Positions 1-64,000 of a stretch of DNA of 64,000 nucleotides are shown piece after piece. The notes under the pieces are model-generated. The model was not told the origin of the DNA. It was given only the letters and a program-made list of their open reading frames with translations, and searched no databases. Position 1 is the stretch's first letter. Each line of letters opens with the position of its first letter. The stretch is taken from positions 1 to 64,000 of the forward strand of contig CANXME010002677.1 of the NCBI GenBank assembly GCA_948144175.1. Reading direction: 5' to 3'. This DNA comes from Closterium sp. NIES-65. Lineage: Eukaryota > Streptophyta > Zygnematophyceae > Desmidiales > Closteriaceae. A program made the position numbers and the translations under genes.

Positions 1-849
1 CTTACTTGATTGCGCAGATTCAGTTCTATCCAACTCGAAATTGTACTGTTTTGTTTGGTTGACTATAGTGTAGCAGGGCAGGCACTATAGGGGTACAATT
101 TAGGTGAAGGTTGGATGTTGTTTGTCTGTATCTGCATGCTACAGGGCCAGGGGAAACCAGCGGAAACCAGCATTTGGCTGGTTGGGCAAAGACAAAACAG
201 GTTCTGTTTTTAGGACCTGAACCTGGTTGTTGTTTTCCCAGGTTGGAAAAACAGAACCAGAGGTTGTTCACCAACCTATCACCTGCTATTTTGTTCCAGC
301 CAGGTTGGTTCTGTTGCTTGGAATTATTTGGGATCATCCCTGGTTGTTCCCAGGTTGATTCCCAAGGTCCTTGCTAGCTAGAGCTATTTATTCCTTCTCT
401 GTTTGTACCTGAATATAGTGAAATTGATTCAAGCGAATTCCTTCCTTGCTGGAATTTCTTGTCTACGCGGTGCGACGGCGGAATGCTACCCGAGTCAACG
501 CTAGTACGCTAGCACTCCAACGCTAGGCTAACGCTGTCCGAGCCATAACTTCGTAATGGCAGAACTTTTCGCGAGGCAACTTGGCTTATTTTAAAGCTCT
601 TAGAGTGAGCTTCGATATAGGAAATTCTCAGCTTAATCCGATCGACGGTCTGCACGATACGCTGCGCGACGTTCAAGGTACTCTTGCTGTTTTGACTAAG
701 TCCCTCTTGATCCCTCTCTCTACAAACTCGGACCCGAGGATAGGGGCTGGTCTTGTACCAGGCACCCAAGGACCCTTGGAGGTGACCCCGAGGAGAGGTT
801 TTAAGTGTGATAAAGTCTTAATAGCTTGAGTTAGGCCCTTACACCAACA
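1..849 (+). repeat. 5' LTR of A-1 (partial)
   Basis: It is nearly identical to 5761-6611 and ends in CCTTACACCAACA directly before the primer site. The first roughly 242 bp are outside the window. Confidence 0.95.
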
Positions 850-852
850 AGC

Positions 853-864
853 TGGTATCAGAGC
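853..864 (+). other. Primer binding site of A-1 (Met tRNA)
   Basis: TGGTATCAGAGC lies three bases after the LTR end. It is complementary to the 3' end of plant-type methionine tRNA, the usual primer of copia elements. The same 12 bases, or a one-mismatch version, follow the 5' LTR in the other family A copies that keep this end. Confidence 0.9.
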
Positions 865-895
865 TGCGTTATAGTGATCCTCGATATAGGTAGCT

Positions 896-3800
896 ATGGC
901 GGGCAACACCTCGGCGGTAGCTGGTGAATCTTCAGCCCAAGATCGTAGCGGCAGCCATGATTCTGGTGTTTCTGCGCCAAGGGGAGCGCGAACAAGCCAG
1001 GGCTCGCTGATCAAGGAGGTGCTGAAAAACTTCACCGTCGAGAAGTTCAATGGTGAGGGCTATGATGATTGGGCCTGGAAAATGCAACTTTATTTCCGTC
1101 AAATCGGATTGCTGAAACTAATGATTGGGGAGGAGCCTAGACCGAGTGACCCCGCCCTTCAGGAAGATTGGGACGAGCGCGCCTCGGCTGGCTACTACTT
1201 GATGTCGCAGAGTTTGGAGCTGAACCAGCGTCACCACGTCATGCACCTGCTGCCGGAGGTTGAGTGCGGTCCGAAGGCGTGGACGGTGTTGAAGGAGCTG
1301 CACGCCCCGACCTCCGTTGTTGCAACATTGATGCTGGAGAGGGAGCTGTCCGCGTTGCGCCTGAGCGAGGGAGAGCCGGTGCAACCTGTCCTGGACAAAT
1401 TGCGCGACCTCTACGCGAAGTTGGCGACCGCAGGAATCACCTACCCGGAGCAAACAAAGTGCTTGAAGATGCTCTCGCTGATGCCGGAATCGTGGCTTCA
1501 ATTTACGAGCGGATTGAGCCTGCCGCAGAACCAGAGCTTGTGGACACTCGAGTGGGTGCGGACGAAGATTCTGGAGGAGGACTTCCGTCGCCGCCAACTG
1601 AGGGGTGGAGACGACGGCAGCAGCGGCTACGGGATGCAAGGGAGCCGACGTGGCAAAGGACGTGGCTTCGGTGATGCTGGACGCGGTGCAAAGAAAGACG
1701 ACGACTCCAACGACCAACAAGGAGGTACCGGTTGGGGTCGCGGTGCAAAATCTGGACGTGGGGGCAAGTCGGGTGCTGGTGGCAAAATGAAAGGGAGTTG
1801 CTGGTATTGTGAGAAGGAAGGGCACCCCTGGTTTTTGTGATATAAGAAACCCGATGGATGGACCCCCCAGAATCGTCACCAGGATGGCGGCGCGCGGAGG
1901 AACCAGAAAAACGGTGCCAACATGATCGCTGATTCGTCCGACAACAACCCAAAGGGCAACGGCGGTGCGGAGAAGAAGAAGGAGCGCACCGCGGGCCAAT
2001 TCTTCCATATGGGAGACAAGGGGGAGCAAGGAGACGCCTCTGCTAAGGCTGGAGCAGAGCTGCACCCCCTGGACTATTGGGTGTTGGACACAGGCGCTGC
2101 TTGGACAATGACGCCGCGCAAGGACCTGCTGGACGACGTACGCGCTGCACCGATTAATGAGGTGTGCTCTGCCTCTGGACACATGTTGAAGGTGGCTGGT
2201 GCGGGACGAGCTGCATTTAAGGGAGCGGATGGCAAGCCGGTGGTGCTGCACGACGTTCTCCTCGTCCCCGACCTGAAGGCCAACCTCATCTCCCTCCGTA
2301 AGCTTGGCAAGGCTGGGGTGAACACCAACACGGATGGGGCTCGCACTTATAAGGGGAAGCTGGGCAATCGGGTGCTTTGGGATCTGCACGAGAGCAAGGA
2401 CGTGTACAGATCCATGTGGCAGCTGCCGGCGCTGGCGTGGCATGGTGAGGGGCAGGCTAGAGAGGGGTCTGCATCCCAGGGGGAGTGCAACGCCGTTGGA
2501 GGGGTTGGTGTGAAAGTGTCGGCCAGATCTGGGGAGACGGATTGGGCAACGGCACACCGACGCTTGGGGCATGTGGCAATGCCTTTGCTGAAGCAGCTGG
2601 AGAAGGATGGAGCCGTTAAGGGCTTGAAGCTGAACGGACAACCACCCGATGATAACTGTGAAATCTGTTTGCTCTCAAAGTTTACCCGTTTCCCCTTCCA
2701 TAGTGTGGCTGGCAGGAGCAAAAAGCCGTTGGAGCTGGTCCACATGGACTTGGTGGGGCCGCTGCCGGTGCAAGGGCACAAGGGGGAGCGGTACTTCTTA
2801 ACCATAGTGGATGACTGGAGCAGGCTAATGTGGGCGTATCCGCTGAAGCAGAAAGATCACGCCGCCTCCACGATTCGGGACGATTGGCTGCCGTTCGTGG
2901 AGAAGCAAGCGGAGTGTGTGGTGAAGCGGATTAGGACAGATCGGGGTGGTGAGTTCCTTGGAGCTGAGATGACGGCCTGGCTCAAGAAGCAGGGCATCCA
3001 GAGGGAGCTGACCACGGCTTACACCCCACAGTCTAACGGTGTAGCAGAACGGGCGAACCGGACAATTCTGGAGACAGCTAGGGCGCTGCTCATAGAATCT
3101 GGGCTGGGCAACTTGATGTGACCCCATGCTGTTCGGCACGCTACTGTCGCTAGGAACAGGGTACTCACAAAGGTTGGGGATGACTCGTGGGTGCCGTTGG
3201 AGAGGTGGCTTGGGAGGAAGCCGCCGGTGGACATGCTGAGGGTGTTCGGTTGCATGGCAGTCGCCCACGTCCCCAAGACCTACCGCAGTAAGTTGGGGGC
3301 GAGTGCAATCTGGTGTGTGCATTTGGGGCTGGCTGCTGAGAGCAAGGGATGGCTGCTGTGGGAACCCTCCAAGGGTGTGTTATTTGACAGCAGGGATGTG
3401 AAGTTTGTTGAGGGCATGATGTATGGGAGCTGGGAGAAACAGCCGGAGGCCAGGGTGTCCCAGCAGATGGAGCAGATCACCATGCAGCTGGACCTGACTC
3501 CTAGTGTGTGGGAGGAGGGAGAGGAGGCAGCTGCAGAGGGTGGTGATAAAGAGAAGGTGCAGGAGGCACCTGCTGGTGGAGGTGATGGTGTGGAGATTAG
3601 CGGTAGCACTAGTGGAGCTGCTGGATCCGAGGGAGGAGAGCAGCAGCAGGGGAAAACTAAGAAGCCGAAGGGTGTTATTATGAAGGGATGGGAGACACCC
3701 GTCTCCAGGCCAGGACGTACCCGTATGGCTACTAAAAAGCTGACTGCAGGAGCTGATGTAGCGGAGCAGCAGCTTGGGACCGAGGAGGCATTGCTGATTC

Positions 3801-5476
3801 TACCGCATGGCTATGACCCGGATGAGGAGGATCAACCTGCGTACTGTTTTCTTGCCCCTGCACCAGAGGAACCAGCTAGCATGGAGGAGGCATTAGCTGG
3901 ACCAGATAGGGACAAATGGCTAGCTTCCAGGGATGCTGAATACCAGAGCCTGCTGGAGAATGGGACTTGGGAACTAGTGGTGCTGCCTGAGGGAAAGAAA
4001 GCGGTACAATGCAAGTGGGTGCTAAGGATCAAGACTGACGACAAGGGGCAGGTCACCATCTACAAGAGTAGGTTGGTGGCTAAGGGGTTTATGCAGAAGG
4101 AGAAGCGGGACTTCAATGAGATCTTTGCTCCCACTGCCAAACCCCCTACCCTTCGTGTCTTGTTGGCAGATGCAGCCGTTAGTGGGAAGTTCATTATCCA
4201 GATGGACATATCAACGGCATTTCTCAACGGGATTTTAGAGGAGGAGGTGTTCATGACGCAGCCACCTGGGTATGAGGATGGTACGGGCAGGGTGTGCAAG
4301 CTGAAAAAGTCCATCTATGGCTTGAAGCAGGCGCCACGCTGCTGGTACCAGAAGTTGGCAGCTGTTTTAGAGGAGATGGGATTCAGGACCAGCAGCTGTG
4401 ATGAGAGCCTCTTTCTCAAGGGGGAGGGGGAGAAGCTGGTGCTGTTTCTGGTCTATGTGGACGACATTCTTCTCTTTAGCAGCAGCATGAAGGAGATCCA
4501 GAAGGTGCAGCAGCAGCTGATGGAGAACTTCAAGTGCAAGAACCTTGGGGAGGTAAAGTACTACCTCGGGATGCACGTGGAGAGGGATCTGGATCACAGG
4601 TGGTTGAAGCTGCACCAGGAGAAGTTCATCAAGGAGCTTGGGGAGAAGTACGGAATTGAGAATGAGCGCAAGGTTGCAACTCCCCTGCCAGCAGAATTCA
4701 AGCTTGTGAAAGCTGCAGAGGATGAAGGGGTTGAAGCCGAGGAGCAGCAGCAATTTCAGTCCTTGGTGGACAGCCTCTTGTATGCAGCAGTTCACACGAG
4801 ACCCGACATCTCTTTCTCGGTTGGGCAGCTGGCTAGGGTAGTGCAGAATCCATCAGAGGAGCAGGTGGATGCAGCTGAGCGTGTGGTGAAGTATCTGAAC
4901 TCTCACCCAAGCATTGGAGTTCAATACTCCGCATCTGCACAAGTGAAGCAGAAAGGGGTTGAGGTGCTGAAAGAGAAGGGGGAGAGGCTTGGAGAAGGCA
5001 AGCTTTTTCTCACTTGCTTTACTGATGCTACGTGGGCCTCTGAGAAGGAGGATTCCTCATCTGTGGGAGGATACATCTGCGTAGTTGGGGGAGGACCGGT
5101 TAGTTGGAGGTCAAAGAAGCAGACGGAGACAGCACTCTCTTCCGTGGAATCAGAGTACATGGCGATGTTCCATGGGGTGAAGGAGGTGATTTGGCTGAGG
5201 AGGCTGTTGGAGGAGATTGGCCAGGAGCAAAAGGTTGCTACGCCGCTGTTTTGTGATAGCAAGGGAGCTCTTGGGATGGCCAGGAACGCTGTGCTTCATG
5301 GGCTGAATAAGCACATGCGTATCAAGTGGCACTGGCTGCGTAAGGAGGTGAAGAGGGGGACGGTGAATCCGATCTACATCAAGACTCACCAGCAGCCAGC
5401 AGACTTCCTCACCAAGAGGCTTGCGGATGAGTCTCATTGGCGTTGTGTGCGCATGAGTGGAATGAGCATGAACTAG
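896..5476 (+). pseudogene. Gag-pol polyprotein region of A-1 (broken)
   Basis: This copia-order polyprotein region holds, in order, gag with one CCHC knuckle, aspartic protease, integrase, reverse transcriptase and RNase H. It matches the 1,526-residue frames of A-3 and A-11 almost throughout. The start chosen is the ATG opening MAGNTSAVAGESS, 31 bases after the primer site and shared by all copies. It is broken, with about two breaks, and is treated here as a recent fossil. Confidence 0.93.
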
Positions 5477-5507
5477 TATGGAATGATGGGGATGCAGCCG
5501 GCAGGCT

Positions 5508-5518
5508 GAGGGGGAGTG
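5508..5518 (+). other. Polypurine tract of A-1
   Basis: GAGGGGGAGTG sits immediately before the 3' LTR, where plus-strand DNA synthesis starts in LTR elements. The same tract abuts the 3' LTR of the other complete copies. Confidence 0.85.
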
Positions 5519-6611
5519 TGTTGGGTGCAAATTCACATTGCACGACATCCTGCCGTCTGTTTGTACGAGTATGCGTGTGCGAATGCATTTGCGTGTGAAT
5601 GGTATGTTTGTGTGTTTGTTTGCTTTCGCAATTTTCGCTTGAAGCATTTGCAGGTACTCGCACAATGTGCGCTTCGGCATAACATTGTACGCGCTATGAA
5701 CAGTACAAGCAGAAAGGACGAGCTCGCAAAGGAACCCAAGATGGAAGCTTTGCGGTTCAACTTACTTGATTGCGCAGATTCAGTTCTATCCAACTCGAAA
5801 TTGTACTGTTTTGTTTGGTTGACTATAGTGTAGCAGGGCAGGCACTATAGGGGTACAATTTAGGTGAAGGTTGGATGTTGTTTGTCTGTATCTGCATGCT
5901 ACAGGGCCAGGGGAAACCAGCGGAACCAGCATTTGGCTGGTTGGGCAAAGACAAAACAGGTTCTGTTTTTAGGACCTGAACCTGGTTGTTGTTTTCCCAG
6001 GTTGGAAAAACAGAACCAGAGGTTGTTCACCAACCTATCACCTGCTATTTTGTCCAGCCAGGTTGGTTCTGTTGCTTGGAATTATTTGGGATCATCCCTG
6101 GTTGTTCCCAGGTTGATTCCCAAGGTCCTTGCTAGCTAGAGCTATTTATTCCTTCTCTGTTTGTACCTGAATATAGTGAAATTGATTCAAGCGAATTCCT
6201 TCCTTGCTGGAATTTCTTGTCTACGCGGTGCGACGGCGGAATGCTACCCGAGTCAACGCTAGTACGCTAGCACTCCAACGCTAGGCTAACGCTGTCCGAG
6301 CCATAACTTCGTAATGGCAGAACTTTTCGCGAGGCAACTTGGCTTATTTTAAAGCTCTTAGAGTGAGCTTCGATATACGAAATTCTCAGCTTAATCCGAT
6401 CGACGGTCTGCACGATACGCTGCGCAACGTTCAAGGTACTCTTGCTGTTTTGACTAAGTCCCTCTTGATCCCTCTCTCTACAAACTCGGACCCGAGGATA
6501 GGGGCTGGTCTTGTACCAGGCACCCAAGGACCCTTGGAGGTGACCCCGAGGAGAGGTTTTAAGTGTGATAAAGTCTTAATAGCTTGAGTTTATTAGGCCC
6601 TTACACCAACA
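5519..6611 (+). repeat. 3' LTR of A-1 (reference 1,093-bp LTR)
   Basis: It starts TGTTGGGTGCAAATTCAC and ends CCTTACACCAACA, so the termini form the short inverted repeat TGTTGG/CCAACA typical of LTRs. Two internal motif clusters stand out. One is a run of CAGGTT/AACCTG/AACCAG words at about 5910-6125. The other is a set of CGCTAG/AACGCT words at about 6256-6292. Both recur in the other LTR copies and may belong to the LTR promoter or RNA structure, which is inference. Confidence 0.95.
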
Positions 6612-6699
6612 GCCGCTACGATCTTGGGCTGAAGATTCACCAGCTACCGCCGAGGTGTTGCCCGCCATAGCTACCTATAACGAGGATCACTATAACGCA

Positions 6700-6711
6700 G
6701 CTCTGATACCA
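6700..6711 (-). other. Primer binding site of A-2
   Basis: GCTCTGATACCA on the plus strand is the complement of the Met-tRNA primer site, three bases from the LTR edge. Confidence 0.85.
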
Positions 6712-6714
6712 GCT

Positions 6715-7175
6715 TGTTGGTGTAAGGACCTAATATACTCAAGCTATTAAGACTTTATCAAACTTAAAACCTCTCCTCGGGGTCACCTCGGGGTCACCTC
6801 CAGAAACACCAAACAACATCCAACCTTCACCTAAATTGTACCTCTATAGTGCCTGCCCTGCTACACTATAGTCAACCAAACAAAACATTACAATTTCGAG
6901 TTGGATAGAACTGAATCGGCGCAATCAAGTAAGCCGAACCGCAAAGCTTCCATCTTGGGTTCCTTTGCGAGCTCGTCCTTTCTGCTTGTACTGTTCATAG
7001 CGCGTACAATGTTATGCCGAAGCGCACATTGTGCGAGTACCTGCAAATGCTTCAAGCGAAAATTGCGAAAGCAAACAAACACACGAACATACCATTCACA
7101 CGCAAATGCATTCGCACGCGCACACTCGTACAAACAGACGGCAGGATGTCGTGCAATGTGAATTTGCACCCAACA
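6715..7175 (-). repeat. Shortened LTR of A-2
   Basis: Both family A termini are present (TGTTGG at 6715 and CCCAACA ending at 7175), but the copy is only 461 bp long. It is broken. Confidence 0.9.
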
Positions 7176-7443
7176 CTTTGATCAAGATGTTGTGAAGCGA
7201 TAACCCTTGCATGCGGCAGATCATAGCAACACCTCCAGCTTTAGCAGTTGGTGAGGCTACTAGAGTCCTAGGGTGTCGTAGGGAGTTCCAGTACCAGTGG
7301 TCATCTACAAGTCTAGAGTCTGAGAGTATTTTGATGTCAGCTGCTTGTCTGGTCCAGTTCCTCGTTTGCTGTTGCTTGTTACCATCCCCCAGGCTGTTCA
7401 TGTTTAGGACTGCTATCGAGAGAAGGTTTTTGAACTCTTTTAA
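7176..7443 (-). pseudogene. LINE endonuclease N-terminus (fragment)
   Basis: The minus-strand frame reads LSIAVLNMNSLG near 7425, then DIKILSDSRL and AKAGGVAMICR. This order (an N-x-N-x-L start, D-I-x-x-L with an acidic/R-L turn, then a G-G-V-A strand) resembles the start of apurinic-type endonucleases of non-LTR retrotransposons. Those enzymes nick the target DNA to prime reverse transcription. The fragment ends after about 75 residues, at 7175, where A-2's LTR begins. The rest of the endonuclease and the LINE reverse transcriptase are not in view. No catalytic H or D motifs from the C-terminal half can be checked. The family is recognised from short motifs only. Confidence 0.55.
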
Positions 7444-7954
7444 TCATTGCTTGAGAGCCTTCCCGCATCTACAGGCTGGTGGTACATGCTACAGCTACTA
7501 CAGAACATCCAACGGCTAATACAGATTATCAAAATTGTCCCTGAGATCCTGTACTCCTTGCGGATGGTGCTCAGGTTCAGCTTCTTGAGTGAGAGGCGAG
7601 TGGATGCCCAGCTTCCCCAACCCCAGCAGATGGCTTGTAGAGGTGACGTGATCCGCAGCGGTCATGAATGACTTGAGATGAGCCTTCCCGCAGCTGGCCT
7701 AGGTACAGAGCCACCCCTCCCTATTGCTCCCTGTAGAGATCAGAACAAAAGTAGAAGGGTGACAAGCGGAGAAGTGCAGAGAGAGGCGGTTGTGAGAGGC
7801 AAGCGCCAGGTCAGAGACTGAGGAAGGTAAGAAACAACTGGAGCAACCCCGACAACAAAGTTGTAGGAAACTGTTACCATTAGTCCCGTCTACCCGACCC
7901 ACTCTTAGACTCCACTTCCCTATGTTATTCCGACGTTCCGTGACGCATGCACCA
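7444..7954. other. No recognisable gene
   Basis: Between the LINE endonuclease start and the coding-like block to its right I see only short frames without recognisable motifs. If both neighbours belong to one minus-strand LINE, this would be the spacer between its two ORFs, which is inference. Confidence 0.4.
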
Positions 7955-8321
7955 TTAGACTTGTAACAGGGAGTAGTGGGCCAGTAGCGTCATTCCGCCG
8001 AGCATCTGATGGCGAAACTCATCGCGGCAGCAACGCTTGTCCACCAGTCCTTTGGTCTTATCGGTGGCAGCTCCGGGGACGGGGTGCAGCACACGGTGAA
8101 AGCAGTAACCCTCACTGAACGCGGACTGCTTGCGCACTTTCAGCGGGTGAACGGCAATCACATCCTTGACCAGCTCCGGCGGGATGTTAGCAGGTACGCT
8201 ATTGAAATAGACTTCGAGCATTTGCAAGTCCGCGGCTGTTGTCCGGACGAAAGCCGCGTCTTACTGGTGCAGCCAAAAACAGTGAATAGTCACACCGTTT
8301 GGTCGCTTATGGTCCACAATC
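7955..8321 (-). pseudogene. Unrecognised coding-like region, downstream part
   Basis: The minus-strand frame opens with MQMLEVYFNSVPANIPPELV and runs about 90 residues to a stop at 7955. It is rich in ordinary coding composition and has no family motif I recognise. The same frame extends upstream to 8317, crossing one in-frame TAA at 8261-8263. There it meets the target duplication CAATC of retrotransposon A-3. On the far side of A-3, at 15177, the sequence resumes in the same frame, so A-3 split one original reading region. With the LINE endonuclease next on the same strand, this could be a LINE ORF1, but a decayed host gene is equally possible. Confidence 0.45.
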
Positions 8322-9414
8322 TGTTGGTGTAAGGGCCTAATAAACTCAAGCTATTAAGACTTTATCACACTTAAAACCTCTCCTCGGGGTCACCTCCAAG
8401 GGTCCTTGGGTGCCTGGTACAAGACCAGCCCCTATCCTCGGGTCCGAGTTTGTAGAGAGAGGGATCAAGAGGGACTTAGTCAAAACAGCAAGAGTACCTT
8501 GAACGTCGCGCAGCGTATCGTGCAGACCGTCGATCGGATTAAGCTGAGAATTTCCTATATCGAAGCTCACTCTAAGAGCTTTAAAATAAGCCAAGTTGCC
8601 TCGCGAAAAGTTCTGCCATTACGAAGTTATGGCTCGGACAGCGTTAGCCTAGCGTTGGAGTGCTAGCGTACTAGCGTTGACTCGGGTAGCATTCCGCCGT
8701 CGTACCGCGTAGAAAGGAAATTCCAGCAAGGAAGGAATTCGTTTGAATCAATTTCACTATATTCAGGTACAAACAGAGAAGGAATAAATAGCTCTAGCTA
8801 GCAAGGACCTTGGGAATCAACCTGGGAACAACCAGGGATGATCCCAAATAATTCCAAGCAACAGAACCAACCTGGCTGGACAAAATAGCAGGTGATAGGT
8901 TGGTGAACAACCTCTGGTTCTGTTTTTCCAACCTGGGAAAACAACAACCAGGTTCAGGTCCTAAAAACAGAACCTGTTTTGTCTTTGCCCAACCAGCCAA
9001 ATGCTGGTTCCGCTGGTTTCCCCTGGCCCTGTAGCATGCAGATACAGACAAACAACATCCAACCTTCACCTAAATTGTACCCCTATAGTGCCTGCCCTGC
9101 TACACTATAGTCAACCAAACAAAACAGTACAATTTCGAGTTGGATAGAACTGAATCTGCGCAATCAAGTAAGTTGAACCGCAAAGCTTCCATCTTGGGTT
9201 CCTTTGCGAGCTCGTCCTTTCTGCTTGTACTGTTCATAGCGCGTACAATGTTATGCCGAAGCGCACATTTTGCGAGTACCTGCAAATGCTTCAAGCGAAA
9301 ATTGCGAAAGCAAACAAACACACAAACATACCATTCACACGCAAATGCATTCGCACACGCATACTCGTACAAACAGACGGCAGGATGTCGTGCAATGTGA
9401 ATTTGCACCCAACA
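8322..9414 (-). repeat. 3' LTR of A-3
   Basis: It is 1,093 bp with intact TGTTGG/CCAACA termini and about three mismatches to the partner LTR at 14084-15176. Confidence 0.96.
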
Positions 9415-9425
9415 CACTCCCCCTC
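9415..9425 (-). other. Polypurine tract of A-3
   Basis: CACTCCCCCTC on the plus strand (purine-rich on the minus strand) directly abuts the 3' LTR. Confidence 0.85.
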
Positions 9426-9456
9426 AGCCTGCCGGCTGCATCCCCATCATTCCATA

Positions 9457-12400
9457 CTAGTTCATGCTCATTCCACTCATGCGCACACAACGCCAATGAG
9501 ACTCATCCGCAAGCCTCTTGGTGAGGAAGTCTGCTGGCTGCTGGTGAGTCTTGATGTAGATCGGATTCACCGTCCCCCTCTTCACCTCCTTACGCAGCCA
9601 GTGCCACTTGATACGCATGTGCTTATTCAGCCCATGAAGCACAGCGTTCCTGGCCATCCCAAGAGCTCCCTTGCTATCACAAAACAGCGGCGTAGCAACC
9701 TTTTGCTCCTGGCCAATCTCCTCCAACAGCCTCCTCAGCCAAATCACCTCCTTCACCCCATGGAACATCGCCATGTACTCTGATTCCACGGAAGAGAGTG
9801 CTGTCTCCGTCTGCTTCTTTGACCTCCAACTAACCGGTCCTCCCCCAACTACGCAGATGTATCCTCCCACAGATGAGGAATCCTCCTTCTCAGAGGCCCA
9901 CGTAGCATCGGTAAAGCAAGTGAGAAAAAGCTTGCCTTCTCCAAGCCTCTCCCCCTTCTCTTTCAGCACCTCAACCCCTTTCTGCTTCACCTGTGCAGAT
10001 GTGGAGTATTGAACTCCAATGCTTGGGTGAGAGTTCAGATACTTCACCACACGCTCAGCTGCATCCACCTGCTCCTCTGATGGATTCTGCACTACCCTAG
10101 CCAGCTGCCCAACCGAGAAAGAGATGTCGGGTCTCGTGTGAACTGCTGCATACAAGAGGCTGCCCACCAAGGACTGAAATTGCTGCTGCTCCTCGGCTTC
10201 AACCCCTTCATCCTCTGCAGCTTTCACAAGCTTGAATTCTGCTGGCAGGGGAGTTGCAACCTTGCGCTCATTCTCAATTCCATACTTCTCCCCAAGCTCC
10301 TTGATGAACTTCTCCTGGTGCAGCTTCAACCACCTGTGATCCAGATCCCTCTCCACGTGCATCCCGAGGTAGTACTTTACCTCCCCAAGGTTCTTGCACT
10401 TGAAGTTCTCCATCAGCTGCTGCTGCACCTTCTGGACCTCCTTCATGCTGCTGCTAAAGAGAAGAATGTCGTCCACATAGACCAGAAACAGCACCAGCTT
10501 CTCCCCCTCCCCCTTGAGAAAGAGGCTCTCATCACAGCTGCTGGTCCTGAATCCCATCTCCTCTAAAACAGCTGCCAACTTCTGGTACCAGCAGCGTGGC
10601 GCCTGCTTCAAGCCGTAGATGGACTTTTTCAGCTTGCACATCCTGCCCGTACCATCCTCATACCCAGGTGGCTGCGTCATGAACACCTCCTCCTCTAAAA
10701 TCCCGTTGAGAAATGCCGTTGATATGTCCATCTGGATAATGAACTTCCCACTAACGGCTGCATCTGCCAACAAGACACGAAGGGTAGGGGGTTTGGCAGT
10801 GGGAGCAAAGATCTCATTGAAGTCCCGCTTCTCCTTCTGCATAAACCCCTTAGCCACCAACCTACTCTTGTAGATGGTGACCTGCCCCTTGTCGTCAGTC
10901 TTGATCCTTAGCACCCACTTGCATTGTACCGCTTTCTTTCCCTCAGGCAGCACCACTAGTTCCCAAGTCCCATTCTCCAGCAGGCTCTGGTATTCAGCAT
11001 CCCTGGAAGCTAGCCATTTGTCCCTATCTGGTCCAGCTAATGCCTCCTCCATGCTAGCTGGTTCCTCTGGTGCAGGGGCAAGAAAACAGTACGCAGGTTG
11101 ATCCTCCTCATCCGGGTCATAGCCATGCGGTAGAATCAGCAATGCCTCCTCGGTCCCAAGCTGCTGCTCCGCTACATCAGCTCCTGCAGTCAGCTTCTTA
11201 GTAGCCATACGGGTACGTCCTGGCCTGGAGACGGGTGTCTCCCATCGCTTCATAATAACACCCTTCGGCTTCTTAGTTTTCCCCTGCTGCTGCTCTCCTC
11301 CCTCGGATCCAGCAGCTCCACTAGTGCTACCGCTAATCTCCACACCATCACCTCCACGAGCAGGTGCCTCCTGCACCTTCTCTTTATCACCACCCTCTGC
11401 AGCTGCCTCCTCTCCCTCCTCCCACACACTAGGAGTCAGGTCCAGCTGCATGGTAATCTGCTCGATCTGCTGGGACACCCTGGCCTCCGGCTGTTTCTCC
11501 CAGCTCCCATACATCATGCCCTCAACAAACTTCACATCCCTGCTGTCAAACAACACACCCTTGGAAGGCTCCCACAGCAGCCATCCCTTGCTCTCAGCAG
11601 CCAGCCCCAAATGCACACACCAGATTGCACTCGCCCCCAACTTACTGCGGTAGGTCTTGGGAACGTGGGCGACTGCCATGCAACCGAACACCCTCAGCAT
11701 GTCCACCGGCGGCTTCCTCCCAAGCCACCTCTCCAACGGCACCCACGAGTCATCCCCAACCTTTGTGAGTACCCTGTTTCTAGCGACGGTAGCGTGCCGA
11801 ACAGCATGGGGCCACATCAAGTTGCCCAGCCCAGATTCTATGAGCAGCGCCCTAGCTGTCTCCAGAATTGTCCGGTTCGCCCGTTCTGCTACACCGTTGG
11901 ACTGTGGGGTGTAAGCCGTGGTCAGCTCCCTCTGGATGCCCTGCTTCTTGAGCCAGGCCGTCATCTCAGCTCCAAGGAACTCACCACCCCGATCTGTCCT
12001 AATCCGCTTCACCACACACTCCGCTTGCTTCTCCACGAACGGCAGCCAATCGTCCCGAATCGTGGAGGCGGCATGATCTTTCTGCTTCAGCGGATACGCC
12101 CACATTAGCCTGCTCCAGTCATCCACTATGGTTAGGAAGTACCGCTCCCCCTTGTGCCCTTGCACCGGCAGCGGCCCCACCAAGTCCATGTGGACCAGCT
12201 CCAACGGCTTTTTGCTCCTGCCAGCCACACTATGGAAGGGGAAACGGGTGAACTTTGAAAGGAGGCAAATTTCACAGTTATCATCGGGTGGTTGTCCGTT
12301 CAGCTTTAAGCCCTTAACGGCTCCATCCTTCTCCAGCTGCTTCAGCAAAGGCATTGCCACATGCCCCAAACGTCGGTGTGCAGTTGCCCAATCTGTCTCC

Positions 12401-14037
12401 CCAGATCTGGCCGACACTTTCACACCAACCCCTCCAACGGCGTTGCACTCCCCCTGGGATGCAGACCCCTCTCCAGCCTGCCCCCCACCGTGCCATGCCA
12501 GCGCCGGCAGCTGCCACATAGATCTGTACACGTCCTTGCTCTCGTGCAGATCCCAAAGCACCCGATTGCCCAGCTTCCCCTTATAAGTGCGAGCCCCATC
12601 CGTGTTGGTGTTCACCCCAGACTTGCCAAGCTTACGGAGGGAGATGAGGTTGGCCTTCAGGTCGGGGACGAGGAGAACGTCGTGCAGCACCACCGGCTTG
12701 CCATCCGCTCCCTTAAATGCAGCTCGTCCCGCACCAGCCACCTTCAACATGTGTCCAGAGGCAGAGCACACCTCATTAATCGGTGCAGCGCGTACGTCGT
12801 CCAGCAGGTCCTTGCGCGGCGTCATTGTCCAAGCAGCGCCTGTGTCCAACACCCAATAGTCCAGGGGGTGCAGCTCTGTTCCAGCCTTAGCAGATGCGTC
12901 TCCTTGCTCCCCCTTGTCTCCCATATGGAAGAATTGGCCCGCGGTGCGCTCCTTCTTCTTCTCCGCACCGCCGTTGCCCTTCGGGTTGTTGTCGGACGAA
13001 TCAGCGACCATGTTGGCGCCGTTTTTCTGGTTCCTCCGCGCGCCGCCATCCTGGTGACGATTCTGGGGGGTCCATCCATCGGGTTTCTTATAGCACAAAA
13101 ACCAGGGGTGCCCTTCCTTCTCACAATACCAGCAACTCCCTTTCATTTTGCCACCAGCACCCGACTTGCCCCCACGTCCAGATTTCGCACCGCGACCCCA
13201 ACCGGTACCTCCTTGTTGGTCGTTGGAGTCGTCGTCTTTCTTTGCACCGCGTCCAGCACCACCGAAGCCACGTCCTTTGCCACGTCGGCTCCCTTGCATC
13301 CCGTAGCCGCTGCTGCCGTCGTCTCCACCCCTCAGTTGGCGGCGACGGAAGTCCTCCTCCAGAATCTTCGTCCGCACCCACTCGAGCGTCCACAAGCTCT
13401 GGTTCTGCGGCAGGCTCAATCCGCTCGTAAATTGAAGCCACGATTCCGGCAGCAGCGAGAGCATCTTCAAGCACTTTGTTTGCTCCGGGTAGGTGATTCC
13501 TGCGGTCGCCAACTTCGCGTAGAGGTCGCGCAATTTGTCCAGGACAGGTTGCACCGGCTCTCCCTCGCTCAGGCGCAACGCGGACAACTCCCTCTCCAGC
13601 ATCAATGTTGCAACAACGGAGGTCGGGGCGTGCAGCTCCTTCAACACCGTCCACGCCTTCGGACCGCACTCAACCTCCGGCAGCAGGTGCATGACGTGGT
13701 GACGCTGGTTCAGCTCCAAACTCTGCGACATCAAGTAGTAGCCAGCCGAGGCGCGCTCGTCCCAATCTTCCTGAAGGGCGGGGTCACTCGGTCTAGGCTC
13801 CTCCCCAATCATTAGTTTCAGCAATCCGATTTGACGGAAATAAAGTTGCATTTTCCAGGCCCAATCATCATAGCCCTCACCATTGAACTTCTCGACGGTG
13901 AAGTTTTTCAGCACCTCCTTGATCAGCGAGCCCTGGCTTGTTCGCGCTCCCCTTGGCGCAGAAACACCAGAATCATGGCTGCCGCTACGATCTTGGGCTG
14001 AAGATTCACCAGCTACCGCCGAGGTGTTGCCCGCCAT
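9457..14037 (-). CDS. Copia gag-pol polyprotein of A-3 (1,526 aa, looks whole)
   Basis: This is one open frame of 1,526 residues starting at the ATG of MAGNTSAVAGESS just inside the primer site. Parts in order are: gag (about 1-300) with basic G/R-rich stretches; a CCHC knuckle CWYCEKEGHPWFLC (302-315) for RNA binding; protease with VLDTGAAW (about 396-402); the integrase zinc region HRRLGH...CEIC (554-591); the integrase core with acidic residues near 618, 682 and 718; reverse transcriptase with YVDDILL near 1187; and RNase H with FTDATWA near 1377 to FCDSKGAL near 1454. Integrase precedes reverse transcriptase, which defines Ty1/copia. Known copia elements express all parts from one frame and cleave them by protease. 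No envelope gene is present. Confidence 0.97.
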   Translation of the reverse strand: MAGNTSAVAGESSAQDRSGSHDSGVSAPRGARTSQGSLIKEVLKNFTVEKFNGEGYDDWAWKMQLYFRQIGLLKLMIGEEPRPSDPALQEDWDERASAGYYLMSQSLELNQRHHVMHLLPEVECGPKAWTVLKELHAPTSVVATLMLERELSALRLSEGEPVQPVLDKLRDLYAKLATAGITYPEQTKCLKMLSLLPESWLQFTSGLSLPQNQSLWTLEWVRTKILEEDFRRRQLRGGDDGSSGYGMQGSRRGKGRGFGGAGRGAKKDDDSNDQQGGTGWGRGAKSGRGGKSGAGGKMKGSCWYCEKEGHPWFLCYKKPDGWTPQNRHQDGGARRNQKNGANMVADSSDNNPKGNGGAEKKKERTAGQFFHMGDKGEQGDASAKAGTELHPLDYWVLDTGAAWTMTPRKDLLDDVRAAPINEVCSASGHMLKVAGAGRAAFKGADGKPVVLHDVLLVPDLKANLISLRKLGKSGVNTNTDGARTYKGKLGNRVLWDLHESKDVYRSMWQLPALAWHGGGQAGEGSASQGECNAVGGVGVKVSARSGETDWATAHRRLGHVAMPLLKQLEKDGAVKGLKLNGQPPDDNCEICLLSKFTRFPFHSVAGRSKKPLELVHMDLVGPLPVQGHKGERYFLTIVDDWSRLMWAYPLKQKDHAASTIRDDWLPFVEKQAECVVKRIRTDRGGEFLGAEMTAWLKKQGIQRELTTAYTPQSNGVAERANRTILETARALLIESGLGNLMWPHAVRHATVARNRVLTKVGDDSWVPLERWLGRKPPVDMLRVFGCMAVAHVPKTYRSKLGASAIWCVHLGLAAESKGWLLWEPSKGVLFDSRDVKFVEGMMYGSWEKQPEARVSQQIEQITMQLDLTPSVWEEGEEAAAEGGDKEKVQEAPARGGDGVEISGSTSGAAGSEGGEQQQGKTKKPKGVIMKRWETPVSRPGRTRMATKKLTAGADVAEQQLGTEEALLILPHGYDPDEEDQPAYCFLAPAPEEPASMEEALAGPDRDKWLASRDAEYQSLLENGTWELVVLPEGKKAVQCKWVLRIKTDDKGQVTIYKSRLVAKGFMQKEKRDFNEIFAPTAKPPTLRVLLADAAVSGKFIIQMDISTAFLNGILEEEVFMTQPPGYEDGTGRMCKLKKSIYGLKQAPRCWYQKLAAVLEEMGFRTSSCDESLFLKGEGEKLVLFLVYVDDILLFSSSMKEVQKVQQQLMENFKCKNLGEVKYYLGMHVERDLDHRWLKLHQEKFIKELGEKYGIENERKVATPLPAEFKLVKAAEDEGVEAEEQQQFQSLVGSLLYAAVHTRPDISFSVGQLARVVQNPSEEQVDAAERVVKYLNSHPSIGVQYSTSAQVKQKGVEVLKEKGERLGEGKLFLTCFTDATWASEKEDSSSVGGYICVVGGGPVSWRSKKQTETALSSVESEYMAMFHGVKEVIWLRRLLEEIGQEQKVATPLFCDSKGALGMARNAVLHGLNKHMRIKWHWLRKEVKRGTVNPIYIKTHQQPADFLTKRLADESHWRCVRMSGMSMN

Positions 14038-14068
14038 AGCTACCTATATCGAGGATCGCTATAACGCA

Positions 14069-14080
14069 GCTCTGATACCA
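14069..14080 (-). other. Primer binding site of A-3
   Basis: GCTCTGATACCA on the plus strand is the complement of the Met-tRNA primer site, three bases from the 5' LTR. Confidence 0.9.
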
Positions 14081-14083
14081 GCT

Positions 14084-15176
14084 TGTTGGTGTAAGGGCCT
14101 AATAAACTCAAGCTATTAAGACTTTATCACACTTAAAACCTCTCCTCGGGGTCACCTCCAAGGGTCCTTGGGTGCCTGGTACAAGACCAGCCCCTATCCT
14201 CGGGTCCGAGTTTGTAGAGAGAGGGATCAAGAGGGACTTAGTAAAAACAGCAAGAGTACCTTGAACGTCGCGCAGCGTATCGTGCAGACCGTCGATCGGA
14301 TTAAGCTGAGAATTTCCTATATCGAAGCTCACTCTAAGAGCTTTAAAATAAGCCAAGTTGCCTCGCGAAAAGTTCTGCCATTACGAAGTTATGGCTCGGA
14401 CAGCGTTAGCCTAGCGTTGGAGTGCTAGCGTACTAGCGTTGACTCGGGTAGCATTCCGCCGTCGTACCGCGTAGAAAGGAAATTCCAGCAAGGAAGGAAT
14501 TCGCTTGAATCAATTTCACTATATTCAGGTACAAACAGAGAAGGAATAAATAGCTCTAGCTAGCAAGGACCTTGGGAATCAACCTGGGAACAACCAGGGA
14601 TGATCCCAAATAATTCCAAGCAACAGAACCAACCTGGCTGGACAAAATAGCAGGTGATAGGTTGGTGAACAACCTCTGGTTCTGTTTTTCCAACCTGGGA
14701 AAACAACAACCAGGTTCAGGTCCTAAAAACAGAACCTGTTTTGTCTTTGCCCAACCAGCCAAATGCTGGTTCCGCTGGTTTCCCCTGGCCCTGTAGCATG
14801 CAGATACAGACAAACAACATCCAACCTTCACCTAAATTGTACCCCTATAGTGCCTGCCCTGCTACACTATAGTCAACCAAACAAAACAGTACAATTTCGA
14901 GTTGGATAGAACTGAATCTGCGCAATCAAGTAAGTTGAACCGCAAAGCTTCCATCTTGGGTTCCTTTGCGAGCTCGTCCTTTCTGCTTGTACTGTTCATA
15001 GCGCGTACAATGTTATGCCGAAGCGCACATTTTGTGAGTACCTGCAAATGCTTCAAGCGAAAATTGCGAAAGCAAACAAACACACAAACATACCATTCAC
15101 ACGCAAATGCATTCGCACACGCATACTCGTACAAACAGACGGCAGGATGTCGTGCAATGTGAATTTGCACCCAACA
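14084..15176 (-). repeat. 5' LTR of A-3
   Basis: It is 1,093 bp, nearly identical to 8322-9414, and followed by the second CAATC copy. Confidence 0.96.
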
Positions 15177-16287
15177 CAATCATCTGCTTGACATTAACGG
15201 CATCGACTTCTTGCAGGAAGGCGACTAAGAGCCTGCTGTACCGTGACTTCGCAACATATGCAGAAAGCAGCTCCTAAAACTTCACTGTGGTAAGGACAAC
15301 ATCAGTTAGAACATGCGACCAAACGCGCTTCATCAGCATCCTGACATTGGTAATGAAAGAGGCGATTTCATGCGACGGAATGACAAGAAATTGCAAGATC
15401 GCGGTGAAGCGAAGGTGCGACGCAATCCCCTTTGCGATGTCGATTTCCAGCTCCTCATCGGAGTCATCTTCAATGAAGGAGTCATAAGGTGCGATTGTAG
15501 CCAGCGCGTTCAGCTTATATTTAATTGATAACTCCGAGCTCCCCGCAGTCACTTCTGCCTCTGATGGCAGATTCTTCTCAATCTTTAACTTGCCGCTCGC
15601 TATTTGCTTGGGTGCAGCATCCGTTCCACCAGTCAGGTTTTCAGGCGGTGGAGCGTCGACCGTAACCCTAACGCGCGACCCTTTCGGCGGCATCGTGCTA
15701 TGATGAGCCAAAACCGGTAGAGGCTCTGATGGATTGAGGTGATGAAAACAATGAGCCGTTGGTCTTAGAACAATACAAATATAGAGCCTGCCATTGTCAT
15801 CGTTAGTGTACATTGTTGCCCAGTGCTCGTAGCACAGGTGCTGGAAAGCCAATGATAGAAATTCGGGGTCATCCCCTTCGATGTAAGGAGAACCAGTGGT
15901 CCTTGGTAGTTGTTCCTGACTGCCAGTGAAGCATCTTGAGAAGCACGCGTAGATCTTGAGCTTAGGTTTTTTTACCAGCGAGGAGCTCCCTAAAGAAGAC
16001 GATATTATGTTCGCCTGATGAACATATAATGTATATAGACTTTTTCGCAGGAATGTAACGGTTACAACGCTGGTGAAATTAAAACCATCAGGTGGCCAGG
16101 CTTCACGCAATGTGCTCGTCAGGCAAGTATGAGGCAGCCATGGCGGCCTCATTCTCATGATTCCTTTCCTCTCTCCCTTAATCACTGATATCCAAGGTAG
16201 TGAGTCAAGGCAGAAATGAAAGCATGTTTTGACTGGATATAATTGACTGCAGTTGACCCGCTTTCTTTTGCGTGAGATTTTCATCAC
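15177..16287 (-). pseudogene. Unrecognised coding-like region, upstream part
   Basis: The minus-strand frame of 337 residues runs from 16287 to a TAG at 15274-15276, then stays open for 32 more codons to the edge of A-3. A plausible internal start is the ATG at 15693 (MPPKGSRVRVTVDAPPPENL). It is followed by a charged stretch (IEKNLPSEAE) and an acidic patch, FIEDDSDEELEIDIAKG. No signal peptide, membrane segment or known catalytic motif is evident. The frame resumes in register at 8317 on the other side of A-3, so the two blocks were contiguous before insertion. The in-frame stops argue for a decayed gene. A LINE ORF1 (a LINE endonuclease fragment lies further along the same strand) or a host gene are the main options. 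I do not assign a function. Confidence 0.45.
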
Positions 16288-16520
16288 CTAACACGCGGGG
16301 CACGAGCCCACGTGATTCTGTACGTCAGTCATTAGCTCCGTCAAGGGTTAATATCTCTGTACGTGCTGTCTCGTTTTTTCAACTCCGAAGTGACCCGAGG
16401 TAAGCCCGTCGTGTGCCTTTGTAGTAGCGGGTCCTATAGCAGTCAATATGCTGCTACCCAGATGCGATTGGCGCGAGTTTTTATGTAGAAAACTCCCTTA
16501 CCCTTTGTCCACTGCTGAAA

Positions 16521-17940
16521 TTAACCAATGGTAAGAAATGGGTCGTTGCAGTAGCCGTGGGTAAATATTCTGGTCAGTAAAGGGCTAGGTTGGGCGAGTA
16601 GGATGTCATGGAGTTGGGCTATGGGGCGGGCAAGGGCGTCGGCGATGTTCGGTGCACTGTTTTTGTATTTCACGGTGTAGTGAAAGATTCCAGATAGTCT
16701 AACCATCATATCTGTCGCAGGTTGAGATTCAGTTGGGCGCGAAGGTACTGTATTATAAAGATTGACCCTGTCAGTTAGCACCGCCAGATTTTCACTGCAT
16801 GCACGATCTCGGGCATTTCACGGTAGTGTATCAAATAGTTGTGCTCGGGCGGGTCGAGCTTGCGGGACTCGTACGCGATTGGATGGAGGTTCTTTGTCGA
16901 AGTCCTGCAACAGTACGGCTCCGACGGCGATGTTGCTTGCGCCGGTGACGAGATCGAATGGACGGTGAAGATCAGTGATGTGCAGGACCGGCAGCGAGCA
17001 CAGTGAAGGCAACTTCCTCTTTCTACCCCCACGTGTACTCAACCCCCTCCTCAATAAGTTGGTCAGCGAGATAGTAAGCCTCGCCGTGTGAGTGACAAAC
17101 CGACGAACGTGGTTGACGAACCCAAAAAAACTATGCATCTAGGCCAAGTTTGTCAGCGGTTGCTCTCAATCATCACGATTTGTTTCGGGTCTATTTACAC
17201 AGGTTGGCCGGAATTAGGTGTCCCAAAATCTCGAGTCTGTCCCACACTTAGAAGCTTTCGTCAGTAGCTGGTTCTCAATTAAAACATGTCCTCTACGAAA
17301 CATGTATCAAAGCGGTTGTACAGCGTTGCGACATATCTTTTAGCGTTGGACGCTATACAAATTCGATGTCCTTTGTTTTGTCGGGGCTGTTAATCAGTAT
17401 GTCATCAAAGTAGACGATGTCGCGCTTAACTAGAACCGGGCGGAACGCCTCGTCCATCGTTATCTCAAAAGTAGCCGGTGCGTGGTTTATTCCAAATATC
17501 ATTACCATATTCAAATGGACCATAGTTGGTGCGGAAGGCGGGTTTTAGATAGTCGGGTGGGTTGACTCGCATTTGGTGGTAACCCCCTCTAAGGTTGATG
17601 TTGCAGTTTACGAAGTTGGTCGATCAGTTTGTCGGCTCATGGAATAGGGCAACAAGACTTGATAGCAATCCTGTTCAGTGCACGGTAGTCGATGATCCGC
17701 AGAATCACCCGTCCATTTTCGCTGTGAATAGTATGGACATGACAAATTGTGATGAACTCGTGCGGATCATTTTTTTTATCGACAAGGTAATCCGGCTGCT
17801 TCCGAAGTTCGTCCAGTTAGGGTTGGGTCAATCTGAATTGTCGCTGAACTGTCGGTATTCTCCCGGTTCTACCTGTATGCTGTGGTCGTGCGGTCGTTGA
17901 GGTGGCAGTCCCTCCAGAAAGTAATCGGGGAAGGTTTTTC
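16521..17940 (-). mobile_element. Decayed Ty3/gypsy pol remnant
   Basis: Minus-strand frames carry typical Ty3/gypsy signatures in the expected order. They are a reverse transcriptase block with VYFDDILI near 17420, the connection segment MHSFFGFVNHVRRF at 17138, RNase H beginning HPIAYESRKLDPPEHNY near 16880, and its end YKNSAPNIADALARP near 16640. The frame is broken many times, no LTRs are recognisable, and protein similarity rather than DNA repeats is what remains. It looks old. Its orientation is opposite to the methyltransferase-bearing retroelement at 19369, so the two are probably unrelated. Confidence 0.8.
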
Positions 17941-17989
17941 GAGTTTGTTTCAGTAACACTGCCAGGTCATCCGGTATGTTTCAGTAACA

Positions 17990-18652
17990 CGGCCTGCCAA
18001 AGTAGCAGGTCGAGGGCTTGCCAACGCTGCAGCAAAGCGGTTGTACAGCGTTGCACCCGTAGAAGACAGCAGTGCATTTGTACGTGCGCGCAGACGATTG
18101 GCCCGACTTGGACCGCTGTGCATCTGTCGGCTTTGATCTGCGCGTGACGAGCCACATCGACTTCGGGATACCAGCCCGAAGTCGCCTTCGTCACCGCGGC
18201 CTCCACGGAGTTCGCGTGCCTCCGTAGAACTTGCCGAGCAAGTTACTTGGTCGACCTGGTCGACCACCCAGTGCTCTGGTCGATGCCTCCCTCGTCGACC
18301 TCAGCTCACATCGAGGAACTCCCGGTTGACCAGCACTGTCAGCTGCTCCTCCTAGTCGACGGCCCGTCCGTCGACCAGCTCGGCCAGCTGAAGCCGTCGA
18401 GCTCCCCTAGTTGGCGGCTCCAGCTCCGCGGCTGTCCTGTGCAGGTCGACGGCCACCTCGTCGACCTGCTCCGCAAAAGATGGCCGTCGAGCTCCCCTAG
18501 TCGATGGCAACACAGCAGCGATCACCTGCAGCTCGAAGAAGCCCGTCGAGACTCCCTCACTGCGTACGGTCGGCTGCTACTCCCCGTACACTCGACAAGG
18601 ACGTCGGCGTCGCCCAAGCGAGGGTGGGGCCAACACTCTATTCCCGTTTACA
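17990..18652 (-). repeat. Family B LTR of B-1 (partial)
   Basis: This GTCGAC-rich repeat aligns with 60449-61453 and 38884-42046. Its right end CCCGTTTACA lies next to a purine-rich tract on the minus strand (CTCCCCTGCC on plus), which marks a 3' LTR. Confidence 0.7.
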
Positions 18653-18985
18653 CTCCCCTGCCGCGCTCATGCTTGGGCTCCCTGACCCATACTGCAGTAC
18701 TCCACGGAGAACAATCGTCCTCGACATGCACCCTACACACAGCACGCTGTCACCGCACCAGCCGTGCAGAAGGCAAGACACCTATTGCTGCACCTTGTCG
18801 TCACCGTCACCGATGTCGGCCAGGCGGACTTGGCCGATCACGACAGAGCACCGGTTGAATGCCGGAAAGGGCAGCGCCTTCGTCAGAACGTCGGCTGGCT
18901 GTTCGGTGGTCGGGATGTACTTCAGCACGAATTTCCCGCGCCTCACCATGTCTTGCAGCCAGGCGTAGCGTCGTGACCCGTTTTT
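17990..18985 (-). mobile_element. Copia family B fragment B-1 (3' end)
   Basis: This is a family B LTR (about 17990-18652) followed on its right by the RNase H tail of a copia polyprotein on the minus strand (about 18785-18985: GKFVLKYIPTTEQPADVLTKALP). It is homologous to 60449-61740. It is an incomplete and broken fossil. Both outer edges are approximate. Confidence 0.75.
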
Positions 18986-19368
18986 TATCTGTGCGTAGGT
19001 GCTCTAGATATAAACTCGTGACTTGAAGGATAATAGGAGAAAACAGTAGCAAAGATTACATTAGAGCGGCAAAAAGGCCGAAACGAGCAAAACTGAATTG
19101 AGACTCGGCTGGCGAAATGGTACCGTTGGGGCAACGGTAACCAGCAGCAAATACTTAAGCAAGTAGGTAGTGTAGGAGCCGTGCTAGCGTGTTTGTTTTC
19201 ACACCTAGGCTTGAACTTTCAAACTCGACTGTAACTTATAAGCGAGAGAAGCCAATCAGCGCAAGCACTCTACTTGAAGCATCTTCCCAAGGAAACAGCC
19301 AGCCGAGCTAGGGTTTGTGCCTCAAGCTATCTAGGGCCTGGGCACTTTAAACAAACACGCAAGCAGTA
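18986..19368. other. Possible leader or LTR of the methyltransferase-bearing element
   Basis: This is about 380 bp of AT-richer sequence between the end of B-1 and the first gag-side frame at 19369. No LTR termini, primer site or second copy is visible in the window, so its role is not established. Confidence 0.3.
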
Positions 19369-20800
19369 TTGCCGATGTATAGCAGAGACTTAGTACGCAC
19401 TCGACTGTGGAACGACACTGGCAAACCTAAGCCTACTACAGGGTGGCGCGCAGACGCCGTCGCCGCAAGCAGGAAGCTAGGCTCATCTAGTCAGACAACC
19501 GATTTACCGAGATATAGAACCCCACATCAGCGAGACCGCGCGGCAGCCGACAGCATGGACCGAGATCATACTGCTGCCTCCGACCCAGGGGATACGCCGT
19601 GTGACCCGCGATGGACCGAAGAAGTACGGGCGAGGTGGCGGAACCAAGAAGAGGCGACACCGCTGATCGGAATACCCGGCATGACGATGAAGAGAGACAG
19701 ACCAGACGCGCGATGGACCCCGAACGTGGGGCCGCCGGCTGAGACCTTGACAACCAGCGCGCTAGTGGTGAGTGGGGACACGCAGTTACCTGAAGACCAG
19801 GACGAATCAACCGCAAATCGAGAAGGGCGCTGGAAGGCTACGAATCTGCCGTAAATGCAGGTAGCGGAACGCTACACCGGCATTCCAGGCGTGGGACCAA
19901 GTTTGAAAACCTACCTCATGCAGATGGAGACGGTGCAGTACTGCTGGGAACGAGACGGATACGACCCAGCGGAGTTCTTCAGGCAGATGGTGGGAACTCT
20001 ATCAGGAAAAATGGAGACGTTTTATTGGATGACGCAAGACAAAATCCTAGAAGAGGTGGCGGAAGGAGAGATTGCTAACCTCACGGCTCGGTTTATCCTG
20101 TTGCTGCGGAAAGAGTTCGTCGGACAAACGAAGGCGCGAGTGGAGGAGTTCCGGGACTTCCGCCGAAAGAAGGGCGACTCTCTTCTGGCCCATTACTGCA
20201 GACTCCGAGAATTGGCCGAAGATCTGGAGAGTAAAGACGAGAGACTGCTAGTAAGGAAGTTCGTGCGGGGTCTGGAAGAAGAGTTTAAGGGAGCCGTGCG
20301 GAGCACCATGTATGGCATCGATGCGGACACTACATTCAAGGAGGTGTATAAACTGGCTAAGAAGACGGAACAAGCGCAGCGCCTGCTGGATCTGAAAGAC
20401 ACGGAAGGGAGGAGTCGAGCGAAGACAAGCTGAGCAGCCGTAGCCGTACCGGAGTCCACTGCAGGAAGCAGTATTCGCACGGACCCACGGATCTGCCATA
20501 CATGCGGGGAACATGGGCATCTGAAACGAGACTGTCCGAAGGCGCCAGTATGCGAGCAGTGCGGCAAAAGAGGGCATCGGAAGGAGGAATGTTACAGTCG
20601 GCCGAGAGAGTCGCTGGGGCCAACTAGGGAAGAACTACAAGCGGAGGTGCGACGATTACAAAGCCGGCTGGAGCAGCTGCCCACTCCGAAGGAAGTGAAG
20701 ATATGGGCGCTACTGGCGTACGAGGAGATTGAGGAAGAGGAAGAAGGAGAGGATGACTATAAGAGGGAGTAAGCCGTGATGGCGTATCCTAGGAAGCGAG
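19369..20800 (+). pseudogene. Gag region of the methyltransferase-bearing retroelement
   Basis: The region starts with a hydrophilic leader rich in R, D and T. The capsid-like core follows (from about 19855: MQVAERYTGIPGVG), with a Retrotrans_gag-like helical segment (VEEFRDFRRKKGDSLLAHYC near 20140) and VRKFVRGLEEEFKGAV near 20260. Two zinc knuckles come next: CHTCGEHGHLKRDC (about 20495) and CEQCGKRGHRKEEC (about 20550). Gag packages the element RNA in virus-like particles. The region is broken and treated as a fossil. The core is confidently retroelement gag; the leader is less certain. Confidence 0.8.
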
Positions 20801-20931
20801 ACGATATTCGACTACGCCCGCGGGCCAGTCAGTCGCAAGATAGTGACGCGACCTGCGGACCCCGCCAACGGAGCAGCCAAGCAGAACGGAATTGACATTC
20901 GGAGATCCGGAGACACCTGAACGAGAGGCTC

Positions 20932-21480
20932 GTGTGTCAGGCATCGGTGTTGATCGCGGAGAAGGGAAGCATCACTGTGGGAGGACTGCAGGTGAAGCAG
21001 GCTATCATTGATACGGAAGCGCATCATGTGCTGATTGGGAAAGGTCTCGCGAAGCAACTGAAGCTGGATAAGGCAGGAAAGACCGTGGAGCGCGGGATAC
21101 TGTTGATGACCGCCGAATGGGGGGAGCCGAAATGGATGCCGAAAACAAGGCGGCCGGTAGAGGTGGTGCTTCTGCCGGGAAATGAGAAGGAGTGTTCTAT
21201 TCGTCTGCAATGCGGGGTATCCGAGTCGGAGGATTATGATGTGCTAGTAGGGATGGAGCTCATATACCGTGTTGGAGCCACCATATGTACGTGGCAGGAG
21301 AAGGTCTTGTACCGCGTGCAGTACTGGGACCCCGAGAATTCCGCAGGCACGTTGCCGGTGCGGTTCGTAAGGCAAGAGCCCCGGGAAGCCTACCAGGTGA
21401 GGAAACAGGACCTGACAGAGGAATTGGACGAATGGCCCTGGGAGAGGGACGGAGAGGAGCATGAAAGGAGGATCGAGAGG
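20932..21480 (+). pseudogene. Retropepsin-like region of the same element
   Basis: A frame running from 20932 contains ITVGGLQVKQAIIDT followed by HHVLIGKGLAKQL, the layout of a retroviral-type aspartic protease flap and active-site strand. It continues with YDVLVGMELIYRVGATICTW, like the second conserved strand (hydrophobic-G-x-D/E-x-hydrophobic). It lies between gag and the methyltransferase domain, the normal place for protease. It is called from motif layout only, and as a fossil. Confidence 0.6.
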
Positions 21481-22427
21481 TTAACCTCGGGGCAGGTCAG
21501 CCGAGTATGGGCGTTCGAGGGATCCCTCCGCATCGTGAACTATATGGAGGAATCGGCAGTGGGCTGGCCGCCGCGTTGAGGGCGGGATGTACCGTCAAGT
21601 GGAACGCGACCCAGTAGTGAGGAAGATGGCCCACCACCACGCCTTGCTGCTCGTTGAAGGGTATCCGGACCAGCTGTGGGAGAACGCCATCCCGCCAGAA
21701 TCTGAAACGGGGATACATGACGTCAGGGAGATCACTGAGCAAGTGCTAGATGACTGAGGGCAAGTGGATCTGGTCAGAGCGGGATGCGAATGCCAAGGAT
21801 ATTCGAGGGCGGGAGAAGGAAGGGGAATGGAAGACCCGCGGGGTGACTCTTTCCAGGACCTCCAGCGCGTCTTGGATATGATCCAGAGGCGTCAAGGGGA
21901 GGTTTTGTACATACTGGAGAACGTGGACTTGGGCGGGGATAAAAGAGAGCCCGCGAAGAGAGCGTTCGCAAAGATATCAGAAGTGTTGGGAAGGGGAGTG
22001 CCAGCAAATGCCGCTCAGCTGGAATCCAGAGCACACCGACCAAGGAGATATTGGCAGAATTGGATGTCGACAGGCGCGCTGCGGTATTCGCTGGCACAGA
22101 TGCAACGGCCCGAGCCCCGCTTGTTGAGCGATAACTTGCAGCCGAATCGCATGCCCGCGCCTGTCACGTGTGCCGATCACTCGACACAGTACCAATGCAA
22201 CGAGCCTGGGAAACCTCGACAAGCAATGCCCACCCTGGTGTCGTACGCGGACGCCCGCGGGTTCGTCATGGAAGGGGAACTGCCTGGTCTGGGGATGATC
22301 TACGATGTTAGGAAGGGGAGACGGGAGCAACCGACGGTAAACGAGAGGGAAGCAGCTATGGGGCACCTATGGGGGGCTACCGCACACCCCGAGGTGACAG
22401 AACAGCAGCGCCGCGCGGCCTTGGGAA
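21480..22427 (+). pseudogene. Cytosine-5 DNA methyltransferase domain inside the retroelement
   Basis: Motifs appear in the order of C5 methyltransferases. A motif I-like segment RVWAFEGSLRIVNYMEES lies near 21500. Segments with VVRKMAHHHALLLVEGYP (near 21620) and VDLVRAG lead to the motif IV area CQGYSRAGEGRG (21791). DPRGDSFQDLQRVLDMI leads to motif VI YILENVDL (about 21910). Then come RAHRPRRYWQNW (motif VIII-like, about 22028), a variable target-recognition stretch, QPTVNEREAAMGHLWG (motif IX-like, about 22329) and VTEQQRRAALG (motif X-like). The domain stops there because A-4's LTR inserted. The family methylates cytosine using S-adenosylmethionine. What it does for the element (for example self-methylation) is inference. 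The copy is broken. Confidence 0.72.
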
Positions 22428-23523
22428 TGTTGGGTCCAAATTCACATTGCACGACATCCTGCCGTCTGTTTGTACGAGTATGCGTGTGCGAATGCATTTG
22501 CGTGTGAATGGTATGTTCGTGTGTTTGTTTGTTTTCGCAATTTTTGCTTGAAGCATTTGCAGGTACTCGCACAATGTGCGCTTTGGCACAACGTTGTACG
22601 CGCTATCAAACAGTACAAGCAGAAAGGACGAGCTCGCAAAGGAACCCAAGATGGAAGCTTTGCGGTTCGGCTTACTTGATTGCGCAGATTCAGTTTTATC
22701 CAACTCGAAATTGTACTGTTTTGTTTGGTTGACTATAGTGTAGCAGGGCAGGCACTATAGAGGTACAATTTAGGTGAAGGATGGATGTTGTTTGTCTGTA
22801 TCTGCTTGCTACAGGGCCAGGGGAAACCAGCGGAACCAGCATTTGGCTGGTTGGGCAAAGACAAAAACAGGTTCTGTTTTTAGGACCTGAACCTGGTTGT
22901 TGTTTTCCCAGGTTGGAAAAACAGAACCAGAGGTTGTTCACCAACCTACCACCTGCTGTTTTGTCCAGCCAGGTTGGTTCTGTTGCTTGGAATTATTTGG
23001 GATCATCCCTGGCTGTTCCCAAGTTGATTCCCAAGGTCCTTGCTAGCTAGAGCTATTTATTCCTTACTCTGTTTGTACCTGAATATAGTGAAATTGATTC
23101 AAGCGAATTCCTTCCTTGCTGGAATTTCCTTTTTACGCGGTGCGAGGGCGGAATGCTACCCGAGTCAACGCTAGTACGCTAGCACTCCAACGCTAGGCAA
23201 ACGCTGTCCGAGCCATAACTTCGTAATGGCAGAACTTTTCGCGAGGCAACTAGGTTCATTTTAAAGCTCTTGGAGCGAGCTTCGATATAGCAAATTCTCA
23301 GCTTAATCCGATCAACGGTCTGCACAATACGCTGCGCGACGTTCAAGGTACTCTTGCTGTTTTGACTAAGTCCCTCTTGATCCCTCTCTCTATAAACTCG
23401 GACCCGAGGATAGGGGCTGGTCTTGTACTAGGCACCCAAGGACCCTTGGAGGTGACCCCGAGGAGAGGTTTTAAGTTTGATAAAGTCTTAATAGCTTGAG
23501 TTTATTAGGCCCTTACACCAACA
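22428..23523 (+). repeat. 5' LTR of A-4
   Basis: It is 1,096 bp from TGTTGGGTCC to CCTTACACCAACA, and more diverged from the A-1/A-3 LTR than those are from each other. Confidence 0.95.
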
Positions 23524-23526
23524 AGC

Positions 23527-23538
23527 TGGTATCAGAGC
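23527..23538 (+). other. Primer binding site of A-4
   Basis: TGGTATCAGAGC, three bases after the LTR end. Confidence 0.9.
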
Positions 23539-23569
23539 TGCGTTATAGTGATCCTCGTTATAGGTAGCT

Positions 23570-25655
23570 ATGGCGGGCAACACCTCGGCGGTAGCTGGTG
23601 AATCTTCAGCCCAAGATCGTAGCAGCAGCCAAGATTCTGGTGTTTCTGCGCCAAGGGGAGCGCGAACAAGCCAGGGCTCGCTGATCAAGGAGGTGCTGAA
23701 AAACTTCACCGTCGAGAAGTTCAATGGTGAGGGCTATGATGATTGGGCCTGGAAAATGCAACTTTATTTCCGTCAGATCGGTTTGCTGAAACTAATGATT
23801 GGGGAGGAGCCTAGACCGAGTGACCCCGCCCTTCAGGAAGATTGGGACGAGCGCGCCTCGGCTGGCTACTACTTGATGTCGTAGAGTTTGGAGCTGAACC
23901 AGCGTCACCACGTCATGCATCTGCTGGCGGAGGTTGAGTGCGGTCCGAAGGCGTGGACGGTGTTGAAGGAGCTGCACGCCCCTACCTCCGTCGCTGCGAC
24001 GCTCATGATGGAGAGGGAGCTGTCCGCGTTGCGCCTAAGCGAGGGAGAGCCGGTGCAACCCATCCTGGACAAGATGCGTGATCTCTACGCGAAGCTGGCG
24101 ATCGCGGGAACCACCTACCCGGAGCAGACCAAGTGCCTGAAGATGCTCTCGCTGCTGCCGGAATCTTGGCTTCAATTCACGAGTGGATTGAGCCTGCCGC
24201 AGAACCAGAGCTTGAGGACGCTCGAATGGGTGCGGACGAAGATTCTGGAGGAGGACTTCCGTCGCCGCCAACTGAGGGGTGGAGACGACGGCAGCAGCGG
24301 CTACGGGATGCAAGGGAGCCGACGTGGCAAAGGACGTGGCTTCGGTGGTGCTGGACGCGGTGCAAAGAAAGACGACGACTCCAACGACCAACAAGGAGGT
24401 ACCGGTTGGGGTCGCGGTGCGAAATCTGGACGTGGGGGCAAGTCGGGTGCTGGTGGCAAAATGAAAGGGAGTTGCTGGTATTGTGAGAAGGAAGGGCACC
24501 CCTGGTTTTTGTGCTATAAGAAACCCGATGGATGGACCCCCCAGAATCGTCACCAGGATGGCGGCGCGCGGAGGAACCAGAAAAACGGCGCCAACATGGT
24601 CGCTGATTCGTCCGACAACAACCCGAAGGGCAACGGCGGTGCGGAGAAGAAGAAGGAGCGCACCACGGGCCAATTCTTCCATGTGGGAGACAAGGGGGAG
24701 CAAGGAGACGCATCTGCTAAGGTTGGAGCAGAGCTGCACCCTCTGGACTATTGGGTGTTGGACATAGGCGCTGCTTGGACAATGACGCCGCGCAAGGACC
24801 TGCTGAACGACGTACGCGCTGCACCGATTAACGAGGTGTGCTCTGCCTCTGGACACATGTTGAAGGTGGCTGGTGCGGGACGAGCTGCATTTAAGGGAGC
24901 GGATGGCAAGCCGGTGGTGCTGCACGACGTTCTCCTCACCCCCAACCTGAAGGCCAACCTTATCTCCCTCCGTAAGCTTGGCAAGGCTGGGGTGAACACC
25001 AACATTGATGGGGCTCGCACTTATATGGGGAAGCTGGGCAATCGGGTGCTTTGGGATCTGCACGAGAGCAAGGACGTGTACAGATCTATGTGGCAGCTGC
25101 CGGCGCTGGCGTGGCACGGTGGGGGGCAGGCTAGAGAGGGGTCTGCATCCCAGGGGGAGTGCAACGCCGTTGGAGGGGTTGGTGTGAAAGTGTCGGCCAG
25201 ATCTGGGGAGACGGATTGGGCAACTGCACACCGGCGTTTGGGGCATGTGGCAATGCCTTTGCTGAAGCAGCTGGAGAAGGATGGAGCCGTTAAGGGCTTG
25301 AAGCTGAACGGACAAGCACCCGATGATAACTGTGAAATTTGCATCATTTCAAAGTTCACCCGTTTCCCCTTCCATAGTGTGGCTGGCAGGAGCAAAAAGC
25401 CATCCAAGCTGGTCCAAATGGACTTGGTGGGGCCGCTGCCGGTGCAAGGGCACAAGGGGGAGCGGTACTTCCTAACCATAGTGGATGACTGGAGCAGGCT
25501 AATATGAGTGTATCCGCTGAAGCAGAAAGATCATGCCGCCTCGACGATTCGAGATGATGGGCTGCCGTTCGTGGAGAAGCAAGCGGAGGTGTGGTGAAGC
25601 GGATTAGGACAGATCGGGGTGGTGAGTTCCTTGGAGCTGAGATGACGGCCTGGCT
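23570..25655 (+). pseudogene. Gag, protease and partial integrase of A-4 (broken)
   Basis: This has the same order as the A-3 polyprotein: gag with CCHC knuckle, protease, then the integrase zinc region and part of the integrase core. It ends at A-5. It has a few breaks and is a fossil. Confidence 0.92.
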
Positions 25656-26748
25656 TGTTGGTGTAAGGGCCTAATAAACTCAAGCTATTAAGACTTTATC
25701 ACACTTAAAACCTCTCCTCGGGGTCACCTCCAAGGGTCCTTGGGTGCCTGGTACAAGACCAGCCCCTATCCTCGGGTCCGAGTTTGTAGAGAGAGGGATC
25801 AAGAGGGACTTAGTCAAAACAGCAAGAGTACCTTGAACGTCGCGCAGCGTATCGTGCAGACCGTCGATCGGATTAAGCTGAGAATTTCCTATATCGAAGC
25901 TCACTCTAAGAGCTTTAAAATAAGCCAAGTTGCCTCGCGAAAAGTTCTGCCATTACGAAGTTATGGCTCGGACAGCGTTAGCCTAGCGTTGGAGTGCTAG
26001 CGTACTAGCGTTGACTCGGGTAGCATTCCGCCGTCGCACCGCGTAGAAAAGAAATTCCAGCAAGGAAGGAATTCGCTTGAATCAATTTCACTATATTCAG
26101 GTACAAACAGAGAAGGAATAAATAGCTCTAGCTAGCAAGGACCTTGGGAATCAACCTGGGAACAACCAGGGATGATCCCAAATAATTCCAAGCAACAGAA
26201 CCAACCTGGCTGGACAAAATAGCAGGTGATAGGTTGGTGAACAACCTCTGGTTCTGTTTTTCCAACCTGGGAAAACAACAACCAGGTTCAGGTCCTAAAA
26301 ACAGAACCTGTTTTGTCTTTGCCCAACCAGCCAAATGCTGGTTCCGCTGGTTTCCCCTGGCCCTGTAGCATGCAGATACAGACAAACAACATCCAACCTT
26401 CACCTAAATTGTACCCCTATAGTGCCTGCCCTGCTACACTATAGTCAACCAAACAAAACAGTACAATTTCGAGTTGGATAGAACTGAATCTGCGCAATCA
26501 AGTAAGTTGAACCGCAAAGCTTCCATCTTGGGTTCCTTTGCGAGCTCGTCCTTTCTGCTTGTACTGTTCATAGCGCGTACAATGTTATGCCGAAGCGCAC
26601 ATTTTGCGAGTACCTGCAAATGCTTCAAGCGAAAATTGCGAAAGCAAACAAACACACAAACATACCATTCACACGCAAATGCATTCGCACACGCATACTC
26701 GTACAAACAGACGGCAGGATGTCGTGCAATGTGAATTTGCACCCAACA
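25656..26748 (-). repeat. 3' LTR of A-5
   Basis: It is 1,093 bp with intact termini and is closest to the A-3 LTR type at diagnostic positions. Confidence 0.95.
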
Positions 26749-26759
26749 CACTCCCCCTC
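26749..26759 (-). other. Polypurine tract of A-5
   Basis: CACTCCCCCTC on plus, abutting the 3' LTR. Confidence 0.8.
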
Positions 26760-26790
26760 AGCCTGCCGGCTGCATCCCCATCATTCCATA

Positions 26791-29700
26791 CTAGTTCATG
26801 CTCATTCCACTCATGCGCACACAACGCCAATGAGGCTCATCCGCAAGCCTCTTGGTGAGGAAGTCTGCTGGCTGCTGGTGAGTCTTGATGTAGATCGGAT
26901 TCACCGTCCCCCTCTTCACCTCCTTACGCAGCCAGTGCCACTTGATACGCATGTGCTTATTCAGCCCATGAAGCACAGCGTTCCTGGCCATCCCAAGAGC
27001 TCCCTTGCTATCACAAAACAGCGGCGTAGCAACCTTTTGCTCCTGGCCAATCTCCTCCAACAGCCTCCTCAGCCAAATCACCTCCTTCACCCCATGGAAC
27101 ATCGCCATGTACTCTGATTCCACGGAAGAGAGTGCTGTCTCCGTCTGCTTCTTTGACCTCCAACTAACCGGTCCTCCCCCAACTACGCAGATGTATCCTC
27201 CCACAGATGAGGAATCCTCCTTCTCAGAGGCCCACGTAGCATCAGTAAAGCAAGTAAGAAAAAGCTTGCCTTCTCCAAGCCTCTCCCCCTTCTCTTTCAG
27301 CACCTCAACCCCTTTCTGCTTCACCTGTGCAGATGCGGAGTATTGAACTCCAATGCTTGGGTGAGAGTTCAGATACTTCACCACACGCTCAGCTGCATCC
27401 ACCTGATCCTCTGATGGATTCTGCACTACCCTAGCCAGCTGCCCAACCGAGAAAGAGATGTCGGGCCTCGTGTGAACTGCTGCATACAAGAGGCTGCCCA
27501 CCAAGGACTGAAATTGGCTGCTGCTCCTCAGGCTTCAACCCCTTCATCCTCTGCAGCTTTCACAAGCTTGAATTCTGCTGGCAGGGGAGTTGCAACCTTG
27601 CGCTCATTCTCAATTCCGTACTTCTCCCCAAGCTCCTTGATGAACTTCTCCTGGTGCAGCTTCAACCACCTGTGATCCAGATCCCTCTCCACGTGCATCC
27701 CGAGGTAGTACTTTACCTCCCCAAGGTTCTTGCACTTGAAGTTCTCCATCAGCTGCTGCTGCACCTTCTGGATCTCCTTCATGCTGCTGCTAAAGAGAAG
27801 AATGTCGTCCACATAGACCAGAAACAGCACCAGCTTCTCCCCCTCCCCCTTGAGAAAGAGGCTCTCATCACAGCTGCTGGTCCTGAATCCCATCTCCTCT
27901 AAAACAGCTGCCAACTTCTGGTACCAGCAGCGTGGCGCCTGCTTCAAGCCGTAGATAGGACTTTTTCAGCTTGCACACCCTGCCCGTACCATCCTCATAC
28001 CCAGGTGGCTGCGTCATGAACACCTCCTCCTCTAAAATCCCGTTGAGAAATGCCGTTGATATGTCCATCTGGATAATGAACTTCCCACTAACGGCTGCAT
28101 CTACCAACAAGACACGAAGGGTAGGGGGTTTGGCAGTGGGAGCAAAGATCTCATTGAAGTCCCGCTTCTCCTTCTGCATAAACCCCTTAGCCACCAACCT
28201 ACTCTTGTAGATGGTGACCTGCCCCTTGTCGTCAGTCTTGATCCTTAGCACCCACTTGCATTGTACCGCTTTCTTTCCCTCAGGCAGCACCACTAGTTCC
28301 CAAGTCCCATTCTCCAGCAGGCTCTGGTACTCAGCATCCCTGGAAGCTAGCCATTTGTCCCTATCTGGTCCAGCTAATGCCTCCTCCATGCTAGCTGGTT
28401 CCTCTGGTGCAGGGGCAAGAAAACAGTACGCAGGTTGATCCTCCTCATCCGGGTCATAGCCATGCGGTAGAATCAGCAATGCCTCCTCGGTCCCAAGCTG
28501 CTGCTCCGCTACATCAGCTCCTGCAGTCAGCTTCTTAGTAGCCATACGGGTACGTCCTGGCCTGGAGACGGGTGTCTCCCATCCCTTCATAATAACACCC
28601 TTCGGCTTCTTAGTTTTCCCCTGCTGCTGCTCTCCTCCCTCGGATCCAGCAGCTCCACTAGTGCTACCGCTAATCTCCACACCATTGCTTTCACCAGGCA
28701 GGTGCCTCCTGCACCTTCTCTTCAGCACCACCCTTCTGCAGCTGCCTCCTCTCCCTCCTCCCACACACTAGGAGTCAGGTCCAGCTGCATGGTAATCTGC
28801 TCCATCTGCTGGGACACCCTGGCCTCCGGCTGTTTCTCCCAGCTCCCATACATCATGCCCTCAACAAACTTCACATCCCTGCTGTCAAACAACACACCCT
28901 TGGAAGGCTCCCACAGCAGCCATCCCTTGCTCTCAGCAGCCAGCCCCAAATGCACACACCAGATTGCACTCGCCCCCAACTTACTGCGGTAGGTCTTGGG
29001 GAACGTGGGCGACTGCCATGCAACCGAACACCCTCAGCATGTCCACCGGCGGCTTCCTCCCAAGCCACCTCTCCAACGGCACCCACGAGTCATCCCCAAC
29101 CTTTGTGAGTACCCTGTTCCTAGCGACGGTAGCGTGCCGAACAGCATGGGGCCACATGCAGTTGCCCAGCCCAGATTCTATGAGCAGCGCCCTAGCTGTC
29201 TCCAGAATTGTCCGGTTCGCCCGTTCTGCTACACCGTTAGGACTGTGGGGTGTAAGCCGTGGTCAGCTCCCTCTGGATGCCCTGCTTCTTGAGCCAGGCC
29301 GTCATGTCAGTTCCAAGGAACTCACCACCCCGATCTGTCCTAATCCGCTTCACCACACACTCCGCTTGCTTCTCCACGAACGGCAGCCAATCGTCCCGAA
29401 TCGTGGAGGCGGCGTGATCTTTCTGCTTCAGCGGATACGCCCACATTAGCCTGCTCCAGTCATCCACTATGGTTAGGAAGTACCGCTCCCCCTTGTGCCC
29501 TTGCACCGGCAGCGGCCCCACCAAGTCCATGTGGACCAGCTCCAACGGCTTTTTGCTCCTGCCAGCCACACTATGGAAGGGGAAACGGGTGAACTTTGAA
29601 AGGAGGCAAATTTCACAGTTATCATCGGGTGGTTGTCCGTTCAGCTTTAAGCCCTTAACGGCTCCATCCTTCTCCAGCTGCTTCAGCAAAGGCATTGCCA

Positions 29701-31381
29701 CATGCCCCAAACGTCGGTGTGCAGTTGCCCAATCTGTCTCCCCAGATCTGGCCGACACTTTCACACCAACCCCTCCAACGGCGTTGCACTCCCCCTGGGA
29801 TGCAGACCCCTCTCCAGCCTGCCCCCCACCGTGCCACTGCCAGCGCCGGCAGCTGCCACATAGATCTGTACACGTCCTTGCTCTCGTGCAGATCCCAAAG
29901 CACCCGATTGCCCAGCTTCCCCTTATAAGTGCGAGCCCCATCCGTGTTGGTGTTCACCCCAGCCTTGCCAAGCTTACGGAGGGAGATGAGGTTGGCCTTC
30001 AGGTCGGGGACGAGGAGAACGTCGTGCAGCACCACCGGCTTGCCATCCGCTCCCTTAAATGCAGCTCGTCCCGCACCAGCCACCTTCAACATATGTCCAG
30101 AGGCAGAGCACACCTCATTAATCGGTGCAGCGCGTACGTCGTCCAGCAGGTCCTTGCGCGGCGTCATTGTCCAAGCGGCGCCTGTGTCCAACACCCAATA
30201 GTCCAGGGGATGCAGCTCTGCTCCAGCCTTAGCAGATGCGTCTCCTTGCTCCCCCTTGTCTCCCATATGGAAGAATTGGCCCGCGGTGCGCTCCTTCTTC
30301 TTCTCCGCACCGCCGTTGCCCTTCGGGTTGTTGTCGGACGAATCAGCGACCATGTTGGCGCCGTTTTTCTGGTTCCTCCGCGCGCCGCCATCCTGGTGAC
30401 GATTCTGGGGGGTCCATCCATCGGGTTTCTTATAGCACAAAAACCAGGGGTGCCCTTCCTTCTCACAATACCAGCAACTCCCTTTCATTTTGCCACCAGC
30501 ACCCGACTTGCCCCCACGTCCAGATTTCGCACCGCGACCCCAACCGGTACCTCCTTGTTGGTCGTTGGAGTCGTCGTCTTTCTTTGCACCGCGTCCAGCA
30601 CCACCGAAGCCACGTCCTTTGCCACGTCGGCTCCCTTGCATCCCGTAGCCGCTGCTGCCGTCGTCTCCACCCCTCAGTTGGCGGCGACGGAAGTCCTCCT
30701 CCAGAATCTTCGTCCGCACCCACTCGAGCGTCCACAAGCTCTGGTTCTGCGGCAGGCTCAATCCGCTCGTAAATTGAAGCCACGATTCCGGCAGCAGCGA
30801 GAGCATCTTCAAGCACTTTGTTTGCTCCGGGTAGGTGATTCCCTGCGGTCGCCAACTTCGCGTAGAGGTCGCGCAATTTGTCCAGGACAGGGTTGCACCG
30901 GCTCTCCCTCGCTCAGGCGCAACGCGGACAGCTCCCTCTCCAGCATCAATGTTGCAACAACGGAGGTCGGGGCGTGCAGCTCCTTCAACACCGTCCACGC
31001 CTTCGGACCGCACTCAACCTCCGGCAGCAGGTGCATGACGTGGTGACGCTGGTTCAGCTCCAAACTCTGCGACATCAAGTAGTAGCCAGCCGAGGCGCGC
31101 TCGTCCCAATCTTCCTGAAGGGCGGGGTCACTCGGTCTAGGCTCCTCCCCAATCATTAGTTTCAGCAATCCGATTTGACGGAAATAAAGTTGCATTTTCC
31201 AGGCCCAATCATCATAGCCCTCACCATTGAACTTCTCGACGGTGAAGTTTTTCAGCACCTCCTTGATCAGCGAGCCCTGGTTTGTTCGCGCTCCCCTTGG
31301 CGCAGAAACACCAGAATCATGGCTGCCGCTACGATCTTGGGCTGAAGATTCACCAGCTACCGCCGAGGTGTTGCCCGCCAT
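26791..31381 (-). pseudogene. Gag-pol polyprotein region of A-5 (broken)
   Basis: It covers the full copia order (gag, protease, integrase, reverse transcriptase, RNase H) at very high similarity to A-3 and A-11, with about seven breaks. The breaks lie in otherwise nearly unchanged sequence, so recent decay or assembly error are both possible. Residues such as GARTNQGSL in gag and GTDMTAWL in integrase agree with A-11. Confidence 0.92.
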
Positions 31382-31412
31382 AGCTACCTATATCGAGGAT
31401 CACTATAACGCA

Positions 31413-31424
31413 GCTCTGATACCA
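31413..31424 (-). other. Primer binding site of A-5
   Basis: GCTCTGATACCA on plus, next to the 5' LTR. Confidence 0.88.
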
Positions 31425-31427
31425 GCT

Positions 31428-32518
31428 TGTTGGTGTAAGGGCCTAATAAACTCAAGCTATTAAGACTTTATCACACTTAAAACCTCTCCTCGGGGTCACC
31501 TCCAAGGGTCCTTGGGTGCCTGGTACAAGACCAGCCCCTATCCTCGGGTCCGAGTTTGTAGAGAGAGGGATCAAGAGGGACTTAGTCAAAACAGCAAGAG
31601 TACCTTGAACGTTGCGCAGCGTATCGTGCAGACCGTCGATCGGATTAAGCTGAGAATTTCCTATATCGAAGCTCACTCTAAGAGCTTTAAAATAAGCCAA
31701 GTTGCCTCGCGAAAAGTTCTGCCATTACGAAGTTATGGCTCGGACAGCGTTAGCCTAGCGTTGGAGTGCTAGCGTACTAGCGTTGACTCGGGTAGCATTT
31801 CGCCGTCGCACCGCGTAGAAAGAATTCCAGCAAGGAAGGAATTCGCTTGAATCAATTTCACTATATTCAGGTACAAACAGAGAAGGAATAAATAGCTCTA
31901 GCTAGCAAGGACCTTGGGAATCAACCTGGGAACAACCAGGGATGATCCCAAATAATTCCAAGCAACAGAACCAACCTGGCTGAACAAAATAGCAGGTGAT
32001 AGGTTGGTGAACAACCTCTGGTTCTGTTTTTCCAACCTGGGAAAACAACAACCAGGTTCAGGTCCTAAAAACAGAACCTGTTTTGTCTTTGCCCAACCAG
32101 CCAAATGCTGGTTCCGCTGGTTTCCCCTGGCCCTGTAGCATGCAGATACAGACAAACAACATCCAACCTTCACCTAAATTGTACCCCTATAGTGCCTGCC
32201 CTGCTACACTATAGTCAACCAAACAAAACAGTACAATTTCGAGTTGGATAGAACTGAATCTGCGCAATCAAGTAAGTTGAACCGCAAAGCTTCCATCTTG
32301 GGTTCCTTTGCGAGCTCGTCCTTTCTGCTTGTACTGTTCATAGCGCGTACAATGTTATGCCGAAGCGCACATTTTGCGAGTACCTGCAAATGCTTCAAGC
32401 GAAAATTGCGAAAGCAAACAAACACACAAACATACCATTCACACGCAAATGCATTCGCACACGCATACTCGTACAAACAGACGGCAGGATGTCGTGCAAT
32501 GTGAATTTGCACCCAACA
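31428..32518 (-). repeat. 5' LTR of A-5
   Basis: It is 1,091 bp with intact termini and shares diagnostic variants with the A-11 LTRs. Confidence 0.95.
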
Positions 32519-34165
32519 CCCCTGAACCGGCAGCGGCCCCACCAAGTCCATGTGGACCAGCTCCAACGGCTTTTTGCTCCTGTCAGCCACACTAAGGAAG
32601 GGGAAACGGGTAAACTTTGAGAGCAAACAGATTTCACAATTCTCATCAGGTGGCTGTCCGTTCAGCTTCAGACCCTTAACAGCTCCATCTTTCTCCAACT
32701 GCTTCAACAAGGGCATTGCCAAATGCCCCAAGCGTCGGTGTGCCGTTGCCCAATCCGTCTCCCCAGATCTGGCCGACACTTTCACACCAACCTCTCCAAC
32801 GGCATTGCACTCCCCCTGGGATGCAGACCCCTCTCCATCCTGCCCCCCACCATGCCACAACAATGCCGGCAGCTGCCACATGGATCTATACATGTCCGTG
32901 CTCTCGTGCAGATCCCAAAGCACCCGACTGCCTAGCTCCCCTTGTAAGTGCATACCCCATCCGTGCTAGTGCTCACCCCAGCCTTGCCAAGCTTACGGAG
33001 GGAGATGAGGTTGGCCATAAGTTCAGGAACGAGGAGAACATCGTGCAGCACCACCAGCTTACCATCCGCTCCTTTAAATGCAGCTCGTCCCGCACCAACC
33101 ACCTTTAGCGCGTCTCCAGAGTCAGAGCACACCTCGTTGATCGGTGCTGCGCGTACCTGGTCCAGCAGGTCCTTGCGCGGCGTCATCGTCCAAGCAGCGC
33201 CCGTCTCCAACACCCAATAATCCAGGGGTTGCAGCTCTGCTCCAACCTTGGCAGAGGCGTCTCCTTGCTCCACCTGCTCTCCAATATGGAAGAACTGGCC
33301 CGCGGTGCGCTCCTTCTTCTTTTCTGCACCGCCGTTGCTCTTCTTTTCCGCACCGACGAATCAGCGACCATGCTCGCGCCATTTTTCTGGTTCCTCCGCG
33401 CGCCGCCATCCTGGTGACGATTCTGGGGGGGTCCATCCATCGGGTTTCTTATAGCACAAAAACCAGGGGTGTCCCTCCTTCTCACAATACCAGCAACTCC
33501 TTTTCATTTTGCCACCAGCACCCGACTTGCCCCCACGTCCAGATTTCACACCGCGACCCCAACCGTTGGTCGTTGGAGTTGTCGTCCTTCTTTGCACCGC
33601 TTCCAGCACCACCGAAGCCACGTCCTCTGCCACGTTGGCTGGTGGAAGGTTGGTAAACAACCTCTGGTTCTGTTTTTCCAATCTGGGAAAACAACAATCA
33701 GGTTCAGGTCCTAAAAACAGAACCTGTTTTGTCTTTGCCCAACCAGCCAAAATGCTGGTTCCGTTGGTTTCCCCTGGCCCTGTAACATGCAGATACAGAT
33801 AAACAACATCCAACCTTCACCTAAATTGTACCTCTATAGTGCCTGCCCTGCTATACTATAGTCAACCAAACAAAACAGTACAATTTCGAGTTGGATATAA
33901 CTGAATCTGCGCAATCAAGTAAGTTGAACCGCAAAGCTTCCATCTTGGGTTCATTTGCAAGCTCGTACTTTCTGCTTGTACTGTTAATAGCGCGTACAAT
34001 TTTGTGCCGAAGTGCACATTACGCGAGTACCTGCAAATGCATCAAGCGAAAATTGCAAAAGCAAACAAACACACGAACATTCCATTCACACAAAAATGCA
34101 TTCGCACACGCATACTCGTACAAATAGACAGCAGAATGTCGTGCAATGTGAATTTGCACCCAACA
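32519..34165 (-). mobile_element. Copia fragment A-6 (old, incomplete)
   Basis: Minus-strand remnants of integrase, protease and gag (32519 to about 33640) are followed by the 5' part of a family A LTR (about 33640-34165). It is more diverged from A-3 than the other copies (for example LHESTDMYRSMWQLPALLWH), so it is older. It is incomplete and broken. Its right end abuts the family B reverse transcriptase region at 34166, suggesting insertion into B-2. Confidence 0.85.
33640..34165 (-). repeat. Partial LTR of A-6
   Basis: It matches the first half of the family A LTR and ends in GAATTTGCACCCAACA at 34165. Confidence 0.88.
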
Positions 34166-34748
34166 ATCTCCTTGTTTATGGTGGCCTTCAGTGCTTTGCC
34201 CTTCCGGCTCGCCAACGCCTCCTTCACCATCATTGTTAGGATGTCCCAGCAACGTTCGAGGTCGGCGTGCATGTCGGGGTCGAGCTTTGGCAGGTCGCCG
34301 TATGCGTCTTCTTCGTCGAGCAGCGTGGTGTTGGCACCCAGCAGCAGACATGTGTAGTAGATCAGCCGCTCCAACGGCCTCCGATGTTGGCGTGAACGTC
34401 GCAGCTCAGGATCCTCAGCCTTGACCTCCACCACGTCGTTGTCGGTGGACTCTTCGCCCTGTCATCATGGCCGGCTACATTGTTCTCGGCGGCCTGCTGC
34501 ACCAAGATCGGTTTCTCAGCTGACTTCTCCCCTCTCGTCGGCTCCCCTGCCGACTGCCCCGTTGCCGACGGCTCCAGTGTCTGCTTCTTGACTGTCCGCT
34601 GCTCCCCTGTCGTTTGACAGCCCGACATGCACGCCGACATTCTTGACGCCATGTCGACCGCCGGCGATGCCACTGGCCGGCGCCACAGGCGACGCCCCAT
34701 TGCTTCCCTCATCGCCGAAGGCCGACGTTGGTGTCAGCCCATGCAAGT
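34166..34748 (-). pseudogene. B-2 integrase/reverse transcriptase junction region (broken)
   Basis: A minus-strand frame includes GDLPKLDPDMHADLERCWD and VKEALASRKGKALKATINKE, like the segment preceding copia reverse transcriptase (A-x-x-S-x-x-x-x-W-x-x-A-M-x-x-E). It is homologous to B-3 near 62330-62400. The stretch from 34461 to 34748 has weaker frames and belongs to the variable linker. Confidence 0.65.
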
Positions 34749-35840
34749 TGTTGGGTGCAAATTCACATTGCAGGACATCCTGCCGTCTGATTGTACGAGT
34801 ATGCGTATGCGAATGCATTTGCGTATGAATGGTATGTTCGTGTGTTTGTTTGCTTTCGCAATTTTCGCTTCAAACATTTGCAGGTACTCGCACAATGTGC
34901 GCTTCAGCACAACATTGTACGCGCTATGAACAGTACAAGCAGAAAGGACGAGCTCGCAAAGGAACCCAAGATGGAAGCTTTGTGGTTCGGCTTACTTAAT
35001 TGCGCAGATTCAGTTCTATCCAACTCGAAATTGTACTGTTTTGTTTGGTTGACTATAGAGTAGCAGGGCAGGCACTATAGGGGTCAATTTAGGTGAAGGT
35101 TGGATGTTGTTTGTCTGTATCTGCATGCTATAGGGCCAGGGGAAACCAGCGGAACCAGCATTTGGCTGGTTGGGCAAAGACAAAACAGGTTCTGTTTTTA
35201 GGACCTGAACCTGGTTGTTGTTTTCCCAGGTTGGAAAAACAGAACCAGAGGTTGTTCACCAACCTACCACCTGCTATTTTGTCCAGCCAGGTTGGTTCTG
35301 TTGCTTGGAATTATTTGGGATGATCCCTGGTTGTTCCCAGGTTCATTCCCAAGGTCCTTGCTAGCTAGAACTATTTATTCCTTCTCTGTTTGTACCTGGA
35401 TATAGTGAAATTGATTCAAGCGAATTCCTTCCTTGCTGGAATTTCGTTTCTACGCGATGCGACGGCGGAATGCTACCCGAGTCGACGCTAGTATGCTAGC
35501 ACTCCAACGCTAGGCTAACGCTGTCCGAGCCATAACTTCGTAATGGCAGAACTTTTCGCGAGGCAACTTGGCTTATTTTAAAGCTCTTAGAGTGAGCTTC
35601 GATATAGAAATTTCTCAGCTTAATCCGATCGGCGGTCTACACGATACGCTGCGCGACGTTCAAGGTACTCTTGCTGTTTTGACTAAGTCCCTCTTGATCC
35701 CTCTCTCTACAAACTCGGACCCGAGGATAGGGGCTGGTCTTGTACCAGGCACCCAAGGACCCTTGGAGGTGACCCCGAGGAGAGGTTTTAAGTTTGATAA
35801 AGTCTTAATAGCTTGAGTTTATTAGGCCCTTACACCAACA
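34749..35840 (+). repeat. Family A solo LTR in B-2
   Basis: A complete 1,092-bp LTR is flanked by the perfect target duplication CAAGT (34744-34748 and 35841-35845), with no internal region. It formed by LTR-LTR recombination after insertion into B-2. Confidence 0.95.
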
Positions 35841-38303
35841 CAAGTCGGCTACAAGGGGTGGGGAGACAGGAGGAGGGGGGAAAGGGAAGGACGTCTTTGG
35901 CGTCCTTATCAACAGGCTCGCCGACTTTGGCGAGCAACGGAAGGGTCGCCGTCGAGTTGTCCGTCGGTGAGTTGGCCTGCATTCGCCCCGACGCCGGCTC
36001 GTGCATCGACTTCCACACCTCCAACGACATCGTCTCATAGAAAACAACGTCCGACGTCGTAAACACCTTCTTGTCAGTGAGGTCGAGAAGCTCCAAGCCC
36101 TTGATCTCCTCCGACACACCGAGGTGAAGACCCCACATGGCCTTTGGCGCCAGCTTCCCATTGCGCTGCAGCTCGGGGCCCAGGAACTGTGCCATGCAAC
36201 CCCACACTCATGCCAGCAACAAGTCGGGTTTCTTCCTGGTCAGCAGCTGGTACGGCGTCGTCCCCGGCGGTAGCGTCGACCTCGACAAGCAGTTTAGAAC
36301 CAGACGGCCTGCTGCAGAGCGACGTGCCACCAGTGGTGCTACACGCCCATGTGAAGCAGCATCGTCTGCACCGACTCGACCACCGTCCGCATCTCCCGCT
36401 CAGCCATGCCGTTCTACTGCGGAGTAGTGTACGGGCACATCAATTCATTGACGATGCCCTTGCCATCCACGAAGTCGGTTAACTGCTTCGCTATCCCCTC
36501 CGCGGTCAGAGCGGAGCATCAACACCAACTTCTTCGTCTGCCGCTCAGCCACCAGCAACCACTTCTCGAACTTCTGCAGCACATCAGACTTCTTGACGAC
36601 CGGCCTCACCCATACGTAGCGGGTCTTGCAGTCCTTCAGCAGCAAGAAGTACAGACTGCCATCTTTGGCGGCCACCCGGAACGGCCCACACAAGTCAATG
36701 TACACGATAGCCAGGGCACCATCGGCGTGTGAGCCTTTGTCGGGGAAGGTGTGCCGCGCTAGCTTCTCACTGACGCAGGACACATACGGCAGGTCGGAGC
36801 CGGCCGACAGCTTAATGACCAGGCCGGTGGCGACTTCATGCTTCGAAGAGCTCGTGATGGTGTCCACTCCGACATGTGCAAGCCTCACGTGCTACCTGGC
36901 CGGCGTCGACTTCGTCTCTGTAGCGATGGTCCGTAGAGCCACCGTTTCCGTTGTAGTCATCGTCGACGTCGCTGTGCACAGAGGAAGGTTGGTGCAGAGA
37001 ACCTGGCTGGTGTACTGCACCCGACCAAACACATCCCCCGCCGCCGATACAAGCAGCACCTTGTCGTCGTTGTCTTGCAGTCGCACGCCGCTCTCCTGCA
37101 GCTGGCCGGCTGACAGCAGGTTCGCCTGCACGCCCGGGATGTAGAGCAGGTCTGGAACAAGTCTGCTTCCCGGCCTCCCCTTATAAGGTGACTGTGCTGC
37201 AGCATTGGACGTCGTGCAGCGCCCCATTGAAGCCACGCACGTGTTTGACGTCGCTGCTTGGTCCCAACTCGATGAAGGGCTCCTTCGTCCCCATCAGGTG
37301 GCGCGAGCAACCGCTGTCGAGCAAGTCCACCGTCGGGTTCGCCTGAACGGTTGCCGCCACCACTTGGAAATCCTTGCCAGCCTTCAGCGTCAGCGAGACG
37401 GTCCACTCCACGACGCCAACCAGCGAGCACGACGCCTCCCCATTGCCTCGCCTCTTGCTGCCAGAGGAGGAGTCGGCGTCCTTTGCCGGCGTCGACTTGG
37501 TCGACTGCTTCTCCATGCTCGGCTTGTTCTCTTGATGTAGGCGACGACCGGCCGACCTCTTTCAGCCTCCCTTGGTGTCGTCGTCGTCGGAGTCGTCGCG
37601 CTCAAGCACTCAACGGAGAGGTGGTCGGGGTCGCCGCACAGCCAGTACTCCGGCGCCGACCTCGTCCTCCACGACCGCTATCCTTGGCCGACCTCCCCTT
37701 CTCGGTGTCCTTGGCCGAGTTTCCATCTCTGCTACCACTGCCGCAAGGCTTGCCACGTTGCCCTGATCGACCTCCTTGCTACGTCGGCCACGTAGTTCGC
37801 CTGTGGCAGGAGCTCCGTGGATCTCTCGGCCTCCTACATGGCCTCGTCCCTGAGAATGTCCGAGGTCAGCGAGTCCTCGTTAAGCACCTCCCGTGTGCCC
37901 GGCACCACCAGCAGTTGGCGCATAAGGTTGTAGCCACTCGGGAGCCCCTAGACGATGTGCGGACACCGGCCATCTGCATGTTGGCAAGGAGCCGCCGAGC
38001 TCGGTTGCAGTAGTCGGTCGCCGTCTCCTACTTGCACATCCTCTGATGCGTCATCTGCTCCTCTAGCTGGCCAATGTACACGTTGTCGGTGATTGGTATG
38101 TCAACGTGATGAACTGCCACGCCGGTCTCCAAGTAGCTCAAGCTCAACTTCAGTGCGATCTGCACCATAGGCAAGCAGCATCGCAAGATGACTGTGAAGG
38201 TCAGCAGATGCACGGCGCGGAACACTGCACGCAGCTCGGCGTTGGACTCTGGCGGCGTCTCCATGTTGCCGTTGGCGAAGCACATCAGGCCGGCCATCTC
38301 CAA
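35841..38303 (-). pseudogene. B-2 gag, protease and integrase region (broken)
   Basis: Read on the minus strand from right to left, a gag segment lies near 38028-38303 and a zinc-knuckle-like CGDPDHLSVEC near 37630. Protease follows with LLDSGCSRHLMGTKE near 37310 and the strand LVPDLLYIPGVQANLLSAGQ near 37130. Next come the integrase core, AIVYIDLCGPFRVAAKDGSL near 36690 and LMLRSDRGG near 36500. Last is the integrase C-terminal part MWGCMAQFLGPEL to AMWGLHLGVSEEIKG near 36200-36090. This is copia order. It has many breaks and is an old fossil. Confidence 0.75.
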
Positions 38304-38883
38304 CTGGGGCTCGATGGCCTACTTCCAGGTGAGGAGGTCATGTCGATCTTGCACGGCGTAAACTTCAAGTGGCCATATGTCGGTGCTATTCAGCCCGCAG
38401 TCATGTGGGTCGCCGACAATGGCGTCACACTGCTTAGATGTTCTCTGACATCGACTTGCCGCCGATGAATGAAGCCCTTGTACCTGAACGCCGCCGACTT
38501 CGCCGGCGTGTATCACTCCTCTATCTCTCGAGGTGCCTCCCGCACTGATGCCGACTTGGTCACCGACGTCGACGACCTCGACGACACCACCTTCGTTGTT
38601 CACCGGTCGAGGAGAAACAGGTCTGGAAGGGTGTTCCGTCACCCACTTTGTGCGGATGCCCAGCTAGACAACCTCGGAGGGGAGGGTCGTCCCAAACTTG
38701 CAAGCCACGTGGCGTCTCCTCGCATCAGCTAGTCGTATCTCCAAGGTGTCCGCTACGCTCGCTTCAACTACGAGGTCGACCATGATGACTAGGATCGCTG
38801 CCGGCCTACGAACGGCTTAGTAGGTGCAAAAGTCGGCTCCTATCTGACGGTAATTTGCGGGGCCTTCCACGCTTACCGCACCA
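38304..38883 (-). other. Leader region and putative primer site of B-2
   Basis: This region between the gag remnant and the 5' LTR has no frame I recognise. Directly at the LTR edge the minus strand reads TGGTGCGGTAAGCGTGG (38867-38883). It begins with TGG, as primer sites complementary to a tRNA CCA end do, but it is clearly not the Met-tRNA site of family A. The tRNA is not identified. Confidence 0.45.
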
Positions 38884-39817
38884 TGCGGAGATAATTACTG
38901 CAACGGAAGCTAGACTACGGGGGAGGCACTATTGCAATGGTAATCTCAGCGTTCCTTGGTGTTCTCTAGTACTTGTGCGTTCACAGGGCAAAATCGCAAG
39001 AGTTTTACTAGCAAAGGTTGAGAACAATGGTACCAACAGAGTTGGCATTCAAGACTACATCAGATGCTAGCAAGCATGCAGGTCGACTGCCAGCGCAGCA
39101 CAGTCGACCAGCACTGCAAAGTCGCGGTCTGCCAACGCTGCAAGTCGACGTCGTGACACGCTCCACCAAGGCGGGTGCACAGCGTTGAACCCGCAGGACA
39201 GCAGCGCACACGCTTCGTAGGTGCTTGCAGTTGATTGGCGGCTGTGCCCCATCAGCTGCACAGCATAGACACCAAACCGTCCACGTGTTGTTAACTGCAC
39301 CTGATCAGTCACGTCGACCTCGGGATATCACCTCAGAGGTCGGCTTCGCCAGGACCTCTTGGGCGACAATCGCGTGCCTCCGCAGATCCCCGTCCCACGG
39401 TAACTCGGTCGACCGGGACAGCACTAGGCCAGCGTCCACTTGTACAGTAGAAGTCGACCAACAGGTGTACGTGCTCGTCGGCTACCTAAGTCAACAACAA
39501 CCATCTGACTTCACCAAGTCGACCACTCCCGAGGTCGACCACAAAAGGTCAACCAGAGCAGCGGTCCTCCAACATCACCAAGTCGGCTACCCATATCGGT
39601 GTCACCAAGACGACACCCTACACAGGTCGAATTTGCCAAGTCGGCCTCCCTCCGAAGTCGGTGCCCCTCCCAGGTCCACGTCGCCCCTCGTCGACAACCA
39701 GGTTGAAGCTGGCCACCGAGTTGAAGTCCGCCACCAACCCCATCGTCGGAGGCTTCGGAGTAGCCTCATTGCAGGTCGACCAAACCCGTGGAATAGCTCG
39801 CCCAAGTTGGTGTCGCC

Positions 39818-41949
39818 TGTAGGGTGCAAATTAACTTTGCACGACATCTTGCTGTCTGTTTGTACAAGTATGCGTGTCCGAATGCATTTGCCTATGAATG
39901 GTGTATTTGTGTGTTTGTTTTCTTTCGCAATTTTTGCTTGATTCCGCAATGTCGGCACTACATTGTTCACGCTATGATAGTGCTCGTAGAAAGGATGAGC
40001 TCGCAAAAGAACCCAAGATGGAACTTTGCAGTTCGGTTATTTTGAATACGCAGATTCAGTTTTATCCAACTCAAAAATGTACTGTTTCTTTGGGTTATCT
40101 ATAATGTGCTAGGGCAGGCACTATAGAGGTACAATTAGGTGAAGGTTGGATGTTGTTTGTCTGTATTTCAAGCTACAAGGCCAGGGGAAACCAGCATTTG
40201 TCTGGTTGCACTAGAACGAAGTAGGTTCTGTTTTGATAACATAAACCTGGTTTGTGTTATCCCAGGTTGGGAAAACAGAACGAAAGGTTGTTTGCCAACC
40301 TCCAACCTCCTGTTTTCTCAAGCCAGGGTGGTTCCGTTGCTTGGAAATATTTGGGATCATCCCTGGTTATTCCCAGGTTGATTCCCAAGGTCCGTGCTAG
40401 CCCTATCTATTTATACCTTATCTGTTTGTACCCTGGATATAGTCAAATTGATTCGAGCGAATTCCTTCCTTGCTGGAATTTCGTATATACATGGTTCGAC
40501 GGCGGAATGTTACCGAGTCAACGCAAGTACGCTAGCACCACGACGCTAGGCAAACACTGTCCAAGCCATAACATTTCGCGACGTAGCTTGTCTTATTTCA
40601 AAGCTCTTGGAGTGAGCTTCAATGTATGAAATTCTCAGCTTAATCCGATCGACGGTCTGCACGATACGTTGTGTGACGGTAAAGGTATTCTTGCTAATTT
40701 TCCAAGTCATTCTTGAATCATCTCTCTATCAACTCGGACCCGAGGATAGGGGCTGGTCTTGTTGGTGTAAGGGCCTAATAAACTCAAGCTATTAAGACTT
40801 TATCAAACTTAAAACCTCTCCTCGGGGTCACCTCCAAAGGTCCTTGGGTGCCTGGTACAAGACCAGCCCCTATCCTCGGGTCCGAGTTTGTAGAGAGAGG
40901 GATCAAGTGGGACTTAGTCAATACAGCAAGAGTACCTTGAACGTTGCGCAGCGTATCGTGCAGACCATCGATCGGATTAAGCTGAGAATTTCCTACTATC
41001 GAAACTCGCTCCAAGAGCTTTTAAATGAACCAAGTTGCCTCGCGAAAAGTTCTGCCATTACGAATTTATGGCTCGGACAGCGTTTGCCTAGTGTTGGAGT
41101 GCTAGCGTACTAGCGTTGACTCGGATAGCATTCCGCCGTCGCACCGCGTAGAAACAAAATTCCAGGAAGGGAGGAATTCGCTTGAATCAAATTGGCTATA
41201 TCCAGGTACAAACAGAGAAGAAATAAATAGTTCTAGCTAGCAAGGACCTTGGGAATGAGCCTGAGAACTACCAGGGATGATCCCAAATAATTCCAAGCAA
41301 CAGAACCAACATGGCTAGACAAAACAGCAGGTGGTAGGTTGGTAAACAACCTCTGGTTCTGTTTTTCCAACCTGGGAAAACAACCAGGTTCAGGTCCTAA
41401 AAACAGAACCTGTTTCGTCTTTGCCCAACCAGCCAAAAACTGGTTCCGCTGGTTTCCCCTGGCCCTGTAGCATGCAGATACAGACAAACAATATCCAACC
41501 TTCACCTAAATTGTACCCCTATAATGCCTGCCCTTCTACACTATAGTCAATCAAACAAAACAGTACAATTTCGAGTTGGATAGAACTGAATATGCACAAT
41601 CAATTCAACCGAACTGCAAAGCTTCTATCTTAGGTTCCTTTGCGAGCTCATCCTTTCAGCTTGTACTGTTCATAGCGCGTACAATGTTGTACCAAATCGC
41701 ACAGAGTACCTGCAAATGCTTCAAGCGAAAATTGCGAAAGCAAACAAACACACGAACATTCCATTCACACCCAAATGCATTCGCACATGCATACTCGTAC
41801 AAACAGACGGCACGATGTCGTGCAATGTGAATTTGCACCTAACAGGTCTTGTACAAGGAACCCAAGGACCCTTGGACGTAATCCCGAGGAGAGGTTTTAA
41901 GTTTGATTAAGTCTTTGTAGCCTCAGTTTATTAGGCCCTTACACCAACA
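39818..41949 (+). repeat. Old family A solo LTR in the B-2 LTR (interrupted)
   Basis: A diverged LTR starts TGTAGGGTGCAAATT at 39818, runs to 40759, and resumes at 41845-41949 ending CCTTACACCAACA. The gap is a second solo LTR. The flanking 5-mers (TCGCC and ACGCG) do not match, consistent with age. Confidence 0.88.
40760..41844 (-). repeat. Solo LTR nested in the 39818-41949 LTR
   Basis: A minus-strand LTR of 1,085 bp is flanked by the perfect duplication GGTCT (40755-40759 and 41845-41849). The host LTR sequence continues directly after it. Confidence 0.93.
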
Positions 41950-42046
41950 ACGCGCACTGCAGGATGTCGGTTGCACCTCCTGCACCCGACCAGGATGTCG
42001 GCTCCGCACAAATGAGGACGGGGCCAAAACCCAACTCCCGTTGACA

Positions 42047-42411
42047 GTTGGTACCAAGAGTAAGCACGTTATTTACCCATATGGTTGGTACCGAGAGTAA
42101 GTGCGTTACTTACTTTTAAGGTTGGTACCAAAAGAACGTACGTTACTCACCATATCATTGGCATTAAGAAAAAACGTGTTACTTATCCATATGGTTGATA
42201 CTAAGATTGAGCGCACTATTTACCCATATGGTTGGTACCGAGAGTCAGCGCCTTACTTCTCCATATAACCGCTACCTAGAGTAAGGGCATTATTTACCCG
42301 CATGGTCGGTACCAAAAGAAAGTGCGGTACTTACCCATATGGTTGGTACCACGAGTAAGTTTACTTATTTATATGGTTGGTACCAAGAGTGTGTGCATTA
42401 CTTATTCACAT
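42047..42411 (-). repeat. 37-bp satellite array, inverted segment
   Basis: About ten diverged copies of the 37-bp unit are present. Here the plus strand reads CCATATGGTTGGTACC, the reverse of the orientation seen at 43420-60448. Confidence 0.88.
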
Positions 42412-43419
42412 TGTTAATGGTATAAGGGCCTAATTGACTCAAGCTACTAAGACACAATTCAAAATTTAACCTCTCCTCAGTGTCACCTCCAAGGGTCCTT
42501 GGGTACCTGGTGCAAGACCAGCCCCTATTTTCGGGTCTGAGTATGCAGAGAGAGGAATAAGAAGAACGCTATGAAATAGGAAGAATACATTGAACATTGC
42601 ACAACAAACTATGCAAACTGTCCATCAGATTAAGCTGAAAAAATTGCTATATCGAAGCTCACTCCAAGAGTTTTCGAATAAACCAAGTTGCGTTGCAAAA
42701 AGTTATGGCTCGGACAGTGTTTGCTTTGCTAGTGCTAAAGTACTAGCATTGACTCCGTAGCATTTGACCATTAAACCGCGTATATACGAAATTCCAGCAA
42801 GCAAGGAATTCGCGTGAACCAATTCGACTATATCCACGATACAAATAGATAAGGTATAGATAGATAGAGCTAGCAGGGACCTTGGGAATTAACTCGGGAA
42901 CAACCAGGGATGATCTCAAATAATTCAAGCAACAGAACCATCCTGGCTTGACAAAAAAGCAGGTGGGAGTTTGGCAAACAACCTCAGGTTTTGTTTTTCC
43001 AACCAGGTTGAGGTTCTGAAAACAGAACCTATTTCGTCCTAGTGCAACCATACAAAAGTTGGTTCCGCTGGATACCCCTGGCCCTGTAGCATGCAGATAC
43101 AGACAAACAACATCCAGCCTCCACTTAATTGTACCCCTATAGAACCTGCCTTGCTACACAATAGTTAGCCAAACAAAACAGTACAATTGCAAGTCGGATA
43201 AAACCGAATCTGCGCATTCGAATCAGCCGAACTACAAAGCTTCCATCTTGGGCTCCTTTGTGAGCTTGTCCTTTCTGCTTACACTGTTAATAGCGCGTGA
43301 AATGTTGTAGTGAAGCGAATAAATATACGAACACTCCATTGACACGCAAATGCATTTGCACAAGTATATTCGTACAAACAGATGGCAGGATGTCGTTCAA
43401 AGTGAATTTGCACCCAACA
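42412..43419 (-). repeat. Degraded family A solo LTR
   Basis: This is a 1,008-bp LTR on the minus strand, the most diverged family A LTR in the window. Its edges are TGTTAATGG and CACCCAACA. The flanking 5-mers do not match. Satellite units on its two sides have opposite orientation. Confidence 0.85.
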
Positions 43420-44489
43420 ATTCTTGGTAACAATTATATGGGTGAGTAACGCGCTCACTCTTGCGAACGACTATATGGGTAAGTAACGCACATACTATCG
43501 GTACCAACCGTATAGGTAACTAACGCACTTTCTGTCGGTACCAACTATATGGGACGGTTACGCACTTATTTTTGTACCAACTATATAAGTAAGTAATGCA
43601 CTTACTCTCGGTTCCAATCATATGGGTAGGTAACGCACTTAGTTTTGGTAAGAACCATACACGTAAATAAAGCCCTTATTTTCAGTACCAACTATATTGA
43701 TGGATAACGCACTTAATATCGGTCCCAACCATATGGATAAGTAGCGCATTTTCTCTCGGTACCAACCATATAGATAACTAACGCGCTTATTCTTGGTTCC
43801 AACTATGTGGATAGGTAACTCACTTATTACCGGTACCAACCATATGGGTAAGTAACGCGTTTACACTCGGTACCAACCATATGGGAAGGTAACGCACTTT
43901 TTTTTTGAAACAACCATATAAAAAAATAAAGCGCTTACTCTTGGCACCAGCCATATGGGTAGGTAACGCACTTAGTCTTTGGTACCAACCATATGAGTAA
44001 GTAGCGCACTTCCTCTTGGTACCAGCCGGATGGGTGAGTAACGCACAGATACTCGGAACCAACCATATGTGCAAGTAACGCGCTTACGTTTGTTACCAAC
44101 CATATGGAAGAGTAACGTGCTTACATGTTGGGACCATTAACATACTTAATCTTGGTACCAACCATATGGGAATGTAAGGCACTTACTCTCGTTACCAACC
44201 ATATGAGTAAGTAACGCGCTTACCTGTGCTACCAACTATATGGGTAAGTAGCGCACTTTCTCTCGGTACCAACCATATAAGTAAATAATGCGCTTGGTAC
44301 CTACTATAAGGGTAAATACAGTGCTTACTCTCAGTGCCAACCATATGGATAGATAACGCACTTACTCTCAGTACCAACCATATGGGAAGGTAATGCACTT
44401 ATTCTTGGTACAAACCATATAGGAAAGCAAAGCGCTTCCTTTCGTTATCAACCATATGGACACGTAACGCGTTTAGTCTCTGTACCAAC
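43420..44489 (+). repeat. 37-bp satellite array, main segment
   Basis: About 29 tandem units start GGTACCAACCATATGGG, followed by a TAAGTAACGCACTTACTCTC-like half. The units contain two 6-bp palindromes (GGTACC and CATATG). Units vary by substitutions and by one or two bases of length. No gene is seen here. Confidence 0.92.
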
Positions 44490-45320
44490 TGTTGGGTGCA
44501 AATTCACATTGCTCGGCATCCTGCCGTCTGATTGTACGAGTATAGGTGTGCGAATGCATTTGGGTGTGGATAGAATGTTCGTGTGTTTGTTTTCTTTTCT
44601 AATTTTCGCTTGATGCATTTACAGGTACTCGCGCAATGTGCGCTTCGGCACAACATTGTATGCGCTATGAACAGTACAAGCAGAAAGGACAAGCTTGCAA
44701 AGGAACCCAAGATGGAAGCTTTGCGGTTCAACTTACTTGATTGCACAGATTCAGTTCTATCCAGCTCGAAATTGTACTGTTTTGTTTGGTTGACTATAGT
44801 GTAGCAGGGCAGGCACTATAGAGGTACAATTTAGGTGAAGGTTGGATGTTGTTTGTCTGTATCTGCATGCTACAGGGCCAGGGGAAACCAACGGAACCAG
44901 CATTTGGCTGGTTGGGCAAAGACAAAACAGGTTCTGTTTTTAAGACCTGAACCTGGTTGTTGTTTTCCCAGGTTGGAAAAACAGAACCAGAGGCTGTTTT
45001 CCAACCTACCACCTGCTGTTTTGTCCAGCCAGGTTGGTTCTGTTGCTTGGAATTATTTGGGATCATCCCTGGTTGTTCTCAGGTTGATTCCCAAGGCTCT
45101 TGCTAGCTAGAGCTATTTATTCCTTCTCTGTTTGTGCCTGAACACAGTCAATTTGATTCTACACGGTACGACGGCGGAATGCTACCCGAGTCAACGCTAG
45201 TACGCTAGCACTCCAACGCTATGCAAACGTTGTCTGAGCCATAACTCCGTAACGGCAGAACTTTTTGCGAGACAACTTGGTTTATTTTCAAGCTCTTGGA
45301 ACGAGCTTAGACATAGGAAA

Positions 45321-46413
45321 TGTTGGGTGCAAATTCACATTGCACGACATCCTGCCGTCTGTTTGTACGAGTATGCGTGTGCGAATGCATTTGCGTGTGA
45401 ATGGTATGTTTTTGTGTTTGTTTGCTTTCGCAATTTTCGCTTGAAGCATTTGCAGGTACTCGCACAATGTGCGCTTCGGCATAACATTGTACGCGCTATG
45501 AACAGTACAAGCAGAAAGGACGAGCTCGCAAAGGAACCCAAGATGGAAGCTTTGCGGTTCGGCTTACTTGATTGCGCAGATTCAGTTCTATCCAACTCGA
45601 AATTGTACTGTTTTGTTTGGTTGACTATAGTGTAGCAGGGCAGGCACTATAGGGGTACAATTTAGGTGAAGGTTGGATGTTGTTTGTCTGTATCTGCATG
45701 CTACAGGGCCAGGGGAAACCAGCGGAACCAGCATTTGGCTGGTTGGGCAAAGACAAAACAGGTTCTGTTTTTAGGACCTGAACCTGGTTGTTGTTTTCCC
45801 AGGTTGGAAAAACAGAACCAGAGGTTGTTCACCAACCTATCACCTGCTATTTTGTTCAGCCAGGTTGGTTCTGTTGCTTGGAATTATTTGGGATCATCCC
45901 TGGTTGTTCCCAGGTTGATTCCCAAGGTCCTTGCTAGCTAGAGCTATTTATTCCTTCTCTGTTTGTACCTGAATATAGTGAAATTGATTCAAGCGAATTC
46001 TTTCCTTGCTGGAATTTCTTTTCTACGCGGTGCGACGGCGGAATGCTACCCGAGTCAACGCTAGTACGCTAGCACTCCAACGCTAGGCTAACGCTGTCCG
46101 AGCCATAACTTCGTAATGGCAGAACTTTTCGCGAGGCAACTTGGCTTATTTTAAAGCTCTTAGAGTGAGCTTCGATATAGGAAATTCTCAGCTTAATCCG
46201 ATCGACGGTCTGCACGATACGCTGCGCAACGTTCAAGGTACTCTTGCTGTTTTGACTAAGTCCCTCTTGATCCCTCTCTCTACAAACTCGGACCCGAGGA
46301 TAGGGGCTGGTCTTGTACCAGGCACCCAAGGACCCTTGGAGGTGACCCCGAGGAGAGGTTTTAAGTGTGATAAAGTCTTAATAGCTTGAGTTTATTAGGC
46401 CCTTACACCAACA
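45321..46413 (+). repeat. 5' LTR of A-11
   Basis: 1,093 bp with intact TGTTGG/CCAACA termini. Confidence 0.96.
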
Positions 46414-46416
46414 AGC

Positions 46417-46428
46417 TGGTATCAGAGC
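46417..46428 (+). other. Primer binding site of A-11
   Basis: TGGTATCAGAGC, three bases after the 5' LTR. Confidence 0.9.
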
Positions 46429-46459
46429 TGCGTTATAGTGATCCTCGATATAGGTAGCT

Positions 46460-49400
46460 ATGGCGGGCAACACCTCGGCGGTAGCTGGTGAAACTTCAGC
46501 CCAAGATCGTAGCGGCAGCCATGATTCTGGTGTTTCTGCGCCAAGGGGAGCGCGAACAAACCAGGGCTCGCTGATCAAGGAGGTGCTGAAAAACTTCACC
46601 GTCGAGAAGTTCAATGGTGAGGGCTATGATGATTGGGCCTGGAAAATGCAACTTTATTTCCGTCAAATCGGATTGCTGAAACTAATGATTGGGGAGGAGC
46701 CTAGACCGAGTGACCCCGCCCTTCAGGAAGATTGGGACGAGCGCGCCTCGGCTGGCTACTACTTGATGTCGCAGAGTTTGGAGCTGAACCAGCGTCACCA
46801 CGTCATGCACCTGCTGCCGGAGGTTGAGTGCGGTCCGAAGGCGTGGACGGTGTTGAAGGAGCTGCACGCCCCGACCTCCGTTGTTGCAACATTGATGCTG
46901 GAGAGGGAGCTGTCCGCGTTGCGCCTGAGCGAGGGAGAGCCGGTGCAACCTGTCCTGGACAAATTGCGCGACCTCTACGCGAAGTTGGCGACCGCGGGAA
47001 TCACCTACCCGGAGCAAACAAAGTGCTTGAAGATGCTCTCGCTGCTGCCGGAATCGTGGCTTCAATTTACGAGCGGATTGAGCCTGCCGCAGAACCAGAG
47101 CTTGTGGACGCTCGAGTGGGTGCGGACAAAGATTCTGGAGGAGGACTTCCGTCGCCGCCAACTGAGGGGTGGAGACGACGGCAGCAGCGGCTACGGGATG
47201 CAAGGGAGCCGACGTGGCAAAGGACGTGGCTTCGGTGGTGCTGGACGCGGTGCAAAGAAAGACGACGACTCCAACGACCAACAAGGAGGTACCGGTTGGG
47301 GTCGCGGTGCGAAATCTGGACGTGGGGGCAAGTCGGGTGCTGGTGGCAAAATGAAAGGGAGTTGCTGGTATTGTGAGAAGGAAGGGCACCCCTGGTTTTT
47401 GTGCTATAAGAAACCCGATGGATGGACCCCCCAGAATCGTCACCAGGATGGCGGCGCGCGGAGGAACCAGAAAAACGGTGCCAACATGATCGCTGATTCG
47501 TTCGACAACAACCCAAAGGGCAACGGCGGTGCGGAGAAGAAGAAGGAGCGCATCGCGGGCCAATTCTTCCATATGGGAGACAAGGGGGAGCAAGGAGACG
47601 CATCTGCTAAAGCTGGAGCAGAGCTGCACCCCCTGGACTATTGGGTGTTGGACACAGGCGCTGCTTGGACAATGACGCCGCGCAAGGACCTGCTGGACGA
47701 CGTACGCGCTGCACCGATTAATGAGGTGTGCTCTGCCTCTGGACACATGTTGAAGGTGGCTGGTGCGGGACGAGCTGCATTTAAGGGAGCGGATGGCAAG
47801 CCGGTGGTGCTGCACGACGTTCTCCTCGTCCCCGACCTGAAGGCCAACCTCATCTCCCTCCGTAAGCTTGGCAAGGCTGGGGTGAACACCAACACGGATG
47901 GGGCTCGCACTTATAAGGGGAAGCTGGGCAATCGGGTGCTTTGGGATCTGCACGAGAGCAAGGACGTGTACAGATCTATGTGGCAGCTGCCGGCGCTGGC
48001 GTGGCACGGTGGGGGGCAGGCTAGAGAGGGGTCTGCATCCCAGGGGGAGTGCAACGCCGTTGGAGGGGTTGGTGTGAAAGTGTCGGCCAGATCTGGGGAG
48101 ACGGATTGGGCAACGGCACACCGACGCTTGGGGCATGTGGCAATGCCTTTGCTGAAGCAGCTGGAGAAGGATGGAGCCGTTAAGGGCTTGAAGCTGAACG
48201 GACAACCACCCGATGATAACTGTGAAATCTGTTTGCTCTCAAAGTTTACCCGTTTCCCCTTCCATAGTGTGGCTGGCAGGAGCAAGAAGCCGTTGGAGCT
48301 GGTCCACATGGACTTGGTGGGGCCGCTGCCGGTTCAGGGACACAAGGGGGAGCGGTACTTCCTGACCATTGTGGATGATTGGAGCAGGCTTATGTGGGCA
48401 TATCCGCTGAAGCAGAAGGACCATGCCGCCTCTACGATACGGGAAGATTGGCTGCCATTCGTGGAGAAGCAAGCGGAGTGTGTGGTGAAGCGGATTAGGA
48501 CAGATCGGGGTGGTGAGTTCCTTGGAACTGACATGACGGCCTGGCTCAAGAAGCAGGGCATCCAGAGGGAGCTGACCACAGCTTACACCCCACAGTCTAA
48601 CGGTGTAGCAGAACGGGCGAACCGGACAATTCTGGAGACAGCTAGGGCGCTGCTCATAGAATCTGGGCTGGGCAACTTGATGTGGCCCCATGCTGTTCGG
48701 CACGCTACCGTCGCTAGGAACAGGGTACTCACAAAGGTTGGGGATGACTCGTGGGTGCCGTTGGAGAGGTGGCTTGGGAGGAAGCCGCCGGTGGACATGC
48801 TGAGGGTGTTCGGTTGCATGGCAGTCGCCCACGTTCCCAAGACCTATCGTAGTAAGTTGGGGGCGAGTGCAATCTGGTGTGTGCATTTGGGGCTGGCTGC
48901 TGAGAGCAAGGGATGGCTGCTGTGGGAGCCTTCCAAGGGTGTGTTGTTTGACAGCAGGGATGTGAAGTTTGTTGAGGGCATGATGTATGGGAGCTGGGAG
49001 AAACAGCCGGAGGCCAGGGTGTCCCAGCAGATGGAGCAGATTACCATGCAGCTGGACCTGACTCCTAGTGTGTGGGAGGAGGGAGAGGAGGCAGCTGCAG
49101 AGGGTGGTGATAAAGAGAAGGTGCAGGAGGCACCTGCTGGTGGAGGTGATGGTGTGGAGATTAGCGGTAGCACTAGTGGAGCTGCTGGATCCGAGGGAGG
49201 AGAGCAGCAGCAGGGGAAAACTAAGAAGCCGAAGGGTGTTATTATGAAGGGATGGGAGACACCCGTCTCCAGGCCAGGACGTACCCGTATGGCTACTAAG
49301 AAGCCGACTGCAGGAGCTGATGTAGCGGAGCAGCAGCTTGGGACCGAGGAGGCATTGCTGATTCTACCGCATGGCTATGACCCGGATGAGGAGGATCAAC

Positions 49401-51040
49401 CTGCGTACTGTTTTCTTGCCCCTACACCAGAGGAACCAGCTAGCATGGAGGAGGCATTAGCTGGACCAGATAGGGACAAATGGCTAGCTTCCAGGGATGC
49501 TGAGTACCAGAGCCTGCTGGAGAATGGGACTTGGGAACTAGTGGTGCTGCCTGAGGGAAAGAAAGCGGTACAATGCAAGTGGGTGCTAAGGATCAAGACT
49601 GACGACAAGGGGCAGGTCACCATCTACAAGAGTAGGTTGGTGGCTAAGGGGTTTATGCAGAAGGAGAAGCGGGACTTCAATGAGATCTTTGCTCCCACTG
49701 CCAAACCCCCTACCCTTCGTGTCTTGTTGGCAGATGCAGCCGTTAGTGGGAAGTTCATTATCCAGATGGACATATCAACGGCATTTCTCAACGGGATTTT
49801 AGAGGAGGAGGTGTTCATGACGCAGCCACCTGGGTATGAGGATGGTACGGGCAGGGTGTGCAAGCTGAAAAAGTCCATCTACGGCTTGAAGCAGGTGCCA
49901 CGCTGCTGGTACCAGAAGTTGGCAGCTGTTTTAGAGGAGATGGGATTCAGGACCAGCAGCTGTGATGAGAGCCTCTTTCTCAAGGGGGAGGGGGAGAAGC
50001 TGGTGCTGTTTCTGGTCTATGTGGACGACATTCTTCTCTTTAGCAGCAGCATGAAGGAGATCCAGAAGGTGCAGCAGCAGCTGATGGAGAACTTCAAGTG
50101 CAAGAACCTTGGGGAGGTAAAGTACTACCTCGGGATGCACGTGGAGAGGGATCTGGATCACAGGTGGTTGAAGCTGCACCAGGAGAAGTTCATCAAGGAG
50201 CTTGGGGAGGAGTACGGAATTGAGAATGAGCGCAAGGTTGCAACTCCCCTGCCAGCAGAATTCAAGCTTGTGAAAGCTGCAGAGGATGAAGGGGTTGAAG
50301 CCGAGGAGCAGCAGCAATTTCAGTCCTTGGTGGGCAGCCTCTTGTATGCAGCAGTTCACACGAGACCCGACATCTCTTTCTCGGTTGGGCAGCTGGCTAG
50401 GGTAGTGCAGAATCCATCAGAGGAGCAGGTGGATGCAGCTGAGCGTGTGGTGAAGTATCTGAACTCTCACCCAAGCATTGGAGTTCAATACTCCGCATCT
50501 GTACAGGTGAAGCAGAAAGGGGTTGAGGTGCTGAAAGAGAAGGGGGAGAGGCTTGGAGAAGGCAAGCTTTTTCTCACTTGCTTTACTGATGCTACGTGGG
50601 CCTCTGAGAAGGAGGATTCCTCATCTGTGGGAGGATACATCTGCGTAGTTGGGGGAGGACCGGTTAGTTGGAGGTCAAAGAAGCAGACGGAGACAGCACT
50701 CTCTTCCGTGGAGTCAGAGTACATGGCGATGTTCCATGGGGTGAAGGAGGTGATTTGGCTGAGGAGGTTGTTAGAGGAGATTGGCCAGGAGCAGAAGGTT
50801 GCTACGCCGCTGTTTTGTGATAGCAAGGGGGCTCTTGGGATGGCCAGGAACGCTGTGCTTCATGGGCTTAACAAGCACATGCGTATCAAGTGGCACTGGC
50901 TGCGTAAGGAGGTGAAGAGGGGGACGGTGAATCCGATCTACATCAAGACTCACCAGCAGCCAGCGGACTTCCTCACCAAGAGGCTTGCTGATGAGTCTCA
51001 TAGGCGTTGTGTGCGCATGAGTGGAATGAGCATGGACTAG
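46460..51040 (+). CDS. Copia gag-pol polyprotein of A-11 (1,526 aa, looks whole)
   Basis: This is an uninterrupted 1,526-residue frame, the same length as A-3. Parts are gag with CCHC knuckle (302-315), protease DTGAAW (about 398-403), integrase zinc motif HRRLGH/CEIC (554-591) with core acidic residues near 618, 682 and 718, reverse transcriptase YVDDILL (about 1187-1193), and RNase H acidic residues near 1377, 1418 and 1454. It differs from A-3 by scattered substitutions such as GARTNQGSL in gag and GTDMTAWL in integrase. These variants are shared with A-5 and suggest a sublineage. There is no envelope frame. Copia family membership rests on integrase preceding reverse transcriptase. Confidence 0.97.
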   Translation: MAGNTSAVAGETSAQDRSGSHDSGVSAPRGARTNQGSLIKEVLKNFTVEKFNGEGYDDWAWKMQLYFRQIGLLKLMIGEEPRPSDPALQEDWDERASAGYYLMSQSLELNQRHHVMHLLPEVECGPKAWTVLKELHAPTSVVATLMLERELSALRLSEGEPVQPVLDKLRDLYAKLATAGITYPEQTKCLKMLSLLPESWLQFTSGLSLPQNQSLWTLEWVRTKILEEDFRRRQLRGGDDGSSGYGMQGSRRGKGRGFGGAGRGAKKDDDSNDQQGGTGWGRGAKSGRGGKSGAGGKMKGSCWYCEKEGHPWFLCYKKPDGWTPQNRHQDGGARRNQKNGANMIADSFDNNPKGNGGAEKKKERIAGQFFHMGDKGEQGDASAKAGAELHPLDYWVLDTGAAWTMTPRKDLLDDVRAAPINEVCSASGHMLKVAGAGRAAFKGADGKPVVLHDVLLVPDLKANLISLRKLGKAGVNTNTDGARTYKGKLGNRVLWDLHESKDVYRSMWQLPALAWHGGGQAREGSASQGECNAVGGVGVKVSARSGETDWATAHRRLGHVAMPLLKQLEKDGAVKGLKLNGQPPDDNCEICLLSKFTRFPFHSVAGRSKKPLELVHMDLVGPLPVQGHKGERYFLTIVDDWSRLMWAYPLKQKDHAASTIREDWLPFVEKQAECVVKRIRTDRGGEFLGTDMTAWLKKQGIQRELTTAYTPQSNGVAERANRTILETARALLIESGLGNLMWPHAVRHATVARNRVLTKVGDDSWVPLERWLGRKPPVDMLRVFGCMAVAHVPKTYRSKLGASAIWCVHLGLAAESKGWLLWEPSKGVLFDSRDVKFVEGMMYGSWEKQPEARVSQQMEQITMQLDLTPSVWEEGEEAAAEGGDKEKVQEAPAGGGDGVEISGSTSGAAGSEGGEQQQGKTKKPKGVIMKGWETPVSRPGRTRMATKKPTAGADVAEQQLGTEEALLILPHGYDPDEEDQPAYCFLAPTPEEPASMEEALAGPDRDKWLASRDAEYQSLLENGTWELVVLPEGKKAVQCKWVLRIKTDDKGQVTIYKSRLVAKGFMQKEKRDFNEIFAPTAKPPTLRVLLADAAVSGKFIIQMDISTAFLNGILEEEVFMTQPPGYEDGTGRVCKLKKSIYGLKQVPRCWYQKLAAVLEEMGFRTSSCDESLFLKGEGEKLVLFLVYVDDILLFSSSMKEIQKVQQQLMENFKCKNLGEVKYYLGMHVERDLDHRWLKLHQEKFIKELGEEYGIENERKVATPLPAEFKLVKAAEDEGVEAEEQQQFQSLVGSLLYAAVHTRPDISFSVGQLARVVQNPSEEQVDAAERVVKYLNSHPSIGVQYSASVQVKQKGVEVLKEKGERLGEGKLFLTCFTDATWASEKEDSSSVGGYICVVGGGPVSWRSKKQTETALSSVESEYMAMFHGVKEVIWLRRLLEEIGQEQKVATPLFCDSKGALGMARNAVLHGLNKHMRIKWHWLRKEVKRGTVNPIYIKTHQQPADFLTKRLADESHRRCVRMSGMSMD

Positions 51041-51071
51041 TATGGAATGATGGGGATGCAGCCGGCAGGCT

Positions 51072-51082
51072 GAGGGGGAGTG
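51072..51082 (+). other. Polypurine tract of A-11
   Basis: GAGGGGGAGTG, abutting the 3' LTR. Confidence 0.85.
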
Positions 51083-52170
51083 TGTTGGGTGCAAATTCAC
51101 ATTGCACGACATCCTGCCGTCTGTTTGTACGAGTATGCGTGTGCGAATGCATTTGCGTGTGAATGGTATGTTTGTGTGTTTGTTTGCTTTCGCAATTTTC
51201 GCTTGAAGCATTTGCAGGTACTCGCACAATGTGCGCTTCGGCATAACATTGTACGCGCTATGAACAGTACAAGCAGAAAGGACGAGCTCGCAAAGGAACC
51301 CAAGATGGAAGCTTTGCGGTTCGGCTTACTTGATTGCGCAGATTCAGTTCTATCCAACTCGAAATTGTACTGTTTTGTTTGGTTGACTATAGTGTAGCAG
51401 GGCAGGCACTATAGGGGTACAATTTAGGTGAAGGTTGGATGTTGTTTGTCTGTATCTGCATGCTACAGGGCCAGGGGAAACCAGCGGAACCAGCATTTGG
51501 CTGGTTGGGCAAAGACACAACAGGTTCTGTTTTTAGGACCTGAACCTGGTTGTTGTTTTCCCAGGTTGGAAAAACAGAACCAGAGGTTGTTCACCAACCT
51601 ATCACCTGCTATTTTGTTCAGCCAGGTTGGTTCTGTTGCTTGGAATTATTTGGGATCATCCCTGGTTGTTCCCAGGTTGATTCCCAAGGTCCTTGCTAGC
51701 TAGAGCTATTTATTCCTTCTCTGTTTGTACCTGAATATAGTGAAATTGATTCAAGCGAATTCCTTCCTTGCTGGAATTTCTACGCGGTGCGACGGCGAAA
51801 TGCTACCCGAGTCAACGCTAGTACGCTAGCACTCCAACGCTAGGCTAACGCTGTCCGAGCCATAACTTCGTAATGGCAGAACTTTTCGCGAGGCAACTTG
51901 GCTTATTTTAAAGCTCTTAGAGTGAGCTTCGATATAGGAAATTCTCAGCTTAATCCGATCGACGGTCTGCACGATACGCTGCGCAACGTTCAAGGTACTC
52001 TTGCTGTTTTGACTAAGTCCCTCTTGATCCCTCTCTCTACAAACTCGGACCCGAGGATAGGGGCTGGTCTTGTACCAGGCACCCAAGGACCCTTGGAGGT
52101 GACCCCGAGGAGAGGTTTTAAGTGTGATAAAGTCTTAATAGCTTGAGTTTATTAGGCCCTTACACCAACA
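51083..52170 (+). repeat. 3' LTR of A-11
   Basis: 1,088 bp, nearly identical to 45321-46413. Confidence 0.96.
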
Positions 52171-52404
52171 GGAAATTCTCAGCTTAATCCGGTCGACTGT
52201 CTGCATGATACGCTGCGCGACGTTCAAGGTACTCTTGTTATTTATGCTAAGTCATTCTTGACTCCTCTCTCTACAAACTCGGACCCGAGGATAGGGGCTG
52301 GTCTTGTACCAGGCACCCAAGGACCCTTGGAGGTGACCATGAGGAGGGGTTTTAGGTTTGATTAAGTCTTAATAGCTTGAGTTTATTTGGCCGTTACACA
52401 AACA

Positions 52405-53000
52405 CCATCCATATGGGTAGGTAACGAACTTAGTCCCAGTACCAACCATATTAGTAGGTAGCGCACTTCCTCTTGGTACCAGCCATATGGGTGAGTAACC
52501 CACTTGCTTTTTGTACCAACCATATGAATAAGTAACGCACATGCTTATTGTAGCAACCATATGAGTAGGTAACGCACCTCCTTTTGGTACCTGCCATATG
52601 GATAAGTAATGCACTTACGCTCGGTACCATATGGGTGTGTAACGCATTTACTTTCTGTACCATCTATATGAAAAAATATGCTTACTCTCATATTGGTAGG
52701 CTACGCATTTTCATTTGGTACCAACCATATGAATAAGTGACGCACATACTTTGTGTACAAACCATATGGGTAGGTCACGCACATCTTGTTGGTGCGAGCA
52801 ATATAGGTCAATACCTCACTTACTCTTGGTACTAACCATATGGATAAGTATCGTATTTACGTTTGGTACCAATCATGTGGGAATGTTACGCACTTACTTT
52901 TGCTACCAACCATATGGGAATGTAACGCAGTTATTTTTGGTACCAACCATATATTGAAGTAATTAACTTACTCTCGGTACCAACCATATGCGTAACTAAT
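52405..53000 (+). repeat. 37-bp satellite array, second segment
   Basis: About 16 diverged units lie in the same orientation as 43420-44489. It continues that array across the inserted LTR. No gene is seen. Confidence 0.9.
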
Positions 53001-54094
53001 TTTTGGTGTAAGGGCCTAATAAACTCTAGCTATTAAGACTTTATCAAACTTAAAACCTCTCCTCGGGGTCACCTCCAAGGGTCCTTGGGTGCCTGGTACA
53101 AGACCAGCCCCTATCATCGGGTCCGAGTTTGTAGAGAGAGGGATCAAGAGGGACTTAGTCAAAACAGCAAGAGTACCTTGAACGTCGCGCAGCGTATCGT
53201 GCAGACCGTTGATCGGATTAAGCTGAGAATTTACTATATCGAAGCTCGCTCCAAGAGCTTTAAAATGAACCAAGCTGTCTCGCGAAAAAGTCTGCCATTA
53301 TGAAGTTATGGCTCGGACAGCGTTTGCCTAGTGTTGGAGTGCTAGCGTACTAGAGTTGACTCGGGTAGCATTCCGCCGTCGCACCGTGTAGAAAGAAAAT
53401 TCCAGCAAGGAAAGAATTCGCTTGAATCAATTTCACTATCTTCAGGTACAACCAGAGAAGGAATAAATAGTTCTAGCTAGCAAGGACCTTGGGAATCAAC
53501 CTGGGAACAACCAGGGATGATCCCAAATAATTCCAAGCAACAGAACCAACCTGGCTGGACAAAATAGCAGGTAGTATGTTGGTGAACAACCTCTGGTTCT
53601 GTTTTTCCAACCTGAGAAAACAACAACCAGGTTCAGGTCCTAAAAACAGAACCTGTTTTGTCTTTGCCCAACCAGCCAAATGCTGGTTCCGCTGGTTTCC
53701 CCTGGCCCTGTAGCATGCAGATACAGACAAACAACATCCAACCTTCACCTAAATTGTACCCCTATAGTGCCTGCCCTGCTACACTATAGTCAACCAAACA
53801 AAACAGTACAATTTTGAGTTGGATAGAACTGAATCTGCGCAATCAAGTAAGCCGAACCACAAAGCTTCCATCTTGGGTTCCTTTGCGAGCTCGTCCTTTC
53901 TGCTTATACTATTCGTACCGCGTACAATGTTGTGCTGAAGCGCACATTGTGCGAGTACCTGCAAATGCTTCAAGCGAAAATTGCGAAAAGCAAACAAACA
54001 CACGAACATACCATTCACACGCAAATGCTTTCGCACACGCATACTCGTACAAACAGACGGCAGGATGTCGTGCAATGTGAATTTGCACCCAACA
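53001..54094 (-). repeat. 3' LTR of A-12
   Basis: 1,094 bp with slightly changed termini, about 4-5% different from its partner in the part compared by eye. Confidence 0.93.
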
Positions 54095-54136
54095 CACTCC
54101 CCCTCAGCCAGCCGGCTGCATTTCCATCATTCCATG

Positions 54137-57100
54137 CTAGTTCATGCTCATTCCACTCATGCGCACACAACGCCAATGAGGCTCATCCGCAAGCCTCTCG
54201 GTGAGGAAGTCTGCTGGCTGCTGGTGAGTCTTGATGTAGATCGGATTCACCGTCCCCCTCTTCACCTCCTTACGCAGCCAGTGCCACTTGATACGCATGT
54301 GCTTATTGAGCCCATGAAGCACAGCGTTCCTGGCCATTCCAAGAGCCCCCTTGCTATCACAAAACAGCGGCGTAGCAACCTTCTGCTCCTGACCAATCTC
54401 CTCTAACAACCTCCTCAGCCAAATCACCTCCTTCACCCCGTGGAACATTGCCATGTACTCTGACTCCACGGAAGAGAGTGCTGTCTCCGTCTGCTTCTTT
54501 GACCTCCAAATAACCAGTCCTCCCCCAACTATGTAGATGTATCCTCCCACAGATGAGGAAACCTCCTTCTCAGAGGCCCACGTAGCATCGGTAAAGCAAG
54601 TGAGGAAAAACTTGCCTTCTCCAAGCCTCTCCCCCTTCTCTTTCAGCACCTCAACCCCTTTCTGCTTCACCTGTGCAGATGCGGAGTATTGAACTCCAAT
54701 GCTTGGGTGAGAGTTCAGATACTTCACCACACGCTCAGCTGCATCCACCTGCTCCTCTGATGGATTCTGCACCACCCTAGCCAGCTGCCCAACCGAGAAA
54801 GAGATGTCGGGCCTCGTGTGAACTGCTGCATACAAGAGGCTGCCTACCAAGGACTGAAATTGCTGCTGCTCCTCGGCTTCAACCCCTTCATCCTCTGCAG
54901 CTTTCAGAAGCTTGAATTCTGCTGGCAGGGGAGTTGCAACCTTGCGCTCATTCTCAATCCCATACTTCTCCCCCAGCTCCTTGATGAACTTCTCCTGGTG
55001 CAGTTTCAACCACCTGTGATCTGGATCCCTCTCCACATGCATCCCGAGGTTGTATTTTACCTGCCCAAGGTTCTTGCACTTGAAGTTCTCCATCAGCTGC
55101 TGCTGCACTTTCTGGATCTCCTTCATGTTGCTGCTGAAGAGAAGAATGTCGTCCACGTAAACCAGAAACAACACCAGCTTCTCCCCCCCCCCCTTGAGAA
55201 AGAGGCTCTCATCACAGCTGCTGGTCTTGAATCCCATCTCCTCTAAAACAGCTGCCAGCTTCTGGTACCAGCAGCGTGGCGCCTTCTTCAAGCCGGAGAT
55301 GGACTTTTTCAGCTTGCACACCCTGCCCGTACCATCCTCATACCCAGGCGGCTGCGTCATGAAAACCTCCTCCTCTTAAATCCCGCTGAGGAATGCCGTT
55401 GATATGTCCATCTGGATAATGAACTTCCCACTAACGGCTGCATCTGCCAACAAGACACGAAGGGTAGGGGTTTTGGCAGTGGGAGCAAAGATCTCATTGA
55501 AGCCCGATTCTCCTTCTGCATAAACCCCTTAGCCACCAACCTACTCTTGTAGATGGTGACCTGCCCTTTGTCGTCAGTCTTGATCCTTAGCTCTCACTTG
55601 CATTGTACCGCTTTCTTTCCCTCAGGCAGCACCACTAGTTCCCAAGTCCTATTCTCCAGCAGGCTCTGGTACTCAGCATCCCTAGAAGCCAGCCATTTGT
55701 CCCTATCTGGTCCAGCTAATGCCTCCTCCATGCTAGCTGGTTCCTCTGGTGCAGGAGCAAGAAAACAGTACGCAGGCTCATCCTCCTCATCCGGGTCATA
55801 GCCATACGGTAGAATCAGCAATGCCTCCTCGGTCCCAAGCTGCTGCTCCGCTACATCAGCTCCTGCAGTCAGCTTCTATGTAGCCATACGGGTACGTCCT
55901 GGCCTGGAGACAGGTGTCTCCCATCCCTTCATAATGACACCCTTCGGCTTTTTGGTTTTTCCCTGCTGCTGCTCTCCTCCCTCAGATCCAGCAGCTCCAC
56001 TAGTGCTACAGCTAGTCTCCTCACCATCACCTCCACCGGCAGGTGCCTCCTGCACCTTCTCCCTATCACCACCCTCTGCAGCTGCCTCTTCTCCCTCCTC
56101 CCACACACTAGGAGTCAGGTCCAGCTGCATGGTGATCTGCTCCATTTGCTGGGACACCCTGGCCTCCGGCTGTTTCTCCCAGCTCCCATACATCATGCCC
56201 TCAACAAACTTCACATCCCTGCTGTCAAACAACACACCCTTGGAAGGCTCCCACAGCAGCCATCCCTTGCTCTCAGCAGCCAGCCCCAAATGCACACACC
56301 AGATTGCACTCGCCCCCAACGTACTGCGGTAGGTCTTGGGGACGTGGGCGACTGCCATGCAACCGAACACCCTCAGCATGTCCACCGGCGGCTTCCTCCC
56401 AAGCCACCTCTCTAACGGCACCCACGAGTCATCCCCAACCTTTGTGAGTACCATGTTCCTAGCAACGGTAGCGTGCCGAACAGCATGGGGCCACATCAAG
56501 TTGCCCAGTCCAGATTCTATGAGCAGCGCCCTAGCTGTCTCCTGAATTGTCCAGTTCGCCCGTTCTGCTACACCGTTAGACTGTGGGGTGTAAGCCGTGG
56601 TCAGCTCCCTCTAGATGCCCTGCTTCTTGAGCCAGGCCGTCATTTCAGCTCCAAGGAACTCACCACCTCGATCTGTCCTAATCCGCTTCACCACACACTC
56701 CGCTTGCTTCTCCACAAACGGCAGCCAATCGTCCCGAATCGTGGAGGCGGAATGATCTTTCTGCTTCAGCGGATACGCCCACATTAGCCTGCTGCAGTCA
56801 TCCACTATGGTTAGGAAGTACCGCTCCCCCTTGTGCCCTTGCACCGGCAGCGGCCCCACCAAGTCCTTGTGAACGAGCTTCAACGACTTTTTGCTCCTGC
56901 CAGCCACACTATGGAAGGGGAAACGGGTAAACTTTGAGAGCAAACAGATTTCACAATTCTCATCGGGTGGCTGTCCGTTCAGCTTCAGACCCTTAACGGG
57001 TCCATCTTTCTCCAACTGCTTCAACAAGGGCATTGCCACATGCCCCAAGCGTCGGTGTGTCGTTTCCCAATCCGTCTCCCCAGATCTGGCCGACACTTTC

Positions 57101-58713
57101 ACACCAACCCCTCCAACTGCGTTGCACTCCCCCTGGGATGCAGACCCCTCTCCAGCCTGCCCCCCACCGTGCCACGCCAGGGCCGGCAGCTGCCACATAG
57201 ATCTGTACACGTCCGTACTCTCGTGCAGATCCCAAAGCACCCGATTGCCTAGCTTCCCCTTGTAAGTGCGTGCCCCATCCGTACTAGTGCTCATCCCAGA
57301 CTTGCCAAGCTTACGGAGGGAGATGAGGTTGGCCTTGAGTTAAGGAACGAGGAGAACGTCGTGCAGCACCACCGGCTTGCCAATCGCTCCCTTAACACAG
57401 CTCGTCCCGCACCAGCCACCTTCAGCGCGTATCCAGAGGCGGAGCACACCTCGTTGATCGGTACAGCTCGTACGTGGTCCAGCAGGTCCTTGCGCGGCGT
57501 CATCGTCGAAGCAGCGCCCGTGTCCAACACCCAAAAATCCAGGGGGTGCAGCTCTGCTCCAACCTTGGCAGATGCGTCTCCTTGCTCCCTCTTGTCTCCC
57601 ACATGGAAGAATTGGCCCGCGGTGCGCTCCTTATTCTTCTCCGCACCGCCGTTGCCCTTCGGGTTGTTGTCGGACGAATCAGCGACCATGTTGGCGCCGT
57701 TTTTCTGGTTCCTCCGCGCGCTGCATCCTGGTGACGATTCTGGGGGGTCCATCCATCGGGTTTCTTATAGCACAAAAACCAGGGGTGCCCTTCCTTCTCA
57801 CAATACCAGCAACTCCCTTTCATTTTGCCACCAGCACCCGACTTGCCCCCACGTCCAGATTTCGCATTACGACCCCAACCGGTACCTCCTTGTTGGTCGT
57901 TGGAGTCGTCGTCCTTCTTTGCACCGCGTCCAGCACCACCGAAGCCACGTCCTTTGCCACGTCGGCTCCCTTGCATCCCATAGCCGCTGCTGCCGTCGTC
58001 TCCACCCCTCAGTTGGCGGCGACGGAAGTCCTCCTCCAGAATCTTCGTCCGCACCCACTCGAGCGTCCACAAGCTCTGGTTCTGCGGCAGGCTCAATCCG
58101 CTCGTGGATTGAAGCCACGATTCCGGCAGCAGCGAAAGCATCTTCAGGCACTTGGTCTGCTCCGCGTAGGTGATTCCCGCGATCGCCAGCTTCGCGTAGA
58201 GATCACGCATCTTGTCCAGGATGGGTTGCACCGGCTCTCCCTCGCTTAGGCGCAACGCAGACAGCTCGCTCTCCATCATGAGCGTCGGGCGACGGAGGTA
58301 GGCGCGTGCAGCTTCTTCAACACCGTCCACGCCTTCGGATTGCACTCAACCTCCGGCAGCAGGTCCATGACGTGGTGACGCTGGTTCAGCTCCAAACTCT
58401 GCGACATCAAGTAGTAGCCAGCCGAGGAGCGCTCGTCCCAATCTTCCTGAAGGGCGGGGTCACTCGGTCTAGGCTCCTCCCCAATCATTAGTTTCAGCAA
58501 ACCGATCTGACGGAAATAAAGTTGCATTTTCCAGGCCCAATCATCATAGCCCTCACCATTGAACTTCTCCACGGTGAAGTTTTTCAGCACCTCCTTGATC
58601 AGCGAGCCCTGGCTTGTTCGCGCTCCCCTTGGCGCAGAAACACCAGAATCTTGGCTGCCGCTACGATCTTGGGCTGAAGATTCACCAGCTACCGCCGAGA
58701 TGTTGCCCGCCAT
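54137..58713 (-). pseudogene. Gag-pol polyprotein region of A-12 (broken)
   Basis: It has the full copia order with gag CCHC knuckle, DTG protease, integrase, YVDD reverse transcriptase and RNase H, recognisable throughout. It has about seven breaks and is a fossil of the older family A subgroup (for example VQPILDKMRDLYAKLAIAG in gag, as in A-4). Confidence 0.93.
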
Positions 58714-58744
58714 AGCTACCTATAACGAGGATCACTATAACGCA

Positions 58745-58756
58745 GCTTTGATACCA
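58745..58756 (-). other. Primer binding site of A-12
   Basis: GCTTTGATACCA on plus, the Met-tRNA site complement with one substitution. Confidence 0.82.
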
Positions 58757-58759
58757 GCT

Positions 58760-59852
58760 TGTTTGTGTAAGGGCCTAATATACTCAAGCTATTAAGACTT
58801 TATCAAACTTAAAACCTCTCCTCGGGGTCACCTCCAAGGGTCCTTGGGTGCCTGGTACAAGACCAGCCCCTATCCTCGGGTCCGAGTTTGTAGAGAGAGG
58901 GATCAAGAGGGACTTAGTCAAAACAGCAAGAGTACCCTGAACGTCGCGCAGCGTATCGTGCAGACTGTTGATCGGATTAAGCTGAGAATTTACTATATTG
59001 AAGCTCGCTCCAAGAGCTTTAAAAAGAACCAAGTTGCCTCGCGAAAAGTTCTGCCATTACGAAGTTATGGCTCGGAAAGCGTTTGCCTAGCGTTGGAGTG
59101 CTAGCGTACTAGCGTTGACTCGGGTAGCATTCCGTCGTCGCACCGCGTAGAAAGGAAATTCCAGCAAGGAAGGAATTCGCTTGAATCAATTTCACTATCT
59201 TCAGGTACAAACAGAGAATGAATGAATAGTTATAGCTAGCAAGGACCTTGGGAATGAACCTGGGAACAACCAGGGATGATCCCAAATAATTCCAAGCAAC
59301 ACAACCAACCTGGCTGGACAAAACAGCAGGTGGTAGGTTGGTAAACAACCTCTGGTTCTGTTTTCCCAACCTGGGAAAACAACAACCAGGTTCAGGTCCT
59401 AAAAACAGAACCTGTTTTGTCTTTGCCCAACCAGCCAAATGCTGGTTCCGCTGGTTTCCCCTGGCCCTGTAGCATGCAGATACAGACAAACAACATCCAA
59501 CCTTTACCTAAATTGTACCCCTATAGTGCCTGCCCTGCTACACTATAGTCAACCAAACAAAACAGTACAATTTCGAGTTGGATAGAACTGAATCTGCGCA
59601 ATCAAGTAAGCCGAACCGCAAAGCTTCCATCTTGGGTTCCTTTGCGAGCTCGTCCTTTCTGCTTGTACTGTTCGTACCGCGTACAATGTTGTGCCGAAGC
59701 GCACATTGTGCGAGTAGCTGCAAATGCTTCAAGCGAAAATTGCGAAAGCAAACAAACACACGAACATACCATTCACACGCAAATGCATTCGCACTCGCAT
59801 GCTCGTACAAACAGACGGCAGGATGTCGTGCAATGTGAATTTGCACCGAACA
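58760..59852 (-). repeat. 5' LTR of A-12
   Basis: 1,093 bp, followed by the second CTAAT copy. Confidence 0.93.
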
Positions 59853-60448
59853 CTAATGTCCTTATTCTTGGTACCAACCATATGAGAACGTAACGCACTT
59901 ATTCTTGGTACCAACCATATATTGAAGTAATCATTCTACTCTCGGTACCAACCATATAGGTAAGTAACGCCTTTAGTCTCGGTATCAACCATATGAATAA
60001 GTAGCGCACTTATTTTCGGTTCCAACCATATAGGTGAGTAACGCACTTACTCTTAGTACCAACTATATACGTAAGTAGCGAACTTACTTTAGGTATCAAC
60101 CATATGGGTAACTAACGCATTTACTCTCGGTACCAACGATATAGGTAATTAATGCAATTACTATTGGTACCAACTATTTGGGTAATTATCGCACTTAGTC
60201 TTGGTACCAACGATATGGGTAACTAACGCACTTACTCTCAATACCAACTATATGGGTAAATAATGCACTTACTAGAAGTACCAACCATATAGATAAGTAA
60301 CGTACTTACTCTCGATACCAACCATATGGGTAAATCACACACTTACTATCAGTACGAACCATATGGGTAATTTTCGCACTTGCGCTTGGTACCAACTATA
60401 TGTGTAAGTAACGTTCTTACTCTTGGTACCAACCATATGGGTAAGTAA
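59853..60448 (+). repeat. 37-bp satellite array, third segment
   Basis: About 16 units lie in the same orientation as the previous segment and directly continue the unit cut by A-12. It ends where a family B LTR begins. No gene is seen. Confidence 0.9.
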
Positions 60449-61453
60449 TGCAGAGATACACTCTACAAAGATGGGAGCTCGACTATGGGCAAGGCACTGT
60501 TGTGCGAGTGATCTTAGCGTTTTTTTGTGTTCCCTAACACTTATGCATTCATAAGGCAAAAACGCAAAAGTTTTACCAGCAAAAGTTGAGAACACTAATA
60601 GAACAAGCAACGGCAAGAATTAATACATCAGGACCTAGCGACCTGGCAGGCAAGCTGGTCGACCGCCAGCACAGTAAGGTTGACAATCTGCCAGCTTAGC
60701 GAAAAGGAACCGTGCCAGCATTGCAGAATAGCGGCCTGCTAGCACAGCAAGTCCGCGGCTTGCCAACGGTGCACCAAGGCGGTCTGCCAATGTTGCATCC
60801 GCAGCTGATAGTAGCGCATGTGTGCACTCACTTTGCGAGTGTGCAGCGATGGTCGAGCACATTCTCTACCGTCACCCAGGTGCCAATTCGACCACGTGCA
60901 GACGATCACGCCTGATGCTCCACGTCTACCTTAGGATAACAGCCCTATGTCCCCTTCGCCATCGCGATCTCGACGATGGTCGTGTGCCTCCGCAGATCCT
61001 CGTCGAGGAGGTAACATGGTCGACCGGGTTGACCACCTACTGCGACCTGGTTGACGACCTCCTTCGATGACCACCACGCCCGTCGAAGACCACCCTGGTC
61101 GACGGCCCGTCCGTCGACCAACTCGGTAAGCTGAAGCTGAACTCCCATCCTCGACGGCTCCGCGGCAATCCCGCCCAGGTCGACGATCACCTTCGTCGAC
61201 CTACCCCCATCGAAGACGGCCGTCGGCTTCCCATCGACGACGGCATAGCAGCGGTAGCCTGTAGGTGACCACCTCTTGGACATGCACGCACAGGTCGGCA
61301 TCGATTTCTGCCTATGGTCGGCCGCACCTCCCGTGCGCCCCTCCACAGAGTTGACTTCACTCTGCCTATGGTCGGCCGCACCTCCCGCGCGCCCGACCAC
61401 AGAGTTGGCTTCACCCAAGCGAGGTCGAGGCCAACACCCAATTTCCGTCAACA
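60449..61453 (-). repeat. Family B 3' LTR of B-3
   Basis: Edges are TGCAGAGATA and CCGTCAACA, homologous to 38884-42046 and 17990-18652. It abuts CTCCTCTGCC (purine-rich on minus), the expected polypurine position. Confidence 0.7.
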
Positions 61454-62530
61454 CTCCTCTGCCGCGCTCACGCTTGGGCACCCAGCCCACAAGGCAAAAC
61501 TTTACTGAGAGAACTCATCATCGGCGTGCATCCACACAGCACAACATCACCGCACCAGCCGTGTAGAAGAGCACGGCACCTATTACTGCACGTCGTCATC
61601 ATCGACGCCAACGTTGGCCAATCAGACTTGGTCAATCGCGATAGAACACCGGTTGAAGGCCGGATAGTGAAGCCCTTTTGTCAGGAAGTCGGCCGGCTGC
61701 TCGATGGTCGAAATATACTTCAATGCGATCTTCCCGTGCTTCACCATCTGCTACAGTCAAGCATAGAGTCGCTCCATGTGCTTGACGTTGCCCTTTAGCC
61801 CCAAGCCTTCAGCAACCGTGATGGTCGACTGATTTTCCACTTGAAGGACGGTTGGCGCCCCAGCATCAAGCAGCAGGATCTCTGCAAGGAGGAAGCAAAG
61901 TCGTCAAGCCTCCTTGCCGGCTTCCGTGGTCATGACGTACTCCGACTCGGTCGACGACAGCGTTGCACACTTGATGCGTTGGCTCGACCAGGAGTTGGCG
62001 GCCCATCCAAAGACAAACACGTAGCCACCCGTGCTCGTCTGGTTCTGCTTGTTGCCAGCATCATCGGCGTCCACGTAGCCGATCACACACATCCATTCCG
62101 GTTTACCATGGAACTCTATGGCGGTGTCACGGGTGTCAGCGCCATACACCTGTGTGAAGCCCTTCACGACCATCCTCACCATCTTGCGCTTGACGGTGTC
62201 GTTGATGTGGTACTTCATCATCAACACCCACCGGTTCTTCATGATATTAACACGGCACGGGTGTTGGACCAGCTCCCACTTGCACTTGCCGATGAGGCTA
62301 CGGGTCTCCTCATCCATAGGGGCCTTCACCGCCTTGCCCTTCCAGTCCGCCAATGCCTCCATCGTAGTCGTCCTCGTGATGTCCCAGCGGTATTCTGGGT
62401 CAGTGTGCATGTCAACAGTTTCGCATCCTCGTTCGACAAGCTTGACTTCTCACTGGCCGGAGGCCGTCAACAACGTTTGCTCGGGCAGGTTGGCGAGGAG
62501 GGGAGAAGCATAGTAGCCAAGGTATGATCG
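61454..62530 (-). pseudogene. B-3 reverse transcriptase and RNase H remnants (broken)
   Basis: Minus-strand frames include the copia reverse transcriptase entry (EALADWKGKAVKAPMDEE, then KGFTQVYGADTRD) and RNase H (VIGYVDADDAGN, TSTGGYVFVF, CATLSSTESEYV). The C-terminal ALKYISTIEQPADFLTKG lies near 61700. It matches B-1 and B-2, not family A. It is broken, with several breaks. Confidence 0.78.
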
Positions 62531-62662
62531 TACCACATCAACATTGTGCTCGGACCTCTACACTTTCTGTCCATAGGTCCCCCCCTTCATAGTCACACCC
62601 CCTGCCCCCTCCCTACCATCTGCTCTCCCGGCCCCTATGCTCCATTCTTCCTGCTCCCCTTG
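62531..62662. other. Pyrimidine-rich junction, no gene
   Basis: The plus strand is strongly C/T-rich from about 62575, continuing to about 62765 into the end of the gag frame to its right. No motif was recognised. Confidence 0.5.
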
Positions 62663-63430
62663 CTACCTCTTTTGACCCTCTCTGGACCCCTTGCTCGTTT
62701 CCCACAGGGCCTCCCATCCCTCCCCATCTCTTTCCTCCCTGCATTTGATTTCTCCCTTCCTAAGTTGGGCTAACTGGGTCTGAAGTAGGGAAGCGTGGAG
62801 GGCATCACGGGTTTGATAAGTAGACAAGATATATGCCCATCTTAGCTTTCCGGCTTTTTCTTGCTGAGAGAAACCAGAGATAGACATGCGGTTCAGCACT
62901 ATGAATATAAGCATTTGGCCCTTTGCGTACTCCCTTCGTTGCAAAGGGTTGTTCAAAGCCGGGCTTGGTGTCGTCCCGTTGCAAAACTGCCACAAATCAG
63001 CGCACTGGAGCTGAGGTCGGATGGCGCTGACCCATGCGGTAAGGTCGTGACTTCCCTTTCGCAGCGGCGTCACGGAGATATGCCCTGCTCCAAACTTGAA
63101 TCGGCCGTAGCTCGCCCCGATCATTCCAGTATCAATGGTCGGTATAACAGCTCCTCCACCAACGCCCATGGCAGTTGGAGCCTTGTGCACAGCTCCTCCT
63201 TCACCGGTTCCTCCTTGCTGGCCACTCGCAGGTGCTTGCTCCGCCGCGCGCTCCCGAACCATGCGTAGTAGACGACCGTCCACAATGAGGTCGACCTCCT
63301 CATCACACAAGTTATGGTGGTGCTCACAAACGGACGCCTCCAGCTCCTGACGGGCATTCAAGCCCTCGGCGCTCGTTAACAACTTCATCCGCGGTAAAAA
63401 CGAGCGTCGACCGCACCAACGTGGGAACAA
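62663..63430 (-). pseudogene. Gag-like frame of element C
   Basis: A 255-residue frame starts MFPRWCGRRSFLPRM. It contains FGAGHISVTPLRKGSHDLTAWVS and QLQCADLWQFCNG, which resemble the start of copia gag (a short basic or L-x-x-x-N/D-x-x-x-W pattern). Then come KAGKLRWAYILSTYQTRDAL and LLQTQLAQLRKGE, like the conserved helical middle. The last 30 residues are charged and low-complexity and may not be genuine gag. The call depends on the primer site just upstream. It is incomplete and treated as a fossil. Confidence 0.55.
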
Positions 63431-63481
63431 AGTGATTGGAGGACAGAATTAAGCCGCTAGCTGGATCGACGCAAATAACGC

Positions 63482-63493
63482 AGCTCTGATACC
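63482..63493 (-). other. Primer binding site of element C
   Basis: The minus strand reads GGTATCAGAGCTGCGTTAT. The first 11 bases match the Met-tRNA site of family A, one base inside the LTR end TTCA. Confidence 0.65.
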
Positions 63494-63494
63494 C

Positions 63495-64000
63495 TGAAGA
63501 ATTCCACTACTATAGCAGCTTGATAGAGACAAAAAGAACGATTCCAACGCATCAAAAATTGCAGGAAACGGTCCACTATAGCCAGAGATACACACATACA
63601 TAGCAGTGAAAATGGCTTAGTTAATTTCTGGTTTGTGCTCTCTGGTTCTATACTAGGACCCAATACAAAATAAAAGCACACAAGAAAGTGTCGACCCGAC
63701 TCGTACGTTGAATTTAGTCAACGCAAAATACTGAGCCTTGAATTCTGCCAAGCGAATTTCATTGACTGGAATTTCGTTGACGAGAATTTCCGTGACCAGA
63801 ATTCTGTCGACCGCCGACTGTACCTCCCGTGCGAATTCCGTTGACTTCGACACTTTGCTGCCAAGTTTCAAGCCGAACGCGACCCGAGGTCGATTTTGCT
63901 AAACTGTCTTCAATCTGTCTCCAAACTGTCACCAATTTGTCCCGATAAGACACTTTCGGGACACCTGAATCTAAAGGTCCCCAGCTCGAAAGTCGCGTGC
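63495..64000 (-). repeat. Presumed 5' LTR of element C (runs off the window)
   Basis: It begins (plus strand) TGAAGAATTCCAC next to the primer site, giving an LTR end of CA on the minus strand. The other edge is not in the window and no second copy is present for comparison. Confidence 0.5.
63740..63846. repeat. About 15-bp minisatellite
   Basis: Roughly five to six variants of GAATTTCGTTGACGA occur nearly head to tail (GAATTTCATTGACTG, GAATTTCGTTGACGA, GAATTTCCGTGACCA, then looser copies). Confidence 0.65.

Follow-up and report, generated by a model that had tools for sequence, protein, structure and literature searches.

A Gypsy-type retroelement of Closterium with an internal Dnmt3-class methyltransferase, whose joined cDNA is probably opened by integrase at an internal palindrome

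The window analysed in this study, a stretch of 64,000 nucleotides from Closterium sp. NIES-65 (contig CANXME010002677.1), contains at positions 18974-22427 the 5' part of a broken Ty3/Gypsy-type element with gag, protease and a Dnmt3-class methyltransferase, all on the forward strand. The element starts with an R-U5-like 5' repeat, A1 (18974-19350), which is delimited by homology to the genome copies L031 and L029 and stops at the primer-binding site; the start given in the original prediction, 19369, therefore has to be moved to near 18974. The left end of A1 has decayed to TGAC, compared with TGTC in intact copies, and the A repeat of L031 begins TGTCACG. A self-primer of 15 nt at the putative 5' end of the transcript (19182-19196) is complementary, with one mismatch allowed, to the primer-binding site directly 3' of the A repeat (19351-19365), which begins ACA rather than TGG. 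An AT-rich stretch was noticed by eye about 30 nt upstream of the self-primer. The gag region (19435-20760), located by tblastn with the intact copies L016 and L021 and with an approximate 3' limit set by eye, is interrupted by stops and has the two predicted CCHC knuckles at 20494 and 20551. The homology of gag and protease runs in one frame from 19435 to 21471, with 42-43% identity to L016 and L021 (tblastn). For the retropepsin-like aspartic protease region (20932-21471), the prediction agrees with an identity of 48-63% to the proteases of 10-kb genome copies, whereas the Pfam match (Asp_protease_2, E 0.0046) is weak and below its cut-off.

The methyltransferase domain (21537-22427), delimited by Pfam PF00145, tblastn and alignment, starts at 21537 in another frame and goes on in a third frame to 22426, so that the predicted gag-protease-methyltransferase stretch belongs to a broken copy and is spread over three frames. 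This stretch is real and well above chance. The suggested profile search gave 22.7 bits (E 7.6e-5) for PF00145 in the frame 21764-22504, against a cut-off of 22 bits. When 21764-22426 served as the query, 8 proteins were found (E up to 1); every one is named Closterium, and the best match has E 1.9e-103 and 74% identity. Catalytic motif IV (ECQ) is located at 21788-21796. The LTR of an inserted Copia element (22428-23523, forward strand), identified by sequence and by self-BLAST of the window as one of a family repeated through it, starts at 22428, and thus this copy lacks all downstream parts as well as most of the last methyltransferase motif. The RT-integrase pieces of two copies, used as queries against the remaining window sequence, matched nothing but Copia integrases and one RNase H scrap (26-29% matches), and the idea that the remainder of the element lies elsewhere in the window was rejected.

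The same assembly has 123 scored methyltransferase matches, and a single frame of 2,134-2,321 aa is present in 10 of the 20 copies fetched. In intact copies, one frame of about 2,100-2,300 aa encodes Gag-protease-Dnmt3-RT-RNaseH-integrase, so that RT, RNase H and integrase follow the methyltransferase, as the search of other copies proposed with the prediction was meant to reveal. By Pfam, the methyltransferase lies inside Gag-Pol in a single frame in all four copies scanned, and the same frame holds the Gypsy RT-RNaseH-integrase part that the window copy has lost. In these four copies there is no Pfam match to a tyrosine recombinase, an rve integrase being present instead, and no chromodomain after the integrase (E up to 0.1). 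Among the first 10 RT-search matches without a nearby PF00145, the enzyme was found upstream in all 10, in one of them with its last part only, and the RT and methyltransferase trees agree on the main groups. These results bear out the prediction of a retroelement with an internal cytosine-5 methyltransferase.

The methyltransferase belongs to the Dnmt3 class. Its profile matched DNMT3A in PDB with E 9e-18, followed by other groups, 4onj (presumably a plant DRM) with 3.7e-10, DRM2 with 2.4e-8 and HhaI with 2e-8. An AlphaFold model of the enzyme reached pLDDT 83.6 and pTM 0.85, and all 50 Foldseek matches listed for this predicted model are DNMT3 entries. The catalytic residues of motifs IV, VI and VIII (Cys97, Glu139 and HRxRR) do not vary across 20 aligned sequences. 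However, motif IV reads ECQ and not PCQ in all 20, so that methyltransferase activity cannot be assumed; in L010, moreover, ENV is replaced by EHL. The dN/dS ratios are 0.091 (L015-L025) and 0.064 (L021-L004) for the two pairs that are below saturation with enough changes.

Purifying selection is also common to KnitGypsy-Dnmt3 of Klebsormidium nitens, in which a Dnmt3-class enzyme likewise lies in a Gypsy-type polyprotein (de Mendoza et al. 2018, PMC5890265); this is the paper to which the prediction pointed, and it fits. The placement of the enzyme before any reverse transcriptase had been called unusual. The K. nitens protein KFL_009030040 (P0034), however, has the same order as the Closterium copies, protease-MTase-RT-RNaseH-integrase, and a methyltransferase ahead of RT is the normal order in this retroelement family. 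The Closterium methyltransferase region is 41% identical to P0034 over 78% of its length (E 7.1e-45), and the elements of the two algae belong to the same family, although motif IV is PCQ in P0034. The repeats of KnitGypsy-Dnmt3 are said to be DIRS-like (Fig. 4 legend, PMC5890265), as in Closterium. The terms 'target site' and 'circular' are absent from the main text of that paper, which thus leaves ends and integration route untreated, and the parts consulted do not describe repeat ends, target duplications, palindrome or junction variability. Database relatives with a methyltransferase in Gypsy polyproteins occur in Marchantia and in the chlorophytes Haematococcus and Pleodorina, where the enzyme has another position and a PHD finger; we distinguish type I (methyltransferase before RT) from type II (between RNaseH and integrase). 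On an RT tree of 141 polyproteins, presence or absence of the methyltransferase needs 5 changes, compared with at least 34 in 200 shuffles. Viral contigs scanned with P0044 and P0025 gave no match.

Canonical Ty3/Gypsy elements have TG..CA ends, a short target duplication of 4-6 bp and a primer site complementary to a tRNA 3' end, and the outer ends of their two identical LTRs are the integration ends. The Closterium copies lack this last feature, and the predicted 'LTR element' stands as a retroelement but not as one with two flanking LTRs. The layout is A-ORF-B-A-B in 13 of the 20 fetched loci (B1 being shortened in L009), with 97.3-99.8% identity between A1 and A2 in these 13, and it recurs in several subfamilies, which share 48-56% enzyme identity with L015. 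The other seven loci comprise three A-ORF-B monomers (L011, L012, L022), an A-partial A-ORF-B (L024), L021 without a second B or a matching target duplication, L028 with a rearranged left end, and L014, in which no repeats were found; A-ORF-B-A-B type repeats were not found in L029 either. Of 23 distinct insertions for which both ends were read, 21 have exact 4-bp target duplications at TGTC..GACA (TG..CA) ends. L011 has none, and in C1801/C2199, counted as a single insertion, 3 of 4 bases agree; a 5-bp duplication was never seen in the 17 rows tested for it. The duplications flank the start of A1 and the end of B2, not the end of A2, and also occur at the monomers L012, L022 and C180. A trimer array, (A-ORF-B)x3-A-B, is found in C995. 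No 5' A is preceded by B in a table of 44 rows (40 of 148 candidates scored, one subfamily), and thus insertion at cDNA ends was not seen there.

A 12-nt complement with at most one mismatch lies at the boundary between A and the leader in 8 of 8 copies, compared with 3 of 3,200 control windows, and the primer pair was not found in the fragments L030 and L031. The position of the primer-binding site relative to the A end is the same in 12 genome copies, the site matches upstream self sequence, and both complementary sides change together between subfamilies. Since the primer site adjoins A and a polypurine tract adjoins B, the cDNA should be B-A-ORF-B-A, with ends unlike the integration ends. 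The latter correspond instead to an internal palindrome at the B/A junction, B-GACA/GC/TGTC-A (CCGACA/GC/TGTCA; CCGACAGCTGTCA). This junction shows no length change at any of 24 places read, some of them duplicates, and its sequence is GACAGCTGTC in 22 and has the same single substitution in two (L025, L042). The A/B junction, which coincides in position with the self-primer site and the polypurine tract, is variable: by our own assignment from the junction sequences, 20 distinct cases comprise 5 flush, 7 with added A, AA or T, 2 with polypurine nucleotides kept, and 6 with deletion, filler or read-through. It differs even among the close copies L013, L018, L015 and L032, which are at least 96% alike over the repeats, and A/B as an inherited sequence was therefore rejected.

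We propose, with a probability of roughly three in four, that this is a Gypsy-type element whose joined cDNA, as circles or concatemers, is opened by integrase at the internal palindrome. Transcription of living copies would begin within repeat A, and the first 12-19 nt of the transcript would anneal just downstream of A and prime the minus strand, a self-priming as in Tf1, while the plus strand would begin at the polypurine tract immediately upstream of B. This would give a linear cDNA of the form B-A-ORF-B-A, with B-A as the true LTR, and the ends of this cDNA would carry no TG/CA and be distinct from the integration ends. Joining of the two cDNA ends would give circles or concatemers with a newly made A/B junction, and the DDE integrase would cut CCGACA/GC/TGTCA within the B-A repeat on both strands and insert the DNA with a 4-bp target duplication. 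The main product would be A-ORF-B-A-B, and by-products would be A-ORF-B and, directly or via recombination, A-B. Palindrome cutting by the PFV and HIV-1 integrases in vitro is a reported precedent (PMC1180852, PMC1905944). Several points count against the model, among them the exceptions given above (L011, C1801/C2199, L014, L021, L028, L029 and the fragments L030 and L031). A two-LTR circle has two equal B/A sites, which predicts A-B-A-ORF-B and A-ORF-B-A-B in equal numbers; yet the former, the mirror product, is almost absent, with one partial case (L024) against 14 distinct A-ORF-B-A-B insertions read. The HIV-1 integrase is also reported to produce mostly four-base overhangs at its palindrome in vitro (PMC1905944), unlike the two-base pattern assumed here.

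The imbalance of the two products would be explained by a DIRS/Ngaro-like templated replication, in which the cDNA would be made directly as A-ORF-B-A-B, with an internal B-A templating the ends, and inserted as a linear molecule. The same layout is known from PAT/Ngaro elements (PMC4157794) and reported for Klebsormidium (PMC5890265). Nevertheless, such replication predicts an inherited A/B junction, whereas this junction differs among the four close copies and coincides with the self-primer site and the polypurine tract, and the copies scanned have an rve integrase with 4-bp duplications instead of a tyrosine recombinase; we regard this explanation as improbable. Slightly less probable still are concatemers without circles, in which linear cDNAs would be ligated end to end and integrase would excise between two non-adjacent B/A sites. 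They would yield the same products and junctions, and the C995 array exists, but they require two distant cuts with one site skipped, which is less simple than cutting a circle once, and unequal recombination between A repeats also explains the array. An ordinary LTR element, with A as the LTR, B2 as a later duplication and the A/B differences as post-insertion decay, would suit the LTR-like identity of A1 and A2; it was rejected as very improbable, since the target duplications sit at the A1 start and B2 end, several subfamilies share the layout, and the differences concentrate at A/B while B/A is constant in length. Finally, a host methyltransferase gene merely beside a gag fragment, an alternative named with the prediction and conceivable in the window only because the broken copy hides frame continuity, is refuted by the continuous Gag-PR-MTase-RT-RH-IN frames of genome copies, the enzyme in all ten RT relatives (in one of them partly) and the trees that agree on the main groups, and deserves practically no weight.

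The element shares features with several known systems and differs from each of them. SymbioDIRS-Dnmt3 and PAT/Ngaro elements, some of which carry a DNA methyltransferase, are reported to share the A-ORF-B-A-B split direct repeats (PMC5890265, PMC4157794), but they have a tyrosine recombinase, in contrast to the DDE (rve) integrase, TG..CA ends and 4-bp target duplications in Closterium. In Tf1/sushi and Tcn1, a primer site complementary to the upstream, would-be transcript 5' end is described as well (PMC6317226); the Closterium element differs from these in having no chromodomain in the four copies scanned and in its integration ends, which lie inside the B-A repeat and not at the predicted cDNA ends. 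The foamy virus and HIV-1 integrases are reported to cut the palindrome of two joined ends (PMC1180852, PMC1905944), but there the palindrome forms when the cDNA ends meet, whereas the Closterium palindrome is part of the repeat itself and lies away from the point at which the cDNA ends would meet. Our literature search, which covered few subscription journals and no supplements, found no description of such an integration route.

Textbook elements integrate from the ends of newly made DNA, and two-LTR circles are generally seen as dead ends. We consider it somewhat more probable than the opposite that this Gypsy-type lineage is unable to integrate from cDNA ends and uses joined cDNA, as two-LTR circles or an equivalent, as its working substrate, with its integrase cutting an LTR-internal palindrome in the manner of a restriction enzyme, and that Dnmt3 may serve this stage by marking circular DNA. 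Integrase use of two-LTR circles has been argued from junction-palindrome cutting in foamy virus and HIV-1 (PMC1180852, PMC1905944). The Closterium genome seems to keep many separate outcomes of a circle-type route with legible junction scars, so that integrase use of joined ends becomes testable by reading copies. The model would also account for the presence of DIRS-like repeats in an element that has a DDE integrase, and methyltransferase-carrying Gypsy polyproteins now extend, among database relatives, to Marchantia and chlorophytes. The prediction suggested that the element may mark its own DNA or manipulate host silencing. The methyltransferase may act on the element's own cDNA or circles, and joined or circular cDNA would provide a self-encoded DNA methyltransferase with a task.

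The C5 methyltransferase motifs claimed for an LTR retroelement in the original prediction are real, since PF00145 matches the frame at 21764-22504 (Pfam, 22.7 bits against a cut-off of 22, E 7.6e-5), and a query of 21764-22426 returned eight proteins at E up to 1, every one named Closterium (top match 74% identity, E 1.9e-103). The copy comprises a 5' repeat from near 18974 to 19350, gag-protease homology to intact copies (19435-21471, CCHC knuckles at 20494 and 20551) and the methyltransferase in two further frames (21537-22426), and a Copia LTR starts at 22428, its family being present several times in the window in near-complete form. Queries with reverse transcriptase (RT)-integrase pieces from two copies found no kin in the rest of the window, just 26-29% matches, in Copia integrases and in a single scrap of RNase H. 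This scrap, on the minus strand at 16905-17138, comes from an unrelated Gypsy element and is 26-27% identical to the methyltransferase-element family. The window holds a dead copy, whose biology must come from its relatives. The stretch 19369-20159 is 100% identical over 791 bp to G000:C1521:24747-25537, which may reflect either recent duplication or assembly redundancy. The Copia family, with LTRs of about 1.09 kb, occupies a large share of the window (1-6612, 8322-15177, 22428-25655, 25653-32519, 45321-52171 and 53000-59853; about 95-99% mutual identity, some nested), and degenerate tandem repeats of ~37 bp, with self-match offsets often multiples of 37, adjoin Copia LTRs at three places (43422-44489, 52404-53000 and 59861-60452).

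The assembly (874 Mb, 2,400 contigs) contains at least 123 scored PF00145 matches among 902 candidates, many of them within open frames 1,000-2,300 aa long. Twenty copies of about 10 kb each were fetched, mostly for their long open frames, so that intact copies are over-represented among them; a single frame of 2,134-2,321 aa is present in 10 (L009-L016, L023, L024). Whether RT and integrase follow the enzyme elsewhere in the genome, as had been asked at the outset, is answered positively by Pfam searches in pieces on L014, L015, L016 and L021, which gave the order zinc knuckles, aspartic protease (below cut-off in some of the four), DNA_methylase, RVT_1, RNase H, H2C2 and rve. In L029, from a subfamily near the window copy, the enzyme is likewise followed by RT, RNase H and integrase. 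An RT search of the assembly scored 104 of 12,899 candidates, and in all of the first ten rows without one of the 123 scored PF00145 matches nearby the methyltransferase lies upstream of RT; it is split in two pieces in L061 and represented by just 60 aligned residues of its end in L065.

Self-comparison reveals the layout A-ORF-B-A-B in 13/20 loci, where the split direct repeats A and B measure about 430-660 bp (L026: 835) and about 111-283 bp (L009, whose B1 is shortened: 85), respectively. Exact 4-bp target duplications surround TGTC...GACA in 21 of the 23 distinct insertions with both ends read, which represent 26 places, flanks being identical in L010/L020, L017/L027 and C1801/C2199. The exceptions are L011 (none) and C1801/C2199 (CAGC vs CAGT); L014, L021, L028, L029 and C1154, with one end missing or unread, were left out. 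The insertions with a target duplication comprise 13 of A-ORF-B-A-B (C1801/C2199 would be the 14th), three of A-ORF-B (L012, L022, C180), one A-partial A-ORF-B (L024), three of A-B alone (C1720, C1976, C595) and one trimer array ending in A-B. This array (G000:C995, about 456,147-478,005, L051-L054) is a tandem (A-ORF-B)x3-A-B of 7,064-bp period with target duplication AACA and palindrome GCGACAGCTGTCGC.

Directly 3' of A, a site starting ACA is complementary to a stretch within A, 93-160 nt upstream. A 12-nt complement with at most one mismatch occurs at the A|leader boundary in 8/8 copies, compared with 3 of 3,200 windows deeper in the leader, and pairs of 12-19 nt, G-T pairs and one mismatch allowed, are found in 12 copies and the window. 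The pair varies between subfamilies, both sides changing together; it was not found in two fragments, L030 and L031. Self-priming is known in Tf1/sushi, Tcn1 and TAR elements (PMC6317226). In the copies used for A|B classification, the polypurine tract 5' of B reads GAGGGGGCA, with the variant GAAGGGGGCA in L019. The positions of primer site and tract therefore imply a cDNA starting with B and ending with A; in linear form it would read B-A-ORF-B-A.

With such a cDNA, the variable A|B junction would mark where the cDNA ends were joined, and the unchanging B|A would be an encoded cutting site. B|A, an internal palindrome (...GACAGCTGTC...), is constant in length at 24/24 places, duplicates among them, with the same one substitution in L025 and L042. 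It equals right end + GC + left end, which an integrase that trims two nucleotides past CA would be expected to excise. A|B, unlike B|A, differs from copy to copy. Among 20 distinct junctions, as classed here with the boundary borrowed from a close relative for L009, L028, L032, L045, L046 and L047, five are flush (L018, L023, L028, L033, L046), seven have one or two additional A or T (L009, L010, L013, L017, L019, L025, L053), two carry over polypurine nucleotides (L016, also minus 6 nt of A, and L032) and six contain a deletion, a filler or leader read-through (L015, L026, L039, L042, L045, L047). Even the close copies L013, L018, L015 and L032, 96% or more alike over the repeats, have unlike junctions. 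Opening the joined molecule at one B|A would yield A-ORF-B-A-B. B never stands ahead of a 5' A in a table of 44 rows from one subfamily, and thus no insertion at the cDNA ends was seen there. Two papers report that foamy virus and HIV-1 integrases cut the palindrome of their own two-LTR junction in vitro, the HIV-1 enzyme leaving mostly four-base overhangs and the foamy virus enzyme two-base ones (PMC1180852, PMC1905944). The weak point of this route is that the mirror product A-B-A-ORF-B should be equally common, and L024 alone resembles it; recombination collapse between the two A copies of this product, or two LTRs that are unlike in the complex, could account for this scarcity. The element is a member of the family of de Mendoza et al. 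2018 (PMC5890265), a paper from which the host group, the enzyme and the layout of the repeats were already known; no description of the evidence from ends, priming and junctions, or of the integration route implied by it, was found in the literature searched or in the portions consulted of that paper, whose main text contains neither 'circular' nor 'target site'.

A profile of 20 methyltransferase sequences matched DNMT3A/B/C first (9e-18), followed by 4onj, which we take to be a plant DRM (3.7e-10), DRM2 (2.4e-8) and HhaI (2e-8); DNMT1 was absent from the best 60 of 63 profile matches. In a structure model (pLDDT 83.6, pTM 0.85) the best 50 Foldseek matches listed are DNMT3 entries. The dN/dS values are 0.091 (L015-L025), 0.064 (L021-L004, L004 containing a stop), 0.076 (L017-L002, dS 1.10) and 0.078 (L015-L002, dS 2.26, near saturation); very close pairs with too few changes gave 0.98 (L015-L018) and 0.36 (L010-L009), and the remaining pairs are at or almost at saturation. 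The PCQ of motif IV is generally near-invariant. Its Pro is replaced by Glu (ECQ) in 20/20 aligned sequences, L015 included, and in five of eight metagenome proteins of type I (methyltransferase before RT), the other three having no motif match; K. nitens retains PCQ. The K. nitens protein KFL_009030040 shares 41% identity over 78% of the methyltransferase region and the domain order of the Closterium copies. Enzyme and RT searches also returned many metagenome proteins and two partial Marchantia polymorpha proteins, P0038 and P0079, with the order protease-methyltransferase-RT, so that the family apparently extends to a land plant; P0038 yielded no motif IV. A second type, RT-RNaseH-methyltransferase-integrase, often with a PHD finger, occurs in metagenomes and chlorophytes, including Haematococcus and Pleodorina (P0022-P0026, P0040-P0044, P0060, P0076); in P0060 and P0076 the enzyme was missed by Pfam and matched by a purpose-built profile (E 1.1e-100 and 5.7e-62). 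The 138 polyproteins with RT comprise 28 of type I, 59 of type II and 51 without a methyltransferase match, and the two types split at 100/99 in both RT and methyltransferase trees of 37 (unrooted).

DNA methyltransferases recur in split-direct-repeat retrotransposons of unrelated integration machinery, the adenine type in DIRS and Dnmt3 in K. nitens and Closterium. A functional link between split direct repeats and a carried DNA methyltransferase is a candidate. De Mendoza et al. describe retrotransposon DNMTs as capable of de novo CG methylation and suggest that they methylate cDNA (PMC5890265). Extending this idea, we speculate that joined or circular cDNA may be the target of the methyltransferase.
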